The position numbers were made by a program, and so were the translations under genes. Shown in pieces: positions 1-64,000 of a stretch of DNA of 64,000 bases. The notes below the pieces were generated by a model. The model was not told where the DNA came from. It ran no database searches and saw only the letters and a list, made by a program, of their open reading frames with translations. Origin of the DNA: Sphingomonas paeninsulae (GTDB lineage: Bacteria > Pseudomonadota > Alphaproteobacteria > Sphingomonadales > Sphingomonadaceae); contig NZ_CP032829.1 of assembly GCF_003660165.1 (NCBI RefSeq), positions 2,555,001-2,619,000 on the forward strand, in the 5' to 3' direction. Within the stretch, counting starts at the first letter, position 1. Every line of letters begins with the position of its first letter.

Positions 1-1796
1 TGCGGATAGCTCGCCAGTTGAGCCTGTGTTGCGACCTGTTCTGCGCCATATTGCGCCAGATTTGCGTTGGTCGCAGCGATCGCGGTATCCACGTCCGTGG
101 TTCGATTTGTTGTAGCGACGAGGTTGGCGAGTTCGATCCTGCTCCGCTCGATATCGCGGTCCAGTGTCCGTGCCTGCCTGAACAACCGCGAGCCGTCGCC
201 GGTGCCTTCGCTCAGTTCGCGTGAGAGGATCGCCTGAGTATCGGCAACGCCCGGTCGCACCAGTGTTTGCGTTGCGAGAAAGAAATCGGTGACCAACGCG
301 GGGTTGGCGGGCATCTGGTCGACCAGAAGCTGGAAATAGGGGCTGAGCAAATTTCCAAGGCCGGTCACGGGAGTATGGGTATCGGCAGCGGTTTGCACAA
401 CGGTACGGAACTGCGCCATCGCCGCTGTAACCTGACCATGTCGCGCCAGATAAGCGGCGAGCCGCGCACGCGCGCCATTCACGGCAACCGTCAGCGGATA
501 GCGTGTTTCGAGCAGAGCCAGCGCGGCTCGCATTTTGCCCTCGCCCCCGCTCACATTGCCCGATGCTTCCAGAGCAAGTCCTGACTCCGCCAGTATCTGG
601 GAACGCAGCCGCGTGATTGACAGTACGCGGCCCGCTCGTACCACCACAGCCTGCGCCATCGCCGCATCGAGTGCAGCTCGCGCCTCGACGGGCTTGCCTT
701 GCAGGCGCAGCAAAGTCCCGCGGATCTGTAATGCCTGCGCGTCGATGATCTGCGCGCGTTCGTCGGGCGTTAAAGTAGTGGAATCGGTCGCACCCAGGCG
801 CTGTGCCACTGGTACGCCGGCATTGATTTCGGCAGCCACCTGAGCCCCGATCTCGATTGCGCTTCCCGGTTGCCCAATGACCCGCTCGATAGGCGCCACG
901 GGGCGATCCAGAACGTTCAGGGCGGCATCGTAGTGCTGCTGATTCAGTTGGTGCAACGCTTCGAAATTGCGCCGCAACCGAACCTGTACGGCATCGTTCG
1001 TCGGGATCAGGTTTGCCTGCGTAAACAGCGCATCGGCTTCTGCAAAGTCACCGAGGTTCGATTTTTGCAGCGCACGGTTAATCAGATATTCGCCCGCATG
1101 GTCGGCTTCAGCCGTTCCCTTTGCCGCACGATTTTCAAGGGTGTCGAAAAACTCCGCAGCTTCGGCGTAATCGCCACTGTTGTTGCGGCGATACCCCTCT
1201 GCCAGCGCCTGATCGGGATCGAGAGTGCCAGCTTGTACGCGCGCGAACGCTACGGGATCATCCACCGAAGTCGTTGCAAGAGTCACTTTGCCTGCAACGA
1301 TGCGATCGGCGACGACGGTGCGCAGTCCCAGTTTCAGAGCCGAATCGTAACCATCCAACCCTTCGGCGACCCAGAGAACCGGCCCTTTGCGATACGAATA
1401 AACCCTATACCCGACTGCCGCTGTTTTCAGTTTGCAGTGCTTTACCGCAACATTCCCCAGATCCTCGATCGCTTCTGTCGAGTCAGCGGAACAATCGACT
1501 TCTCCGGACCGTGCCGCAGCCAGCCTGGCTTCTGCATTGTCACCACGCAAAGCGCGTAATTTTCCGACAGGCTGGGCGGCATCGCGACATACGATCGCCC
1601 AGGATCGGTCGAACATATTGGATAATGCTTTGTCGTGACTGCGTGTCTGTACCTGACACAACACACCGCCGCCGCTGCCGAGCGGAAAGCTGTCCAAAAG
1701 GCTGGGCGAGGCAGCCAGTGAAGGGGTAGCGCCCGTGGCGCAAACAGCCAAAGTTGCTGTAGCCAATAAATGCCGAAAAACGCTGCTGTCAGACAC
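1..1796 (-). CDS. CHAT-domain (caspase-like) protein, N-terminal part; C-terminus lies beyond the window
   Basis: An uninterrupted minus-strand frame of about 598 codons runs off the left edge. The GTG start at 1796 is chosen because a strong purine-rich ribosome site (GGGGGGA) lies 5 bases upstream and an in-frame stop lies just before it. The first ~30 residues look like a secretion signal (TLAVCATGATPSLAA). The next ~110 residues (LLDSFPLGSGGG, NMFDRSWAIVCRDAA) resemble the N-terminal region of sphingomonad CHAT-domain proteins. Residues ~180-600 are helical and TPR-like (YAEAAEFFDTLENRA, DFAEADALFTQANLI). CHAT domains are caspase-related proteases at the C-terminus of such proteins; here that domain would lie outside the window, so the assignment rests on the N-terminal part only. 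Substrate and partners are unknown. Confidence 0.72.
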   Translation of the reverse strand, partial: MSDSSVFRHLLATATLAVCATGATPSLAASPSLLDSFPLGSGGGVLCQVQTRSHDKALSNMFDRSWAIVCRDAAQPVGKLRALRGDNAEARLAAARSGEVDCSADSTEAIEDLGNVAVKHCKLKTAAVGYRVYSYRKGPVLWVAEGLDGYDSALKLGLRTVVADRIVAGKVTLATTSVDDPVAFARVQAGTLDPDQALAEGYRRNNSGDYAEAAEFFDTLENRAAKGTAEADHAGEYLINRALQKSNLGDFAEADALFTQANLIPTNDAVQVRLRRNFEALHQLNQQHYDAALNVLDRPVAPIERVIGQPGSAIEIGAQVAAEINAGVPVAQRLGATDSTTLTPDERAQIIDAQALQIRGTLLRLQGKPVEARAALDAAMAQAVVVRAGRVLSITRLRSQILAESGLALEASGNVSGGEGKMRAALALLETRYPLTVAVNGARARLAAYLARHGQVTAAMAQFRTVVQTAADTHTPVTGLGNLLSPYFQLLVDQMPANPALVTDFFLATQTLVRPGVADTQAILSRELSEGTGDGSRLFRQARTLDRDIERSRIELANLVATTNRTTDVDTAIAATNANLAQYGAEQVATQAQLASYP

Positions 1797-1949
1797 GTAA
1801 ATCCCCCCGCTTCACAGTCAGCACGGCCAGAGTTTGCTCTGCACCGCAGTGAAAATTGCGCGCCCCCAAAGGTCCGACGAATCAGTCCTTTATGGAGGTC
1901 TTTCTACACCGGTCGATCACGTTGTCGAACAATGATGCTCAAGAGTGCC

Positions 1950-2906
1950 TTAACCTTCCGAAACCTTCTCACAGGCAGAAGATCGTTTGGGTCGGGTGCC
2001 AAAATGTGCTTCGCCGCGCGCCTCTGCCAACGCTGCCTGACGTTGTCGTTCGGCAAATCCAGCCAATTCAGCATCGTCGCGCGATCCGTGACAGGCCGCA
2101 CAACTCACGCCCTCAACGTATAAGGGTGATTTGCGCCCCTCGGCGTTCAGCGGTTTCCTGCAAGCATGACAAATACTGTGCGTGCCGGCGACCAGCCCCG
2201 ATCCGACAGCGACTCGCTGGTCAAAGACGAAACACTCGCCCTCCCACATACTTTCGGCAGGGGGCACAGTTTCAAGATATTTCAGGATACCGCCTTGCAG
2301 GTGATAAACTTCATCAATGCCTTCAGACTTGAGGAACGCGGTCGATTTCTCGCAGCGAATCCCGCCTGTGCAGAACATTGCGACCTTGGTCTTGCCAGAA
2401 GTTACCGCTTCCCGGTTTTCCCGAAACCACGCCGGAAAATCGCCAAAGCTTTGCGTCTTCGGGTCGATCGCCCCCGGAAAACTGCCGATAGCCACTTCGT
2501 AATCGTTGCGCGTATCGATGACGACGGTGTCCGGATCGGCGATCAGGGCATTCCAATCCGCAGGCGCTACGTAATATCCAGTGCCGCTCAAGGGGTCGAT
2601 ATCGGGCTGGCCCATCGTGACGATTTCGCGCTTTAACCGCACCTTCATGCGATAGAATGGCATCATCGCTGCCGACGAATATTTCACTTCCAGTTCCGAA
2701 CAGCCGGGGAGTGTACGGACGTGGGCGATGACCCCTGCGATCGCCGCTTCCGACCCTGCGATCGTTCCGTTAATGCCTTCGGGGGCCAGAAGGATCGTCC
2801 CCCGCACGTCCGCGCAAACTTGCTCAAGTGGCTCGCGCAATGCTGCGCAATCCTCGAAACGGGCAAAGCGGTACAGCGCCGCGACCTGAACTTCGGTATT
2901 CGTCAT
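1950..2906 (-). CDS. trhO: TrhO, oxygen-dependent tRNA uridine-34 hydroxylase (rhodanese family)
   Basis: A 318-residue protein with the TrhO/YceA architecture: an N-terminal acylphosphatase-like domain (~1-100, with APEGINGTIAG at 41-51), a central rhodanese domain (~115-220), and a C-terminal cysteine-rich segment (CHAC and CAAC pairs at ~243-272) that probably binds a metal. The rhodanese loop C179-TGGIRC holds the expected catalytic cysteine. The family makes 5-hydroxyuridine at the wobble position of some tRNAs, using O2 and prephenate-independent chemistry. Its ATG overlaps the stop of the upstream 50-residue gene (ATGA), so translation is probably coupled with that gene and doxX. Confidence 0.93.
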   Translation of the reverse strand: MTNTEVQVAALYRFARFEDCAALREPLEQVCADVRGTILLAPEGINGTIAGSEAAIAGVIAHVRTLPGCSELEVKYSSAAMMPFYRMKVRLKREIVTMGQPDIDPLSGTGYYVAPADWNALIADPDTVVIDTRNDYEVAIGSFPGAIDPKTQSFGDFPAWFRENREAVTSGKTKVAMFCTGGIRCEKSTAFLKSEGIDEVYHLQGGILKYLETVPPAESMWEGECFVFDQRVAVGSGLVAGTHSICHACRKPLNAEGRKSPLYVEGVSCAACHGSRDDAELAGFAERQRQAALAEARGEAHFGTRPKRSSACEKVSEG

Positions 2907-3055
2907 TTTTCGGTGAAACGCTTAACCTTGTTGGGCAAATCCTTGCCCTTGGTCCGCCGTGAGGGGATCTGGACCGGGTTTTTTTTCTTCCACTCGGCCC
3001 ATGTCATCGGACCCTCGGGCGTTTCGATAATCTGATCGTCCAGAGATTCGGTCAT
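2903..3055 (-). CDS. Small basic conserved-looking protein, 50 residues
   Basis: A short frame lies exactly between doxX and trhO. Its ATG (3055) overlaps the doxX stop and its stop overlaps the trhO start, both as ATGA. It begins MTESLDDQII and contains TPEGPMTWAEWKKKNPV followed by a lysine/arginine-rich tail (PSRRTKGKDLPNKVKR). There is no signal peptide, membrane segment or cysteine pair. The tight double overlap and the ordinary codon use argue that it is translated. I do not recognise a function; the charged tail could bind nucleic acid, which would fit a neighbour acting on tRNA, but that is speculation. Confidence 0.65.
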   Translation of the reverse strand: MTESLDDQIIETPEGPMTWAEWKKKNPVQIPSRRTKGKDLPNKVKRFTEK

Positions 3056-3498
3056 CGGTTCAAAGCCTTTCGCGTTCTCAGCGGCCAGTCAGTTATACCG
3101 CCAGCGAACAGCGCCCACCAGATGATTACCGGCTGAAACAAAAGGCGGGGGCCGTGATACCACCAACCAAGTTTGGTGTGCCCAATCGCGATACCTTCCA
3201 GTGCGTGCTTGATGTTCGCTGGAAAAACGCAAACCGCATAGGCTGCAAGCATGATCCCAGCCAGATAACGTAGCCGCTTTGTCATTAGGGCAATGGCGCC
3301 CAGAATTTCACAGAGGCCGGTAATCAGTATGACCCGATCGGGATAGGGCACCCAAGCCGGCATGATCGCCAGAAACCCGCCCGGCGAATGAAGGTGCACA
3401 TAGCCGACGAACGCATAGATGACCGCCAGAAGACAGCGCAACACCGTCCGAATCCGCTCAAGGCGTGGATCAACTGGCGAGGGGGAGGGGGCGATCAT
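3052..3498 (-). CDS. DoxX-family membrane protein
   Basis: A 148-residue membrane protein with four hydrophobic segments (starting VLRCLLAVIYAFVGYVH, then VILITGLCEILGAIALM, LAGIMLAAYAVCVFPAN and LFQPVIIWWALFAGG), the layout of the DoxX/DoxD family, whose members are often linked to quinone or redox functions. The frame extends 21 codons further upstream, but the ATG at 3498 (MIAPSPSPVDPRLERIR) fits the family N-terminus better. It is the first gene of a three-gene minus-strand operon with the 50-residue gene and trhO. No catalytic residues can be assigned. Confidence 0.78.
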   Translation of the reverse strand: MIAPSPSPVDPRLERIRTVLRCLLAVIYAFVGYVHLHSPGGFLAIMPAWVPYPDRVILITGLCEILGAIALMTKRLRYLAGIMLAAYAVCVFPANIKHALEGIAIGHTKLGWWYHGPRLLFQPVIIWWALFAGGITDWPLRTRKALNR

Positions 3499-3600
3499 AT
3501 GAGCCTCCGTCGTTGGTTCGGCATCCAAGTGCAAGGCTTGAACGCGCAAACACGATGCCATTTCAAGAGGCGCTATCGAAATCGAAGCGCGCTTGAAGGT

Positions 3601-3674
3601 TGGAGGCCCGACCGGGAATCGAACCCGGGTGCGAGGATTTGCAGTCCTCTACGTCACCACTCCGCCATCGGGCC
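3601..3674 (-). tRNA. tRNA-Cys (anticodon GCA)
   Basis: A complete cloverleaf can be folded on the minus strand. The acceptor stem starts GGCCCGA and pairs with the 3' TCGGGCC side, the anticodon stem-loop reads GAGGA-CTGCAAA-TCCTC with anticodon GCA, and the T arm reads CCCGGGTTCGATTCCCGG. The CCA end is encoded (3601-3603). Length is 74 bases. Confidence 0.97.
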
Positions 3675-3871
3675 AACCGGACGCGCCTCCTGCAAGCCGC
3701 AGAGCCTACTGTCAACTCACTTGGTAACTTGCATGACAACTTAATCGGGATTGCGACGACGCCGCTTGGCTGACGCGACGGTTCACGATATAGGCGATTG
3801 CCGCACTGTATTGCATGACCAACACAGCTATGGCATCAAGCCAGAACAGGTGTAACCGAGATGTTCGATCA

Positions 3872-4492
3872 ATGACCGCAGACCGCTTCGAATCAATGCG
3901 CCGCGCGATGGTGTCGAACCAGTTGCGCACCACGTCTGTCGACGATCCCCGTGTCGTCGATGCGATGGCCCGTGTTCCACGCGAGGACTATGTTCCAGCC
4001 GACCGACGTGACGTTGCTTATACCGATATATCGATTCCCCTCGTAAACGGTCGCGCTTTAAATTCGCCGATGGCGACCGCCCGGTTGATCAACGAAGCGG
4101 GGATTACTGCCAGCGATCATGTCCTGATCGTTGGGGCGGCTACCGGCTATGCCGTCGCGGTCGCAACCTTACTCGCGAAATCGGTTGTCGGCCTTGAGTG
4201 TGATGCCGCGCTGGCGACGGCTGGTGACGTTGTCGGTCCTTTAGAAGCTGGTGCTGCGGATCATGGTCCGTTCGACGTTATCGTCATTGACGGTGCGGTC
4301 GAGGAGGTGCCCTCGGCGTTGATCGACCAGCTTGCTCCCGGCGGCCGCCTCGCCACCGCAACGATCGAGAATGGTGTTACCCGGCTTGCTGTCGGTCGCC
4401 GCGGAGGGGCTGGGTTCGCGCTCAGCGCATTTGCCGATGCCGATGCAGTGGTCTTGCCCGGATTCGCCCGACCACGCGCATTCGTATTTTGA
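3872..4492 (+). CDS. pcm: Protein-L-isoaspartate O-methyltransferase
   Basis: A 206-residue SAM-dependent methyltransferase that repairs isoaspartyl residues in damaged proteins. The N-terminal block (MRRAMVSNQLRT...VDDPRVVDAMARVPREDYVP), a central nucleotide-binding loop (VLIVGAATGYAVAVATLL, glycine loop at ~90-100) and FDVIVIDGAVEEVP are typical of alphaproteobacterial members, which are shorter and more divergent than E. coli Pcm. The frame extends to an ATG at 3815, but the ATG at 3872 (MTADRFESMRRAM) matches the family start. tolC follows 19 bases downstream, so the two are probably co-transcribed. Confidence 0.88.
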   Translation: MTADRFESMRRAMVSNQLRTTSVDDPRVVDAMARVPREDYVPADRRDVAYTDISIPLVNGRALNSPMATARLINEAGITASDHVLIVGAATGYAVAVATLLAKSVVGLECDAALATAGDVVGPLEAGAADHGPFDVIVIDGAVEEVPSALIDQLAPGGRLATATIENGVTRLAVGRRGGAGFALSAFADADAVVLPGFARPRAFVF

Positions 4493-4511
4493 ATTTGGGG
4501 GTTTTTCGCCA

Positions 4512-5966
4512 GTGATCCACTGCAGCGTTCGCGCGCTCTTGCTTGCAACGGTTCTTGTCTCCGGCCCTGCGTCGGCAGACACGCTGCGTGAGGCGTTGGC
4601 AAAGGCATATCGCAGCAACCCAACTCTGACCGGTGCTCGCGCGGGGCAGCGTGCAACCGATGAAGGCGTACCCATTGCGCGCGCGCGCGGATTGCCTTCT
4701 GCAAATGCAACAGCAGCCTATACTGAAGACTTTGTACGGTCGGCATTGAATTTCACATCGCCAGCACGATCCGCGTCGGCCACCGTCAATCTTTCCGTGC
4801 CGATTTATTCGGGCGGTGCCGTGCATAATGCGGTGAAAGCGGCCGACGCCCGCGTCAGCGCGGGGCAGGCGTCGCTACGTGATACTGAGGCGACGTTGTT
4901 CTCCAATGTCGTTGCTTCATACATGGACGTCATTCGCGATCAGGCAATCGTGTCGCTGAATATGCAGAATCTTCAGGTGCTGAACGTCAATCTCGAGGCG
5001 ACGCAGGATCGGTTTCAGGTCGGCGATTTGACCCGCACCGACGTTGCTCAATCGCAAGCGCGACTTTCGGAAGCGCGGAGCCAGCTCGAATCGGCGCAGG
5101 CGCAGTTGATCACCAGTCGCGAGACTTATGTTCGTCTGGTTGGCGATTCTGCGACCAACCTAGAGCCGCCGCCGCCGTTGCCCAACCTGCCAATTTCGCC
5201 CGATACGGCGGTGACGGTCGCGCTCGATAATAATCCCGGCCTTTTGGCGGCGCAGCGCCGCCGTGAAGCCGCGCGTTTTGATACTAACGTCGCTCGAGCC
5301 TCTCGTGCTCCAACGATTGCAGCGATCGCGGGCGGAAATTACTCGAATTTTCTGGGCTCTCTGGTTGCTGATGGGTTTGGCTCAACCGGTATTCCGCAGA
5401 CCAGCACAACTGCTCAGGCCGGCGTGCAGCTTACCATCCCGCTTTACCAGGGCGGACTGCCCACGGCTCAGGTTCGGCGGGCCCAGGCCCTCGAGTCGCA
5501 GTCGATCGAGCAGACGATTGAGGTTGAACGTAATATTGTTGCGCAAACCCGGGCGGCCTATGCCAGCTGGCGTGCTTCGAATGAGCTGATAATTTCGTCA
5601 CAGTCAGCAGTGGATGCCAACACACTTTCGCTGGAGGGCGTCCGTGCAGAGAACAGCGTGGGCAACCGCACGATTCTCGACATCCTGAATGCCGAGCAGG
5701 AATTGCTGAATTCGCAGGTGAACCTCGTGTCCGCGCGTCGGAATAGTTATGTTGCAGGCTTTTCGCTGCTTGCTGCAATGGGGCAGGCCGAGGCTCGCAA
5801 TCTCGGCCTTGAGTCGGGGGCGCTTTTCGATCCGACGGTTAACTATAATCGTGTCAGGAACGACATTTGGGATTTTCATGACGATCCTCACCCCTCTCCG
5901 GTTGCGAGCCGGACAGTTGACACGCCCGCCCAAACCCCGTCAGTTATCGGACCAACGCAGAAATAA
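4512..5966 (+). CDS. tolC: TolC-family outer-membrane efflux channel
   Basis: A 484-residue outer-membrane factor. The GTG at 4512 is chosen because it opens a clean signal peptide (SVRALLLATVLVSGPASA, cleavage just before DTLREALAKAY) and has GGGGG about 10 bases upstream; the open frame runs back to 4332 inside pcm. The mature protein shows the duplicated TolC pattern: LREALAKAYRSNPTL at the start, long helical hairpins with TRTDVAQSQARLSEARSQLE at ~180, a strand block around YSNFLG, and a second set with NRTILDILNAEQELLNSQVNLV near ~400. It would act as the exit duct for RND pumps or type I secretion. No pump gene is adjacent. Confidence 0.93.
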   Translation: MIHCSVRALLLATVLVSGPASADTLREALAKAYRSNPTLTGARAGQRATDEGVPIARARGLPSANATAAYTEDFVRSALNFTSPARSASATVNLSVPIYSGGAVHNAVKAADARVSAGQASLRDTEATLFSNVVASYMDVIRDQAIVSLNMQNLQVLNVNLEATQDRFQVGDLTRTDVAQSQARLSEARSQLESAQAQLITSRETYVRLVGDSATNLEPPPPLPNLPISPDTAVTVALDNNPGLLAAQRRREAARFDTNVARASRAPTIAAIAGGNYSNFLGSLVADGFGSTGIPQTSTTAQAGVQLTIPLYQGGLPTAQVRRAQALESQSIEQTIEVERNIVAQTRAAYASWRASNELIISSQSAVDANTLSLEGVRAENSVGNRTILDILNAEQELLNSQVNLVSARRNSYVAGFSLLAAMGQAEARNLGLESGALFDPTVNYNRVRNDIWDFHDDPHPSPVASRTVDTPAQTPSVIGPTQK

Positions 5967-6006
5967 CGTGTGGGGCGTTGCGAAAAGGTGCTTAACGGTG
6001 GGTGAC

Positions 6007-6486
6007 ATGAGCAACGAACCGTCGATGGAAGAGATTTTATCATCGATAAAACGTATCATCGCTGAAGATAGCGATGTCGCTTTGTCGGTACCAAGGACAC
6101 GGCGATCGGTTGCCGGATCGATGACGATGGAACGTGCTGTCCCGTCAAGGACCGAATCATCCGATGAGTCCGAAGTCCTAGAGCTTACAGAGGCTGCTCC
6201 GGTCGAGGAGCCTATTAAGGACCGCCGCGTGCCCGATATTCAGCAGCCTGAAGCGTCACAGAAGCCACCGCTGGTTTCGGATGCGACTCTTAACGCCAGT
6301 CGATCCTCGATTGCAGCGCTGTCCGCTCTGGTCATAAAGCCCGAGATTACCGGGGGCGACACGCTGGAGGGGCTGGTCCGCGAAATGCTGAAGCCGATGT
6401 TGGCCGATTGGCTCGATCAACGACTGCCGGACGTCGTCGAGCGCCTGGTCGCGCAGGAAATCTCAAGGATAACAGCGCGGGGATAG
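6007..6486 (+). CDS. popZ: PopZ-like polar organizing protein (DUF2497 family)
   Basis: A 159-residue protein with the two conserved ends of PopZ: an N-terminal helix (PSMEEILSSIKRIIAEDS, ~4-21) and a C-terminal helical block (DTLEGLVREMLKPMLADW...LPDVVERLVAQEISRI, ~115-157), separated by an acidic, proline-rich low-complexity linker. PopZ self-assembles at the cell pole and anchors ParB/centromere and signalling proteins in Caulobacter. The real ATG is at 6007; the frame extends upstream into tolC. It lies between tolC and valS, as in other alphaproteobacteria. Polar function in this organism is inferred. Confidence 0.87.
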   Translation: MSNEPSMEEILSSIKRIIAEDSDVALSVPRTRRSVAGSMTMERAVPSRTESSDESEVLELTEAAPVEEPIKDRRVPDIQQPEASQKPPLVSDATLNASRSSIAALSALVIKPEITGGDTLEGLVREMLKPMLADWLDQRLPDVVERLVAQEISRITARG

Positions 6487-6521
6487 GCGCACGGTCACGG
6501 ACCCGCTAAGCGGCACGCGTT

Positions 6522-9155
6522 ATGACCGAACTTTCAAAAACATTCGACCCCGCCGAAATCGAAGCCCGCTGGTACGCGCATTGGGAGAGTAGCAACGCGT
6601 TCCGGCCTGAGCGCCCCGACGCTGCTCCCTTCACCATCGTGATGCCCCCGCCGAACGTCACCGGCAATCTTCACATTGGCCATGCCCTCGACATTACGCT
6701 GCAGGACATCCTTGTCCGCCACGCGCGTTTGCAGGGTAAAGACGCGCTATGGGTGGCGGGCACCGATCATGCGGGCATCGCGACTCAGATGGTCGTCGAG
6801 CGGCAAATGGCGCTCACCCAGCAGAAGCGCACCGATTTCACGCGCGAGGAATTTATTGCCAAGGTTTGGGAATGGAAAGCCGAGAGCGGCGGTCAGATCA
6901 CCCAGCAACTTCGCCGGATCGGTGCAAGCTGCGACTGGGAGAACGAACGCTTCACGATGGATGCAGGCTTTTCGAAGGCCGTTCTAAAGGTGTTCGTGGA
7001 CCTGCATAACGAGGGGCTGCTCTACCGCGATAAACGGCTCGTAAACTGGGACCCGGGTCTGAAAACCGCGATTAGCGATCTCGAGGTCGAGACGCGCGAG
7101 ATACAGGGCAAGTTCTGGCATTTCCGTTACGCGCTGGCCGATGGCAGCGGGCATATCTCAGTTGCTACGACGCGACCGGAAACGATGCTTGCCGATATGG
7201 CGGTTGCCGTGAACCCGAGCGATGAGCGTTACACGGCCCTGATTGGCAAGATGGTGAAGTTGCCGATTACCGGGCGGTTGATCCCGATCGTGGCCGACGA
7301 GCACGCCGATCCTGAACTTGGGTCGGGTGCCGTAAAGATTACGCCGGGCCATGATTTCAACGATTTCGAAGTCGGTCGGCGTGCTGGGTTTGCTGCGGGG
7401 CAGATGCTGAACATGCTGGATGCCGAGGCCAAGGTGATCCAAACATCTGACGGTCTGATCCCCGACGAATTGCTTGGTCTTTCGGTGAAGGATGCCCGCG
7501 GTCGTGTCGTCGCGATGCTTGAGGAAGCGGGCGCATTTGAGAGGGTCGAGGATCGGGTCATTCAGACTCCCTATGGCGATCGTTCAGGCGTGGTGATCGA
7601 GCCGTGGCTGACAGACCAATGGTATGTTGATGCCAAGACGCTGGCCGGTCCTGCGATCGAAGCCGTGCGCAGCGGCGAGATCAAGGTTGTCCCTGCAACG
7701 TGGGAAAAGACGTGGTTCCAGTGGCTGGAAAACATTCAGCCGTGGTGCGTTTCTCGCCAGCTTTGGTGGGGGCATCAGATTCCTGCGTGGTTCGACGCCG
7801 ATGGCAAATATTACGTGGCCGAAGATGAAGCCAGTGCGCAGGCGCTGGCCGGGGAAGGGGTTGCCCTCACTCGGGATAGCGACGTTCTAGACACTTGGTT
7901 TTCGTCCGCGCTGTGGCCTTTTGGAACACTTGGCTGGCCTGACGCTGATCCGAAGCTCGCGAAACATTACCCTAATGACGTTCTGATTTCAGGATTCGAC
8001 ATCCTGTTCTTCTGGGACGCACGGATGGCGATGCAGGGGATGCACTTCATGAAGGAAGTGCCGTGGAAGACGCTGTACCTCCACGGCCTTGTCCGCGCGC
8101 CTGATGGTTCAAAGATGTCGAAGTCGAAGGGCAATACGGTCGACCCCCTTGGCCTGATCGACAAATATGGTGCCGATGCGCTGCGCTTTTTCATGGCGTC
8201 AATGGAGAGTCAGGGCCGCGACATAAAGCTCGATGAGAAGCGACTCGAGGGCTATCGCAATTTTGCGACCAAGCTGTGGAATGCCGCGCGCTTTTGTCAG
8301 GTCAACGGGATTGGTGCGTCGACTTCGGTCGCGGCTCCGGCTACGGAACTGGCAGTCAATCGCTGGATCATTGGCGAGGTGGTCGAAACCGTTGCAAAGC
8401 TCGATAAGGCGCTGGCCGACCTGCGCTTCGATGAAGCTGCGAATACAGTTTATCACTTTGTCTGGGACCGATTTTGCGACTGGTATCTGGAACTGATCAA
8501 GACCGAAATCGGCGATGAGACAAAGGCCGTCGCGGGTTGGGTGTTCGACCAGATTCTCGTGATGCTGCATCCGTTCATGCCGTTCATTACCGAGGAACTT
8601 TGGCACGCGATGGGTACGCGGGAGTGCGATCTGGTGCTGGCGCAATGGCCTGATCCAGCGGTGGCATATGACGCAACGGTTGCGGCGGAAATCGAATGGG
8701 TGATCGGCGTGGTTAATGGTGTCCGGTCGATGCGGGCCGAACTCAACATCGCGCCGGGCATCGCGCTCGAGCCTTCGATTCTTCATGCTTCCGAACTGAC
8801 GACGCATAGGTTTTCGAACCACGGTTCGATCCTTCGGCGGATGGCCCGGATAACCGAACCTGCCGCGCTTTTGGATAAGGAGGCAGACGTCGGCGGGTCA
8901 GCTCAGATCGTTGTCGGCGAAGCGACTCTTATCTTCCCACTCGCCAATGCGGTCGATCTGCCCGCAGAACGGGCACGACTGACCAAGGGTATCGAAGCCG
9001 CCACCAAAGAGGCTGATGCCCTCTCTAAGCGTCTGGAAAACCCAGCATTTGTCGAACGTGCTAAGCCCGAGGCGGTGGCTAAGGCGCGAGAGGATCACGC
9101 GGAAAAATCTGCCGAGGCCGAACGGCTGTCGGCAGCCCTGGCGCGATTGGGATGA
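6522..9155 (+). CDS. valS: Valyl-tRNA synthetase
   Basis: An 877-residue class I aminoacyl-tRNA synthetase that charges tRNA-Val. HIGH lies at 51-54 inside [15 protein letters not shown], and the KMSKS loop is at ~531-535 ([11 protein letters not shown]). The editing (CP1) domain occupies roughly 190-340 ([17 protein letters not shown]), the anticodon-binding domain follows ~590-730, and the C-terminal ~65 residues form the valine-enzyme coiled-coil tail ([23 protein letters not shown]). The ATG is 35 bases after popZ. Length is somewhat below the E. coli enzyme but usual for this group. Confidence 0.98.
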
Positions 9156-9183
9156 TCCCGAACCCAAAGTTTTTAGGCTTGTA

Positions 9184-10653
9184 ATGTCCGATTCCGATCC
9201 ATCCATTCCGCCAGTCCGCGATCGTGCCGACCTGACCGTCGGCCCAATTGCAAAGACCTTGTTGCTGTTTGCGCTGCCGACGTTGGGGTCGAACGTGCTG
9301 CAATCGCTCAACGGCTCGGTCAATGCGATCTGGGTCGGGCATATCCTTGGCGAAAACGCGCTGGCGGCAACCTCAAACGCGAACCTCGTCATGTTCCTGA
9401 TGTTCGCCGCGTTGTTCGGTTTCGGCATGGCGGCAACGATCATGGTCGGCCAGAACTACGGTCGCCGCGATCTTGATGAGGTTCGCCGCATTATGGGAAC
9501 TGCAATCGGCCTATTTCTCGGGCTTTCCATAGTTATTGCGGTGCTGGGCTGGGTCTATACGCCACAATTGCTCCATATGCTGGCAACGCCGCCACAGGCC
9601 GAACCGCTCGCGCTTGCTTATCTCCGTGTGATTTTCGTCGCGATGCCGGCTTCGTTCCTGACGGTCCTGTTGATGATGGGATTGCGGGGAACCGGCGACG
9701 CCCTGACCCCATTGAAATGGATGGCGGTCAGTGTCGTGCTCGATTCCGGCCTTAACCCTGTGCTGATGCTCGGCCTTGGACCGTTCCCGCGCATGGGCAT
9801 ATCGGGTTCGGCGACTGCGACTGCCTTTGCCGGATATATCAGTCTGCTCGGTCTGTTGATCCACATATACATCCGTGACTTGCCCGTGCGGCTGCGCGGA
9901 GCCGAACTCCGCTATTTGATCCCTGACTGGTCGCTGGCAAAGGTACTGGCGGTAAAGGGTTTTCCGATGGCGATGCAGATGTTCGTCATGTCGGGATCGG
10001 CATTGGTCATGATCGGACTTATCAATCGAGAGGGCGTTGTCGTCACCGCGGCCTATGGCGTGACCCAACAGCTTTGGGCCTATATCCAAATGCCCGCGAT
10101 GGCGGTGGGTGCAGCCGTTAGTGCGATGGCCGCGCAGAATATCGGAGCCGGAAGGTGGGACCGTGTCGCCCGCATCACCCGTTCGGGCGTGATTTTCAGC
10201 TTGTTGCTGACGACCAGCCTCGTCGCCTTACTGGCAGTCGTGGACCGATACGCCCTTGGCCTGTTCCTTGCGCAAAATTCGCCCGCCATGCCGATCGCCC
10301 GGCATATTCAGCTGATTGCGACATGGAGTTTCATCATGTTCGGGCTGACATTCGTGCTGTTCGGCACGATCCGGGCGAATGGCGGGGTCTGGCCGCCGCT
10401 GATCATTCTGATCCTTTCGCTCATCCCGTTCCGTATTGGTTTCGCGCTGTTGTTTCGGCCCACCCTGGGTGCAGACGCGATATGGCTGAGCTTTCCGATC
10501 AGCTCGCTGGTGACGATGCTGCTTGCGATTGCCTATTATCGCTTGGGCAACTGGCGGTCGATGCATCTGCTGACGCCGCCAAGCCCGATCGAAGCCGAGC
10601 AGGCAGCGAGTGGAAGCGGCGAACCGGCAGGGCGCTTGCAGCCATCGGGGTAA
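9184..10653 (+). CDS. MATE-family efflux transporter
   Basis: A 489-residue membrane protein with about twelve hydrophobic segments and the two-lobed MATE pattern: LTVGPIAKTLLLFALPTLGSN at the start of lobe 1, MMGLRGTGDALTPLKWM near 160, and a lobe 2 beginning VKGFPMAMQMFVMSGS with AVGAAVSAMAAQNIGAGRWDR near 320. MATE proteins expel cationic drugs or metabolites using Na+ or H+. The ATG at 9184 lies 28 bases after valS; the frame extends back into valS. hemB follows 18 bases downstream. The substrate cannot be deduced. Confidence 0.93.
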   Translation: MSDSDPSIPPVRDRADLTVGPIAKTLLLFALPTLGSNVLQSLNGSVNAIWVGHILGENALAATSNANLVMFLMFAALFGFGMAATIMVGQNYGRRDLDEVRRIMGTAIGLFLGLSIVIAVLGWVYTPQLLHMLATPPQAEPLALAYLRVIFVAMPASFLTVLLMMGLRGTGDALTPLKWMAVSVVLDSGLNPVLMLGLGPFPRMGISGSATATAFAGYISLLGLLIHIYIRDLPVRLRGAELRYLIPDWSLAKVLAVKGFPMAMQMFVMSGSALVMIGLINREGVVVTAAYGVTQQLWAYIQMPAMAVGAAVSAMAAQNIGAGRWDRVARITRSGVIFSLLLTTSLVALLAVVDRYALGLFLAQNSPAMPIARHIQLIATWSFIMFGLTFVLFGTIRANGGVWPPLIILILSLIPFRIGFALLFRPTLGADAIWLSFPISSLVTMLLAIAYYRLGNWRSMHLLTPPSPIEAEQAASGSGEPAGRLQPSG

Positions 10654-10671
10654 GCGCCTTAAGGAAAAACC

Positions 10672-11661
10672 ATGTCGATGTATCCTGCACTCCGCCTTCG
10701 CCGCACCCGTTCCAGCACATGGAGCCGGGCGCTGGTCAGTGAAACACACCTTGGCCCACAGCATCTGATCTGGCCGCTGTTCGTGACGAGCGGGCAGGGG
10801 GTTGAGGAGCCGATTGCCAGCTTGCCGGGTGTATCGCGCTGGTCGGTCGATCTGATCGTCGCACGCGCCCGCGAGGCGAAGGCGCTGGGCATTGGCGTCA
10901 TCGCATTGTTTCCCAATACCCCCCGTGAACTGCGTACCGATGATGGTCGGGAGGCATTGAACCGCGACAATCTGATGTGCCGCGCGATCCGCGCGATCAA
11001 GGACGCGGTGCCGGATATCGGCGTGCTGACCGATGTTGCCCTCGACCCCTATACGACGCACGGCCACGATGGGCTGATCGACGCGACAGGCTATGTCGTG
11101 AACGATACGACGTCCGAACTGCTGGTCGGACAGGCTTTGGTGCAGGCTGAATCCGGGGCCGATATTATTGCGCCGTCCGACATGATGGATGGCCGCGTTG
11201 GCGCCATCCGTGATGCTCTGGAGGAGGCGGGTCATATCAACGTCCAGATCATGTCCTATGCCGCCAAATATGCGTCGGCATTTTATGGTCCGTTTCGCGA
11301 TGCCGTGGGATCAACTGGCCTGTTGAAGGGGAATAAGAAAACCTACCAGATGGACCCCGCCAATGCAGATGAAGCGATGCGCGAAGTCGAACTGGATATT
11401 GCCGAAGGCGCGGACAGCATCATGGTCAAGCCGGGCCTGCCGTATCTCGATATCATCCGGCGCGTGAAGGAACGGTTTGAAATCCCCGTCTTCGCCTATG
11501 CTGTGTCAGGCGAATACGCGATGATCGAGGCGGCGGCGGCGGCAGGAGCGGGCGATCGTGATGCGCTCGTGCTGGAAACCCTGCTGGCGTTCCGGCGCGC
11601 GGGTTGTTCGGGAATCCTGACCTATCATGCGGCCCATGCCGCCCGGTTGCTCAATGGTTGA
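10672..11661 (+). CDS. hemB: Delta-aminolevulinic acid dehydratase (porphobilinogen synthase)
   Basis: A 329-residue enzyme that joins two 5-aminolevulinates into porphobilinogen, the second step of haem synthesis in alphaproteobacteria. The metal-site region reads DVALDPYTTHGHDG (~121-134), the aspartate-rich Mg/K-dependent form rather than the cysteine-rich zinc form. The Schiff-base lysines are in YAAKYASAFYGPFRDA (~199) and IMVKPGLPYLDIIRR (~252). A good ribosome site (AAGGAAAAACC region) precedes the ATG. The stop overlaps the next start by 8 bases, so the carbonic anhydrase gene is probably co-translated. Confidence 0.97.
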   Translation: MSMYPALRLRRTRSSTWSRALVSETHLGPQHLIWPLFVTSGQGVEEPIASLPGVSRWSVDLIVARAREAKALGIGVIALFPNTPRELRTDDGREALNRDNLMCRAIRAIKDAVPDIGVLTDVALDPYTTHGHDGLIDATGYVVNDTTSELLVGQALVQAESGADIIAPSDMMDGRVGAIRDALEEAGHINVQIMSYAAKYASAFYGPFRDAVGSTGLLKGNKKTYQMDPANADEAMREVELDIAEGADSIMVKPGLPYLDIIRRVKERFEIPVFAYAVSGEYAMIEAAAAAGAGDRDALVLETLLAFRRAGCSGILTYHAAHAARLLNG

Positions 11662-12232
11662 TCCAACTTTGATCCCGTTCGATGGCGTCACGCCGACCGT
11701 GGATGACAGCGCCTTCGTCGCGGCAGGCAGCCGGGTCATCGGCAAAGTGACGATCGGCGCAGAATCGAGCATTTGGTATAATTGCGTGTTGCGCGGCGAT
11801 GTGAACCACATCGTCATCGGTGCGCGGACGAATATCCAGGACGGCACGGTAATCCATGTCGATTCGCCAAAGGGCGGTGGCGACGGACTTTCCACGATCA
11901 TCGGTAACGATGTCCTGATTGGGCATATGGTGATGCTGCATGGTTCGGTGCTGCGCGATCACGCGTTCGTCGGGCTGGGCTGTATCGTCATGGACGGCTG
12001 CACGATCGAATCGGATGCCATGCTGGCTGCGGGGTCGATGCTTACGCCGGGCAAGACCATGCGCAGCGGTGAGCTTTGGATGGGGCGTCCGGCGAAGAAG
12101 CTGCGTGATTTAAGCGCCGAGGAAATCGCGCGAAACCGGTTGGCCGCCGCAGGATACGTAGCTCTGGCTCAGAAGCATAAAACGACCGCTAGAGCAGAAT
12201 CCGATCCGATTGCATCGGACCGACTGCTCTAG
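11654..12232 (+). CDS. Gamma-class carbonic anhydrase-like hexapeptide-repeat protein
   Basis: A 192-residue left-handed beta-helix protein. Hexapeptide turns run from ~15 to ~150 (VIGKVTIGAESSIWYNCVLRGD, IVIGARTNIQDG). The metal ligands of the gamma carbonic anhydrase family are present: a histidine in DGTVIHVD and the pair in IGHMVMLHG. Relatives (YrdA, PaaY, CaiE-like) bind Zn or Fe, and some hydrate CO2 or act on CoA thioesters. The ATG lies inside the end of hemB. Oddly, the last 14 residues (from AESDPIASDRLL) and the stop codon are encoded by the first arm of an intergenic palindromic repeat, so the tail is probably a repeat-derived extension. Confidence 0.87.
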   Translation: MVDPTLIPFDGVTPTVDDSAFVAAGSRVIGKVTIGAESSIWYNCVLRGDVNHIVIGARTNIQDGTVIHVDSPKGGGDGLSTIIGNDVLIGHMVMLHGSVLRDHAFVGLGCIVMDGCTIESDAMLAAGSMLTPGKTMRSGELWMGRPAKKLRDLSAEEIARNRLAAAGYVALAQKHKTTARAESDPIASDRLL

Positions 12233-12290
12233 GCTTTTGATTTGACGCGTTTTCCGAGCCAGCAGGTAATTCTACCTCCTTCGAAAACGC
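12189..12290. repeat. Two-stem palindromic intergenic repeat filling a convergent gene junction
   Basis: Stem 1 pairs CTAGAGCAG (12189-12197) with CTGCTCTAG (12224-12232), with an inner CCGAT/ATCGG stem around a TGC loop. Stem 2 pairs GCGTTTTC (12247-12254) with GAAAACGC (12283-12290), with an inner AGGTA/TACCT stem. The element spans everything between the last codons of the carbonic anhydrase gene and the stop of the lipoprotein gene on the other strand. I recall similar dispersed elements in sphingomonad genomes, but copy number cannot be counted here. It may also serve as a two-way transcription terminator. Confidence 0.75.
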
Positions 12291-12291
12291 T

Positions 12292-12789
12292 TTAGCGGGT
12301 GAGTTCCTGCAAGCGCGCGGTCTGCCGCTCTACGATCGCGCTGGCCTCTGCTTCGGCGGCGGTGAGTTCTGGAACCCCGCCCAAAGCGGCATCGGCCGAC
12401 GCGGCCTGAGTTTGCGCGAGCAACAGCGTCTCGATTTCAGCCAGCGCGGCCGCACTATCCTGTCGGGCGGCTTCCAGTACGGATTGCGCCTGTTGCCCCG
12501 CCACCCATGATTCGCTCCCTTCTGCGGCGCGGCGTCCGGCGAGGATCAGGCGATTGCTGTCGCGATCCGCCTTTGAAAAACTGCTGTCGCCAGCTTTCAC
12601 GCGTGCAAGCAACTGGGCGACCTGGCTTTGAAGAGCAGGCGTAATCGCAGCGACATTCACAGGAGCCGGGATCGGTGGCGTGGTTGTGGCCTGTTTCTCA
12701 ATAGCGCGCGGCAGCAGCGAAGGCGCGTTCACCCTTTCGCCGCAACCGGCAAGAGCGAGAATTGTCAGGGGAAACAGGTGTTTTTTCAT
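12292..12789 (-). CDS. Putative lipoprotein of unknown function
   Basis: A 165-residue protein starting at the ATG 12789 (MKKHLFPLTILALAGCGERV): a lysine-rich start, hydrophobic stretch and LAGC lipobox put the lipid-modified cysteine at residue 16. The rest is alanine/glutamine-rich and mostly helical (LQSQVAQLLARVKAG, ETLLLAQTQAASADAAL), suggesting a coiled-coil periplasmic domain. The frame extends 25 codons upstream but that part has no signal sequence. No enzymatic motif is visible. It is convergent with the carbonic anhydrase gene across the repeat. Confidence 0.8.
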   Translation of the reverse strand: MKKHLFPLTILALAGCGERVNAPSLLPRAIEKQATTTPPIPAPVNVAAITPALQSQVAQLLARVKAGDSSFSKADRDSNRLILAGRRAAEGSESWVAGQQAQSVLEAARQDSAAALAEIETLLLAQTQAASADAALGGVPELTAAEAEASAIVERQTARLQELTR

Positions 12790-12870
12790 GAAAGTTGCAT
12801 AGAGATTTGCAAGATGAGGAGCAACGGGGTTGCGCCCTGCGAAACCCCCGCCTACAGGAACCATCCCAGT

Positions 12871-12947
12871 GCGCCCGTAGCTCAGCTGGATAGAGCATCA
12901 GACTACGAATCTGAGGGCCGGGCGTTCGAATCGCTCCGGGCGCACCA
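12871..12947 (+). tRNA. tRNA-Arg (anticodon ACG)
   Basis: A 77-base cloverleaf. The acceptor GCGCCCG pairs with CGGGCGC, the D arm contains AGCTCAGCTGGATAGAGC, the anticodon stem-loop is TCAGA-CTACGAA-TCTGA with anticodon ACG (inosine expected at the wobble position), the T arm carries GTTCGAATC, and CCA is encoded at 12945-12947. Confidence 0.97.
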
Positions 12948-13006
12948 ATTTCTCCCAGGAGAAATTAAAACGGGTAGGATCAGCGAAGCGAACCGCTCGC
13001 TGATCC
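12947..13006 (+). terminator. Two hairpins directly after tRNA-Arg
   Basis: Hairpin 1: AATTTCTCC (12947-12955) pairs with GGAGAAATT (12958-12966) and starts at the last base of the tRNA. Hairpin 2: GGATCAGCGA (12977-12986) pairs with TCGCTGATCC (12997-13006), extended by AGCG/CGCT inside. Neither is followed by a good T run on the plus strand, so a role in tRNA 3' processing or in blocking convergent transcription from the SDR gene is as likely as intrinsic termination. Confidence 0.45.
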
Positions 13007-13020
13007 AAACTTCCCAAATC

Positions 13021-13800
13021 TCAACCTGGCGATGCAGCCGATCCGGCGAGTAAACCGCCGTCGATATTTATCTCTGTACCTGTCACATATGTCGCTTCAT
13101 CCGATGCAAGCATGATCGCGATTGCGGCCACTTCGTCCGGCATTCCAAACCGTTTGAGGGGAGTGTCGGCGACCAAAGCCTGCATCTTCGTTTCCCGATC
13201 CGGTCCCGTGCCGAGCATGGGTTCCCATATCGGCGTCAGAATTGCGGCAGGATGGATTGAATTGCATCGGATTTTCCAGCCCTGCTGGGCACAGTAGAGG
13301 GCAACCGTTTTACTATGGTTGCGGATCGCCGCCTTTGACGATGCATATGCCGCAGCGAGGGGGATTCCAACCAATCCCGAACGCGACGAGATATTGATGA
13401 TCGAGCCGGTACCCTGCGCCTTCATCCCCCCGATTGCATAACGGCAACCAAGGAATGTCCCGTCGAGGTTGACCCTGTGTACCGCTCTCCAGTCCGAGAG
13501 GCTGGCGTGTTCTGGATCATGGGCGATCATCCCGTTTTCAAACCCGGTCACGCCCGCGTTGTTGACGACGACATCAGCCACAGGGACGCATTCGGCCAAG
13601 CGGAGCCAATCGGCTTCTTCACGCACATCGAGCTTTTCGAATCGGCAGCCGATTTCTGCTGCGGTTATAGTGCCAGCGGATTCGTCCGAATCGGTGACGA
13701 CAACAACGCCGCCTTCGTCGTGGAATCGGGAAGCGATTGCACGGCCAATACCGCGCGCCGCACCGGTCACGACGCAAATTTTTCCTGTCAGTTTTTGCAT
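13021..13800 (-). CDS. SDR-family NAD(P)-dependent oxidoreductase
   Basis: A 259-residue short-chain dehydrogenase with a complete classical signature: cofactor loop [13 protein letters not shown] (~11-23), VVNNAGVTG (~83), catalytic serine in NISSRSG, and the catalytic YASSK pair with the following lysine (~158-162). The C-terminus carries [22 protein letters not shown], usual for alcohol/3-oxoacyl dehydrogenases of this family. The substrate is unknown. It is the last gene of a minus-strand run after astB and the small membrane protein; the gap to the latter is 12 bases. Confidence 0.92.
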
Positions 13801-13812
13801 GATGTTCTCAAT

Positions 13813-14049
13813 CTACGAGGACGGAACTTCGCTCCGTTCCCGCGCCATCGTAATCGCATCGAGTATCTTCGCACCACCCAGAAAAACGGCGCCTGAGCAG
13901 GCGGCGAACAATAGCCAGCCCCCATATCCGGGGTAGGCGACCAGATAGGTCTTGCCGCGCTCCATCGCTCCGGTCGCGAGCGAATAGATGATGAGATAGG
14001 CTTCCCACTTGGTCTTGATCGTGAAGAGGCGACTGATCTTCTGGAGCAT
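13813..14049 (-). CDS. Small single-span membrane protein
   Basis: A 78-residue protein (81 if the ATG at 14058 is used) beginning MLQKISRLFTIKTKWEAYLIIYSLATGAMERG. It has one strong membrane segment (GGWLLFAACSGAVFLGGAKIL, ~45-65) and a weaker amphipathic stretch near the N-terminus. Two other overlapping frames are open over part of this stretch, but only this one gives membrane-protein-like composition. The sequence looks like a small conserved sphingomonad protein of unknown function. It lies between astB and the SDR gene on the same strand. Confidence 0.68.
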   Translation of the reverse strand: MLQKISRLFTIKTKWEAYLIIYSLATGAMERGKTYLVAYPGYGGWLLFAACSGAVFLGGAKILDAITMARERSEVPSS

Positions 14050-14124
14050 ATGGTGCATCCAGCAAGGGTTAGGCCAAGTGCGGAAATCCTCAACAGTTTC
14101 TTAATATTTTGAGTAAACTGTAAA

Positions 14125-15372
14125 TTAACCCGACAATTCGGGCAGCCCCAGTGCCGCGATCAGTGCCGAGCGGGCCTGGACAATCGCGTCGATCAGCGTC
14201 GGGTTTGCGAGATCGGAAGGGGCGATGTTCTCCGGCCAGTGCTGGTTCACGATTCCCGCGATCAGATCGAGCTTTGCGTTGTTTGCGAGAAACCTTGGGT
14301 CGATTTTTGCCGGGTCAGCGATGACGCGCAAACGCAGGCACGCCGGGCCGCCACCATTCGCCATTGATTCACGGACATCGACCGGAACAAGTCGCCGGAC
14401 CGGCCCGTTGCCTGCGACCAGTGACTGGAGCCAGCCCCACACGCGCTGATTGTCCTGCGCTTCGCTCGGCAGGATCAGAGCCATGCCGCCATCCGGCAAA
14501 GTGATGAGTTGGGCGTTGAACAAATAGCTGCTGATTGCGTCGCTTAGCGATATGATGCTGGCGGGGACTTCAATGATCTCGACTTCGGGCAGCGCGGCGG
14601 TCAGGTCGCTGTAAAAGCGTGCCTTGTCCGCGAATGCCTGTTCGTGGGTGAACAGCACGCGTTCATTGGCGACTGCGACCACGTCGTTGTGGAAAGCGCC
14701 CGCCGCGATTGCTTCCGCTGACTGGGCGACGAACAGCGCGTTTGAGATGCCGTGGAGGCGGGCAACGGCTTTCGATGCCTCGATATGCTGGCGGGCGGGG
14801 AAGGGGCCGCCGGGGATGCCGTAAACGAAAACCTCGACGCCGGGCGCTCCATGTTCGCGGCACAGGCGCATATGATTGGCCGCGCCCTCGTCGCCGAACG
14901 GTGCGGGGACGGGGGCGTGGATTGCGAAGCCGGGGTTGGCAAAGGCCAGCCTGAGTTGTGGCAGTGTCCCCGGCCACTCATGCGCGCGGTGGGGCATCGT
15001 CAGCAGGTTGGCGGGGGTCAGGTGGCATCGGCCATCCTCCGTGTCGGGCGCAGGCGAGACGGTTGCGGCATTGGCGGCCCACATTGCTGAAGCGGACATT
15101 GCTGCCGCCCCGATATGCGGTTCGGCGCGATCGGCGTCGGTCCCCAGTGTCGCCAGCCATGCCGTGTCGGGGCGATTGTGTGGCAGGAAAAACCCCTGTG
15201 TGAGACCGAGTGCGATGTTGGCGCGCATTTTCTCGATACCCTGCAACGCCGCCGCGCGTGGATGCGAAACTGCGCCCGCGTTGCTGGCCGACGCGAGGTT
15301 ACCGGCGCTGAGGCCAGCATAATTGTGGCTGGGGCCGACGATGCCGTCGAAATTGATCTCGACCAGTGTCAT
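14125..15372 (-). CDS. astB: N-succinylarginine dihydrolase
   Basis: A 415-residue enzyme of the arginine succinyltransferase pathway; it converts N2-succinylarginine to N2-succinylornithine, CO2 and two ammonia. The N-terminus (EINFDGIVGPSHNYAGLS...GNLAS) and NANRVLF/HEQAF-type block (VVAVANERVLFTHEQAF, ~230) are characteristic, as are SYLFNAQLITLPDG and the C-terminal GGGPACLRLRV segment that surrounds the catalytic region. The start overlaps the end of astA as ATGA (15369-15372), which implies coupled translation. Confidence 0.96.
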   Translation of the reverse strand: MTLVEINFDGIVGPSHNYAGLSAGNLASASNAGAVSHPRAAALQGIEKMRANIALGLTQGFFLPHNRPDTAWLATLGTDADRAEPHIGAAAMSASAMWAANAATVSPAPDTEDGRCHLTPANLLTMPHRAHEWPGTLPQLRLAFANPGFAIHAPVPAPFGDEGAANHMRLCREHGAPGVEVFVYGIPGGPFPARQHIEASKAVARLHGISNALFVAQSAEAIAAGAFHNDVVAVANERVLFTHEQAFADKARFYSDLTAALPEVEIIEVPASIISLSDAISSYLFNAQLITLPDGGMALILPSEAQDNQRVWGWLQSLVAGNGPVRRLVPVDVRESMANGGGPACLRLRVIADPAKIDPRFLANNAKLDLIAGIVNQHWPENIAPSDLANPTLIDAIVQARSALIAALGLPELSG

Positions 15373-16370
15373 TGCGGCGCGACGAGGATTTCGTCACCTG
15401 CGCCAACATTGAGCAAGCCTGCCGCTTCTGGATCGAGGCTGTCGCCATCGACACAACCCCATGTTGCCACGAAACTCTCCAGCGTTCCGTGCGAGACGAT
15501 GGCCCGCGGTGCTTCGTTTGCGGCAACGCGGCCAATTGTGGTGGTTTTGGCGTCGGCGATCGACCTGATCCGGTCGGTGTTGGCACGCATCGTGGGGCCA
15601 CCATCAAAGATATCGACATAGCCGTCCGCCGAAAAACCCTCGCCCTCCAGCATCCGCATCGCGGCGCGTCCGGACGGGTGAGGCAGGCCGATGGCGGCGC
15701 GCGCAGGTTCGCTGAGCATGGCGATATAGACGGGGTGTTTGGGCATCAGGTCGGCGATGAACTGGTGTCCATGAATGGCGTTGAATTCGTCAGCTTCCTG
15801 AAAGTTCATGCCAAAGAAGCGCCCGGCGACCCCATCCCAGAATGGCGATCCACCGCCTTCGTCGATTAGGCCGCGCAGTTCGGCGATAGTGGTGTTGGCA
15901 AAGCGCGCCCGATGCTGGCGGATGAACAGATAGCGGCTGCGCGCGATCAGCATTCCCAAACCGCCCGCCCGTTCGCGCGGGTGCAGGAACAGTCCGCCGA
16001 CTTCGCTCGCGCCTTCCAGATCGGTGGATAACGTCAGCATATCGGCGCGGAACGTACGTGCGAGTTCCTTCGAATGCTGGGTCAGCGTGCCGATACGATA
16101 GCTGTAGAACGGTGCGCTCATGCCGACCTGACTGAATATCTGGCAAGTCCCGCGTACCTGACCGGTCTCGGCGTTTTCCAGGACCAGCACGAACAGATCC
16201 TCGCCCAGCGTATCGTCGATGCGCGCAAACGCCTTCGCCGATCGATCCAGCTTGGCGATCAGTGAAGGCTTGTCGGGCGGCAGGTTGGTGAACCCGCCAC
16301 CGGTCAGTTTGGCCATTTCATAAAGCGCCGCCAGATCGGACGTTCGCGCAGCGCGCATTCGGAACGTCAT
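15369..16370 (-). CDS. astA: Arginine N-succinyltransferase
   Basis: A 333-residue acyltransferase that moves succinyl from succinyl-CoA to arginine, committing it to ammonia-producing degradation. Family features: MRAARTSDLAALYEMAKLTGGGFTNLP at the N-terminus, LHPRERAGGLGMLIARSRYLF (~153) as the acyl-CoA binding region, and GGPTMRANTDRIRSI (~255). The gene sits between an M20 hydrolase gene (42-base gap) and astB (4-base overlap). astC, astD and a typical astE are not in the window. Confidence 0.96.
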   Translation of the reverse strand: MTFRMRAARTSDLAALYEMAKLTGGGFTNLPPDKPSLIAKLDRSAKAFARIDDTLGEDLFVLVLENAETGQVRGTCQIFSQVGMSAPFYSYRIGTLTQHSKELARTFRADMLTLSTDLEGASEVGGLFLHPRERAGGLGMLIARSRYLFIRQHRARFANTTIAELRGLIDEGGGSPFWDGVAGRFFGMNFQEADEFNAIHGHQFIADLMPKHPVYIAMLSEPARAAIGLPHPSGRAAMRMLEGEGFSADGYVDIFDGGPTMRANTDRIRSIADAKTTTIGRVAANEAPRAIVSHGTLESFVATWGCVDGDSLDPEAAGLLNVGAGDEILVAPQ

Positions 16371-16412
16371 ATCAAAAGGCCCCGCTGGCGATGCGAAGTA
16401 ATACCAAAGCGC

Positions 16413-17579
16413 TCAACATGGCCCGTTCCCCAATGATTCCACGATCAGATATTCTTCCGCAGAGTGTATCGCGCCTCCACGCACGCCCATCGTGTCAACA
16501 ACGGGTACACCGCAAGCCGCGATGTTGTTGCCGTCGCAAACCCCGCCAGTTGCCTTCCACGATATCGACTGGCCCAACGCGCTGCCGCAATCACGGACGA
16601 GTCCGAACAGTTTTTCGGCGGGTGGGTCCATCGGTTTTGGTGGACGCCCGAAGCCGCCGTGAAGGTCGATAGCAACTTGATGAAGAGTGGCGATTTCGGC
16701 GATTGCCAGTTCGATCCCGGCAACGGCGCGCGCCTCCTCCTCCGGTGCGGACGGTCGCATATTGACGCGGAGAACGGCGTGATCGGGAACGACGTTATTC
16801 GGTCCACCGCCATCGATCTTTGCAGGATTGACCGAAAGTCCGGGGCCTTTCATCGCCGCCAGTCGCAGTGCCAGCGCCGCCGCCGCTAACAGGGCGTTGC
16901 GGCCATCCTCTGGATTGCGACCCGCGTGCGCTGCCTTTCCGGTGACGATAAAGCTGAAATTCCCACTGCCCGGCCTCGCACCCGCCAGCGTCCCGTCGGG
17001 CAGGGCGGCAGGCTCATAGGTCAGCGCGGCGACTTTCCCTCGTGCAACCTCGGCAATCAAGGCGGCTGACGACAGCGATCCCGTTTCCTCATCGCTGTTG
17101 ATAACCACATCATAACCCAGCGCAGAGGCAGCATTGCTCTTTTCGAACGCTTTCAGAGCGGCCAGCATGACCGCGATGCCGCCCTTCATATCTGCAACAC
17201 CTGGACCGTTGATAATGCCGGGGGCCTGCTCACGCAGCGTCTGGAAACTGTGATCGGCGGCAAATACCGTGTCCATATGGCCGGTCAGGAGGACGCGGCG
17301 ATTGGCTCCGGGACGCACGCTTAGGTGAAGATGCCTGCCGTGTACGCGCGCCTGTTTCGATCCATCGGGCAGGATTGCGTCGACGGGTGCCGGATCGACC
17401 AGCCTGATCTCGCCCGGCAATTCCGCGAACGTATCCGCGAGCAATCCGGCAACATGGGCAAGCCCTTTCAGGTTGGCCGTTCCCGTGTTGATCGCGGCCC
17501 AGCGTTCCACCCGACCGAGCATCGGCACATCGTTCACGCGTTCGACAGTCGCTTGTTCTTGGGCGGTCATTGTCTCCAT
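16413..17579 (-). CDS. M20-family metallohydrolase in the ast operon
   Basis: A 388-residue zinc hydrolase of the M20 (ArgE/DapE/carboxypeptidase G2) family. The metal-ligand and catalytic blocks are visible: VLLTGHMDTVF (~94), GPGVADMKGGIAVML (~126), NSDEETGS with the catalytic glutamates (~160), and a C-terminal GGAIHSAEEYL carrying the last histidine ligand. The dimerisation domain lies between ~190 and 300 (GKAAHAGRNPEDG). As first gene before astA and astB it probably cleaves an N-acylated amino acid such as N-succinylglutamate, replacing AstE; that is inference. Start codons at 17579 and 17570 are both possible. Confidence 0.85.
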   Translation of the reverse strand: METMTAQEQATVERVNDVPMLGRVERWAAINTGTANLKGLAHVAGLLADTFAELPGEIRLVDPAPVDAILPDGSKQARVHGRHLHLSVRPGANRRVLLTGHMDTVFAADHSFQTLREQAPGIINGPGVADMKGGIAVMLAALKAFEKSNAASALGYDVVINSDEETGSLSSAALIAEVARGKVAALTYEPAALPDGTLAGARPGSGNFSFIVTGKAAHAGRNPEDGRNALLAAAALALRLAAMKGPGLSVNPAKIDGGGPNNVVPDHAVLRVNMRPSAPEEEARAVAGIELAIAEIATLHQVAIDLHGGFGRPPKPMDPPAEKLFGLVRDCGSALGQSISWKATGGVCDGNNIAACGVPVVDTMGVRGGAIHSAEEYLIVESLGNGPC

Positions 17580-17692
17580 TACGCATACCTAACCACCAGT
17601 AACCCGCTTGTCGAAGGGGCTGATTGGCGGCATAGTCCCCGTGCTTCCTCCCCGGCGCATTATCGTTGATCCTGCTAAGCCAAGGAGTTGCC

Positions 17693-19775
17693 ATGTCCGC
17701 CTACCTCGACCGTTCGGGTTTGAAAGTTGCGCCTGCCCTCATCGATTTCGTCGAGCATGAAGCATTGCCGGGCACTGGGATCGAACCCGCCGCACTATGG
17801 AGCGGTCTGTCAGATATCCTTGCACATTTCGCGCCGCACAATCGCGGATTGCTCGCCAGGCGCGACGACCTGCAAGCCAAGATCGATGCCTGGCACAAGG
17901 GGCGAGCGGGCCAGTCGCACGATGCCCAGACGTATGAAAACTTCCTGCGTGAGATCGGCTATCTTGTTGCTGAACCCGCGGATTTTACGGTCACAACCGA
18001 AAACGTAGATGATGAAGTCGCGACTCTGGCAGGACCGCAACTCGTGGTGCCGTCGCTCAATACGCGCTTTGCCCTGAATGCGGCGAATGCACGCTGGGGC
18101 AGTTTGTACGACGCGCTTTATGGCACCGACGCGCTTGATGCTGCGCCCGCGATCCCCGGTGGGTATGACCCGATCCGTGGCGCGGCCGTAATCGGTTATG
18201 CAAAAGCTTTTCTCGACCGCGCCGCACCCCTTTCGACGGGGCAATGGGCCGACCTGACGACCGTTGCCGATTTGCCGGCGATTGGGTGGCGTGGCGATCG
18301 TAGCAATCCTACTGCCGTTCTGCTTCGCCACAATGGCCTGCACATTGAACTCATCATCGACCGGGACAGCGCAATCGGCGCGAGTGATCCGGCGGGAATC
18401 TCTGACGTCATTCTCGAATCGGCATTGTCCACGATCGTAGATCTTGAAGACTCGGTTGCGGCGGTCGATGCGGATGACAAGGTCATGGCCTATCGCACAT
18501 GGCTTGGCCTGATGAAGGGCGACCTGTCGGCGTCGTTCCAAAAGGGTGGCCGCATCCTCACGCGCACGCTGGATGGCGACCGCGAATGGCAGGGAACGGC
18601 TGGCGCATTCACGCTCCACGGTCGCAGCCTGTTGTTCGTTCGCAACGTCGGTCATCTGATGACGAATCCCGCGATTCTGTTGCCCGACGGTTCGGAAGTT
18701 CCCGAGGGCATTCTCGACACCGTCATAACTTCGCTGATCGCGATGCACGACAAGGGGGGAATAGCCGCACCGGCAGCATCTATATCGTCAAACCAAAGAT
18801 GCACGGTCCCGAAGAAGCCGCGTTCACCAATGCGCTGTTCGATGCCACCGAAGATTTGCTCGGGCTGAAACACAACACGATCAAGGTCGGCGTGATGGAT
18901 GAGGAGCGGCGGACATCGGCCAATCTCGCCGCGACGATCCACGCCGTGCGCGGTCGTATCGCGTTCATCAACACCGGGTTCCTTGATCGCACCGGCGACG
19001 AAATACACACGTCGATGCACGCTGGGCCGATGGTCGCGAAGGCGGATATGAAGGGCAGCGCATGGATCAAATCATACGAAGGTCGCAACGTCGCCATCGG
19101 TCTCGCGTGCGGGCTGTCGGGCAAGGCGCAAATCGGCAAGGGGATGTGGGCCGCGCCCGATCGCATGGCGGACATGATGGTGCAAAAGATCGGTCATCCG
19201 ATGTCGGGGCGAACACCGCATGGGTGCCTTCACCGACCGCCGCGACGCTCCACGCCATGCATTATCATCAGGTCGATGTGTTCGCGCGTCAGCCCGAAGT
19301 GGCGGTCATCCCGCCATTATCAGATCTGTTGACCATTCCGCTGGCAGTGGGACGCAATTGGTCGCCTGCTGAAATCGAACGCGAACTCGACAATAATGCG
19401 CAGGGTATCCTTGGGTATGTGGTGCGCTGGATCGATCAGGGCATCGGTTGTTCAAAGGTTCCCGACATCGATGACGTGGGATTAATGGAGGACCGCGCGA
19501 CGCTGCGTATTTCATCGCAACATTTGGCAAACTGGCTGCTCCACGGTGTTTGCACCCCCGAACAGGTCGATGCGGCGTTGCTGCGGATGGCGGCAAAGGT
19601 CGATGCGCAGAACGCGGACGATGCGCTCTATCGCCCAATGGCTCCCGATCCGGCAGCAAGCATAGCCTTTACCGCAGCGCGTGCTCTTGTTTTCGAAGGC
19701 CTGATCCAGCCTAACGGCTACACCGAGCCGCTGCTTCACAAGTTCAGGCAGGCGGTGAAGGCAGAAACGGCCTGA
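17693..19775 (+). CDS. glcB: Malate synthase G, interrupted by two frameshifts as sequenced
   Basis: Condenses glyoxylate with acetyl-CoA to malate in the glyoxylate route. AAGGAG precedes the ATG at 17693. The reading frame moves twice: at the G6 run 18754-18759, between [15 protein letters not shown] and [20 protein letters not shown], and at the G4 run 19206-19209, between [10 protein letters not shown] and [19 protein letters not shown]. Each is repaired by one extra G, giving about 694 residues with all the family blocks, the normal length of isoform G. The 3' end overlaps rppH on the other strand by 32 bases. Sequencing error is more likely than a pseudogene, since both halves are well preserved. 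Confidence 0.92.
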
Positions 19776-20228
19776 ACTCCTCTAGCACTTCCTCATAGAG
19801 CCGTTTTTTGAAGGTAACAATTAACTGGGGCAGCTCCCAGGGATCGACCCACTGCCATGCGCGGAATTCGGGGTGCTCGGTTTCGAGATTAACATCGGAA
19901 TCCTGTCCGATGAATCGCGCCAGGAACCAGCTTTGCCGCTGACCGGCATAACGACCCTTCCACAGCTTGGTCTGGAGTTCGGGGGCAGATCGTAGATCAG
20001 TTCACGCGATGCCTGCGCGATGATCTCGACCTTGTGCGGAGGGATGCCGGTTTCCTCCTCAAGTTCGCGCAACGCCCCATCGCGGGCGCTCTCGCCTTCA
20101 TCCAGACCACCTTGTGGCATCTGCCACGCATCGAAACTTGAATCGATACGCTGGGCAACGAACGCCTTGTTGTCGGCATTGATCAGCATGACCGCGGCGG
20201 CGGGGCGATAGGGCAGGGACTTGCTCAT
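19744..20228 (-). CDS. rppH: RNA 5'-pyrophosphohydrolase RppH (Nudix), one frameshift as sequenced
   Basis: Starts at ATG 20228 ([17 protein letters not shown]). The Nudix box is complete: [23 protein letters not shown] (~37-59) with the metal-binding glutamates. At the G5 run 19981-19985 (C5 on the coding strand) the frame breaks after ELIYDLPP; one added base restores [16 protein letters not shown], then [29 protein letters not shown] and the [14 protein letters not shown]-terminus, for 161 residues. RppH removes pyrophosphate from mRNA 5' ends or hydrolyses dinucleoside polyphosphates. Its end overlaps glcB by 32 bases and its start overlaps the upstream esterase gene stop. Confidence 0.9.
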
Positions 20229-21187
20229 AGCGCGGCTGCCGCCTGGGCAATCATGGGCTTCAGCACGGCGAAGCATCCGGCCAAATCCGCAACCGACGAC
20301 GGAATGGCTCTCCGCAAATTGACGAACCCATGAATATTACCCACCGCCTCTCGAAATACCGTCGGCACTCCTGCTGCGATCAGGGCACCGGCATAAGCGC
20401 GTCCCTGATCGCGCAAGGGATCGAGGCCTGCCGTGATCACCAGAGTCGGCGGCATCCCGGCGTGATCGTGCGATAGCGGATAGGCACGAATATGCCCCTG
20501 TTCCGCTGCATAGGCTTCATGGAAATAGTTCATTGCAGCCGTCGTCAGCAGCTTGCCCTCGCCATGTTCATGGAAAGATCCCCAATCGGAGTCGTCATCG
20601 ACCACCGGATAAATCGGGAACTGGGCGATAACCGGAACCGCAGCCGGTTCATCACGCAGCGCCATAGATGTCACGATCGCCAGATTACCCCCTGCGCTGT
20701 CGCCCGAAGTCACGAGGCCGGTCACTTGAAACCCCAGTTCCGCCGGGCTGGTCGCGATCCATCGGGCAGCCGCTTCGCAATCATCGGGCGCAGCCGGGAA
20801 TGGTGCTTCCGGGGCCAAACGATAGTCGATGGCGATGACCGGTATATCGAGCGCGCGTGCAGCCTCTGCACAATAGGGGCCGTGGGTTTCCAGATTGCCG
20901 ATCACGAAGCCGCCGCCGTGAAAGAAAACCATCACTGGCCCCGGTTCGCGCGTCGTTCGGGCATCATAAAGCCGCACCGGAATGGCACCGGCTGGTCCCG
21001 GTATCGACAGATCGCGGATTACGGCAAGCGGTCCTGTTTCCAGTTCGGCCACCGGTCCCATGGCAACCATCATTGCCCGCGCCTGTTCGGGCGGGAGTTC
21101 ATGCATCTTTGGACCGGGTACGTTGTTGAGATAGGTTAGAAACGCCTGCACATCCGGGCGTTGGTCAGGGTGGTTCTGCTCGGTCAT
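20225..21187 (-). CDS. Alpha/beta-hydrolase esterase of the hormone-sensitive-lipase family
   Basis: A 320-residue esterase. The oxyanion-hole motif HGGGFVIG (~90) and nucleophile elbow GDSAGGN (~162) mark the hormone-sensitive-lipase type. The acid and histidine of the triad are in AGLDPLRDQG (~260) and GNIHGFVN (~290). Such enzymes hydrolyse short-chain esters; the physiological substrate is unknown. The ATG at 21187 is preferred over the one at 21199. Its stop overlaps the rppH ATG (20225-20228), so the two are translationally coupled. It diverges from the histone-deacetylase-like gene over about 100 bases. Confidence 0.9.
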   Translation of the reverse strand: MTEQNHPDQRPDVQAFLTYLNNVPGPKMHELPPEQARAMMVAMGPVAELETGPLAVIRDLSIPGPAGAIPVRLYDARTTREPGPVMVFFHGGGFVIGNLETHGPYCAEAARALDIPVIAIDYRLAPEAPFPAAPDDCEAAARWIATSPAELGFQVTGLVTSGDSAGGNLAIVTSMALRDEPAAVPVIAQFPIYPVVDDDSDWGSFHEHGEGKLLTTAAMNYFHEAYAAEQGHIRAYPLSHDHAGMPPTLVITAGLDPLRDQGRAYAGALIAAGVPTVFREAVGNIHGFVNLRRAIPSSVADLAGCFAVLKPMIAQAAAAL

Positions 21188-21291
21188 CAATCTCTCCAAC
21201 GGCCACCGCGCGATCGGTGGCTTGCTTCGTCGCAGAGGTAAGGCCAGCGGTAACGCTTCGACAAGGAGGATGAGCCGATTTAAGGAAAATT

Positions 21292-22184
21292 ATGCTGAAT
21301 GTCGTTCATCATCCCGACTATGTCGTTCAGGGACAGAGCGGCGCGCACCATTTCAGTAAATATGCTGCCGTCATGGATGTTCTGCGTGCAGACGGCGATT
21401 TGATCGAATTTCGTCCCGAACCCATGCCACGCCATTGGTTGGAGGCGGCGCATGACGCGGCATATGTTGCCGCTGTTCTGGGTTCGACCGTGGACCGCAC
21501 CATCGAACGTCGCATTGGGTTTTCCGTCACGCCCGATGTTTCACGCCGAGCAGTGCTCAGTCCCGGCGGCACATGGCTGGCGGCCAAACTCGCCCTAGAA
21601 CACGGTTATGCTGCCAACGCTGCGGGCGGCAGCCACCATGCGCTTTTCGACAGCGGAGCGGGTTTCTGTGTGTTCAATGACCTCGCCATCGCCGCGCTTC
21701 GACTGGTGGGAGAGGGCGACGTCGCCCGAATCCTGATCGTGGACTGCGACGTCCATCAGGGGGATGGGACGGCTATCATTTTGGCTGGGCGCAGCGATAT
21801 CGCCACACTGTCGCTACATGCAGAAAAGAATTTTCCGGTTCGCAAGGCGCAATCATCGATGGATGTCGGTTTGCCCGATGGTACGGGCGACGATGCCTAT
21901 TTGGCGGCGCTGGCCCCGGCACTCGACACGATGATCGACCGTGCGCGCCCCGAGCTTATTCTGTTTCAGGCGGGCGTGGATATTCACGGCGATGACAAGC
22001 TTGGACGGCTTTCGCTGACCGATGCAGGAATTGCCGCCCGCGACTCGCTTATTGCGCAGTGTGCAAGATCGCGCGGCATCCCCCTCGCCAGCGCGATGGG
22101 GGAGGCTATGGCAATGATGTTCTGGCGGTCGCGACGCGTCATGCCCGGACGATGCGTAATCTTTGCGCGGCATATCTGGATTAA
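21292..22184 (+). CDS. Histone deacetylase-superfamily (AcuC-like) deacylase, one frameshift as sequenced
   Basis: An arginase-fold zinc deacylase. Active-site blocks: GGSHHALFDSGAGFCVFNDLA (~107), the zinc-binding DCDVHQGDGT (~145) and AGVDIHGDDKLGRL (~225). The frame breaks at the G5 run 22098-22102; one added G turns an off-family tail into GGGYGNDVLAVATRHA and the proper end AAYLD with a stop at 22182-22184, giving 297 residues. Bacterial relatives deacetylate proteins (such as acetyl-CoA synthetase), polyamines or small amides. korA follows 77 bases later. An uncorrected frame runs on to 22257. Confidence 0.9.
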
Positions 22185-22261
22185 TGCCGTGGTGAGTTTT
22201 ACTTTTTTGCGACAAGGGCGTCAGGGTCGTAAGGCGCGCCGAACAATAGCAGGATGATTTG

Positions 22262-24145
22262 ATGGCCTCCGCCGTTCACGAACTGACTCCCACCGAAGCC
22301 AATGCCCACCCGAATGCTGAATCGATTGTCGTTCGGTTTGCCGGAGACTCGGGCGACGGGATGCAATTGACCGGGGGGCAATTTACCCTGTCGACAGCGC
22401 TCGCGGGCAACGATCTTGCGACTTTCCCCGATTTCCCGGCTGAAATTCGCGCGCCTCAGGGCACGTTGTTCGGTGTGTCTGCATTCCAGATCAACTTCGG
22501 ATCGACTGCGATTGATACCGCTGGCGATGCGCCCGATGTGCTGGTCGCGATGAACCCCGCCGCGCTGAAAACCAACGTCGGCGCGCTGAAACCCGGTGGT
22601 TTGATCATCGCGGACGAGGGTGAGTTCGGCATCCGTAACCTGACCAAGGCGCAATATGAGGTTTCGCCGCTCACCGATGGCAGCCTTGCCAAGTGGCAGC
22701 TTATTTCGTTCAACATTTCGCAACTGACGCTCGATGCCGTGAAGCCATTTGGCCTCGGCAACAAAGAGGCGCTGCGGTGTAAGAATATGTGGACGCTGGG
22801 GCTGGCGCTCTGGATGTTCGACCGATCGCGCGATCCGATCATCGAGTGGCTGAAAACCAAGTTCGCCAAGATGCCGGTGTTGGCCGAAGCCAATATCGCC
22901 GCGCTGAATGCGGGCCACGCTTATGGTGAAACCGCTGAACTAGGGCCTTCCGTCAAGCAACACAGCATCGCAGCGGCTCCCGCTGAACCTGGATTGTATC
23001 GCACGGTAACGGGTGCCGAATCGCTGGCGATGGGCCTTGTCGCGGGTGTGCAGCTTGCTGGCGTGAAGATGTTTTTCGGTGGTTATCCGATCACCCCCGC
23101 GTCGGCGATCCTGCATTTTCTGTCGCGTCTGAAAGAGTTTGGCGTCACGACCTTCCAGGCCGAAGACGAAATCGCTGCCATCGCGAGCGCCATCGGTGCC
23201 AGCTACGCCGGTCAGCTTGGCGTCACTTCGTCTTCCGGTCCCGGCATCGCTCTGAAGGGTGAGGCGATGGGCCTTGCCATCATGACCGAGTTGCCGCTGA
23301 TCATCGTCAATTCGCAGCGCGGCGGTCCTTCCACGGGCCTGCCGACAAAGACCGAGCAGTCCGATTTGTATCAGGCGGTTTATGGCCGTAACGGCGATGC
23401 GCCTATGCCCGTTATCGCCGCTCGCTCGCCTGCCGATGCGTTCGATTGCGCCATCGAAGCAGTACGTCTCGCCACGCAGTTCATGACGCCGGTCATGCTG
23501 CTGACCGACGGTTATATCGCCAATGCCGCCGAACCGTGGAAGGTGCCCGACACCAGCAGCTTTACACCGTTCCCGGTGACGTTCCTCGACACCGTGCCAG
23601 AGGGCGGCTTTAAGCCCTATGGCCGCGACGCCAATCTGAAACGTCCGTGGGTCCGCCCCGGCACGCCTGATCTGCTCCACCGGATCGGTGGCATCGAAAA
23701 GGCGATCGACACCGGGCATATCAACTACGAACCCGCCAACCATCAGGCGATGACCGACATTCGTAAGGCCAAGATCGACGGTATCGCCGATCATATCCCC
23801 GAACAGGGCGTCGAACTTGGCGAAACTTCGGGCAAGCTCGTGGTCGTCGGCTGGGGATCGACCTTTGGCCCCATCCATCAGGCTGTTCGCCGTCAGCGTG
23901 CGCTTGGCCGCGATGTCAGCCATGTTCACATCCGCCACATTTGGCCGCTTCCGCGCAATCTTGGTTCGCTTTTGCGGAGCTATGAGAATATCCTCGTTCC
24001 AGAGATGAACACCGGCCAGTTGAAGACGGTATTGCGCGATGAATTCCTCGTCGATGCCAAGCCGTTGAACAAGGTTTCGGGTCAGCCGTTCAAGATTTTG
24101 GAAATCGAGGACGCGATCGAAAAAGTGTTCGGATCAGCCGCCTGA
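22262..24145 (+). CDS. korA: 2-oxoacid:ferredoxin oxidoreductase, alpha (gamma-alpha fused) subunit
   Basis: A 627-residue protein with the gamma domain first (VRFAGDSGDGMQLTGGQFT, ~21-40, to about residue 190) fused to the pyrimidine-binding alpha domain (~230-600), containing GYPITPASAIL, TSSSGPGIALKGEAMGLA and SQRGGPSTGLPT. This is the two-subunit KorAB form that decarboxylates 2-oxoglutarate (or a related 2-oxoacid) to the acyl-CoA with low-potential ferredoxin. The ATG at 22262 is preferred to the TTG one codon earlier; a GGAT-type ribosome site precedes it. korB follows after 44 bases. Confidence 0.94.
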   Translation: MASAVHELTPTEANAHPNAESIVVRFAGDSGDGMQLTGGQFTLSTALAGNDLATFPDFPAEIRAPQGTLFGVSAFQINFGSTAIDTAGDAPDVLVAMNPAALKTNVGALKPGGLIIADEGEFGIRNLTKAQYEVSPLTDGSLAKWQLISFNISQLTLDAVKPFGLGNKEALRCKNMWTLGLALWMFDRSRDPIIEWLKTKFAKMPVLAEANIAALNAGHAYGETAELGPSVKQHSIAAAPAEPGLYRTVTGAESLAMGLVAGVQLAGVKMFFGGYPITPASAILHFLSRLKEFGVTTFQAEDEIAAIASAIGASYAGQLGVTSSSGPGIALKGEAMGLAIMTELPLIIVNSQRGGPSTGLPTKTEQSDLYQAVYGRNGDAPMPVIAARSPADAFDCAIEAVRLATQFMTPVMLLTDGYIANAAEPWKVPDTSSFTPFPVTFLDTVPEGGFKPYGRDANLKRPWVRPGTPDLLHRIGGIEKAIDTGHINYEPANHQAMTDIRKAKIDGIADHIPEQGVELGETSGKLVVVGWGSTFGPIHQAVRRQRALGRDVSHVHIRHIWPLPRNLGSLLRSYENILVPEMNTGQLKTVLRDEFLVDAKPLNKVSGQPFKILEIEDAIEKVFGSAA

Positions 24146-24189
24146 TTGACGGCGCGATACGACACGACACTGAATACGAAGGACGTCGA

Positions 24190-25224
24190 ATGAACGACAT
24201 GACCCCCATCCGCACTTCCACTCCCAAGGATTGGGAAACCGATCAGGAAGTGCGCTGGTGCCCCGGCTGCGGCGATTACGCAGTGTTGAAGGCTGTGCAG
24301 CGGACCATGCCCGAAATTGGCGCGCGGCCCGAAAATACCGTGTTTGTCAGCGGTATCGGCTGCTCGTCGCGCTTTCCCTATTACATGGAAACTTACGGCT
24401 TCCACACGATCCACGGCCGCGCGCCCGCCGTCGCTACGGGTGTAAAACTTGCCAATCCTGAACTCGACGTGTGGATTATCACCGGCGATGGCGACGCACT
24501 GTCGATCGGTGGCAACCACACGATGCACCTGCTGCGCCGGAATCTCGACTGTCAGGTGCTGCTGTTCAACAACGAGATCTATGGGCTGACCAAGGGGCAA
24601 TATTCGCCCACTTCACGCGTCGGAACGCGGTCGCCCTCGACGCCATTCGGTTCGGTCGATGCTCCGGCTTCGCCCTGTGCTTTCGCACTGGGATCGGGTG
24701 GCCGGTTCATTGCGCGCGGGATCGATGTGAACAAGCGGCTCCCCGAAGTTCTGAAGGCCGCTTATCGCCACAAGGGTGCGGCGTTCGTCGAAATCTTTCA
24801 GAACTGCATCGTCTATAACGACGACGTGTTTGCGCCTTTCACCGACAAGGCAAACGCGGCGAACGGCCAGCTTTGGCTCGATCATGGTAAGCCGATGCTG
24901 TTTTCGAACGGTACAAAGGGGCTGCGGATCAACCGCGACGATCTCCATTTCGAAGTCGTCGATGTGATCGATAATGATTGGGCCGCCGCCGGGGTTCAGG
25001 TTCATGATGTCGCCAATCGCGCGGTCGCCCATATGTTGATCGAAATGCCCGCAGGCGCATTCCCGGTCGCGCTCGGCGTGGTTTATGACGATCCACGCCC
25101 GACCTTTGAAAGCGCGGTTGTTGCGCAGAACATCGAAGCGTCGAAGGGCAAGGCCCCCGATCTTCAGGCATTGATCTCGAAAGGTCAGACCTGGGAAGTC
25201 GAGAAGGAACCGCACGTTATCTAG
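24190..25224 (+). CDS. korB: 2-oxoacid:ferredoxin oxidoreductase, beta subunit
   Basis: A 344-residue thiamine-diphosphate subunit. The ThDP motif is ITGDGDALSIGGNH (~97-110), with FNNEIYGLTKGQYSPTS after it. Cysteines in CPGCGDY (24 and 27), SGIGCSSR (58) and FQNCIVYND (~205) match the four ligands of the 4Fe-4S cluster in this family. With korA it forms the heterotetramer; electrons go to ferredoxin, for which no gene is present in this window. Many sphingomonads keep this enzyme alongside or instead of the NAD-linked 2-oxoglutarate dehydrogenase; which applies here cannot be told. Confidence 0.95.
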   Translation: MNDMTPIRTSTPKDWETDQEVRWCPGCGDYAVLKAVQRTMPEIGARPENTVFVSGIGCSSRFPYYMETYGFHTIHGRAPAVATGVKLANPELDVWIITGDGDALSIGGNHTMHLLRRNLDCQVLLFNNEIYGLTKGQYSPTSRVGTRSPSTPFGSVDAPASPCAFALGSGGRFIARGIDVNKRLPEVLKAAYRHKGAAFVEIFQNCIVYNDDVFAPFTDKANAANGQLWLDHGKPMLFSNGTKGLRINRDDLHFEVVDVIDNDWAAAGVQVHDVANRAVAHMLIEMPAGAFPVALGVVYDDPRPTFESAVVAQNIEASKGKAPDLQALISKGQTWEVEKEPHVI

Positions 25225-25244
25225 GGTGGTTGTTGGCAGACAAT

Positions 25245-26609
25245 ATGGCTGCTCCCTCGATCCTATGGTTCCGTCAGGACCTTCGTCTTTCGGACAACGC
25301 AGCACTGATTGCGGCCGCGCACGAAGGGCCGTTCGCGGCGATCTATATTCTGGACGACAAGGCACCCGCCGCGAATGCCATGGGTGGTGCCCAACGTTGG
25401 TGGCTGCATCACAGCCTCACCGCGCTTGCCAGGTCGCTCGAGGAAAAGGGTGTTGAACTTATTCTCCGTCGTGGGGAAAGCATTGCAGAGCTTGATGCGC
25501 TGAAAAAAGAAACCGGCGCGACCCGGATCTTCGCCGCGCGCCAGTACGAACCATGGTGGCAGGCAGTCGATGATCGACTGGATGACCGGCTGACGCTCCA
25601 CGATGGCAGCTATCTCGCGCCGCCTGAGACGATTCGGACCGGCAGCGGCGGCCGGTATAAAATATTCACACCTTATTGGCGGGCATTGCAGCAACAGATG
25701 CCGCCCGCTGCACCGCGCGCGGTCCCGACAGGCATTACCGGTACCAATGCCAGGAGCGATCGGTTGGCGGACTGGAAGCTGCTGCCAACCACTCCCGATT
25801 GGTCAAAGGGGTTTGGTGACTGGAATCCGGGTGAGGAGGGGGCCAAAACAGCGCTTCACGACTTCCTTGACGAAGCTGCGAACTATGACCGAGCGAGGAA
25901 TATGCCGTCGGAGGAAGGCACCTCGCGCCTTTCACCGCATATGCATTTCGGCGAAATATCACCCGCAACCATCTGGCACAGGATCAGCGAAACCAAGGGT
26001 AACCGTGGAGAGCCTTTTTTACGGGAGATCGGTTGGCGCGATTATGCAGCCAATACGATCGATCAGTTTGCGCATTATGGCAGCGCCAACGCTCGGGATA
26101 GTTTCGACCGACTGAAGTGGCGCAAAGGCAGCGAGGCCGATGCCGATTTCGGTGCGTGGACACGGGGTCGAACCGGCTATCCCATCGTCGATGCCGGAAT
26201 GCGACAGCTCTGGACGACCGGGTGGATGCATAATCGTGTCCGGATGATCGTCGCGTCGTTTTTGATAAAGCATCTGCTGATCGACTGGCAACGCGGCGAA
26301 CGGTGGTTCTGGGACACGCTGGTCGATGCCGATTACAACTCGAACAGCGTTAACTGGCAGTGGGTCGCGGGAACGGGTGTGGATTCCAATATGTTCGTCC
26401 GCATAATGGCTCCGTTGGTTCAGTCGGAGAAATTCGATGCGGGAGATTATATTCGGCAATGGGTTCCCGAACTCGCAGCCTTACCCGATGCGACCATCCA
26501 TGATCCGCACGGTGCAGGGTGCGCACCGGCTGATTATCCTACGCCGCTGATCGGCCACCGCGAAGGGCGTGAGCGGGCGCTGGCCGCTTATCGAGCGATG
26601 AAAGCCTAG
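25245..26609 (+). CDS. phrB: Deoxyribodipyrimidine photolyase (cryptochrome/photolyase family)
   Basis: A 454-residue flavoprotein that splits UV-induced pyrimidine dimers with light. The N-terminal antenna domain starts SILWFRQDLRLSDNAAL; the FAD domain contains EEGTSRLSPHMHFGEISP (~225), REIGWRDYA, the TGYPIVDAGMRQLWTTGWMHNRVRM block (~307) and the NSNSVNWQWVAGTG region (~360). These match class I CPD photolyases. The ATG at 25245 gives the family N-terminus; a TTG at 25230 is also possible. It lies 20 bases after korB and 44 bases before the cyclopropane synthase. Confidence 0.94.
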   Translation: MAAPSILWFRQDLRLSDNAALIAAAHEGPFAAIYILDDKAPAANAMGGAQRWWLHHSLTALARSLEEKGVELILRRGESIAELDALKKETGATRIFAARQYEPWWQAVDDRLDDRLTLHDGSYLAPPETIRTGSGGRYKIFTPYWRALQQQMPPAAPRAVPTGITGTNARSDRLADWKLLPTTPDWSKGFGDWNPGEEGAKTALHDFLDEAANYDRARNMPSEEGTSRLSPHMHFGEISPATIWHRISETKGNRGEPFLREIGWRDYAANTIDQFAHYGSANARDSFDRLKWRKGSEADADFGAWTRGRTGYPIVDAGMRQLWTTGWMHNRVRMIVASFLIKHLLIDWQRGERWFWDTLVDADYNSNSVNWQWVAGTGVDSNMFVRIMAPLVQSEKFDAGDYIRQWVPELAALPDATIHDPHGAGCAPADYPTPLIGHREGRERALAAYRAMKA

Positions 26610-26653
26610 CAGCACTTGCCGCGATGAGCCGAGGTCGGCAGAAGCGCCAAACT

Positions 26654-27889
26654 ATGAACGCATCGACCCCAGCACGCGGCCGCGATCTTGCCCGCCGAAT
26701 CGGTTGGGTGGAACGTCTGTCGGCAAAACCGTTCGACGCGATCCTCGACCGTATCGATGAGGGGCTTCAGTTCGGCACGATCGAGGCGAGTTTCCCCGAT
26801 GGCACAGTGCGGATTTTCGGCGGTCGTGGTGCCGGTCCCAATGCAGTGGTCTCACTCCATCGCTGGCGTGGGTTGTTGCGACTGGCAACCTCGGGGTCGG
26901 TGGGCTGGTATGAGGCGTGGGCGGCCAATGAATGGTCCAGTCCCGATTCGGTTCCATTGTTCGACTTGTTCATGCGCAACCGGGCTACGCTGGGTCGTGC
27001 TGCACGGGGCGGGGGTATATCGAGAATCATCAAGCGTGCGCGCCATTGGCTGCATCGAAACAATCGGTCGGGGGCCCGGCGAAACATCATCGCCCATTAT
27101 GATCTGGGCAACGACTTTTATGCGGCGTGGCTCGATCTGACGATGTCCTACTCATCCGCGTTGTTCGTGGATTCCACCCAGTCCGAAGCGCTCAGTGAAG
27201 CACAGCAGCGTAAAATGGACGCAACTCTTGACCGGCTTGATCTTTCGCCCGGTCAGACCTTGCTCGAAATCGGTTGTGGCTGGGGAGGGTTGCTGGCGCG
27301 GGCATCGGGTCGGGGAATCAAGGCTGTCGGCCTGACCCTCTCGCCCAGCCAAAAGCGTTACGCTGACCACGCATTGGCTGGATCGGCCACCGTTTCGCTT
27401 ACTGATTACCGTGACATTTCGGGTCAGTTCGATGGCATAGCGAGTGTCGAGATGGTTGAGGCGGTCGGGCAGGAATACTGGCCCGACTTTCTGGATTCGG
27501 TTTCGCGATGCCTAAAGTCCGGCGGACGTGCCGCGATCCAGTTCATTTCGATCGCCGATGATATCTTCGAATCCTATGCGAGCAGCGCCGACTTCATCCA
27601 GACGTTCATCTTTCCCGGTGGGATGTTGCTTTCGACAAGCAGGTTTCGGGCGCTGGCAGAAGCGCGGGGGCTGTCTTGGACGGCACAACATGATTTCGGG
27701 CAGGACTATGCCGAGACGTTGCGGCGATGGCGCGAAAACTTCGATGCAGCTTTAGAACAGGGTGGCTTGCCTCAAGGGTTTGACGGAAGATTTGTCGCAC
27801 TGTGGCGCTATTATCTGATGTACTGCGAAGGAGGTTTTCGCAGTGGCGGAATTCAGGTTTCGCAGGTGACTCTGGTCAAACAGGCCTAG
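26654..27889 (+). CDS. cfa: Cyclopropane-fatty-acyl-phospholipid synthase family methyltransferase
   Basis: A 411-residue SAM-dependent enzyme that adds a methylene bridge to unsaturated acyl chains of membrane phospholipids. The N-terminal lipid-binding domain (~1-125; LDRIDEGLQFGTIEASFPDG) precedes the catalytic domain, with HYDLGNDFYAAWLDLTMSYSSALF (~140) and the SAM loop LLEIGCGWGGLLARA (~206). EMVEAVGQEYWPDF and FIQTFIFPGGMLLS are also typical. The ATG at 26654 fits the family; another lies at 26624. Its 3' end overlaps the convergent pilZ stop by 4 bases. Related fatty-acid methyltransferases cannot be excluded. Confidence 0.92.
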   Translation: MNASTPARGRDLARRIGWVERLSAKPFDAILDRIDEGLQFGTIEASFPDGTVRIFGGRGAGPNAVVSLHRWRGLLRLATSGSVGWYEAWAANEWSSPDSVPLFDLFMRNRATLGRAARGGGISRIIKRARHWLHRNNRSGARRNIIAHYDLGNDFYAAWLDLTMSYSSALFVDSTQSEALSEAQQRKMDATLDRLDLSPGQTLLEIGCGWGGLLARASGRGIKAVGLTLSPSQKRYADHALAGSATVSLTDYRDISGQFDGIASVEMVEAVGQEYWPDFLDSVSRCLKSGGRAAIQFISIADDIFESYASSADFIQTFIFPGGMLLSTSRFRALAEARGLSWTAQHDFGQDYAETLRRWRENFDAALEQGGLPQGFDGRFVALWRYYLMYCEGGFRSGGIQVSQVTLVKQA

Positions 27890-28215
27890 CTGCAGCGGTC
27901 GACAACTGACTGAAGGACTGCCGGATTCAACAGCGTGGCAAAGGCGCATCCGATTGTGTTGCCATCGTTCCACACAACTTCGGCCTGCAAACTGCTTAGT
28001 CCCGGCAGGGTAAGCCAGCACAAGGTTCCAGCGTGCAAATTGGTGAGGGCCTGCGCCGCGAAACCGCTAAGCGAGAGGTCGGTCACCACAGTTTTGAACC
28101 CCGTCGCGCCCGATGGTCGAAGTGTCGCGGCAATCGTTAGCGGGTGTCGCGGAGCGGATCGGTCTTCCTGCGCGGCCATGTCGTAGGCGTCATATGGCTT
28201 GAGTATCAAATCCAT
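27886..28215 (-). CDS. PilZ-domain protein (putative c-di-GMP receptor)
   Basis: A 109-residue protein that is a single PilZ domain. The two ligand motifs are present: RSAPR (19-23, RxxxR) and DLSLSG (46-51, D/NxSxxG), so c-di-GMP binding is plausible. A GGGGA ribosome site 7 bases before the ATG at 28215 supports the start. It would link c-di-GMP to surface or motility behaviour; the partner is unknown. It is convergent with cfa and separated from the upstream SDR gene by 66 bases. Confidence 0.88.
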   Translation of the reverse strand: MDLILKPYDAYDMAAQEDRSAPRHPLTIAATLRPSGATGFKTVVTDLSLSGFAAQALTNLHAGTLCWLTLPGLSSLQAEVVWNDGNTIGCAFATLLNPAVLQSVVDRCS

Positions 28216-28281
28216 CGCTAGATCCCCATCAAGATAACTAGCTGGGAATAGCAGGAAAGTTTTGCGTGTGGATTTACGAAC

Positions 28282-28989
28282 CTAGTTAATGCGCTCGCGA
28301 TGGGCGACCTCGAACCCTTCGATCGCGAGCTGAGTAATCCGCGCAGCAACGTCTTCTGGCGGCTTTTGCGACGCAGGGTCTTCACCCGGATAAGCCTTTG
28401 CACGCATTGCCGTCCGGGTTGCTCCGGGGTCGAGAATAGCGACACGGACGCGGCCGATGTTCGCAAGTTCGTCGCCATAGGTGTCGAGCAGCGTTTCGAA
28501 GCCAGCTTTCGATGCGCCATAGGCGCCCCAATATGCGCGGGGAGTGCGGGCTACGCTTGATGTCAGGCCGATAACCCGTGCGCCTGCACTGGCGCGAAGC
28601 ATCGGATCGAACGCCGCAATCATCGCCGCTTGAGCGGTCAGGTTGAGCGTGACGATCTTGGCAAATTCCTTGGGATCGATGTGCGGCACCGGACCAAGAC
28701 TACCGAGCATTGCCGCGTTCAGAACGAGGATGTCGAGGAACTTCCATCGTTCCGTAATAGCGCCAGCAAGCCGTCCGATGCTTTCGCCATCGGTCAGGTC
28801 GAGCGGGGCGATCGTGGCGCTGCCCCCGGCTTGGTGGATTTCATCCTCCACCATTTCGAGCCCGGCAGTCGTACGCGCGGTAATGACGACATGAGCGCCC
28901 TCCGCCGCGAGAGCGATTGCGGTTGCCGCGCCGATACCGCGGGAAGCGCCGGTTACCAGCGCGAGTTGACCTGCAAGTTTACTCATCAA
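28282..28989 (-). CDS. SDR-family oxidoreductase downstream of purF
   Basis: A 235-residue short-chain dehydrogenase: cofactor loop VTGASRGIGAATA (~13-25), LVLNAAMLG (~90), TSSVARTPRAYWGAYGASKAGFE with the catalytic serine and YGASK (~143-160), and LDPGATRTAMR after it. The product and substrate are unknown. Its first ATG (28989) overlaps the purF stop within ATGATGA, so it is translated together with purF. I recall this purF-SDR pairing from other alphaproteobacteria, but no functional link is established. Confidence 0.92.
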   Translation of the reverse strand: MMSKLAGQLALVTGASRGIGAATAIALAAEGAHVVITARTTAGLEMVEDEIHQAGGSATIAPLDLTDGESIGRLAGAITERWKFLDILVLNAAMLGSLGPVPHIDPKEFAKIVTLNLTAQAAMIAAFDPMLRASAGARVIGLTSSVARTPRAYWGAYGASKAGFETLLDTYGDELANIGRVRVAILDPGATRTAMRAKAYPGEDPASQKPPEDVAARITQLAIEGFEVAHRERIN

Positions 28990-30445
28990 ACGACGCGTTC
29001 AGCGAGCATTTCGAACTGATCTTCGACGGCATTTTCGTCCTGATCGGTCAGCCGTGTCGGATAGTCGCCCGTGAAACAGGCGTCGCAATATTGTGGCCGA
29101 ACGTCAGCGCGCTGTGATTCACCCAAAGCCTTGTACAGCCCGTTGATCGACACGAATGCCAGACTGTCCGCGTGGATAAAGTCCTGCATTTCGCCGACGT
29201 CCAGACGGTGCGCCAGCAACTTGGTACGTTCGGGCGTGTCGACACCGTAAAAGCAACTGTGGCGGGTAGGGGGCTGGCAATCCGAAGGTGGATTTCAGCG
29301 GCGCCGGCATCGCGCATCATCTGCACGATCTTCAGGCTGGTCGTCCCGCGTACGATCGAATCGTCTATCAGGATGATGCGCTTCCCCTCGATCAGCGCGC
29401 GGTTCGCATTGTGTTTCAGCTTTACACCAAGGTGCCGGATCTGATCGCCCGGTGAGATGAATGTGCGGCCGACATAATGTGAACGAATGATGCCAAGTTC
29501 GAACGGTATGCCCGACTGCTGGGCATAACCGATCGCGGCGGGTGTTCCCGAATCGGGGACCGGGATGACCAGATCGGCCTCCACCGGGCTTTCGATTGCC
29601 AATTGAGCACCGATCGCCTTGCGGACCGAATAGACGCTTGATCCATCGACGATAGAATCGGGACGGCTGAAATAGACGTGTTCGAAAATACAGGGGCGGG
29701 GGAAAACCTGTGCGAACGGTTTGACCGAGCGCATTTCGCCTTTGCCCGTCACGATCACGATTTCGCCGGGTTCGATCTGGCGCACATATTTCGCACCGAC
29801 GACATCGAGCGCCACGGTTTCGGACGCAAAGATTATCGAATCACCCAGCTTACCCATAACGAGCGGACGAATGCCCAGCGGGTCGCGACAAGCGATCATG
29901 CCTTCGGGTGTCATGCACACCAGCGAATAGGCACCCTCGACCTGCTTCAGTGCATCGACGAACTTGTCGAGCAGCGTGCGGTATGTGCTCGTCGCGACAA
30001 GGTGGATGATAACCTCGGTATCGCTGGTCGACTGGAAGATCGAACCACGGCGAATCAGCTCGCGCTTGATCGCCATTGCGTTGGAGATGTTGCCGTTGTG
30101 CGAAACGGCAAAACCACCGCTGGCGAGGTCGGCGTAGAGTGGCTGGACGTTGCGGATCGAAGTCTCGCCGGTCGTTGAATAGCGAACATGACCGCAAGCC
30201 GAATCACCGGGCAGGCCGCGAATGACCTCATCCTGGTCGAAGTTCCCGGCAACATGACCCATCGCTCGATGCGAGTGGAAATGATGCCCGTCCCATGACG
30301 TGATGCCGGCAGCTTCCTGCCCGCGATGTTGCAGGGCATGAAGCCCCAGGGCGACCATGGCGGCGGCCGATTCGGCCCCGGATACGCCAAATACGCCGCA
30401 CTCCTCACGGAGTTTGTCGTCATCGAAAGGATGCGTAGTCAACAC
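28986..30445 (-). CDS. purF: Amidophosphoribosyltransferase PurF, one frameshift as sequenced
   Basis: Commits PRPP to purine synthesis by transferring glutamine nitrogen. The mature glutaminase domain begins near EECGVFGVSG, whose cysteine would be the nucleophile after propeptide removal; ALQHRGQEAAGI and GHVRYSTTG follow. The PRPP loop is IILIDDSIVRGTTS (~365). The frame breaks at 29269-29273 (C5 on the coding strand, in RIASP); one added base gives RIASPPTRHSCFYGVDTP and the normal end RLDVGEMQDFIHADSLAF...FEMLAERVV, about 486 residues. The start is taken as GTG 30445; TTG 30442 is possible. Because purF is normally needed, the break is probably an error. Confidence 0.92.
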
Positions 30446-30535
30446 TGTTCTGGGTGTCCGTTGTCGGCGTCGGATGCGGCGCATATAGGGTGGGTCTTTC
30501 AAAATGTCTCGCTTTTGTAACAGGAAATTATTGTC

Positions 30536-30889
30536 GTGACGGAACGTGACAAAACCTTGGTCCTGAATCCAGCATGGGACGCCGCCGGTTTGATCACCGG
30601 AATCGTCACCGATGTGACGTCCGGCGAGCTCCTGATGGTCGCCCATCTGAACGCCGAAGCGCTGGCCCTGACCCAATCGACCGGTATCGCCCACTTCTGG
30701 TCGCGGAGCCGGTCGCGCATCTGGAAAAAGGGCGAGGAGTCCGGGAACGTCATGCGCGTCCGTGATCTGCGCATCGACTGCGATCAGGACGCGTTGTGGA
30801 TTATCGTCGAGCCAGCCGGACCGGCCTGCCATACGGGAGAGAGGAGTTGCTTCTTTCGTCGGGTCGAAGGGTCGACGCTTATTGTTTGA
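30536..30889 (+). CDS. hisI: Phosphoribosyl-AMP cyclohydrolase
   Basis: A 117-residue enzyme that opens the adenine ring of phosphoribosyl-AMP, the third step of histidine synthesis. The metal-binding cysteine motifs are in [12 protein letters not shown] (~83) and [11 protein letters not shown] (~98-108); [23 protein letters not shown] is the substrate-binding block. The start is GTG at 30536. It diverges from purF over a 90-base gap, so purine and histidine synthesis genes share one control region. It carries no HisE domain. Confidence 0.95.
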
Positions 30890-30961
30890 AGTTCGCGGGG
30901 GCAGGATGTGACCTCGCCAGCGCGCTGATATTTCGCTTCTTTTGAGAGGGATTGTTTAACA

Positions 30962-31426
30962 ATGTCAGCATTTTTGGCAGCAGATACGGAGACCACCCTG
31001 CCTTCTGAGCCCCGCTTGATTGGGACCTGGCATCTGGTGTCATTCGAAATGCAGAATAGCACAAGCGAACCATCTCACCCGCTGGGACAGCATCCGCAGG
31101 GCCAGATCATCTATGATGACGTTGGCAACATGTCCTGCCATCTGCTCAATCCCGACCCGCCGACTCGTCCGACCGATGCGACAGATGGCGCTGACTATGA
31201 AGCGCGTATTTCCTATACCCGCTACGCCAGCTACTATGGCCCCTATGAAGTGAATGTGGTGACGCGGACGGTTCACCATCACGTCGTGGGTGCCTTGATG
31301 CCGGGATGGGCGGGGACAACCGTCGATCGGGACTATGCCTTCGATGGCGACGACGAACTCACGCTCTCTGCAAAGATAGAGGCGGTCGATCAACTGGCAG
31401 TGCTAAAATGGCGGCGCACAAAGTAG
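30962..31426 (+). CDS. Lipocalin-like domain protein
   Basis: A 154-residue protein matching the bacterial lipocalin-like (Lipocalin_5) family: EPRLIGTWHLVSFE near the start (~18-31), GQIIYDDVGNMSCHLLNPD (~47), YASYYGPYEV (~88) and a terminal VDRDYAFDGDDELTL strand block. There is no signal peptide, so a cytoplasmic small-molecule binder or an enzyme is likely. The ligand is unknown. The 72-base gap after hisI contains nothing I recognise. Confidence 0.82.
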   Translation: MSAFLAADTETTLPSEPRLIGTWHLVSFEMQNSTSEPSHPLGQHPQGQIIYDDVGNMSCHLLNPDPPTRPTDATDGADYEARISYTRYASYYGPYEVNVVTRTVHHHVVGALMPGWAGTTVDRDYAFDGDDELTLSAKIEAVDQLAVLKWRRTK

Positions 31427-31466
31427 CGGCGCGGATAACACCGCGCCGCCAGCTTTCGTTATCGGT

Positions 31467-31853
31467 TTAGCTCGCCATCCGATGAAGCGCGCATATCTTG
31501 TTTCCCGAAGGGTCGCGAAGATAAGCGAGATACATCGATCCCGTGGGTGCTGTGCGAATTCCCGGTGCATCCTCGCAAGCGGTACCGCCGTTTGCGACAC
31601 CTGCCGCGTGCCAGGCATCACCCTGCGCCGGGCCATCGACGGCAAATCCTACCGTTCCGCCGTTTGCGCATGTGGCGGGCTGGCCATTGATCGGCTTGCT
31701 GATCGCAAAAGTGCCGGTCGGGGCCATCCAGAACACGCGCCCTTTGTCATCCGCGTAGCCGGCAGGAATGCCAAGCGTGCCGAGCAGAGCGTCATAAAAT
31801 TTCTTCGAAGCTTCCAGGTCGTCCGCGCCGACCATGATATGACTGAACATCAC
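31467..31853 (-). CDS. VOC-family (glyoxalase/bleomycin-resistance fold) protein
   Basis: A 128-residue protein made of two beta-alpha-beta-beta-beta modules: MMFSHIMVGADDLEASKKFYDALLGTLG at the N-terminus, GTVGFAVDGPAQGDAWHAAGVANGG in the middle, and AYLRDPSGNKICALHR at the C-terminus. These match VOC proteins that bind a metal with residues from both halves; a histidine (5) and later acidic or histidine residues are possible ligands. Substrate unknown. It lies 117 bases downstream of the acyl-CoA dehydrogenase gene on the same strand; that gap contains a G8 run but no recognisable site. Confidence 0.87.
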   Translation of the reverse strand: MMFSHIMVGADDLEASKKFYDALLGTLGIPAGYADDKGRVFWMAPTGTFAISKPINGQPATCANGGTVGFAVDGPAQGDAWHAAGVANGGTACEDAPGIRTAPTGSMYLAYLRDPSGNKICALHRMAS

Positions 31854-31970
31854 TTTCCCTCTTTTTGATTATCGAAATGCGAAGTGCACAAACACCGCCG
31901 ATTTGTCGAGCGCAATTCCGGCGTGTCGGGTGAGCGGGGGGGGCATCGAACTTTGGTGAGAGAGCGTGGC

Positions 31971-33773
31971 TCAGGCAGCCTCGAACATTTCCTCTGGCAG
32001 AGCCATCATGCTTTCCGAACCGCCCTCGATCTTGCGACGGAACGATCCGGCATCGGGCATGATCCGCTCTGCAAAAAAGCGCGCCGTTACCAGCTTGGCC
32101 TCAAGGAACGCCTTGTCACCCTGACCTGCGTTCAACTGCGCATGAGCGGCAGAGACCATACGCAACCACATTAGCCCCAGCGAAACGATACCCATGAGGT
32201 GCATGTAACTTGCCGCCCCGGCACCCGCATTGTTTGGGTTCGAAATGCCATTCTGCATCAGCCACATGGTCGCTGCCTGCAATTCGCCGTTTGCGCGTTC
32301 GAATCGGGTGGCGAAGTCGGTGAGCTCGGGGTTGGCCTTGGCCGCAGTGATTTCAGATACGACGATGCCGAAGAACAACTGGATCGCGCGACCACCGTCG
32401 CGGCCAAGCTTGCGCCCAACAAGGTCCATCGCCTGAATCCCGTTGGTTCCTTCGTATATCTGGGCGATCCGGGCATCGCGGACATACTGCTCCATGCCCC
32501 ATTCCGCGATATAGCCGTGGCCGCCGTAAACCTGCTGTGCGTTCGTGGCGATTTCATAGCCCTTGTCGGTGCCATAGCCCTTTATCACAGGGGTCAGCAG
32601 CGAGATCAGATCGTCGGCGTGCTGACGCTCCTCATCGGTCTGCGCTTTCTCGGCCAGATCGACCTGAAGCGCACCCCACAGGATGAGCGCACGCAGACCT
32701 TCGTTGACCGCTTTTGCCTCCATCAACATCCGGCGAACGTCAGGATGGACGAACAATGTGTCTGCTTTTTCCAACGGATCGGCAGGGCCGGTTAGGGCGC
32801 GTCCCTGACGGCGGTCCTTCGCGTACTGGACCGCGTTCTGGTACGAAACCTCGCCCATCGAAAGTCCCTGAAGTCCGACGCCCAGACGTGCCGCGTTCAT
32901 CATGATGAACATCGCGGCAAGGCCCTTCATTTCCTCACCGACAAGATATCCCGTCGCACCGTCGTAATTCATCAGGCAAGTCGAATTGCCGTGAATGCCC
33001 ATCTTATGCTCGATCGAACCGCACATCACGCCATTGCGTTCACCCAGCGACCCATCCTCTTTGACGAGGAACTTGGGCACGATGAACAGCGATATGCCCT
33101 TCACGCTGTCGGGTGCGCCGGTCGTTTTCGCGAGGACGAGGTGGATGATGTTCTCGGTCAGGTCATGTTCGCCCGACGAGATGAAAATCTTGGTCCCGGT
33201 AATCGCAAACGATCCGTCAGCCTGCGGTTCCGCCTTGGTGCGAATCAGCCCGAGATCGGTGCCGCATTGCGGCTCAGTCAGATTCATCGTGCCGCCCCAT
33301 TGGCCCGACACCATCTTTGGAACGTAAAGCGCCTTTTGCGCGTCGGAACCCTTGGCAAGAATGGCAGAAACCGCGCCGTGGGTCAGGCCGAAATACATCC
33401 CGAACGCGAGGTTGGAGCTGCTCATATACTCTGTAAAGGCCGTTGCGACGACATGGGGCAGACCCTGTCCGCCGAACTCCTCGGGTGCGTCCAATGTGCT
33501 CCAACCACCGGCTTTTACAGCGTCATAGGCCGCCTTGAAACCGGCGGGGGTGGTGACGGAACCGTCCTCGTGCCGGGTGCAGCCTTCGCTGTCGCCGACC
33601 TGGTTCAGTGGGAACAGCGTTGCGGCAACGAACTTGCCGCCCTCAGTCAAAACGGCCTCGACCAGATCGGGGGTGGCGTTCTCGAAGCCGGGAAGATTAG
33701 CGTATTTTTCAAGGCCGACGACCGCATCGAGAACGAAGCGAGTGTCGCGAACGGGGGCGGTATATTGGGGCAT
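31971..33773 (-). CDS. Acyl-CoA dehydrogenase with extended C-terminal domain
   Basis: A 600-residue flavoenzyme of the large (FadE-like/DmdC-like) acyl-CoA dehydrogenase group. Seen: [18 protein letters not shown] (~90), [20 protein letters not shown] (FAD/substrate block, ~157), [12 protein letters not shown] (~193), [34 protein letters not shown] (~418), whose IYEGTNGIQ holds the catalytic glutamate region, and a ~120-residue C-terminal helical extension. It oxidises acyl-CoA in beta-oxidation or a related route. A MerR-type regulator lies 42 bases upstream, probably in the same transcript. Confidence 0.94.
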
Positions 33774-33815
33774 TATGTCTCTCCAGAACTTTATGCGTCG
33801 CGCTTTCGCAGCGCG

Positions 33816-34250
33816 TTAAGCGTGTGTTTTCGCTTCGGCCTCAGCAGCTTCGACCATCTCGACGAATCGGCTGAGTTCATCCATCGCTGCGTCGATATCG
33901 GCACGTTGGCGTTTGAGCAGGTCAATGCGGGCGAGGCATCTTTCGATGGTGACGTGTCGCTGCGTGACGCGGCCATCGCCGACATCGTAAAGGTCGATCA
34001 TCTCGCGAATATCCGCCAGCGAAAATCCCACACGCTTGGCGCGGAGTATCCATGCAAGGCGGGCACGGTCGCGGCCTGTGTATATGCGTGTCGTGCCCTT
34101 GCGGACGGGAGCGATCAGCCCTTCGTCTTCGTAAAACCGAAGGGCGCGGGCGGTGACGTCGAACTCCTCCGACAAATCAGAGATAGAATAGGCGTGCCGT
34201 TCACGGAGGTCCGGCATGTGAAGCATTGCGTGAGTGCCAAGGTCAGCCAT
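33816..34250 (-). CDS. MerR-family regulator next to acyl-CoA dehydrogenase
   Basis: A 144-residue regulator with an N-terminal winged helix-turn-helix ([28 protein letters not shown], ~20-47; [35 protein letters not shown]) and a C-terminal coiled coil (~95-140). It lacks the metal-binding cysteines of MerR/CueR; in similar proteins (LiuR/AtuR-like) the ligand is an acyl-CoA-related signal and the targets are acyl-CoA catabolism genes. ATG at 34250 is used; ATG 34226 or 34217 would give shorter proteins, and the close promoter makes either a leaderless message or a later start possible. Confidence 0.9.
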
Positions 34251-34256
34251 GTTGAG

Positions 34257-34285
34257 AAGTTAGTTTACGTTTCCGTTAAGGTCAA
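34257..34285 (-). promoter_or_regulatory. Promoter with MerR/LiuR-type palindrome upstream of the merR gene
   Basis: Read on the minus strand: TTGACC (34280-34285) as -35, 17 bases, then TAACTT (34257-34262) as a weak -10. Between them lies TTAACGGAAACGTAAA (34264-34279), a near-palindrome with TTAACG and CGTAAA arms that resembles operators of LiuR-like regulators. It would suit autoregulation and control of the acyl-CoA dehydrogenase. No experimental support is available. Confidence 0.5.
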
Positions 34286-34350
34286 GCGATCTGTAAGCGG
34301 CATGTTGACCGGCCGGAAACACCTTCCTATAGCGCCGCTTCGCTCGGTAG

Positions 34351-34427
34351 GGCGGAGTAGCTCAGTTGGTTAGAGCGCGGGAATCATAATCCTGATGTCG
34401 GGGGTTCAAGTCCCTCCTCCGCTACCA
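34351..34427 (+). tRNA. tRNA-Met (anticodon CAT), elongator type
   Basis: A 77-base cloverleaf: acceptor GGCGGAG pairs with CTCCGCT-side bases, D arm TAGCTCAGTTGGTTAGAG, anticodon loop around TCATAA with anticodon CAT, T arm GGGGGTTCAAGTCCCTC, and an encoded CCA (34425-34427). The first base pair is normal and the anticodon stem lacks the three G-C pairs of an initiator, so it is an elongator; a lysidine-modified tRNA-Ile2 also has CAT and cannot be fully excluded. Confidence 0.93.
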
Positions 34428-34488
34428 TATTTATTGCTTCACCCAGCGGGGCGGCAATTTGCGGCACCGGTTCATTTGAAAGTGCCCA

Positions 34489-35451
34489 ATGCCCGCCACC
34501 CATTCCACGCGTATGTTGATTCTCGGTTCGGGGCCTGCGGGTCTGTCGGCTGCAATTTATGGCGCGCGGGCGGGCATGTCGCCGATCGTGGTTCAGGGGA
34601 TTCAGCCTGGCGGCCAGTTGATGACGACAACCGATGTAGAGAATTATCCGGGCTTCAAGGATGTGATCCAGGGGCCGTGGCTGATGGAACAGATGCAGGC
34701 GCAGGCCGAACATGTCGGTGCTCAGATGATGTGGGATACGATCGTCGATATCGACTTGTCGCAGCGGCCGTTCCGGCTGATCGGCGATGGCGGCACGGTT
34801 TATACAGGCGACACGCTGGTGATTGCGACCGGTGCTCAGGCGAAATGGCTGGGACTGGACAGCGAAGAGGCATTGAAGGGCAAGGGTGTCAGCGCCTGCG
34901 CAACCTGCGACGGATTTTTCTATCGCGGCAAGAAGGTGGTCGTGATCGGCGGCGGCAATACTGCGGTCGAGGAAGCGCTTTATCTCACCAACCACAGCCA
35001 CGATGTGACGCTGATCCACCGCAAGGACCATTTCCGCGCAGAAAAGATTTTGCAGGAACGTCTGTTCAAACATCGCGGGATCAAGGTGCTGTGGAACAAG
35101 CGCGTCGACAAATTTGTCGGGGGTGGCGATCCAGAAGGTCTGATCGGCCTTGACCTGATCGACACCGTGACGGGAGAGGCTTCGCACATCGGCACCGATG
35201 GCGGCTTCGTCGCAATCGGGCATCATCCGGCGACTGAGTTGTTCAGGGGGCATCTTGAACTGGATGCGGATAGCTATCTAAAGGTCGAAACGGGTTCGAC
35301 CCGAACGAGCGTCCCCGGTGTGTTCGCGTGCGGCGATGTGATGGACAAGATTTATCGTCAGGCCGTCACGGCGGCTGGGACGGGGTGCATGGCGGCGCTG
35401 GACGCCGAGCGCTTCCTGGCCGAGGCGGATTTCGAGGCGGTTACCGCCTAA
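34489..35451 (+). CDS. trxB: Thioredoxin reductase
   Basis: A 320-residue NADPH-dependent flavoprotein that keeps thioredoxin reduced. FAD loop GSGPAGLSAAIYGARAG (~13-29), redox pair C137-ATC140 in GVSACATCDGFF, NADPH loop VIGGGNTAVEEALYL (~153), and the C-terminal FAD block GVFACGDVMD (~278) are all present. The first 8 residues are a short extension. Its end overlaps the convergent XrtA hydrolase gene by 4 bases. It is probably a housekeeping neighbour rather than part of the polysaccharide system. Confidence 0.97.
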   Translation: MPATHSTRMLILGSGPAGLSAAIYGARAGMSPIVVQGIQPGGQLMTTTDVENYPGFKDVIQGPWLMEQMQAQAEHVGAQMMWDTIVDIDLSQRPFRLIGDGGTVYTGDTLVIATGAQAKWLGLDSEEALKGKGVSACATCDGFFYRGKKVVVIGGGNTAVEEALYLTNHSHDVTLIHRKDHFRAEKILQERLFKHRGIKVLWNKRVDKFVGGGDPEGLIGLDLIDTVTGEASHIGTDGGFVAIGHHPATELFRGHLELDADSYLKVETGSTRTSVPGVFACGDVMDKIYRQAVTAAGTGCMAALDAERFLAEADFEAVTA

Positions 35452-36245
35452 GCGCTTAACTGAGCAAGGACGGTTTGCAGGAGCATCGCGAAGTCGGCCA
35501 CGCTGGCGAAGCTGTGCGATGGGCTGTCGAAGGTCGTGAGATGGACCGCCGGATGGGCGCGGGCTGCAGCGAATGCGTCGCTTTGCCACGTATCGGAGAA
35601 AGCGGCTGCGGTGCCGTCCCTGCTTGCTAACAATATGCTGACGGGGATGGTTGATGCGGCCAGCGCCGTTGCAAACGATTCGGCAATAGGCGCATTGCGT
35701 TTCGGCTGGGCCAGCCGACCAAGGCCACGAGCCAGCGCCCGCATATCGATCCGCCCTGTCAAAAGCGCCGCCCAGGCAGCGGGATCGCGCATTCGCCGGA
35801 CGTACCGGCTTTTTATGGCAGCAGCAGGGGGCAAGTCGTCGATGGGCGGGACTACCCAGGGATTGGCGAGGACCAGCGCGTCGACCGCGGTATCCCCCCG
35901 GTATGCGACAAGCGCTGTGGCGGCGTCGCAGTTGCCGAACGCGACGACACGCGTGAGGGCAGGGCACTCCTGCCGAAACGCAGCGACGGCAGAGGCAATG
36001 TCGGGGCCGCTGGACTCATACCCACCGTTCGAGCCCGCGGAATCCCCAACGCCGCGCCGGTCGAAGCGGAGGACTGGATAGCCCTCGGACGCGACGGTTG
36101 CGGCGAGTTCGGCCATGCCGCGATGCGCGCCAATGCGGATTTCATTGCCACCGGAGACGATCAGTAGCCCGGTATTCCGGTCGCCGCTGTCCAGAGTGGC
36201 AGCCAGTTCCACGCCCTCGCATGTGAAAGTCAGGTTGCGACGCAT
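35448..36245 (-). CDS. Hydrolase 1, exosortase A system-associated
   Basis: A 265-residue alpha/beta-hydrolase. GGNEIRIGAHRGMAELA (~33) is the conserved entry of the XrtA-associated hydrolase 1 group, followed by RFDRRGVGDSAG (~62) and VAFGNCDAATALVAY (~102). The nucleophile elbow reads GNCDA, a cysteine instead of the usual serine, followed by SPSHSFAS near the end with the histidine. The ATG at 36245 lies inside the last codons of hydrolase 2 (16-base overlap). Substrate unknown; the gene is found with XrtA loci, so it probably acts on a product or carrier-bound intermediate of that system. Confidence 0.88.
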   Translation of the reverse strand: MRRNLTFTCEGVELAATLDSGDRNTGLLIVSGGNEIRIGAHRGMAELAATVASEGYPVLRFDRRGVGDSAGSNGGYESSGPDIASAVAAFRQECPALTRVVAFGNCDAATALVAYRGDTAVDALVLANPWVVPPIDDLPPAAAIKSRYVRRMRDPAAWAALLTGRIDMRALARGLGRLAQPKRNAPIAESFATALAASTIPVSILLASRDGTAAAFSDTWQSDAFAAARAHPAVHLTTFDSPSHSFASVADFAMLLQTVLAQLSA

Positions 36246-36946
36246 TGGGCAGTCCAATCTGCGATAGCCGCGCTTGCCGTCGCCACGAAGTCGGGATCAT
36301 CGCCCGGTTCGGCATTGCGCCATAGCCGTGTCCCCAGCAGCGAACTGTCGCGCAGCCCGACGTCCTCCGTCAGTCGCGCGGTGTGCCGGTTTGCGGCCTG
36401 TAAGGGCGCGGTCAGCAACTCATTATACAGCGCAGGTGATATAACCTGCCCAGCCAGCGCGGTCGCCTCAGCGCGCGCCCTGCGGTCGATCTCGGTCGCC
36501 GATACCCCGGACGACAGCGCAGTCGCCCGCACCAGATCACGCAGCACCCGCTCACCGGTTTCCGGGGCCAGTCGCCATCCAAAATCGGCAAGGCCATCCA
36601 ATATCGCACCGCCCCGAATCGCCAACGTCAGGCATCGCCCCGTTTCCTCACGGCCCGCCCCACGCCCCGCCCCACGCATAGCATCCGCCAGCGCCCCGAC
36701 AGCATCACGCCAGTCATCCAGTGAAACATTCGCAAGCGGGGTCAGACTTTCCCCCGTCCCCGGTAAATCGGGCAACACGCTCCCGATCCCCCGAACGGCA
36801 AGCGCGCGCATCACCGACACGGTAAACCGCCGCATCCGGTTGGCTTCCTCGAACAACGCTGGCAGCACCAGAACGGTCACCGGCAAGCCTTCACCATGAC
36901 GCAGCAGCATTTCGCTACCGCCGCGCCATGAATAGCGTTCGCTCAA
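36230..36946 (-). CDS. Hydrolase 2, exosortase A system-associated
   Basis: A 238-residue alpha/beta-hydrolase-like protein. VLVLPALFEEANRMRRFTV (~24) is the hallmark of this group (PAxFEEANxxRR), with LPDLPGTGES (~59) as the second block. The usual nucleophile elbow GxSxG is not obvious; LAIRGGAILDG (~108) occupies that place, so catalytic residues are uncertain. It starts at an ATG overlapping the ACP stop as ATGA (36943-36946) and overlaps hydrolase 1 by 16 bases, so the three are expressed as one unit with ACP. Role unknown. Confidence 0.87.
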   Translation of the reverse strand: MSERYSWRGGSEMLLRHGEGLPVTVLVLPALFEEANRMRRFTVSVMRALAVRGIGSVLPDLPGTGESLTPLANVSLDDWRDAVGALADAMRGAGRGAGREETGRCLTLAIRGGAILDGLADFGWRLAPETGERVLRDLVRATALSSGVSATEIDRRARAEATALAGQVISPALYNELLTAPLQAANRHTARLTEDVGLRDSSLLGTRLWRNAEPGDDPDFVATASAAIADWTAQCVAT

Positions 36947-37215
36947 CCGGCTACTTTGTGAACGGCATAGTCCGTGAGCGATCCGAACGTAGCCAACAGA
37001 TCACCGTCGACATCGTCATCGTCGATCACGATGTCCAGACGGTCCTCCAACTCGGTCAACAATCCCGCAACCGCCATCGAATCGAGTTCAGGCAACGCGC
37101 CGAACAGCTCCGTAGAATCGGTAAAGGCATCGGCACGCGCGGCGTCGATCGACAGCACATCACGAAGCACCAAACGCACCGTTTGTTCGATTTCCTGGTG
37201 ACTTTTTGTCGTCAT
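36943..37215 (-). CDS. Acyl carrier protein of the XrtA locus
   Basis: A 90-residue acidic carrier protein. The phosphopantetheine serine is S46 in LPELDSMAVAGLL, followed by acidic helix III (LDIVIDDDDVDGDLL). The ATG at 37215 is chosen for the GGGG five bases upstream; an ATG at 37230 is also in frame. This is not the housekeeping AcpP: it sits in a minus-strand operon with two hydrolases and the acyltransferase, across the control region from an acyl-CoA ligase that could load it. The acyl group is unknown. Confidence 0.92.
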   Translation of the reverse strand: MTTKSHQEIEQTVRLVLRDVLSIDAARADAFTDSTELFGALPELDSMAVAGLLTELEDRLDIVIDDDDVDGDLLATFGSLTDYAVHKVAG

Positions 37216-37251
37216 GCGTGCCCCATTCACATTACCAAAGCAGCGCGCCGA

Positions 37252-38277
37252 TTACCGAGTCCGCACGCGCGCGACAAGCGCCCCGGCTTTTGCGCGTAAT
37301 GCACCAGTAAGTCCCGACACGGTTCGCGTGTTGAACAAAGTCAGCGTGAACAGCGGCGCGCGCGCGTCCATCCAGTCGCGTTTGTAGCGATCGTCCCCGG
37401 TTCCGAAGTCGATCAAATGCACCTTGTCCACATCGATGGCGCGTTCGAACATCGCCGTGCTCATCAGGCTGCCGGGTGAAAACTCGGCCGCGCTGTCGCG
37501 GTGGGCAAGCTTGTGGATGATCGCAACGCCATTTTCCGTGGTCCACAACTGGGCCGCAACCGGATTGCCGTCGATCCGCCCGATCCCCAGTCGCAAATTC
37601 CCTGCCGCACCCTCTTCTTCGGCCATCGCGCGCAGAAATCGGTTCGAACCTTCTTCGGGCTTCCAGCTATCGGCATAGACGCTTTCGTAATCGTCCCAGG
37701 TATCCTCGTCGAACCGATCGAATATGGTGATATCCAGACCAGCTTTCGCGCCTTTACGCTTAACCGTGGACCGCAACTCCCCCGGTCGCGCCGCCCAATA
37801 ATCGGCGAAACTCTGGCCGGTGACATCGACCGTCCAGTTGCAGCTTGTCTCGGTCGCGGTGGCCGACCAGTGCGCACGCCGAAAAGCACGGCTCAGCAGG
37901 TCGGTGTTTTCCAACGTCATTGGCGAAAGGCGGATCGACGTCAGCCGCTTGCCAGCCCGACGCGCGATCGCGGTCAGTAACGCAACCGCAGTCCTGTCCT
38001 CGGGCGTGCCGGTGAATACCGGCCCGAACTTCAATGAATACCAGCTTGCCAGCGCAAAAGCCTTGCCCTGACCGTCCTCGGCCAGAAACAGCCACGCATC
38101 CGAACCATCGGCGCGGGCGCGGGTAATCAGCGGATAGGGCGCAGGGGGGCAATGCTCCATCGTGCGGGCAAACCAGTCGAACCTGTCGAACAGCGACGCT
38201 TGCGCTTCCCGCTCCAGTCCCGCTGCGCTCCCCTTTGCATCGGCAAGGTTACGGAATATTTCACCCTTTACCCACAA
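37252..38277 (-). CDS. GNAT/FemAB-like acyltransferase of the XrtA locus
   Basis: A 341-residue protein of the GNAT superfamily in the FemAB/BioF2-like form. The core segment SFADYWAARPGELRSTVKRKGAKAG (~165) and the C-terminal block NPVAAQLWTTENGVAIIHKLAHRDSAAEFSPGSLMSTAMFE...VHLIDFGTGDDRYKRDWM (~243-305) are typical of this group. No ATG suits the N-terminus; TTG at 38277 is used, with a G6 stretch ~10 bases upstream. It probably transfers an acyl or aminoacyl group, perhaps from the adjacent ACP, onto a lipid or sugar. First gene of the left-hand XrtA operon. Confidence 0.85.
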   Translation of the reverse strand: MWVKGEIFRNLADAKGSAAGLEREAQASLFDRFDWFARTMEHCPPAPYPLITRARADGSDAWLFLAEDGQGKAFALASWYSLKFGPVFTGTPEDRTAVALLTAIARRAGKRLTSIRLSPMTLENTDLLSRAFRRAHWSATATETSCNWTVDVTGQSFADYWAARPGELRSTVKRKGAKAGLDITIFDRFDEDTWDDYESVYADSWKPEEGSNRFLRAMAEEEGAAGNLRLGIGRIDGNPVAAQLWTTENGVAIIHKLAHRDSAAEFSPGSLMSTAMFERAIDVDKVHLIDFGTGDDRYKRDWMDARAPLFTLTLFNTRTVSGLTGALRAKAGALVARVRTR

Positions 38278-38299
38278 AACGCATTATCCCCCCGGCCAA

Positions 38300-38336
38300 C
38301 CGCATGGTGCGGCAAATGGTCCCGCATGGTGCGGCA
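38300..38336. promoter_or_regulatory. Tandem palindromic operator between the two XrtA operons
   Basis: Two identical 15-base copies of CCGCATGGTGCGGCA lie at 38300-38314 and 38322-38336. Each contains a short inverted repeat (CCGCA-TGG-TGCGG), and the copies start 22 bases apart, two turns of the helix, so two protein dimers could bind the same face. They lie in the 76-base gap between the divergent acyltransferase and acyl-CoA ligase genes, immediately before an AAAGGAG ribosome site. The binding protein is unknown. Confidence 0.6.
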
Positions 38337-38353
38337 TAGTTAAAGGAGCAGGT

Positions 38354-39861
38354 GTGGAAGAGCCAGACCCGGTCCCGCGTCCCCTCGATCATCTGTTCCT
38401 TCGCGGGACTCCCGATGCGCCCGCTTTGATTACCAAAGCGGTAACATTGAATTATTCACAGGCCGAACACGCCGTCGGTACGCTGGCGACTGCGCTGAAG
38501 GCGCGGGGGCTGTCACAGGGCGCGCGCGTGGCGACATGGCTACCCAAGACGGTCGAAGCGTGCCTGATGCCGCTGGCGACGGCGCGAGCGGGACTGGTGC
38601 ATATTCCAGTGAACCCAATGTTACGCCGTGCTCAGGTTGCTCACATTCTGGCCGATAGCGGTGCCGAACTTTTACTGACGACCGCAGGACGGGCAGCGAC
38701 ACTCGAACCGGGCGATCTGGCCGACGCAAGCATATGGTTCGAACCCGACGCCATAGCGGCGCGCGGGCAGGGTGTTCCTTTGAAACCATCAAGTGCCGAT
38801 CCCGATGTCCTGACCGCAATCCTCTACACATCGGGGTCCACCGGTCGGCCAAAGGGTGTGATGCTCAGCCACGCCAATCTCTGGCTCGGTGCGATCAGCG
38901 TCGCACATTATCTGAAACTGACGCCTGCCGACCGCACGCTGGCGGTTCTGCCGCTGGGTTTCGATTACGGCCAGAACCAGCTTTTTTCGACATGGGCGGC
39001 GGGTGGCGCGGTCATTCCCTTCGACTATCTGGTTCCCCGCGATGTTGTTCGCGCGATCGAACGTGAAAAGATTACCACGCTGGCCGCTGTTCCGCCCCTT
39101 TGGCTGCAATTGGTCGAAAGCGAATGGCCGGACATCGCCGCACAATCGGTAAAGCGGCTGACCAATTCGGGCGGTGCGCTGACGCCGGGATTGATCGACC
39201 GGATGCAGACGACATTTCCGAACGCCGACATTTATCCGATGTACGGGCTGACAGAGGCATTTCGATCGACCTATCTCGATCCCACACTGGTTGCCGCGCA
39301 CCCGACTTCGATGGGCAAGGCTATTCCGTTTGCAGAAATTATGGTCGTGGCAGCAGACGGGACGCAGGCAAAGGTCGGCCAACCCGGCGAACTTGTCCAT
39401 GCGGGACCACTGGTGGCTCAGGGGTATTGGCACGACGCCGAACGGACAGCCTTGCGGTTTCACGACGCGCCGTCATGGTCGCGCTATGGGGCAGGGCAGT
39501 CTGGTCGGGCGACACGGTAAAGCGTGATGCAGAGGGGCTATTGTATTTTGTTGGGCGGGAAGACGAGATGATAAAGACATCGGGCCACCGGGTCAGCCCG
39601 CTCGAGATCGAGGAAGCCGCGCTTGCCAGCGGTGTCGTTGGCGAAGCCGTGGCTCACGGCATTTACGACGAGCGTCTGGGGCAGGCGATCCGCCTCGTCG
39701 CGCGCGGTGACGCTATAGGGGAGACCGCGTTGCGTGCGCATTTGAAAGCTGAATTGCCGAGCCATATGCAACCGCGCGTCGTTGAATGGCGCGCCGAACT
39801 GCCGCGCAATGCGAATGGCAAGATCGACCGGGCGGCTATTCGTGCAGAGGCTATTTCGTGA
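38354..39861 (+). CDS. Acyl-CoA ligase (AMP-forming), exosortase A system-associated; one frameshift as sequenced
   Basis: An adenylating enzyme of about 502 residues once corrected. Start GTG 38354, with AAAGGAG 5 bases upstream; the open frame extends further back without coding character. The AMP-binding loop is YTSGSTGRPKGVMLSH (~157), then MYGLTEAFRSTYLDP (~296). The frame breaks at the G4 run 39488-39491; one added G restores GGRAVWSGDTVKRDAEGLLYFVGREDEMIKTSGHRVSP and the catalytic-lysine end NANGKIDRAAI. It activates an unknown carboxylic acid, possibly for the locus ACP. Its stop overlaps the decarboxylase GTG start by 4 bases. Confidence 0.9.
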
Positions 39862-41057
39862 AGCCGTCGGGCAACATACCGCGCTGGTTCGATGGCGCGC
39901 GCATGACGGCTGCAATGGAACATAGTGACGTCACGCCGTCATTCTTTTACGACTTCGGCATCGTTCGGGAAAAGGTCGCGATGCTGCGCGGGGCGCTGCC
40001 CGCAGGCGTCGGCATCCATTACGCGATGAAGGCCAATCCGCTGCCCGCAATGGTGTCGGCGATGGTGGCACTCGTTGACGGTATCGACGTCGCGTCGGGA
40101 GGCGAACTGGCAGTTGCCCTGAAGGCTGGGGCTGTTCATATTTCCTTCGCTGGCCCCGGAAAGCGCGATGCCGAGCTAGAGTCTGCGATCCGTGCGGGGA
40201 GCACGATCAATCTCGAATCCGAAACAGAGGCGACGCGCGCCCTGTCGATTGCCGAACGGCTGGGCATGACGCCACGCCTTGCCGTGCGGGTGAACCCGGA
40301 TTTTGCTCTTAAAGGCTCGGGCATGAAGATGGGCGGTGGCGCCGCCCCCTTCGGCGTCGATGCAGAACGGGTTCCGGCGCTGGTCAAACGCCTGATCGCG
40401 ACAGGGGCCGACTGGCGGGGGTTTCATATTTTTGCGGGCAGTCAGGCGCTCGATAGCGGCGCGATTGCCGATACTCAGGCGGCGACCGTCGCACTGGCGG
40501 GAAAACTTGCGCAAGAAGTCGGGGCCACGCCACCGCTGGTCAATCTCGGCGGCGGATTCGGTATTCCGTATTTCGCGGGTGAACAACCGATAGATGTCGC
40601 GATGATCGGAGAGCGCCTTGGCGGAGTGCTGGAAAACCGCGACTCGATTTTGAAGGACAGTAAATTCGCTATCGAACTCGGACGCTGGCTGGTCGGGGAG
40701 TGCGGCATTTATCTGACGCGCGTTGTCGACCGCAAGGAAAGCCGGGGGGAAATTTTCCTCGTGACCGATGGCGGACTACATCATCAACTGGCGGCAAGCG
40801 GCAATTTTGGCACCGTCGTCCGGCGGAATTACCCGATTGCAGTCGCGAATCGATTCGGTTTCGATGTGGAGGAAACCGTCAGCGTCGTCGGCTGCCTTTG
40901 CACGCCGCTCGACCGACTGGGCGATCAGGTTGGCCTGCCGCGCGCCGACGTGGGCGATGTCATCGCAGTATTCATGGCGGGTGCTTATGGAGCTTCGGCC
41001 AGCCCTGCGTCGTTTTTGGGACACAGCCCTGCACGCGAAGTGCTGACCAAAGTTTAG
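39858..41057 (+). CDS. PLP-dependent decarboxylase, exosortase A system-associated
   Basis: A 399-residue fold-type III (alanine-racemase-like) decarboxylase related to diaminopimelate/ornithine decarboxylases. PLP lysine K58 in HYAMKANPLP, VASGGELAVALKAG (~75), VNLGGGFGIPYF (~229) and the C-terminal CTPLDRLGDQVGLP...FMAGAYGASASPASF block are clear. Start is GTG 39858 overlapping the ligase stop. The substrate in XrtA loci is not known; an amino-acid-derived amine, later joined to the acyl group made by the ligase, is a reasonable guess. A 114-base gap follows before the export genes and may hold a second promoter. Confidence 0.92.
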   Translation: MKPSGNIPRWFDGARMTAAMEHSDVTPSFFYDFGIVREKVAMLRGALPAGVGIHYAMKANPLPAMVSAMVALVDGIDVASGGELAVALKAGAVHISFAGPGKRDAELESAIRAGSTINLESETEATRALSIAERLGMTPRLAVRVNPDFALKGSGMKMGGGAAPFGVDAERVPALVKRLIATGADWRGFHIFAGSQALDSGAIADTQAATVALAGKLAQEVGATPPLVNLGGGFGIPYFAGEQPIDVAMIGERLGGVLENRDSILKDSKFAIELGRWLVGECGIYLTRVVDRKESRGEIFLVTDGGLHHQLAASGNFGTVVRRNYPIAVANRFGFDVEETVSVVGCLCTPLDRLGDQVGLPRADVGDVIAVFMAGAYGASASPASFLGHSPAREVLTKV

Positions 41058-41171
41058 CTAAACGCTATATAAACCCTTTTTGGGCTATTCCGAATTGACC
41101 CCGTGGCCCGAGGTGCGCCCTGTGCGCATTTGCGGATGTGACGTCGTGGGATGGATTTAGAGGTGTTATTG

Positions 41172-41810
41172 ATGCGTTTCTCGTCACTGGTGCTGGGTAT
41201 CAGCGTTTCCGCCGTGTTGCTTTCGGGCTGCTCCGGGAGCCGTTCGGGTAGCCAACTGCCGCCTGCTGCTTTCGTCAGCGCCACGGGCGACGGACCGAGC
41301 GACGAATATGTCATTGGGCCGCTCGATCAGCTTACCATCTTCGTCTGGCGCAATCCCGAACTCGGCGCAAAGGTTCAGGTGCGACCCGATGGGCGTATAA
41401 CGACGCCGCTGATTTCCGACTTGCCAGCGGTGGGCAAGACGCCTGCCCAGCTATCGGCCGACATCAAGACGGCCTTGTCTGCCTATATCAACGATCCGCG
41501 CGTTTCGGTGATCGTCGATAATTTTTCAGGCACCTTCTCGCAACAGGTCCGCATCGTCGGTGCGACTGAAAAGCCAGCATCGATTCCTTATCGTGCGAAC
41601 ATGACGCTGCTCGACGCCATGATCGCTGTCGGCGGCCTTTCCGAGCGCGCCTCGGGTGATCGGGCGCGTTTGATCCGTGCCGACCGCAAGACCGGCAAGC
41701 AGGTCGAATTTCAGCTAAAGCTCAGCAAGTTGTTGAGGCAGGGTGATTCGACGGCCAACGTCCGGCTCGAACCTGGCGACGTCATTATCATCCCAAGCAG
41801 CGCCTTCTGA
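41172..41810 (+). CDS. XrtA-associated polysaccharide export lipoprotein (Wza-like)
   Basis: A 212-residue outer-membrane export protein. The ATG at 41172 opens a lipoprotein signal (MRFSSLVLGISVSAVLLSGCSGS, lipid cysteine at ~20). The Poly_export domain starts DEYVIGPLDQLTIFVWRNPELG (~44) and contains VRPDGRITTPLISDLPAVGKTPAQL; a SLBB domain follows (GATEKPASIPYRANMTLLDAMIAVGGL, ~138). Such proteins form the outer-membrane gate for exopolysaccharide. Length is shorter than Wza, usual for this group. Its stop and the next start share a base (TGATG). Confidence 0.93.
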   Translation: MRFSSLVLGISVSAVLLSGCSGSRSGSQLPPAAFVSATGDGPSDEYVIGPLDQLTIFVWRNPELGAKVQVRPDGRITTPLISDLPAVGKTPAQLSADIKTALSAYINDPRVSVIVDNFSGTFSQQVRIVGATEKPASIPYRANMTLLDAMIAVGGLSERASGDRARLIRADRKTGKQVEFQLKLSKLLRQGDSTANVRLEPGDVIIIPSSAF

Positions 41811-43348
41811 TGAACGGCCTGTACGACGAGCTTCTGGTTGCGCTGCACGGCATCTGGCTGCGGCGCTGGCTTGCTCTCGGCGTAGGGTGGGCGATTGCGC
41901 TTGTCGGCTGGACTGTCGTCGGCATGATTCCGAACCGATATGAATCGGTGTCGCGCATCCTGATCCAGACGAACTCGCTGTTGCCCGACAAGGTTGGAAT
42001 TACTTCGCAGGATCAGCAGCAGGGCATCGAATCGGTACGTCAGACATTGCTGTCGGCGGTCAATTTGCAACAGGTCGTGCGCGGGACCGATCTGGCGCAG
42101 CGTGCCAAGACGGACAAGGCTGTTGCCGACGCCGCAGCCGGACTGACGAAGAATATCAAGATCATCTCGCAGCAGGATAATCTGTTCGAAATCAGCGCGT
42201 CGTCGGGTGATTCGAGCTTGTCGGACGCAACCAACGCAAAGCTGTCGCGCCAGATCGTCCAGAAACTGATCGACCTGTTCGTGGATGGCAATTTGGCTGG
42301 CGGGCGGATGGAAACCGGCCAGACGCTGACGTTTCTGAATGCTCAGCTTAATCTGCGCGGCCAGCAACTCGCCGATGCAGAGGCAAAGCGTCAGCAGTTT
42401 TCTGAGAAATATATGGCGCTGTTGCCCGGCACCGGTTCGATCTCCGACCGGATCGACGCCGCCCGGACCGAAATGTCGCGCATCGATGGCGACCTCAGTG
42501 CCGCGCAGAGCGGTCTGGCGGCGGTTAATGGACAGCTTGCCGCGACGCCTGCTGCAACGCGCACTCCTGGCACAATGTCTGCGGGGGCAGTCGGCGACGG
42601 TCGCGCGGCTGCGATTCAGGCTCAGATTGCTGATGGACAGGCGCGCGGCTGGACCAACGCACATCCGGATATGGTGGCTCTGCGCAACCAGCTCGCCCGC
42701 ACGCCCGCTGGCGGTGGTGGAACTGGCAGTATGAGCGCGGGAACGTCCACTCCGAACCCGATGTACGTCAGTTTACGGTCTATGCAGGCCGAAAAACAGG
42801 CCGTTGCGGGTGCGTTATCGTCCAGAAAGGCGCAGATTCAGGCCCAAATCAACGGTGTTCTGGCTGCGCAGGCCGCAAATCCCGAAATGGCGGCCCAACA
42901 AACCGAGCTTGATCGGAACTACACTGTCCTGAAAACGCAGTACGATAAAATGCTCGCCGACCGAGAGGATGTGAAGCTCCGCGGCCAGGTCCAGACCCAG
43001 ACCGATGCCATAAAATTCAGCGTTATCGACCCACCCTCCGCCCCTCGAATCCCGGCAGCACCGAATCGCCCTCTTTTGCTAACGCTGGTGCTGCTCGTCG
43101 CTCTCGCCGGTGGTGCCGGAGCCGCTTTCGCACTGGGCCAGCTACGCAAAACCTACGCCACCGCCCCCCGCCTCGCTGCGGCAAGTGGGTTGCCGGTTCT
43201 CGGTTCAATCGGGGAGGTAATCCCGCAGGCCGAAAAGACCGAGCGTCGCCGCAAACTCAAACTGTTCGCAGGCGGCGGAGCAGCACTGGCTGGGGTCTAT
43301 GCAATCCTGATGATCGTAGAGTTTATCCAGCGGAGCATGGTGGCATGA
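41810..43348 (+). CDS. XrtA-system polysaccharide chain-length determinant (Wzz-like)
   Basis: A 512-residue inner-membrane protein with a membrane span near the start (WLALGVGWAIALVGWTVVGM, ~17-36), a long periplasmic coiled coil (~60-400), and two spans near the end (LLLTLVLLVALAGGAGAAF ~420-440 and AALAGVYAILMIVEFI ~490-505). The N-terminal Wzz block (VSRILIQTNSLLPDK) and the C-terminal PPSAPRIPAAPNRP proline block before the last spans are typical. It sets polysaccharide chain length and contacts the tyrosine kinase encoded next (ATGA overlap). Confidence 0.92.
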   Translation: MNGLYDELLVALHGIWLRRWLALGVGWAIALVGWTVVGMIPNRYESVSRILIQTNSLLPDKVGITSQDQQQGIESVRQTLLSAVNLQQVVRGTDLAQRAKTDKAVADAAAGLTKNIKIISQQDNLFEISASSGDSSLSDATNAKLSRQIVQKLIDLFVDGNLAGGRMETGQTLTFLNAQLNLRGQQLADAEAKRQQFSEKYMALLPGTGSISDRIDAARTEMSRIDGDLSAAQSGLAAVNGQLAATPAATRTPGTMSAGAVGDGRAAAIQAQIADGQARGWTNAHPDMVALRNQLARTPAGGGGTGSMSAGTSTPNPMYVSLRSMQAEKQAVAGALSSRKAQIQAQINGVLAAQAANPEMAAQQTELDRNYTVLKTQYDKMLADREDVKLRGQVQTQTDAIKFSVIDPPSAPRIPAAPNRPLLLTLVLLVALAGGAGAAFALGQLRKTYATAPRLAAASGLPVLGSIGEVIPQAEKTERRRKLKLFAGGGAALAGVYAILMIVEFIQRSMVA

Positions 43349-44250
43349 ACATGATTCGTACTACACCGCTGGTCGCTGACTCGACCCCAAAATCATCGCT
43401 GATCGAACGCGCCGCAGAGGTCTATGATTTCGCTCTGGTCGCCCGCCCGCCCGTCGTCGCGGCCCCCTTCGAACAGCCCGTTGTTCCAGCAATCGTACAA
43501 CCTCGCCGCGGACCTAACCCAATCGTTCCGGTTGATCCAGATCGCTTGCGAGAAGCCGGGTTCATCATTCCCGATGGACCCCCGGGCACGTTGGTCGAAG
43601 AGTTCCGACTGGTGAAACGCCAGTTGATTCTGAACGCCAATGGCGGCGCAAAAGGGCAGCCGATCGAACATGGCCGGATGATCCTGGTCTGCTCCGCTCA
43701 ACCCAATGAGGGCAAGACGTTCTGCGCGGTCAACCTGGCGCTCAGCCTTGCCAGCGAACGCGACACTGAAGTGCTGCTGGTCGATGCTGATGTCGCCAAA
43801 CCCGAAGTCCTTTCCACGCTTGGCCTGGAAGGGGACGCGGGCTTGATGGACGCGCTCGCCGATCCGACGATCGACGTCGAGAGCCTCGTCATCCGTACCA
43901 ATATCGCCAAGCTGAGTGTGCTTCCTGCGGGCAAGGCTGCTCACGATGACAATGAATTGCTGGCATCCGCACGTACCAAAGTCGTGTTGGAAAGCCTCGC
44001 CACATCTAACCCGAACCGCATCGTGATTTTTGATTCTGCACCTGCGCTGGCGGCATCGCCCGCTTCGGTGCTGGCGCTCCATGTCGGGCAAGTACTGATG
44101 ATTGTCCGCGCGGATCGCACGACCGAAGCCGAACTCAAAGATGCCATCGCGCTGGTCGATGGCTGTGAAAATATCAGCCTGTTGCTCAACGCCGCGAGTT
44201 TCGCTGGCGGGACAAGGAGCTTTGGCTCGTATTACGGACACGATAAATGA
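43345..44250 (+). CDS. XrtA-associated tyrosine autokinase
   Basis: A 301-residue BY-kinase. After an N-terminal linker comes FIIPDGPPGTLVEEFRLVKRQLI (~73), Walker A CSAQPNEGKTFCAVNLALSL (~116), Walker A' VLLVDADVAKPEVLSTLGL (~143) and Walker B RIVIFDSAPAL (~226). The C-terminus has only a short tyrosine tail (SFGSYYGHDK), as expected for the stand-alone kinase whose transmembrane activator is the chain-length protein. Phosphorylation cycles control polysaccharide polymerisation. Both ends overlap neighbouring genes as ATGA. Confidence 0.92.
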   Translation: MNMIRTTPLVADSTPKSSLIERAAEVYDFALVARPPVVAAPFEQPVVPAIVQPRRGPNPIVPVDPDRLREAGFIIPDGPPGTLVEEFRLVKRQLILNANGGAKGQPIEHGRMILVCSAQPNEGKTFCAVNLALSLASERDTEVLLVDADVAKPEVLSTLGLEGDAGLMDALADPTIDVESLVIRTNIAKLSVLPAGKAAHDDNELLASARTKVVLESLATSNPNRIVIFDSAPALAASPASVLALHVGQVLMIVRADRTTEAELKDAIALVDGCENISLLLNAASFAGGTRSFGSYYGHDK

Positions 44251-45866
44251 TTCTGCGGTTCCTTCTGATGGCCGGCGCTGCCGGTGCTATCGTCTTTGCG
44301 CCCCCGGCGCGGGCCGAGCATAGTACTGAGGTTCATCCTTATCTCGAAGTTGACCAGACGGTTTTCGGTGATCTGAATAACGGCGGCGGAACGTCTGCCT
44401 ATACGACTGCCGCAGCCGGCATCGACGCCTCAATCAGTACCCCGCGCACCGAAGGCCAGATCAGCTATCGGTACGAACATCGTTTCGGATGGGACAAAAA
44501 CACTGGCGATGGAGATACCCATTCGGGTCTCGCGCGCGGCCAATATGTGGTTGTACCAAACCTGCTGCGGATCGAGGCTGGGGCGCTCGCCACGCGGACG
44601 CGCAACGATTTACCCGGCATCGGCGCAAATCCGGTGATCGGCAATGCGGACAATGTGTCGCAGCTTTATTCGGTTTATGCCGGACCAACGCTCGCGACCC
44701 GCGTCGGGGATCTAGATGTCGGTGCCGCTTATCGCTTTGGTTATACAAAGCTGGACAATCATCTCGGCAACTTACCCGCCGGACAGACCGATCTCGGCGG
44801 TTTCGATTCATCGACCAATCATGTGCTGGCGGCCAATGTCGGTATGCGGGTCGGAGTCCTGCCGATCGCATGGAATGTCAGCGGCGGTTATGAGCGCGAG
44901 GATCAGAGCGAACTCGATCAACGCTTCGAAAGCGGCTTTGTGCGAGCGGACGTGACTGTCCCGGTATCCCCGACGCTCGCAGCGGTGGGCGGCGCGGGTT
45001 ACGAGAAAATCAGATCGAGCGCGCGCAATGCCCTTGTTGACGACGCGGGCAATCCAGTTCTCAATGGAAACGGAAGTTTCGTGACCGATCCTGCCAGTCC
45101 GCGGCTGCTCGATTACGACCAATCCGGGTTTATCTGGGATGTCGGCATATTATGGCGACCAAGCCAACGCACCTCGCTCGAGGCGCGGGTTGGACGCCGT
45201 TACGGTAGTATGACGTACATCGGCTCATTCTCGTATCAACCGAGCGACGACATGGCTTTTCAGGTCGGCGTATATGACGGCGTCCAGACGTTCGGACGTC
45301 AGATCGACGCGTCACTGTCTAGCTTGCCGACGCAATTCACCTTGCAGCGCAATCCTTTCGGCGGCTCGATCGGAGGCTGCGTGTTCGGCACTTCGGGCGG
45401 AAGTGCGGGGGGCAGCGGCGCGGGCGGTTGCCTGAACGATGCGCTGCAATCAATCATTGGCGGCACATATCGATCGCGTGGTGTCAATGCTGTCTGGCGT
45501 TATTCGCGCGGGCCGTGGCTGGCCGGCCTCGGCCTTGGTTATGCGGAGCGGACCTTCCTCGACTCGCGCGGTGTGTTGGCGGCAGTCAATGGATCGAAGG
45601 ATCGCGGCTATTACGTGCAGGCCAATCTGGGGCGGCGGCTGACGTCACATTCGGGCATTGATGGTACTGTCTATATCGACTGGTACGAACCGGGTTTTCC
45701 GGGTGCGCAGGACGTGCTCGGCACGGGCGCGACGGGCAGTTATTATCATAATTTCAGCAATCACCTGACCGGCACGGCGACGCTCGGCTTATATTCGACC
45801 CGCGTCCAGGATGTTGATTCATCTTTGATCGGTGCGGCTCAAGTCGGCGCCCGGTATCGGTTCTAG
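44247..45866 (+). CDS. XrtA/PEP-CTERM system-associated outer-membrane beta-barrel
   Basis: A 539-residue protein with a signal peptide (FLLMAGAAGAIVFAPPARA, cleaved before EHSTEVHPYLEVDQTVFGDLN). The rest is repeated amphipathic beta strands rich in Gly/Tyr/Arg (LGYAERTFLDSRG, VNAVWRYSRGPWLAGLG, ATLGLYSTRVQDVD) and ends in a C-terminal aromatic, VGARYRF, the usual outer-membrane barrel signature. This is the XrtA-linked barrel family, thought to help polysaccharide or protein cross the outer membrane. A cysteine pair region (GGCVFGTSGG...GGCLND, ~375-395) forms a glycine-rich loop, probably disulfide-closed. Confidence 0.88.
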   Translation: MILRFLLMAGAAGAIVFAPPARAEHSTEVHPYLEVDQTVFGDLNNGGGTSAYTTAAAGIDASISTPRTEGQISYRYEHRFGWDKNTGDGDTHSGLARGQYVVVPNLLRIEAGALATRTRNDLPGIGANPVIGNADNVSQLYSVYAGPTLATRVGDLDVGAAYRFGYTKLDNHLGNLPAGQTDLGGFDSSTNHVLAANVGMRVGVLPIAWNVSGGYEREDQSELDQRFESGFVRADVTVPVSPTLAAVGGAGYEKIRSSARNALVDDAGNPVLNGNGSFVTDPASPRLLDYDQSGFIWDVGILWRPSQRTSLEARVGRRYGSMTYIGSFSYQPSDDMAFQVGVYDGVQTFGRQIDASLSSLPTQFTLQRNPFGGSIGGCVFGTSGGSAGGSGAGGCLNDALQSIIGGTYRSRGVNAVWRYSRGPWLAGLGLGYAERTFLDSRGVLAAVNGSKDRGYYVQANLGRRLTSHSGIDGTVYIDWYEPGFPGAQDVLGTGATGSYYHNFSNHLTGTATLGLYSTRVQDVDSSLIGAAQVGARYRF

Positions 45867-45895
45867 GCAGCAGAAGTTTCAGGGAAGTATGCGCA

Positions 45896-46939
45896 ATGTA
45901 CACTGACTATTACGGTCTGACCGCCCCGCCGTTTCAGCTAACGCCCGACGCTCGTTTCTGGTTTGCCAGCGGCACGCATAAAAAGGCGATGGCGTATCTT
46001 GGCTATGGGCTGGCGCAAGGTGAAGGCTTTATCGTTGTCACCGGAGACATCGGCGCGGGCAAGACGACGCTGACCGGCCATCTAATGGCTACAATCGACC
46101 CGGCACGGGTTGCGGCGATCCAAATCGTTTCGACGCAGGTTGAGGGCGACGACATGCTCCGCCTTACCGCGCAAGGACTGGGACTGCCGACAGAGGGCGT
46201 GGAGAAGGCGCAGTTACTCGACCGGATCGAACGACATCTGGCCGAAACCGGGCGGGGTGGGCGGCGGACTTTGCTGATCATCGACGAAGCGCAGAACTTG
46301 CCGACTTCGGCGCTTGAAGAATTGCGGATGCTGTCCAATTTTCAGGCGGGTGGTCATCCGCTAATGCAAATATTTCTCTTGGGACAACCGGAATTTCGTG
46401 ATCGGCTCGCTGAATCGGAGCAGCTCGAACAACTCCGTCAGAGGGTCATCGCGACGCATCACCTCGACCCAATGAAGCCGGACGAGACGCGGGGTTATCT
46501 TGAGCATCGTTTGACCACAGCAGGTTGGACGGGGCGTCCTGCCCTGACCGACGAGGCGTGCCAGATGCTCCACGGTGCAAGCGGTGGCGTTCCGCGCAAA
46601 CTGAACACGCTGGCGACGCGGGCACTGTTGATGGGTGCGCTGGAGAAGGCGGACACGGTCGATGGTATCATCGTCGCGCAAGTCGTGGCCGATCTCGATG
46701 GTGATCGTCCAAAGGTTGTCGTTCAAATTTCATCGCCGCCGAGACAGCCCTTGCATGCCGTCAATGTCGAGCATCAGCAGTCACAAACCAATCCCCGCAC
46801 CGTCGATCACGAAGTACGGATTGCCATGCTCGAATCGCAAATCCGCGAACAGGAAGCTGCCTTGCGCCGTGTCTTGACGCTGTTGGTTGACTGGGTGGAG
46901 CGCGACGAACCCGCAATGGCCCGCGCACCCGCCGCCTGA
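45896..46939 (+). CDS. XrtA/PEP-CTERM system-associated AAA ATPase (ExeA-like)
   Basis: A 347-residue ATPase starting MYTDYYGLTAPPFQLTPDARFWF, the standard entry of this ExeA-like family. Walker A is GDIGAGKTTLTGHLM (~50), Walker B is TLLIIDEAQNLP (~122), sensor region FLLGQPEFRDRL (~155), and the AAA lid follows to about residue 265. The final ~80 residues are a proline-rich and coiled-coil tail. AGGGAAG 10 bases upstream is the ribosome site after a 29-base gap. Its role in the XrtA system, probably organising export or peptidoglycan passage, is not established. Confidence 0.92.
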   Translation: MYTDYYGLTAPPFQLTPDARFWFASGTHKKAMAYLGYGLAQGEGFIVVTGDIGAGKTTLTGHLMATIDPARVAAIQIVSTQVEGDDMLRLTAQGLGLPTEGVEKAQLLDRIERHLAETGRGGRRTLLIIDEAQNLPTSALEELRMLSNFQAGGHPLMQIFLLGQPEFRDRLAESEQLEQLRQRVIATHHLDPMKPDETRGYLEHRLTTAGWTGRPALTDEACQMLHGASGGVPRKLNTLATRALLMGALEKADTVDGIIVAQVVADLDGDRPKVVVQISSPPRQPLHAVNVEHQQSQTNPRTVDHEVRIAMLESQIREQEAALRRVLTLLVDWVERDEPAMARAPAA

Positions 46940-46956
46940 ACCTGTTAGGACGGGCC

Positions 46957-47813
46957 ATGCTCAACGCGCTTTCGGTCGATATCGAGGACTGGTTTCAGGT
47001 CGGAGCCTTTGAAAGAGTGATTGACCGTGCCGACTGGGACAATCTGGAATGCCGTGTCGAGCGCAACACCGATGCCGTCATCGCGCTGTTTGCCGAAACC
47101 GGCGTCAAGGCAACGTTCTTTACGCTTGGCTGGGTTGCGCATCGTTATCCGGCATTGATCCGACGTATCGTCGCGGCGGGGCACGAGGTCGCAAGCCACG
47201 GCTGGGATCACGCACGGGTGTTCACTATGACGCCTGCGGAATTCAAAGCCGATCTGAAGCGTGCGCGCGATATTCTCGAAGATGCAGCCGGATGTCCCGT
47301 CACCGGATACCGCGCGCCGAGTTTTTCGATCGATAAGCGTACACCATGGGCGCATGAAGTCCTTGCCGAAGCGGGCTATCGCTATTCGTCGAGCGTCGCT
47401 CCGGTAAAGCACGATCATTACGGCTGGCCCGAAGCGCCGCGTTTTGCGTTTCAGCCCGTTGCCGGAGTGCGTTGACTGAATTGCCCGTAACAACGGCGAT
47501 TTTCGCTGGCCGGACACTGGCGGCTGGGGGCGGGGGATTCTTTCGCCTGTTGCCTTATGCCTTTTCCTCATGGGCGATCCGACAGGTAAATGCGGCGCAG
47601 CAGCCCGCGACGTTCTATTTCCATCCGTGGGAGATCGATCCCGACCAACCACGCGTCGCCAATGCGCCGATGCGTTCGAAAATACGGCATTATTCGCGGC
47701 TGGACGCCATGGCCGATAAACTGCGTCATGTAGTTCGCGATTTCGAATGGGGCCGTGTGGACGAGGTTATCGAGACTTATAGCGGCGCGGGCCGGGAATC
47801 GATCGCTGCGTGA
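46957..47813 (+). CDS. XrtA-system polysaccharide deacetylase, one frameshift as sequenced
   Basis: A NodB-fold deacetylase. Metal and catalytic motifs: LSVDIEDWFQ with the catalytic aspartates (~6), TFFTLGWVAHRYP, VASHGWDHARV (histidine ligands, ~79) and GYRAPSFSID (~117). The frame breaks near 47464-47475: one frame stops at 47475 after FAFQPVAG while the next continues LTELPVTTAIFAGRTLAAGGGGFFRLLPYAFS to 47813. Adding one G to the GG at 47464-47465 gives AGSALTELPVTT, matching the family pattern, and a 285-residue protein. It trims acetyl groups from the polysaccharide. Its end overlaps the FemAB-like gene by 4 bases. Confidence 0.9.
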
Positions 47814-48835
47814 CGGTCGTTCGATTGGCTGATTTGAGTTCGGCCGCCGATTGCGCCGCGATCGATGATTTCCTCGCCACCCATTCCGAAACCACCCCCT
47901 TTCACCGCCGCGAATGGATCGAGGCGGTCGCAAAGGGATGCGGACAAAAGGCGCACTATCTGATCGTGGGCGCACCCGTTTCGGGCTTGGTGCCGCTCAA
48001 CGAACTTCATTCGCCTTTGTTCGGTCGCGCCCTCGTTTCCAGCGGGTTTGCCGTTGGCGGCGGCATTATCGCCGATGACGAGGCTACGGCTGATGCATTG
48101 GCAACGGCGGTCTGGAAACTGGCGGGAAGTTTGTCGTGTCCAACCGTCGAACTGCGTGGCGGACGTTTGCCCAAAGATTGGCCGCAGGACGTTACGACCT
48201 ATCTCGGGTTTGCGCGTGATCTGGCTGTGGATGACGAGGCCGAATTGCTTGCCATTCCGCGCAAGCAACGCGCGGAGGTGCGTAAGGCGCTAACCAATGA
48301 GCTGACAGTCGATTTCGGCGACCATGATGCGCACTATGCGGTTTATGCAGAGAGCGTCCGCAACCTCGGCACTCCGGTGTTTCCCAGAGCGTTGTTTGCC
48401 GCGATTCTCGACGCGTTTGGCGACGATGCGGATATCTTGACGGTCAGGCATAATGGTGTGCCGCTCGCCAGCGTGTTGAGCCTTTATCACCGTAGCGTCG
48501 TGATGCCATATTGGGGTGGTGGCACGGCGGCGGCGCGACCGGTGCGGGCGAACGACATGATGTATTTCGCGCTGATGCGACGCGCGCGCGAACGGGGATG
48601 CATGCGTTTCGACTTCGGACGGTCGAAAACCGGAACGGGAGCCGCTGCGTTCAAGCGCAACTGGGGTTTCGAGGGTGTGCCGCTGGCCTATGTCAAGCGC
48701 ACCGCGGATGGACAGGCCGCGCGTGAGATCAATCCGCTCGACCCACGATACAGCCTTCAGGTCAAACTCTGGTCGAAGCTGCCGCTCGCTGTTGCCAACC
48801 GCCTTGGTCCAATGATTTCGCGTGGGCTGGGCTGA
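47810..48835 (+). CDS. FemAB-family XrtA/PEP-CTERM system-associated protein
   Basis: A 341-residue double-GNAT protein related to FemAB and lipid II aminoacyltransferases. Seen: THSETTPFHRREWIEAVAKGCGQKAHYLIVG (~24), LLAIPRKQRAEVRKALTNE (~145), LASVLSLYHRSVVMPYWGGGTAAARPVRANDMMYFALMRRARERGCMRFDFGRSKTGTGAAAFKRNWGF (~220-285). It starts with GTG overlapping the deacetylase stop. It probably transfers an aminoacyl or acyl group during polysaccharide or carrier modification; the donor and acceptor are unknown. It shares distant ancestry with the acyltransferase in the left operon. Confidence 0.92.
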   Translation: MTVVRLADLSSAADCAAIDDFLATHSETTPFHRREWIEAVAKGCGQKAHYLIVGAPVSGLVPLNELHSPLFGRALVSSGFAVGGGIIADDEATADALATAVWKLAGSLSCPTVELRGGRLPKDWPQDVTTYLGFARDLAVDDEAELLAIPRKQRAEVRKALTNELTVDFGDHDAHYAVYAESVRNLGTPVFPRALFAAILDAFGDDADILTVRHNGVPLASVLSLYHRSVVMPYWGGGTAAARPVRANDMMYFALMRRARERGCMRFDFGRSKTGTGAAAFKRNWGFEGVPLAYVKRTADGQAAREINPLDPRYSLQVKLWSKLPLAVANRLGPMISRGLG

Positions 48836-49980
48836 TGGGTGAAATCCTGTTTCTTGCACACCGACTGCCATACCCGCCCGATCGCGGTGACCGGATCAGA
48901 TCCTGGCATATTCTTCGGGCGCTGGCGAAAATCGCACCGATCCATGTCGCTTCGTTAATTGACCACGAAGCCGATCGCGTTCACCTGGCGACGGTTGAGA
49001 GCGTGGCCGTCAGTGTGACCGTAGAACCTCGCGATCCATCGAAGTTGCGTGCAATGATGGCGGCGCTACTGCGAGGGACACCTGCATCGGTGGAGGCATT
49101 TCGTAATCAGGCGCTGAAAACCAAGGTCGATGCGCTGCTAATGACTCGTCCAATCGACTGTATCTACGCCTTTTCCGGACAGATGGCGGCCTATGTTCCT
49201 CCCGAGTTCGGTGGGCGGTTCATCATGGATTTCGTCGATATGGATTCGGCCAAGTTTGAACAGCTTGGTGGTTTTGCCAATCGTCAGGAGGCCCGGCGGC
49301 TTTTGCGCTGGGAGACCGAGGCAGCCGGTCGCGCGGCGGTGTCGCTGTTTGTCAGCGATGCCGAAGTGGGGCTTTTCGAGAGCAAAACAGGTTTGGCTGC
49401 AACAATGTTGGGCAATGGTATCGATCTCGATCAATTCGATCCCGATCATGTTGAACCGGTTCCAAAGACTGGTCCCCTGATCGTGTTTACGGGTCAAATG
49501 GATTACGCGCCGAACATCGAGGCAGTGGTGGATTTCACGCACACGCAACTTCCTGCGATTATCGCAGCCGTTTCTAACGTGAAATTCGCAATCGTGGGAC
49601 GTGCCCCGGCGCCCCAAGTGCTGAACCTCGCTGGCCCCGACGTAATCGTGACTGGGGAAGTTACTGACACGCGACCGTGGCTCGCAGCCGCCGATGTCGT
49701 GGTGGCTCCTCTGAAACTGGCGCGCGGGGTGCAGAACAAGGTTTTGGAAGCGATGGCGATGGCGCGTCCTGTCGTCGCATCGACAGCCGCCGCATTGGGA
49801 ATCGACGCCGTGTATGGTCGCGATCTTATTGTGTCGGATAATGCGGCATCTGCGGTGATTGACCTGTTTCAAAATCCGACACGCGCCACCGCAATCGGGG
49901 CCGCCGCCCGCACCCGTATGCTGGAGTATTATCCCTGGGACGCTCAACTGGTTCCGCTGGCCGGAATCGTCGCCGGATGA
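48835..49980 (+). CDS. XrtA/PEP-CTERM system glycosyltransferase (TIGR03087-like)
   Basis: A 381-residue GT-B glycosyltransferase. The N-terminus EILFLAHRLPYPPDRGDRIRSWHILRAL (~3-30) is the signature of this XrtA-linked group. The donor-binding half has MLGNGIDLDQFDPDHV (~194), IVFTGQMDYAPNIEAV (~214) and GVQNKVLEAMAMARPVVAS (~299), with the EAMAMARPVV glutamate contacting the nucleotide sugar. It adds a sugar during repeat-unit assembly. Stop and start overlaps on both sides (TGATG and ATGA) tie it to its neighbours. Confidence 0.93.
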   Translation: MGEILFLAHRLPYPPDRGDRIRSWHILRALAKIAPIHVASLIDHEADRVHLATVESVAVSVTVEPRDPSKLRAMMAALLRGTPASVEAFRNQALKTKVDALLMTRPIDCIYAFSGQMAAYVPPEFGGRFIMDFVDMDSAKFEQLGGFANRQEARRLLRWETEAAGRAAVSLFVSDAEVGLFESKTGLAATMLGNGIDLDQFDPDHVEPVPKTGPLIVFTGQMDYAPNIEAVVDFTHTQLPAIIAAVSNVKFAIVGRAPAPQVLNLAGPDVIVTGEVTDTRPWLAAADVVVAPLKLARGVQNKVLEAMAMARPVVASTAAALGIDAVYGRDLIVSDNAASAVIDLFQNPTRATAIGAAARTRMLEYYPWDAQLVPLAGIVAG

Positions 49981-51509
49981 CCAGCGCGACGATCACCACC
50001 GGCACTGCATCCAACAGGGGATTTTGGCGCGTACCGCTGAAGACGCTCGCGGTCACCCTTGCCGCAATGCTCTTACTTTTTGCGCACGACGCTAACGCAA
50101 TGGTGTGGCAGTGGTGGAATAGTTCAACCTATCAACATTGTCTTTTCGTGCTGCCGATAGTTGCGTGGCTGATCTGGCAACGTCGTGTTGAGGTCGCTTC
50201 AGTCAAATTGGGAGCATGGCTCCCCGGCCTCGCCTTTCTGGGATTGGCTGCGTTCGGATGGCTGATCGGTCAGGCGGGTGGCGCATCGCTGATCCGACAC
50301 GCCGCTCTGGTTGCGATGGTGCAGGCAACGGTGCTGACAATCCTCGGTCCCGCCGTCACGCGCGCCATTCTGTTTCCGCTATTTTATCTGATCTTTCTGA
50401 TCCCTTTTGGGGATGCCTTCGTCCCGGCACTCCAGAATGTCACGGCGTCGATAACGATGGCGTTACTGCATCTGACCGGGGTGCCGGCGCATATCGACGG
50501 CGTGTTCATCACCATCCCCAATGGCTGGTTCGAAGTTGCGGAGGCTTGTTCTGGCGTAAAATTCCTCGTTGCAATGGTGGCCTATGGTGCCCTTGTCGCG
50601 CACGTTTGTTTCAAAAGCTGGCGACGCCGCGCGGCGTTCATGATGCTGTGCATCGTCGCGCCGGTTCTGGCGAACGGTGTGCGAGCCTTTGCAACCATCT
50701 ACGCCGCGCATCTGACCTCCGTGGAAATTGCGACGGGATTCGATCATGTCGTATATGGCTGGTTCTTCTTCGCGATAGTCATGGCGCTGGTCATGCTTGC
50801 GGGGTGGAAATTCTTCGACCGCACGCTCGGCGATCCGTGGTTGGCCGGGTTTCGTGCTCCGGACTTTCGCGCAAGACCATTCCTCGGGATGGCGCTGGCG
50901 ACGGTCGGCGTGGTCCTGCTGCCATTGCTATGGAACGGAACGGTCATTGCGGCAGGTCGCGCTCAACTCCCGCATAGTATTGCATTGTCTCAAGTCGCTG
51001 GTTGGACGATCGAACCGAGAGTCGCAGGATACCCATGGGTTGCTCGATTCGACGGTGCGGATCACCGTCTCTACGGACGCTATCGAGACGCCAGCGGGCA
51101 AAGCGTTGACCTCGCCATCGCGCTTTACGGATGGCAGAACGAGGGGCGAGAGATCGTCGGGTTCGCGCAGGGCGCAGTCGACCCCGATAGCAAATGGAAG
51201 TGGACGGCCACCGCCGCGCCTCCTCCGGCTGGTAAGGCAGAGCGCCTGATGGCGCCCGGACGGCTGGCGCGTGAGGCGTTGACCTTCTACGTGCTGGGCG
51301 GTGGGTCGACGGGAAGTAGCATGACGGTCAAACTGAGGACTTTGCGCGCGCGCTTGCTCGGCGGCGATCAGGGCGCGGCGGTGGTCATCTTGTCGGCAGA
51401 GGACGGCCCCGGCCATCCTGCACGGCTCGCCATCGACCGCTTCATGCAGGCATTCGGCCCGCCGCAAGCCCAGACTGCTCGCCTGTTCGCAGTCGCCCGG
51501 AGCCACTGA
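49977..51509 (+). CDS. xrtA: Exosortase A fused to an EpsI-type domain
   Basis: A 510-residue inner-membrane cysteine transpeptidase that cuts PEP-CTERM tails and attaches the proteins to a surface molecule. The first ~290 residues hold about eight membrane spans; NSSTYQHCLFVLPIVAWLIW (~45) matches the family. The catalytic triad is C191 (EACSGVKFL), R236 (NGVRAFATIYAAH) and H257 (GFDHVVYGWFFF). From ~300 to the end is a soluble EpsI (DUF3485)-like domain (QVAGWTIEP...YGRYRDASGQSVDLAIALYG) made as a separate protein in many other organisms. It overlaps the glycosyltransferase by ATGA. No PEP-CTERM substrate is encoded in the window. Confidence 0.95.
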   Translation: MTSATITTGTASNRGFWRVPLKTLAVTLAAMLLLFAHDANAMVWQWWNSSTYQHCLFVLPIVAWLIWQRRVEVASVKLGAWLPGLAFLGLAAFGWLIGQAGGASLIRHAALVAMVQATVLTILGPAVTRAILFPLFYLIFLIPFGDAFVPALQNVTASITMALLHLTGVPAHIDGVFITIPNGWFEVAEACSGVKFLVAMVAYGALVAHVCFKSWRRRAAFMMLCIVAPVLANGVRAFATIYAAHLTSVEIATGFDHVVYGWFFFAIVMALVMLAGWKFFDRTLGDPWLAGFRAPDFRARPFLGMALATVGVVLLPLLWNGTVIAAGRAQLPHSIALSQVAGWTIEPRVAGYPWVARFDGADHRLYGRYRDASGQSVDLAIALYGWQNEGREIVGFAQGAVDPDSKWKWTATAAPPPAGKAERLMAPGRLAREALTFYVLGGGSTGSSMTVKLRTLRARLLGGDQGAAVVILSAEDGPGHPARLAIDRFMQAFGPPQAQTARLFAVARSH

Positions 51510-51511
51510 CA

Positions 51512-53410
51512 ATGTGCGGCATTGCCGGTCTTTTCCACCTTGGAACGCCGAAGCCAGTCGATCCCGCCCGCGTTCGCGCCATGATCGACATACAGGCCCA
51601 TCGCGGCCCGGATGGCTCGGGCGTGTGGGTCGCGCAGGGTGTTGGTCTCGGTCACCGTCGCTTGTCGATCATCGACCTGGGCGGTGGCGCGCAACCGATG
51701 CTCAGCCCCGACGAGCGGGTCGCCGTTACCTATAATGGCGAAATCTATAATTTCCGCGAAGTTCGCCGCGAACTCGAAGTCGGTGGCGCGGAGTTTCGCA
51801 CTGACAGCGACACCGAAGTCCTGATCCACGGTTGGCGCGCGTGGGGGCCGGAATTGCTTCCCCGGCTCAACGGCATGTTCGCCTTCGCGCTGTTCGACGC
51901 CGATCGGCAGACGCTGTTCATGGCGCGCGACCGCCTCGGCGTGAAACCGCTGCATTATACACGGCTGGCGGACGGCAGCATCGCCTTCGCGTCTGAACTG
52001 AAAGGCTTGCTCGCCAATCCCGCCGTCCGCCGCGAACCCTCGCTTCAGGCCATCGAGGATTACTTTGCGCTCGGCTATATTCCCGATGACGCCTGCTTGG
52101 TCGCCGGCGTGCAAAAACTGCCAGCAGGCAGCTATCTCCTCCTTGAACGCGGCAAACCCGAACCCGCGCCCGTCACTTGGTGGGATGTCGACTTTTCCCA
52201 AAGAACGACCGGATCGACGCGCGACGCCGAAGAACAGATGCGCACCCACCTCCGCGACGGTGTGACATCACGCATGGTCTCCGACGTTCCGCTCGGCGCA
52301 TTCCTGTCCGGGGGTGTGGACTCCTCCAGCGTCGTCGCCCTTATGGCCGAAGCCAGCCCCAACGCGGTCCAAACCTGCTCCATCGGTTTCGATTCTGCAG
52401 CTCACGACGAGACTCACTACGCCGCGTTGATCGCCAAACGGTTTGCCACCAACCATCGTAAACGCATCGTCGCAGCAGATGATTTTCCTGCAATCGACGT
52501 GCTGGCAAACGCGTTCGACGAACCCTTCGCCGACGCCTCTGCGCTTCCCACTTGGCGGGTTTGCCAACTCGCACGCGAAACGGTGACGGTGGCGCTATCG
52601 GGTGACGGAGCGGACGAAATCTTTGCAGGATATCGCCGCTATAAATTCCAGTCCGCCGAAGAACGCGTGCGTGGCCTGATGCCCGCGGATTTCCGCCGTT
52701 CAATATTCGGAAAACTCGCCCACTATTACCCAAAAGCCGACTGGGCACCACAGAAATTCCGCGCCAAATCCACCTTCGAAGCTCTCGCCCGCGACGGCGA
52801 CGAAGCCTATGCCCGAGCAGTCGGCGTAACCGGCCCCGAAATGCGTGCCGCGCTATTCTCTCCCAGCTTCAAGGCCGCGCTACAGGGCCACCGCGCGGAG
52901 GACCGCATCGTCGCCGCCATGCGCAATGCCCCTGCGCGCGACCCGTTGGACCGCGCCCAATATGCCGATCTCAAAATCTGGCTCCCCGGCGACATTCTGA
53001 CCAAAGTCGATCGCACCAGCATGGCCGTCAGCCTCGAAGCGCGTGAACCACTCCTCGATCACCGCCTTGTAGAATTTGGCGCAACGCTGCCGGTGTCGCT
53101 ACGTTTGCGAGGCGGCACAGGCAAATGGCTAATGAAAAAGGCAATGCAGAAATACTTGCCTGACGACATACTCTATCGCCAGAAAATGGGCTTCGTGACG
53201 CCGATCTCGGCATGGTTCCGTGGCGCGTTGGCAGAGGAGGCGACCCGTATCACCACGACCGCCTTTGCGGAAACCGGATGGTTCGACCCCGTTGTCCTGG
53301 CGAAGGTCGGCACCGATCACGCCAGTGGCGTGCGCGATCATGGGCGGCTATTGTGGCAACTCGTCATGCTTGAAAAATCACTTGCCCGCGTATTTGGCCT
53401 TCACGGATAG
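51512..53410 (+). CDS. XrtA/PEP-CTERM system amidotransferase (asparagine synthase-like)
   Basis: A 632-residue glutamine-dependent amidotransferase. Mature Cys2 (MCGIAGLFH) and [34 protein letters not shown] form the glutaminase half; the synthetase half has [16 protein letters not shown] (PP-loop, ~260), [19 protein letters not shown] (~355) and [22 protein letters not shown] (~490). It would amidate a carboxyl group, probably an exosugar or carrier-bound acid, as in other XrtA loci. It begins 2 bases after xrtA and ends the right-hand operon, overlapping the convergent truA by 10 bases. Confidence 0.94.
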
Positions 53411-54144
53411 TCGGCCCGCACGAAATACAGCCCATCGGGCGGCGCATTCAGTCCCAGCCGCGTCCGGTCCCTGGCCTCCAGTGCCTCGCGCAAATCGCCC
53501 GCCGACCAGCGCCCGATCCCGACCAGCGACAGGCACCCGACCATCGACCGCACCTGATGATGCAGGAACGACCGCGCCGATGCCCGGATGGTAATCGCAT
53601 TGCCCGTCCGCGTGACATCGAGCCGATCCAGCGTTTTTACCGGATTTGCCGACTGGCAATGCACCGATCGAAACGTTGTGAAATCATGATGCCCGACCAA
53701 TATCTGCGCCGCGTCGTGCATTGCCTCCGCATCGAGCGCCTTTTTGATCCGCCACTCGCGCCCGGCACCCAATGTCAAAGGCGCGCGCCGGTTTACGATC
53801 CGATATTCATAATGCCGCGCCAGACACGCAAACCGCGCGTGAAAGTCCGCCGCGACCGTCTCACACGCGATTACCGCAACCGGTACATCGATCAGGCCCG
53901 CATTGATCGCCTCCATCAACGCGAAGGGTGTCATCACGCGCGCTACGTCCAGATGCGCGACCATCCCCAGACCGTGAACCCCCGCATCGGTTCGCCCGGC
54001 GGCATGAACAACGATCGTCTCCTTCAGGATCGCGGCGCACGCATCCTCCAGCGCCTTCTGCACGGTGGCCCCATGCGGTTGCCGCTGCCAGCCCATGAAT
54101 GGTTGCCCGTCGAATTCGACAGTGATTCGAAACCGTTGCGTCAA
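53401..54144 (-). CDS. truA: tRNA pseudouridine synthase A
   Basis: A 247-residue enzyme that makes pseudouridine at positions 38-40 of tRNA anticodon arms. The catalytic aspartate is D53 in [42 protein letters not shown] and [14 protein letters not shown] (~192) are conserved. The start is TTG at 54144, within the fmt stop (CTTTGA), because the family begins directly with a [12 protein letters not shown]-type strand; the frame extends 36 codons further without homology. It follows fmt on the minus strand and overlaps the XrtA amidotransferase by 10 bases. Confidence 0.93.
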
Positions 54145-55045
54145 AGCTGCGTGCCCGCCGGAATGGCAAAGCCCCGCAACAGATCGGCGGGTTTCATTGC
54201 TCCACGTCCTGCCCGCTGAACCAAAGTCGGCCGGATCGCGCCGGGATTGCACGCAATCGTCAGCGCGTCATCGATCACCATGGCTGGCCGCGCCGATCCG
54301 GTAATCAACGGCTCGGCGCTCAAAATACGAATCCGCTCCCCCAGATATTCAAAAAATGCGCCCGGCGTCGGAGCGAATGCCCGAACTTGGCGCTCAGTCT
54401 GTGTCGCGCTTGCCATGAAATCGATCCGGGCCTCTGCTTTGTCGATTTTCGCTGCATAGGTCACGCCTTCGTCCGGCTGAACAACCGGCGGAAACGTGTT
54501 CAGATCAGTCAGCACATCGACCAGTAACCGCGCACCCAATTCGGCCAACTCCCCGGTCAATTCCCCCGCAGTCTTCCGCGCAACGTCGGCTTCGACTGTC
54601 GCCAGCATTGGACCGGTATCAAGTCCAGCCTCCATTCCCATAATCGTCACGCCGGTCTTAATATCGCCAGCAAGGATGGCGCGGTGGATCGGCGCGGCCC
54701 CCGCCAGCGCGGCAGCAACGAAGCATGGACATTGATGCACCCGAATTTCGGCGCATCGAGCACCGCGCGTGGCAAGATCAGTCCATAAGCCGCAACCACC
54801 GCAATATCCGCCCCGAAAGCCGCAAACTCTTCCTGAGCCTCCGTCGTTTTCAAGGAAACCGGATACCGAACTGCGATCCCCAACTCCTCCGCGCGGCGCT
54901 GCACAGGAGAGGGCGATAACGTCTTGCCACGCCCAGCAGGGCGCGGTGGCTGGGTGTAAACCGCCACAACGTCATGCCCCGCGGCGACCAGCGCGCTCAG
55001 GGTCGGGACGGCGAAATCGGGAGTTCCCATGAATGTAATGCGCAT
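54141..55045 (-). CDS. fmt: Methionyl-tRNA formyltransferase, one frameshift as sequenced
   Basis: Formylates initiator Met-tRNA with 10-formyl-tetrahydrofolate. [19 protein letters not shown] at the N-terminus (ATG 55045) and [31 protein letters not shown] are diagnostic. The frame breaks inside [16 protein letters not shown] at the C5 run 54698-54702 (G5 on the coding strand); one added base restores [32 protein letters not shown] and the C-terminal domain ending FAIPAGTQL, 301 residues. A broken fmt would be very harmful, so an error is likely. It diverges from recR over 53 bases and overlaps truA. Confidence 0.93.
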
Positions 55046-55098
55046 CAGGAACCTCAACCGCTTGGCAAGCGCGCGCGCAACCCCCTATCTGTCGGTTC

Positions 55099-55695
55099 AT
55101 GGCTTCAACGGAAATCGATGCACTGTCTCAGGCACTGGCCCGGCTTCCCGGTTTGGGCCCACGTTCGGCCCGCCGCGCGGTGCTGCACCTGCTCAAAAAG
55201 CGGGAAGGGGCGCTGATCCCGCTGTTGCGCGCACTCGAATCGGTGAACGAACGGCTCGCGACATGCTCGGTTTGCGGTAACGTCGATACGCGCGATCCGT
55301 GTTCCATCTGTTCCGACCCCCGCCGCGATGACCGTTCCATCGCCGTTGTGGAGGATGTCGCCGACCTCTGGGCACTCGAACGTTCGCGCCTGTTTCCGGG
55401 GCGGTTCCATGTCCTTGGGGGGAGATTGTCCGCGCTCGATGGCGTCCGTCCCGAAGACCTCACCATCGACCGCCTCGTCACGCGCATTTCGCAGGGCGGT
55501 GTCGATGAAGTCGTCCTCGCCATGAACGCGACTTTGGAGGGCCAGACGACCGCGCATTATATCGCTGACCGCCTCGAAAATTTCCCGATTCGCCTCACTC
55601 AGCTTGCGCATGGGCTGCCGGTTGGCGGTGAACTCGACTATCTCGACGACGGCACGCTGGCGCAGGCATTGCGGGCGAGAAGGCCCGTCAGTTAG
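55099..55695 (+). CDS. recR: Recombination protein RecR
   Basis: A 198-residue DNA-binding protein of the RecFOR gap-repair pathway. The N-terminal helix-hairpin-helix ([21 protein letters not shown], ~12-32), a C4 zinc finger (C56, C59, C68, C71 in [16 protein letters not shown]) and a Toprim domain ([16 protein letters not shown], ~80; [17 protein letters not shown]) are present. The ATG at 55099 gives the family N-terminus [18 protein letters not shown]. It diverges from fmt. Confidence 0.96.
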
Positions 55696-55706
55696 TCAGT
55701 TTTACA

Positions 55707-55756
55707 TTCTGCGCTTCCCTGAGCCTGACGAAAGGCTGCCCTTCTTCCTCGCAGAA
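55707..55756. repeat. Imperfect palindrome between recR and def
   Basis: TTCTGCG (55707-55713) pairs with CGCAGAA (55750-55756), with CTAAC just after it answering GTTAG at 55691-55695. The loop carries CTTCCCTGAGCCTGACGAAAGG, which is close to the TGTCGAAGG-type arms of the larger palindrome after def. It may be a decayed copy of that dispersed element. The rest of the 111-base gap shows nothing else. Confidence 0.45.
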
Positions 55757-55806
55757 CTAACAGACCAATAGTTGACGCAGGAACCCACAATTCCTACCTG
55801 AGAATT

Positions 55807-56331
55807 ATGGCGATCCTCTCAATCATAGAAGCCCCGGACCCCCGGCTGCGCGTAATCTCGACCCCAGTAGAGGCCGTCGATGACAGCATCCGCACGCTCG
55901 TGGCCGATATGCTGGAGACGATGTACGATGCACCCGGCATCGGTTTGGCAGCAGTCCAGATCGGCGTGCCAAAGCGCCTGCTCGTCATCGACCTGCAAGA
56001 ACAGGAAGACGAAGAGGGCAAGAGCATCCGTGAGCCGCGCGTCTTCATCAACCCTGAAATCCATGACGAAGACGAAGAATACACCGTCTATAACGAGGGC
56101 TGCCTCTCGGTCCCCGATCAATACGCCGAAGTCGAACGACCTGCCTCCATCCGTGCGACCTGGATGGACCTTGACGGTAAGCAGCATGACGAGCGTATCG
56201 AGGGGATGCTGGCGACCTGTCTCCAGCACGAGATGGATCACCTTGAAGGCGTGTTGTTTATCGACCACCTCAGTCGCCTGAAGCGCGAGATGGTGATGAA
56301 GAAGCTGCTGAAGTTCCGCAAAGCTGCCTAA
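55807..56331 (+). CDS. def: Peptide deformylase
   Basis: A 174-residue metalloenzyme that removes the N-formyl group from new proteins. All three motifs are present: GIGLAAVQIG (44-53), EGCLSV (97-102) with the metal cysteine, and HEMDH (141-145) with the two metal histidines and catalytic glutamate. It lies near fmt, which adds the formyl group, but on the opposite strand. Palindromic repeats sit on both sides of the gene, so it is probably transcribed alone. Confidence 0.97.
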   Translation: MAILSIIEAPDPRLRVISTPVEAVDDSIRTLVADMLETMYDAPGIGLAAVQIGVPKRLLVIDLQEQEDEEGKSIREPRVFINPEIHDEDEEYTVYNEGCLSVPDQYAEVERPASIRATWMDLDGKQHDERIEGMLATCLQHEMDHLEGVLFIDHLSRLKREMVMKKLLKFRKAA

Positions 56332-56332
56332 T

Positions 56333-56437
56333 CCTAGCCAGTAAAACCCGCTTCCGTGAGTCTGTCGAAGGGGTGCCCTCCTTCTCGAGGTGCAGAAAGA
56401 AGGACAATCCTTCGACAGGCTTAGGGAAACGGCTAGG
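56333..56437. repeat. Long imperfect inverted repeat after def (REP-like)
   Basis: Outer arms CCTAGCC (56333-56339) and GGCTAGG (56431-56437) enclose imperfect inner arms around 56349-56372 (CCGCTTCCGTGAGTCTGTCGAAGG) and 56409-56431 (CCTTCGACAGGCTTAGGGAAACGG). The GTCGAAGG/CCTTCGAC core resembles a very common sphingomonad intergenic motif that I recall from other genomes. It starts 2 bases after the def stop, so it could end def transcription as well as being a dispersed repeat. Confidence 0.65.
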
Positions 56438-56511
56438 CTCGCAAATAACCCCTGTTCCTAACCATCCGTTCGTCCTATGTTCCCGCAATAATTTGACGGG
56501 GCAATGCGACG

Positions 56512-57891
56512 ATGACGACCGAAATCCTGATTGTTGCCGTCCTCACGCTGCTTGCAGGGCTGGCGATTGGCTGGCTGCTCGGCGGTCGGACGGCGGGGAA
56601 GGTCCGCGAACAACTCGCCGCCGCACAGGTCCACGCCGGACAAGTCGAACAGGTGCGTCAGATGCACCAGCAGGTCGAAACCGAACGTGACCAGCACCTT
56701 CGCGACCTCACCGATCTGCGCGCGCGATCCAGTGAACGCGAAGCCGCATCGCAAGCCCGTGCTATAGAACGAGAAACGGCATGGCAGGCATCGCATGACC
56801 GTTTGCTCGCCGATAAAGAAGCCCTTGGCGCACAATTCGCCGAAACGGGTGCCAAGCTCCTCGAAACCGCGCAACGCCAGTTTCTCGAACGCGCCGACGC
56901 CCGGTTCAAACAATCCGAAGAAACAACGGGGCAGGGGCTAAAAGCACTGCTGGCACCGGTCACCGAAAAACTCGCACGTTACGAAGCCGGCGTTGCCAAG
57001 GTCGAAGCCGAACGCCGCGACGCTTTCGGCGATCTAAAGGGCCAGATCGAAGCCATGCGCGTCGGCACCGAGCGTGTTTCCGGCGAGGCGGCGAAACTGG
57101 TCAACGCTCTTCGTAACGCTCCCAAGGCACGCGGCCGCTGGGGTGAACAACAACTTCGCAATGTCCTTGAAAGCTGCGGGCTGTCCGAACACGCCGACTT
57201 CCAGACCGAAGTCAGCATCAACGGCGAAGAAGGTGGCCGCCTTCGCCCAGACGTCATCATCAACGTCCCCGGCGGCCAGTCATTGGTCATCGACGCGAAG
57301 GTTTCGCTGAACGCTTATCAGGACGCATTCGGAGCCGTGGACGAAGGCGAACGGCTGCTCGCCCTGACCGCCCACACCGCTTCGATGCGCGCCCATGTGA
57401 ACAGCCTCGGCAACAAAGCCTATTGGAGCCAATTCGCCGACGCGCCCGATTATGTGATTATGTTCGTGCCCGGCGAACACTTCCTGTCCGCTGCGCTGGA
57501 GCATGACCCAACGCTTTGGGACTTCGCGTTCGAAAAGCGGGTGTTGTTGGCGACGCCAACGAACCTGATCGCCATTGCCCGCACGGTGGCTGCGGTATGG
57601 CGACAGGAGAAACTGGCCGGACAAGCGCGCGAAATCGCTGAACTCGGGAAAGATCTTTACGCACGTCTCAGCGTCATGGGCGGTCACGTCGCACGCGTCG
57701 GAAAGAATCTAGATACCGCAGTCGGGGCTTACAATGCGTTTGTCGGAAGCCTCGAATCGCAGGTTCTGACACAGGCCAAGAAATTCGAAGCGCTCAACAT
57801 CGAAACTTCGGGAAAAACGATTGAATCGCTTCCCGTCGTTGAAACTCTGACCCGTCCGCTCGTTAAGCTGGTGAGCGACGCTTCTGGTTGA
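56512..57891 (+). CDS. rmuC: DNA recombination protein RmuC
   Basis: A 459-residue protein: an N-terminal membrane anchor (EILIVAVLTLLAGLAIGWLLGG, ~3-24), a long coiled coil (~30-210), then the RmuC nuclease-like domain with APKARGRWGEQQLRNVLESCGL (~203), GGRLRPDVIINVPGGQSLVIDAKVSLNAY (~241-269; D and K of a PD-(D/E)xK pattern) and FVPGEHFLSAAL (~322). RmuC limits inversions of short inverted repeats. The end overlaps the convergent methyltransferase gene by 29 bases. Confidence 0.94.
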   Translation: MTTEILIVAVLTLLAGLAIGWLLGGRTAGKVREQLAAAQVHAGQVEQVRQMHQQVETERDQHLRDLTDLRARSSEREAASQARAIERETAWQASHDRLLADKEALGAQFAETGAKLLETAQRQFLERADARFKQSEETTGQGLKALLAPVTEKLARYEAGVAKVEAERRDAFGDLKGQIEAMRVGTERVSGEAAKLVNALRNAPKARGRWGEQQLRNVLESCGLSEHADFQTEVSINGEEGGRLRPDVIINVPGGQSLVIDAKVSLNAYQDAFGAVDEGERLLALTAHTASMRAHVNSLGNKAYWSQFADAPDYVIMFVPGEHFLSAALEHDPTLWDFAFEKRVLLATPTNLIAIARTVAAVWRQEKLAGQAREIAELGKDLYARLSVMGGHVARVGKNLDTAVGAYNAFVGSLESQVLTQAKKFEALNIETSGKTIESLPVVETLTRPLVKLVSDASG

Positions 57892-58672
57892 TCACTTCAT
57901 AAGCCATCACCGCAGTCGCAACCGCAGCGTTCAGACTGTCCGCCTTGCCCAGCATCGGCATCTTCACCAACAGATCGCACTCGGCTTCATAGTCTGCCGG
58001 TAATCCCTGCGCCTCATTCCCAACCAGAATGAACGTCGGCGCGGTGTATTTCACGGCCTGATAATCGACATCGGTATTCAGGCTGGTTCCGACCAACTGT
58101 CCGGGTCCACCGCGCAGCCATGTTACGAAGTCGGCCCACGAAGCCACGCTCACGCTTTGCGTAAAGATCGCGCCCATGCTCGCCCGCACTGCTTCGACCG
58201 AAAACGGGTCGGTGCAATCGTCGATCAGGATCAACCCGCCCGCGCCAACCGCATCGCCGGTTCGTAACATCGTTCCCAGATTGCCGGGATCGCGCAAAGC
58301 CTGCGCCACGATCCAGATGTCGGCCGTACTACGATCGACCTGATCCAGCGGCACCAGCCGTTCGTGATACACGCCAAGGACGCTGCCCGGATTATCCTTG
58401 CCCGACAGCTTGGAAAGAATATCGGGATGAGTGACAACGACCTCGCCCCCCGCAGCCTCGGTCGCCTCGGTCAGCCGAACCACCAGCGGATGGTTTGCGC
58501 TTTCCGGCGAATGCCAAAGCATCTCGGGCGTAACCCCGGCGTCCAGCGCCTCGGTCAATATCCGCAGCCCCTCGGCGAGAAAACGTCCTTCGGCCCGGCG
58601 ATGCTTCTTGTCGCGCAGCGATCGCACGCGCTTGACGATGGGATTGGAAAACCCCGTAATTTCTCGGGCCAT
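57863..58672 (-). CDS. TrmH/SpoU-family RNA 2'-O-methyltransferase
   Basis: A 269-residue SPOUT methyltransferase with an N-terminal substrate-binding domain (ITGFSNPIVKRVRSLRDKKHRRAEGRFLAEG, ~5-35) and the knotted catalytic domain: VAQALRDPGNLGTMLRTGDAVGA (~127), ASMGAIFTQSV (~165), LVGNEAQGLPAD (~222) and KADSLNAAVATAVMAYE (~248). These are motifs 1-3 of the family, which methylates ribose in rRNA or tRNA; the target base cannot be read from sequence. It shares the minus strand with ptsH, 3 bases apart, and overlaps rmuC. Confidence 0.92.
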   Translation of the reverse strand: MAREITGFSNPIVKRVRSLRDKKHRRAEGRFLAEGLRILTEALDAGVTPEMLWHSPESANHPLVVRLTEATEAAGGEVVVTHPDILSKLSGKDNPGSVLGVYHERLVPLDQVDRSTADIWIVAQALRDPGNLGTMLRTGDAVGAGGLILIDDCTDPFSVEAVRASMGAIFTQSVSVASWADFVTWLRGGPGQLVGTSLNTDVDYQAVKYTAPTFILVGNEAQGLPADYEAECDLLVKMPMLGKADSLNAAVATAVMAYEVINQKRRSPA

Positions 58673-58675
58673 GAC

Positions 58676-58942
58676 CTAGTCTTCCCCGAACTTATTCTCC
58701 ACCAGTTCGGCCAATGCCGTAACTGCCTGTTCCGCCCCGTCGCCGCTGGCGCTGATCGTCACGCTGTCGCCCATCGCCGCGCCAAGCATCATCAGTCCCA
58801 TGATCGAGGTACCAACCACGCTGGACCCATCTTTTTCGACCTCGACCTTGGCCGGTAAGCCACTGGCAAGCGTCACGAACTTGGCACTGGCGCGCGCATG
58901 TAGTCCGCGCTTGTTGGTGATCAGGACAGTCTTTTGAATCAC
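58676..58942 (-). CDS. ptsH: HPr phosphocarrier protein
   Basis: An 88-residue PTS carrier. H15 in KRGLHARASAKFV is the phosphohistidine and S46 in GTSIMGLMMLGAAMGD is the regulatory serine that HprK phosphorylates. No sugar permease is nearby, so this belongs to the regulatory (nitrogen-type) PTS of alphaproteobacteria. Its ATG overlaps the EIIA stop (58939-58942). Confidence 0.97.
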   Translation of the reverse strand: MIQKTVLITNKRGLHARASAKFVTLASGLPAKVEVEKDGSSVVGTSIMGLMMLGAAMGDSVTISASGDGAEQAVTALAELVENKFGED

Positions 58943-59346
58943 GCCGCCTGCTCGCCCAGAACTTCGGACGCGACGGAGATATATTTACGCCCTGCTTCAC
59001 GCGCGGCGGCTACGGCATCACGGACATTCATTGTTCGACGGGCCCCCTCCAGGCGGATCAACATCGGCAGGTTGATCCCAGCGATGACCTCTACCTTACC
59101 TGGATGCATTAACGAAATGGCGAGGTTCGAAGGCGTGCCCCCGAACAGATCGGTCAGCACGATAACGCCGCGCCCACCGTCAACCTCGGCAATCGCCTTG
59201 GCAATGTCGGTGCGTCGCAGTTCCATATCGTCTTCTGGACCGATGCAGATCGTCGCAATTGCGCGCTGCGGTCCTACGACATGCTCCATCGCGACGACGA
59301 ATTCCGTCGCTAGCCTGCCGTGTGTCACCAGTACCAAACCGATCAT
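58939..59346 (-). CDS. PTS EIIA component of the mannose family (ManX/EIIA-like)
   Basis: A 135-residue cytoplasmic domain with phosphorylatable H9 in VLVTHGRLATEFVVAME; GVIVLTDLFGGTPSNLAISLM (~79) is the family core. In alphaproteobacteria this stand-alone EIIA takes phosphate from HPr and regulates rather than transports. Its start and the rapZ stop share position 59346, and its stop overlaps ptsH, so rapZ, EIIA and ptsH are translated as a chain. Enzyme I (PtsP) is not in the window. Confidence 0.94.
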   Translation of the reverse strand: MIGLVLVTHGRLATEFVVAMEHVVGPQRAIATICIGPEDDMELRRTDIAKAIAEVDGGRGVIVLTDLFGGTPSNLAISLMHPGKVEVIAGINLPMLIRLEGARRTMNVRDAVAAAREAGRKYISVASEVLGEQAA

Positions 59347-60314
59347 TACGAACCAATCTCGCTTCTAGACCCAATTGTGCCCTCTGACGTCTTAAGCGTC
59401 ATTTCCTCGCCGGTGCGATGCTTGCCTTCCGTCGAGTCGTCAGGCCTGCTCCGCAAATCACGGTGTAAGACCGTGGGCGAAAATGCTGCATTGCGCAACC
59501 GGGCGGCAACCCGCTCTGCAACATGGACGCTGCGGTGTCTCCCGCCGGTACATCCAAAGGCAATCGTTACATAAGCTTTGCCGTCCGCCTGATAGCGCGG
59601 GAGGAGGAAAAGCAGCAGTTCCTCGATGCGGCTGACGGCCTCCTCATAGGCAGGATCTTCGGCCACATAGTCGGCGACTGCCGCGTCCAGCCCGCTCAAT
59701 GGGCGCAGTCCGCTGTCCCAGTGCGGGTTACGCAAAAATCGCATATCGAACATCAAATCGGCATTTCGTGGCACACCACGGGCAAATCCGAACGACATGA
59801 TTGTCAGCGTAGAGGCCGATTCGCGGTCCTCATCGAACCGTGCACGGATCTCCAGCCGCAGGTCGTTACTTGTGTTTGCAGTCGTGTCGATGACATGGTC
59901 GGCCCATCTCCGCAGCGGGCTCAGCAGTTCGCGCTCGCGTGCAATGCCGTCCGACGCCGGGCGGTCGAGTGCCTGCGGGTGCCGCCGCCGCGTCTCCGCA
60001 TAGCGCCGCTCGAGCTCCGACCCCGAGCAATCGAGGAACAGCGTCCCGATGTCGTCGCCAGCTTCGCGCATGACCTTGATGCGTTCGACAATCGCATCGG
60101 CATCGAACCCACGCGTCCGACTGTCGATACCAAGAGCGAGAGGGCGGCTATCGCTTGCCCCCTCGGGCGGTGTTGTCCCAAGCAACAGTCCCAGTAGCCG
60201 CAGCGGCAGATTATCGACCGTTTCCCAGCCGATATCCTCGAGTGATTTCAGCACAGTGGACTTGCCTGCACCAGACATGCCCGTGACCAACAGGATGCGA
60301 CCCGGCCGTGTCAT
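59346..60314 (-). CDS. rapZ: RNase adapter RapZ (YvcJ-like P-loop protein)
   Basis: A 322-residue GTP/ATP-binding protein. Walker A is GMSGAGKSTVLKSLED (~12-27), followed by WETVDNLPLRLL and IDSRTRGF (~69). The C-terminal half has FGFARGVPRNADLMFDMRFLRNPHWDSGLRPLSG (~177) and IAFGCTGGRHRSVHVAERVA (~269), the RapZ C-terminal domain. In E. coli RapZ directs RNase E to a small RNA controlling glucosamine synthesis; here the job may be only partly the same. It overlaps hprK by 4 bases and EIIA by one. Confidence 0.94.
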   Translation of the reverse strand: MTRPGRILLVTGMSGAGKSTVLKSLEDIGWETVDNLPLRLLGLLLGTTPPEGASDSRPLALGIDSRTRGFDADAIVERIKVMREAGDDIGTLFLDCSGSELERRYAETRRRHPQALDRPASDGIARERELLSPLRRWADHVIDTTANTSNDLRLEIRARFDEDRESASTLTIMSFGFARGVPRNADLMFDMRFLRNPHWDSGLRPLSGLDAAVADYVAEDPAYEEAVSRIEELLLFLLPRYQADGKAYVTIAFGCTGGRHRSVHVAERVAARLRNAAFSPTVLHRDLRSRPDDSTEGKHRTGEEMTLKTSEGTIGSRSEIGS

Positions 60315-60766
60315 GGAGTCCGCAATCCATGTTGGGCGAGCGCCATCTCGACCTTGATCGGTGCCGATGCTTCAAGTGCGGCCAGTGCCACCAGTGGAAT
60401 GTCTATCCCGGCGATTTTCCGTTCGCGACCCGGCTCCGGCATTCTCTCGACGGGTTCCCCCACGACGACCATCAAAGCGACAGGCACGCGATCGACATGG
60501 GCCATCTGTTGAATTCCAAGACCACGAACTTCAATTTTGCCAGCGATTGTCGCAGGCGCGCTTGCCAGCAGGGCTTTGTCGATACGCTGCGTCAATGTAT
60601 AATCGTCACTCACCAACGTAGCACCGCGGTCGATCAGCCGTAGCGTCAGGTCGGATTTTCCGGCACCCGACGGCCCTGCGATCAGGACGGCACGACCCGC
60701 TATCGCCACGCACGACGCGTGCAGCGTTTCGGACGATACCCCTGTTACGGGCGAATAAACCGTCAT
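60311..60766 (-). CDS. hprK: HPr kinase/phosphorylase, short alphaproteobacterial form
   Basis: A 151-residue protein that is only the kinase domain; the N-terminal half of the Gram-positive HprK is absent, as in other alphaproteobacteria. Walker A GPSGAGKSDLTLRL (~31-44), VSDDYT (~52) and KIEVRGLGIQQMAHV (~77, HprK signature) are seen. The start is ATG 60766; the frame extends 78 codons upstream without homology, over the end of chvG. It would phosphorylate HPr at S46. It lies 19 bases after the sensor-kinase gene. Confidence 0.94.
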   Translation of the reverse strand: MTVYSPVTGVSSETLHASCVAIAGRAVLIAGPSGAGKSDLTLRLIDRGATLVSDDYTLTQRIDKALLASAPATIAGKIEVRGLGIQQMAHVDRVPVALMVVVGEPVERMPEPGRERKIAGIDIPLVALAALEASAPIKVEMALAQHGLRTP

Positions 60767-60785
60767 GGTGCGCGCTTCTGCTCCT

Positions 60786-62353
60786 TTATGCCGCGGGCAT
60801 TCGAATGACGAAACGCGCTCCGTCGGCTCCCGAATCGCGGTCTTCGATCGCGATTGTCCCGTTATGCCCGTCCACGATCGTCTTGGCGATGGCGAGGCCA
60901 AGCCCGGAATGTTTGCCGAACGCTTCGGTGTCGGGTCGGTCGCTATGAAAGCGCTCGAACGCCAGTTCTCGCGATGCGACGGGAATGCCCGGCCCGTCAT
61001 CCTCCACGGTCACGATCACATCTTCGCCTGCTCGGGTCGCTCCGACCTGCACGACGCCGCCGGGGGCGAGAATGAAACCGCATTATCGATAAGGTTGCGG
61101 ATGGCACGCTCCAGCCGATTGGGGTCGCCCATGACCACCGCTGTGTCGCGCCCCGGACGGGCGAACGCGATGCGTGTCTGGTCGGAGGTTCTGATATTAT
61201 GTTCGGCAAGCAGCGTTTCGATCAGTTCGCCCAGATCGACGCGTTCAAAGCGCGTCCGGGTCAGCTCCGCGTCGAGCCGGGATATATCCGAAATGTCTGT
61301 TATCAGCCGGTCCAGCCTTCGAACGTCCTGCGCGATAATATCGGTAAGCTGCTTTTGCAGCGCAGGATCGGTCACTCGATCTAGGCTCTCGACCGCAGAA
61401 GATAACGAGGCCAGCGGGTTTTTCAGTTCGTGCGAAACATCTCCGGCAAACCGCTCGATCGCGTCGATCCGTTCGCGCAGCGCGTGTGTCATGTCGGAAA
61501 CGGCGCGCGCCAACAGGCCGATCTCGTCGCTGCGACCGGGCAGGCGGGGCACGACGACATCGCGCGCACGGCCAAGGCGCACGCGAACGGCGGCACGCGC
61601 CAGTCGCCGCAGTGGTCGAACGATCGTGCGCGCAAGGAAGAACGAGAGCGCGGCTGAAAGAACCAGTGCGATCAGGATGACAGTCGCCAGTCGCAGTCTT
61701 TCGGCGCGCACCAGCCGGGTCACATCGCGCGTGTTCTGAACACTGAGCAGATAGGCGGACTGCCCCGGTGCAACGCTTGTCGCGGCACTGATGACAAGGG
61801 TGCGATCGGGGGCAAGACGCACTTTTGAACGGACCAACTGCCCCATCATCACATGTTGCAGCTCGCGCCAGTAATGGGCGGGAAGGGCGCCCTGATCGAC
61901 AAACGGGCTTGGAATATGAGCGCCAACGGCGCGATCTATGACCGCATCCATCCAACGGGCAAAATGTTTGTCCCATGGCTCGCTGGCAGGGTCGACCAAC
62001 TTAAAACTGCGCCGTTTGTCGTGCCAACTGTCGTAAATCATCGTCCCGGATTTATCGTACATTCGCAGGTGGTCGCCCGAGGTTGCCGCGATGGCATCGA
62101 GTATTGCCGGGCGCGCTGCCTCCGGTGCACTGGCGAGTACGACCGAAACGATTCTGATTTCGCTTTCCTCTTGCGTCCGTCGCTCTTCGATGAGGCGGGT
62201 GCGAAACCCGTCGAGATACAGCACGCTGCCGCCGATCAGCACCAATACAAGCAGATTGACCACGAGTATGCGGAGCGTGAGCGAGCCACGACCGATCCAG
62301 CGTGACGCACGATCCGGGGCGTCACCCGTCGGAAAAGCGATAACCTGCGCCAT
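60786..62353 (-). CDS. chvG: Sensor histidine kinase ChvG/ExoS-type, one frameshift as sequenced
   Basis: A two-membrane-span sensor: spans at ~28-47 ([20 protein letters not shown]) and ~222-242, a periplasmic domain between ([17 protein letters not shown]), a HAMP domain, and the phosphoacceptor H308 in [13 protein letters not shown]. The frame breaks in the ATP-binding domain after NAVSFSPP at the G5 run 61072-61076; one added base restores [38 protein letters not shown], then [20 protein letters not shown], giving 522 residues. It pairs with ChvI in the acid/envelope-stress regulation known from Rhizobiales. The first ATG overlaps chvI by 32 bases. Confidence 0.92.
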
Positions 62354-63029
62354 ATAGCGTCTCGATTGCGTCGAATTGCGGATCGACAGCGCGGAATTTG
62401 CGCCTCAATCGCTTGATGTGGCTGTCGATCGTGCGATCATCGACATAGGTGTCATCCTGATAAGCAACGTCCATCAACTGACTGCGGCTTTTGACGACAT
62501 CGGGACGCTGGGCCAGTGCTTCCAAAATCATGAATTCGGTGACCGTCAGCGTTACGCTCGATCCCGCCCAATGCACCCGGTGACGCGCTGGATCGAGTTC
62601 GAGGCGGCCCCGGACGACTGGGTCGGGGACTTCTCCCGATGGCTCTCCCGGATCGACCTTCGACAGCTCCACGCGGCGCAGGATCGCCCGAATTCGCGCG
62701 ATCAGCAGCCTCTGGGAAAATGGCTTTGCAATGTAATCGTCAGCACCGAGCGCAAGCCCAAGCGCCTCGTCCAGTTCGTCGTCTTTGGATGTGAGGAATA
62801 TCACCGGCAGCGACGACTTTTCCCGCAGGCGACGTAACATCTCCAGCCCGTCGAGGCGCGGCATCTTGATGTCGCTTACCGCAAGGTCGGGTGGATTATC
62901 GATCAGCGCCTTCAACGCGGACTCGCCATCAGTGTAGAGGCGCGTGGTGAAACCCTCTGCCTGCAAAGCAATGCCGACCGATGTCAGGATGTTGCGATCG
63001 TCATCGATCAGGGCGATGGTCGCGGTCAT
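62322..63029 (-). CDS. chvI: Response regulator ChvI
   Basis: A 235-residue OmpR-type regulator. Receiver domain with phosphoacceptor D53 ([17 protein letters not shown]), [27 protein letters not shown] (~79, with the conserved lysine), and a winged-helix domain from ~140 ([53 protein letters not shown]). This exact C-terminal pattern is typical of ChvI. The start is ATG 63029; the frame extends 23 codons further. It is the first gene of the chvI-chvG-hprK-rapZ-EIIA-ptsH run and diverges from pckA. Confidence 0.95.
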
Positions 63030-63115
63030 TGCTACCGGTGATAAGCCAAGCTCATGCCGCCCGCAACCGGTGACCTGTTCCACGGCTATATGTCCCACTG
63101 CGGCACCGGACTGGT

Positions 63116-63142
63116 TTGACGGTTTTACCGACCCGGTATAAG
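63116..63142 (+). promoter_or_regulatory. Candidate pckA promoter
   Basis: TTGACG (63116-63121) and TATAAG (63137-63142) are separated by 15 bases, slightly short but otherwise a good sigma-70-like pair, about 70 bases before the pckA start in the 182-base chvI/pckA divergent gap. The rest of that gap shows no clear palindrome, and a ChvI site cannot be defined by eye. Confidence 0.4.
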
Positions 63143-63211
63143 CGCGATCGGAACTGTCCAGATCGACCCGTCACGCGGGAGATTTGTCGTATTTTCCTGA
63201 AAGAGGTTCCA

Positions 63212-64000
63212 GTGACTGATCGCATTCCTTCCTTCGATCTTGCCGCGCAGGGCATTTCCACCGCCGCCAATCTGAATTGGAACCTGATCACCGCGCCACT
63301 GGTCGAACACGCAGTACGACGTGGCGAAGGAATACTCGCAGCCGACGGTCCGCTGGTCGTCGAAACCGGCAAGCACACCGGGCGCTCGGCCAACGACAAA
63401 TTCATCGTCCGTGATGCGACGACCGAAGACACGATTTGGTGGGGCAAGACCAACAAGGGCATGACGTCAGAGCATTTTGCCGCATTGAAGGCCGACTTTT
63501 ACAGCGCGCTCGCGACGAAAGACACGCTCTACGTTCAGGATCTGTTCGGCGGATCGCAGCCCGAATATCGCGTCAATGTCCGCGTCATCACTGAACTGGC
63601 CTGGCATAGCTTGTTCATCCGTACGCTGCTTGTCCGCCCGGAAACGGCGCAACTCGCGGACTTCGCTCCCGAATTTACGATTATCGACTTGCCAAGCTTC
63701 CGCGCCGATCCTGCGCGTCATGGCAGCCGTGGCGAAACGGTAATCGCAGTCAACTTCACCGAAAAACTGATCCTCATCGGCGGCACGGCTTACGCTGGCG
63801 AAATGAAGAAGTCGGTGTTCGGCATCCTCAATTACAAGCTGCCTGTCGAAGGCATCATGCCGATGCATTGCTCGGCCAACATTGGGCCAAAGGGCGACAC
63901 GGCTGTATTTTTTGGTCTGTCCGGCACTGGTAAAACGACGCTGTCTGCCGACGCCAGCCGCACGCTGATCGGCGATGACGAACATGGCTGGTCCGACACG
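63212..64000 (+). CDS. pckA: Phosphoenolpyruvate carboxykinase (ATP), N-terminal part; continues beyond the window
   Basis: 263 codons run off the right edge. GTG at 63212 has AAGAGG about 5 bases upstream. Seen: [20 protein letters not shown] (~50), [14 protein letters not shown] (~124), [18 protein letters not shown] (~191, with the substrate-binding tyrosine/lysine), [30 protein letters not shown] with the P-loop at ~234-243. This is the ATP-type enzyme converting oxaloacetate to phosphoenolpyruvate for gluconeogenesis. Divergent from chvI, as in other alphaproteobacteria. Confidence 0.97.

Follow-up and report, generated by a model that had tools for sequence, protein, structure and literature searches.

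The partner to which exosortase A (XrtA) attaches PEP-CTERM proteins is treated as an open question in the cited passages (PMC1569441, PMC7468200). The genes studied here belong to the NCBIfam families TIGR03098–TIGR03101 (exosortase A system-associated), hypothetical equivalogs that are named by their context and have no reaction assigned. Among the closest described systems is AFC-BC11, whose AfcQ–AfcK–AfcP set likewise combines a VinN-type ligase, a lone acyl carrier protein (ACP) and a PLP decarboxylase. AfcQ activates L-Asp, and the decarboxylase AfcP acts on Asp-S-AfcK in vitro to yield beta-Ala; the pocket Arg of our ligase lies at the place described for AfcQ, but the tie is set by this one described residue, and in the cited passages AFC-BC11 is a lipopeptide cluster with no exosortase (PMC12186527). 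The vicenistatin enzymes VinN, VinL and VinO are described as following the same order, with loading first and decarboxylation on the ACP; their pathway differs in feeding a polyketide synthase, and our ligase departs from VinN at Lys330 (PMC11284099). In butirosin biosynthesis, BtrK, which acts with BtrI, is the nearest solved relative of our decarboxylase and shares its CTPxD motif, but its substrate is derived from glutamate. Finally, the T9SS linking-sugar (Wbp/Vim) system includes a deacetylase, the TIGR03019-related VimA and the TIGR03108-family WbpS, and joins the protein C-terminus to the amine of a Ser, Gly or Ala on a sugar. By contrast with XrtA loci, it employs another sortase, and the cited passages describe no donor route through a ligase, an ACP and a decarboxylase (PMC7468200, PMC11969387).

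The locus compared with these systems lies in a stretch of 64,000 nucleotides, referred to as the window. A preliminary description had proposed a six-gene assembly line, encoded in two divergent operons around a 76-base control region. The operons and the gap are confirmed, and all six genes are present, but the ligase is split by a frameshift and the second hydrolase lacks a nucleophile. The features are:

35448–36257, minus strand: hydrolase 1 (TIGR03100), alpha/beta-hydrolase-type
36230–36946, minus strand: 'hydrolase 2' (TIGR03101-like, below cut-off), alpha/beta-hydrolase fold
36943–37230, minus strand: ACP (PF00550)
37252–38277, minus strand: predicted Fem/MprF-fold aminoacyltransferase (PF13480), earlier 'acyltransferase'
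38278–38353, no strand: 76-base inter-operon gap, holding two direct repeats of 15 bp
38354–39520, plus strand: ligase part 1 (TIGR03098 model positions 6–386), predicted VinN/AfcQ-type pocket
39469–39861, plus strand: ligase C-terminal part (TIGR03098 model positions 388–517), in another frame
39858–41057, plus strand: predicted BtrK-like PLP decarboxylase (TIGR03099), by profile and PDB comparison
46957–47475, plus strand: XrtA polysaccharide deacetylase part 1 (TIGR03006 positions 1–168), by profile match
47472–47813, plus strand: XrtA polysaccharide deacetylase part 2 (TIGR03006 positions 172–271), after a single-base deletion
47810–48835, plus strand: FemAB-family protein (TIGR03019, 336 bits, cut-off 260), VimA-like, candidate aminoacyltransferase
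49977–51509, plus strand: exosortase A (TIGR03109, 335 bits, cut-off 208)
51512–53410, plus strand: XrtA amidotransferase (TIGR03108, 912.5 bits, cut-off 816.9), WbpS-like

Wbp/Vim-type parts are thus present as the frameshifted deacetylase and the TIGR03019 and TIGR03108 proteins; the XrtA gene set runs on to 53410, beyond which housekeeping genes follow. We fetched 80 Sphingomonadales loci, of which 71 reach from hydrolase 1 to the export gene. Because the ligase, the ACP and hydrolase 2 are each found in 71/71 of these complete loci, the cluster is not a chance assembly; the 37252–38277 gene is kept in 39/71 and missing from many relatives. The alignment rows counted below were not de-duplicated, and three pairs (L009/L091, L010/L090, L014/L094) each seem to be one genome entered two times. 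The gap itself is not conserved as a control region: its direct repeats (38300–38314 and 38322–38336) are absent from the two nearest relatives, where the operons lie 43 bases apart, and the idea of a conserved operator was dropped for this reason.

Our main reading, to which we assign a probability of about three quarters, is that the module provides a carrier-bound aminoacyl donor. Computation established the gene content, the pocket residues, the nearest structural relatives, the predicted folds and the co-occurrence; substrate, order of reactions, transferase and acceptor are inferred from these. In this reading an acidic amino acid, most likely L-aspartate, would be activated by the ligase through adenylation of its side-chain carboxylate and then loaded onto the ACP, where the BtrK-like decarboxylase would strip the alpha-carboxylate to give beta-alanyl-S-ACP, or GABA-S-ACP from glutamate. 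It appears likely that the donor arises from an acidic amino acid by such a carrier-bound omega-amino acid route, and beta-alanine in particular is favoured, if with more reserve. A Fem-type transferase, either the FemAB protein of the locus or that encoded at 37252–38277, would move the aminoacyl group to an amine, perhaps with the help of hydrolase 1 and its Cys nucleophile. As acceptor, we tentatively put forward a sugar amine, our leading candidate, which the deacetylase of the locus would set free. If the module does make beta-alanyl-ACP, four families named by context alone gain a reaction, and antibiotic-type chemistry turns up in surface-polymer loci.

The substrate-binding half of the ligase has VinN as its first PDB match (3wv4, E = 1.9e-16); for the full-length protein, the NRPS domain LgrA comes first (E = 1.8e-74), with VinN lower (2.9e-50) and CoA ligases also among the matches listed. 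The equivalent of VinN Asp230, which we take to be the number of the Asp contacting the substrate amino group, is Asp in 99/100 aligned ligase rows (one gap), that of Ser299 is Ser or Thr in 99/100 (one gap) and that of Arg331 is Arg in all 100. At the same positions, seven acyl-CoA-type ligases encoded elsewhere in this genome have Asp in 0/7, Ser or Thr in 0/7 and Arg in 1/7. The position of Lys330, which presumably has a role in VinN, although the cited passages do not call it defining, holds no Lys and is Phe in 100/100 aligned rows; we therefore predict a VinN/AfcQ-like mode of action and do not call the ligase a VinN. In VinN, the Asp is described as binding the substrate amino group (PMC11284099), and Arg331, which corresponds to AfcQ Arg311, as binding the alpha-carboxylate (PMC12186527). 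VinN/AfcQ-type enzymes activate Asp or a derivative at the side-chain carboxylate. Judged by these residues, the protein is not a typical acyl-CoA ligase but has an amino-acid adenylation pocket, which weakens its candidacy as an acyl-CoA ligase for fatty acids and leaves unsupported the proposal that it activates an acid separately from amine generation. As a point against the donor model, the pocket residues do not discriminate among acidic amino acids such as Asp and Glu.

The decarboxylase scores 531 bits with TIGR03099, over the whole-protein cut-off of 478.45, and its best PDB match is BtrK (E = 8.8e-69, 235 bits), followed by 6knh (E = 1.6e-35, 126 bits). Its motif CTPLD corresponds to the CTPxD of BtrK, which is found in 98/99 relatives; 24 decarboxylases from more distant loci have CTPxD (18) or CT[ST]xD (6). 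With the diaminopimelate decarboxylase model TIGR01048, it reaches 196.8 bits, below the cut-off of 297.9, and it lacks the CESxD motif of the separate LysA that the genome encodes. The idea of a LysA-like enzyme with cadaverine or lysine as its product was accordingly rejected on the motif difference and the presence of this LysA. The protein is predicted to be BtrK-like and to act on an ACP-bound amino acid, and free lysine, ornithine or DAP is an unlikely substrate. Since an amino-acid pocket is paired with a BtrK-like decarboxylase, ligase and decarboxylase probably share one amino acid. The earlier notion of an XrtA-linked assembly line built on a carrier was right in spirit, but its separate acid and free-amine branches, the latter drawing on lysine, ornithine or DAP, find no support. 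In a decarboxylase tree, XrtA, rhizobial and Burkholderia rows fall into one group of 22, with LysA outside; the group's support of 91/98 lies under the star limit of the tool, row L160 was wrongly cut and L148 left out, and we place little weight on this tree.

The ACP matches PF00550 with 21.4 bits (gathering threshold 20.8) and, among PDB entries, best 2lki (E = 7.8e-14). Its phosphopantetheine Ser, conserved in 86/87 rows (one row unreadable), is residue 51 from the GTG and, as previously numbered, residue 46 from an in-frame ATG. Hydrolase 1 (TIGR03100, 221.8 bits, cut-off 168.45; PF12146, 29.1 bits, cut-off 27) has a Cys nucleophile (GNCDA) in 72/73 rows (one gap) and a conserved His in 71/73 (one Arg, one gap), and GxCD recurs in 8/8 loci that belong to other families in the phylum; it is possibly a thioester acyl- or aminoacyl-transfer enzyme. 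Hydrolase 2, far under the TIGR03101 cut-off (39.7 against 202.75 bits), has no nucleophile at the elbow, where Arg111 is found (Arg in 74/77 rows, three gaps). Its AF2 model (pLDDT 95.8) shows a strand at 106–110 followed by a helix at 111–119 and best matches feruloyl esterases in the PDB (E = 1.1e-8). Two working hydrolases are thus disfavoured, and the second is probably a non-hydrolytic partner protein. The protein encoded at 37252–38277 (PF13480, 69.9 bits; AF2 model with pLDDT 95.1) has FemX as its best PDB match (E = 2e-13), followed by Sba18/Sbb17, MprF and FemA, the last two within the top 20. For this earlier 'acyltransferase', the model thus predicts a Fem-type double-GNAT fold, that of Fem/MprF aminoacyltransferases. 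Against the donor reading, FemX and MprF use aminoacyl-tRNA, not ACP. Profile comparison relates this protein weakly to the FemAB of the locus (E = 0.018, probability 2.5%). The TIGR03019 FemAB is found in 68/70 loci that extend at least 8.5 kb beyond the decarboxylase, including all 30 that lack the 37252–38277 protein.

By analogy with T9SS, one may speculate, though we consider it doubtful, that the partner of XrtA is a sugar aminoacylated with beta-alanine, which the VimA-like FemAB would add to the sugar amine freed by the deacetylase. The T9SS sortase acts on seryl, glycyl or alanyl linking sugars; XrtA would in a like manner link the new C-terminus of the PEP-CTERM protein to the amine of beta-alanine. 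Where an XrtA lineage has no such module, a different amino acid would take this place. The module is a testable lead on the anchor: if it makes beta-alanyl-ACP, the anchor can be looked for by mass, as a beta-alanine amide on the PEP-CTERM C-terminus.

That these families accompany exosortase A holds: the module is present in 24/29 XrtA genomes and 2/270 others of a 299-genome sample, which takes in our own genome. XrtA genomes without the module number 5/29 and 72/128. In a second sample, the 246 genomes of the family around G330, the module accompanies a high-scoring FemAB in 53/66 cases and a low-scoring one in 3/68, with a score threshold picked after the scores were seen. In both samples the genomes have common ancestry, which makes Fisher statistics overstate independence. 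In other lineages the module lies outside the XrtA locus: for nine decarboxylases from XrtA genomes, the surrounding 20 kb contain no match to XrtA or FemAB, and ligase, ACP and decarboxylase together in 6/9. The module also occurs where no exosortase was found, in G146 (whole genome), G350, G399 and G496, and in the plasmid records L139, L140, L141 and L143 (plasmid records only). Its contexts there are polysaccharide loci with a deacetylase, MsbA-like and LpxL-like neighbours, and a natural-product-like cluster in Burkholderia. An unrelated function in XrtA-free genomes, which would have spoken against the link, is thus half borne out: such genomes exist, but the neighbours are genes for glycans, lipids or natural products, consistent with a donor module that can be reused. 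The rhizobial-type loci have ligase, decarboxylase, ACP and polysaccharide deacetylase within 7 kb in 3/3 cases. The gene before their ligase (295 aa, GNAT-like by eye) gave no Pfam match, none to the 37252–38277 family by profile comparison, and weak PDB matches, with N-acetyltransferases at E = 0.5. On the B. cenocepacia plasmid (L141), ligase (700 bits) and decarboxylase (559 bits) exceed the TIGR03098 and TIGR03099 cut-offs; its gene order differs from that in the cited passages (PMC12186527), and the locus was not taken to be the afc cluster or to supply AfcQ and AfcP.

An aminoacylated anchor or decoration, as first suggested, remains a plausible product, and four genomes lend substance to its lipid variant. 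Beside ligase, decarboxylase and ACP, G350, G399, G496 (no XrtA match) and G455 (an XrtA match below cut-off only) carry an MsbA-like ABC transporter (4/4 by Pfam; 2/2 tested exceed the MsbA cut-off) and an LpxL-like acyltransferase (3/4), and the fold matches of 37252–38277 include MprF, which synthesizes aminoacyl-phospholipids. Yet we find it unlikely that the omega-amino acid goes from the ACP to a lipid anchoring or accompanying the polysaccharide instead of to a sugar amine, given that no scanned window protein matches LpxL or MsbA, that the window locus carries a polysaccharide deacetylase and an amidotransferase, and that the XrtA-free loci of rhizobial type are glycan loci. Quite unlikely, too, is loading of the gamma-carboxylate of glutamate to give GABA-S-ACP, as in butirosin: the nearest solved decarboxylase is indeed the glutamyl-ACP enzyme BtrK, but the butirosin loading enzyme differs in type from the window ligase. 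The pocket of the latter is nearest to VinN, and the cited passages describe VinN/AfcQ-type enzymes for 3-methyl-Asp and Asp (PMC12186527, PMC11284099). The family names, acyl-CoA ligase and LysA-like decarboxylase, speak for the initial idea, in which a fatty acid or some other acid is the ligase substrate, the decarboxylase makes a free diamine from lysine, ornithine or DAP, and an N-acyl-amine results; the amino-acid pocket residues, the BtrK-type decarboxylase and the separate LysA make this very improbable.

Whether the donor module works in this strain is a separate question. The ligase has a one-base deletion near 39490 relative to all five aligned relatives, so that its first frame ends at 39520 and the rest lies in another frame ending at 39861. 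The two pieces score 460.9 and 153 bits with TIGR03098, and the whole-protein cut-off of 592.35 is missed because of the split; eight intact homologues, seven from XrtA-bearing genomes and one XrtA-free, score 620–780 bits. The deacetylase is likewise split by a one-base deletion at about 47475 relative to both aligned relatives. These deletions are either real or assembly errors, and since the assembly has the ligase frameshifted, the branch may be dead here. We put real deletions and a decaying branch at slightly under even odds. Two single-base deletions hit genes of one predicted pathway, and the full-length aldehyde dehydrogenase genes are unsplit in all 11 cases (TIGR01782, as another frameshift control, gave partial matches only). 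Conversely, the genome has at least one further split gene of ligase-like type (C3:532179-533758), which makes assembly errors possible, and nine PEP-CTERM matches reach the cut-off, so that sorting substrates remain.

The ligase, acyl carrier protein (ACP) and decarboxylase encoded beside exosortase A (XrtA) should follow the type of route described for AfcQ and VinN, a proposal based on residue and fold evidence. In AFC-BC11, according to excerpts of the published account, the ligase AfcQ puts L-Asp on AfcK, where AfcP decarboxylates it to beta-Ala in vitro (PMC12186527), and the same order, loading and then decarboxylation, is given for VinN, VinL and VinO in excerpts of PMC11284099. In the AfcQ/AfcK/AfcP order, the XrtA trio would convert Asp (or Glu) into beta-alanyl- (or GABA-) S-ACP.

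The genome of 3.99 Mb is assembled in three contigs, and its closest named matches belong to the Sphingomonadales. The XrtA set extends from 35448 to 53410 of the window, with TrxB before it and TruA, RmuC, RapZ and ChvG-like genes after it. Its features were assigned by profile matches:

Minus operon, minus strand: hydrolase 1 (TIGR03100, 35448..36257), a TIGR03101-like protein scoring under the cut-off (hydrolase 2), the ACP and the PF13480 protein (37252..38277)
Plus operon, plus strand: TIGR03098 ligase and TIGR03099 decarboxylase
46957-47813: polysaccharide deacetylase
47810..48835, plus strand: FemAB (TIGR03019)
49977..51509, plus strand: XrtA
51512..53410, plus strand: amidotransferase (TIGR03108)

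Among 80 fetched loci, 71 cover the whole stretch between hydrolase 1 and the export gene. All 71 encode hydrolase 2 (36230..36946, minus strand, in the window), the ACP and the ligase; 39 also encode the PF13480 protein. The gap between the operons contains CCGCATGGTGCGGCA twice, at 38300-38336, as perfect 15-bp copies with a spacing of 22 bp; the repeat was not found in the operon gap of the two nearest relatives.

Among PDB entries, the decarboxylase is closest to BtrK, the L-glutamyl-[BtrI ACP] decarboxylase (235 bits), followed by 6knh (126 bits), while the best entry plainly named diaminopimelate decarboxylase reaches 115 bits. The CTPxD motif of BtrK is present in the window protein and in 98 of 99 relatives, and 24 decarboxylases from more distant loci carry either CTPxD (18) or CT[ST]xD (6). 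In its place, the LysA of the same genome, which exceeds its family cut-off, has CESxD.

For the ligase, the matches of a full-length homologue (L010) in the PDB are headed by amino-acid adenylation domains, led by the NRPS domain LgrA, and include VinN at an E-value of 2.9e-50 as well as CoA ligases; when the query is restricted to the substrate-binding half, VinN ranks first. Aligned to VinN, the ligase motifs FDYG, TNS and YGLTEAFR correspond to Asp230, Ser299 and Arg331. Arg331 is named in the excerpted text of PMC12186527. Across 100 alignment rows, the first position is Asp in 99 (one gap), the second Ser in 95 and Thr in four (one gap), and the third Arg in all; the position of VinN Lys330 is occupied by Phe throughout. 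In seven ligases of the acyl-CoA type from this genome, the Asp and the Ser/Thr are absent throughout and the Arg occurs once. The motifs FD[YA]G and YGLTE[AS]FRS are kept in 15 of 15 more distant ligases. The ACP serine is conserved in 86 of 87 alignment rows.

Each single reaction of the trio is already known from natural products, and the idea that these genes make a special linker is an old one in the descriptions of the families. A search of open-access papers yielded nothing that links the ligase, ACP and decarboxylase families of exosortase systems either to beta-alanyl-ACP or to chemistry of the VinN/BtrK type.

The trio is also seen where searches gave no exosortase or only a match under the cut-off. 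It is common to all of these contexts; the acceptor side differs. Sinorhizobium meliloti pSymB (L139), Aureimonas pAU20a (L140) and genome G146 (L150) combine ligase, decarboxylase and ACP with glycosyltransferases and a polysaccharide deacetylase; the two plasmid records, searched apart from their chromosomes, contain no exosortase family match. On Paracoccus pAMI5, glycosyltransferase-61 genes adjoin a ligase, ACP and decarboxylase scoring under the cut-offs. In a B. cenocepacia record, ligase and decarboxylase exceed the cut-offs beside KAS III-like, acyl-CoA-dehydrogenase-like and GNAT genes, and four further genomes (G350, G399, G496, G455) encode ACP, ligase and decarboxylase together with an MsbA-like transporter (4/4) and an LpxL-like acyltransferase (3/4).

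The rhizobial-type loci share a conserved gene of 289-295 aa ahead of the ligase (L139 7412-8299, L140 7443-8312, L150 6970-7857), which has no Pfam match and is possibly a GNAT. The S. meliloti ACP frame (L139 11136-11381) is short, with an end unlike that of other ACPs, perhaps through a frameshift. Natural-product-like loci on a Tritonibacter (L144) and a Rahnella (L145) plasmid combine a VinN-type ligase with a TIGR03099-like decarboxylase and with KAS III genes; their ligases retain the pocket Asp, Thr and Arg, with His at the Lys330 position. On Azoarcus pAZKH (L142, 9914-11227), a TIGR03099-like decarboxylase of 447 bits, under the cut-off and annotated as alanine racemase, adjoins formylmethanofuran genes. 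Relatives at about 280 bits occur in many members of one genome family (f38), and decarboxylases of this type perhaps represent a methylofuran branch.

In a phylum sample of 299 genomes, with presence defined as a score over the family cut-off, XrtA occurs in 29, TIGR03099 in 26 and both in 24. Where TIGR03099 occurs without XrtA, G184 encodes an exosortase-family protein exceeding the TIGR02602 cut-off, and a search of the whole genome of G146 gave no exosortase family match. Within one family of 246 genomes, the counts are 128, 60 and 56. The module is seldom found without XrtA and XrtA frequently without the module (72 of 128); the module cannot be universally required. In this family, the scores of FemAB form two groups, split after the scores were seen, and the module accompanies 53 of 66 in the high group and 3 of 68 in the low one, counts that include kinship given the shared ancestry of these genomes. 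In nine XrtA genomes of other families, the 20 kb around the decarboxylase contain the ligase in seven, the ACP in eight and the complete trio in six; these stretches hold no XrtA or FemAB match, and XrtA lies about 11-107 kb or more away, or on another contig.

A Fem-type enzyme would be the natural taker of the ACP-bound aminoacyl group. The model of the PF13480 protein (41 sequences, pLDDT 95.1) matches FemX first, followed by streptothricin Sba18/Sbb17, MprF and FemA, which are aminoacyl transferases. Loci without this protein have FemAB in 30 of 30 cases with enough flank. In hydrolase 1, the nucleophile position is Cys in 72 of 73 rows and in eight of eight more distant loci; in hydrolase 2, for which an alpha/beta-hydrolase fold is confidently predicted, it is Arg in 74 of 77.

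With its deacetylase, FemAB and amidotransferase, the XrtA locus resembles the linking-sugar pathway of the T9SS. There, according to excerpts of PMC7468200, VimE deacetylates the sugar, VimA (related to TIGR03019) attaches Ser or Gly, a uronamide comes from WbpS (TIGR03108 family), and the protein C-terminus is then joined to the amino acid; in the same excerpts the authors already speculate that exosortases are supplied by VimA-like proteins with a sugar carrying an amino acid. Prevotella intermedia uses an N-alanyl sugar (excerpt of PMC11969387). We infer that the trio would provide the amino acid to the corresponding set of the XrtA locus, and that XrtA would have a part in this.

In the window strain, the TIGR03098 match of the ligase is spread over two frames, the gene being one base short compared with five of five aligned relatives. 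The deacetylase is likewise split by a single-base deletion. Decay and assembly error are both candidate causes of these splits: none of 11 full-length aldehyde dehydrogenase genes is split, but at least one further ligase-like gene, on contig C3 (532179-533758), is split across two frames and has one TGA. The genome has ten PEP-CTERM matches, nine of which reach or exceed the cut-off; at least seven of these end in the expected tail. A second exosortase-family gene (C3:1909165-1909938, 142.7 bits to TIGR03109) is flanked on both sides by PEP-CTERM matches (C3:1905599, C3:1907943).
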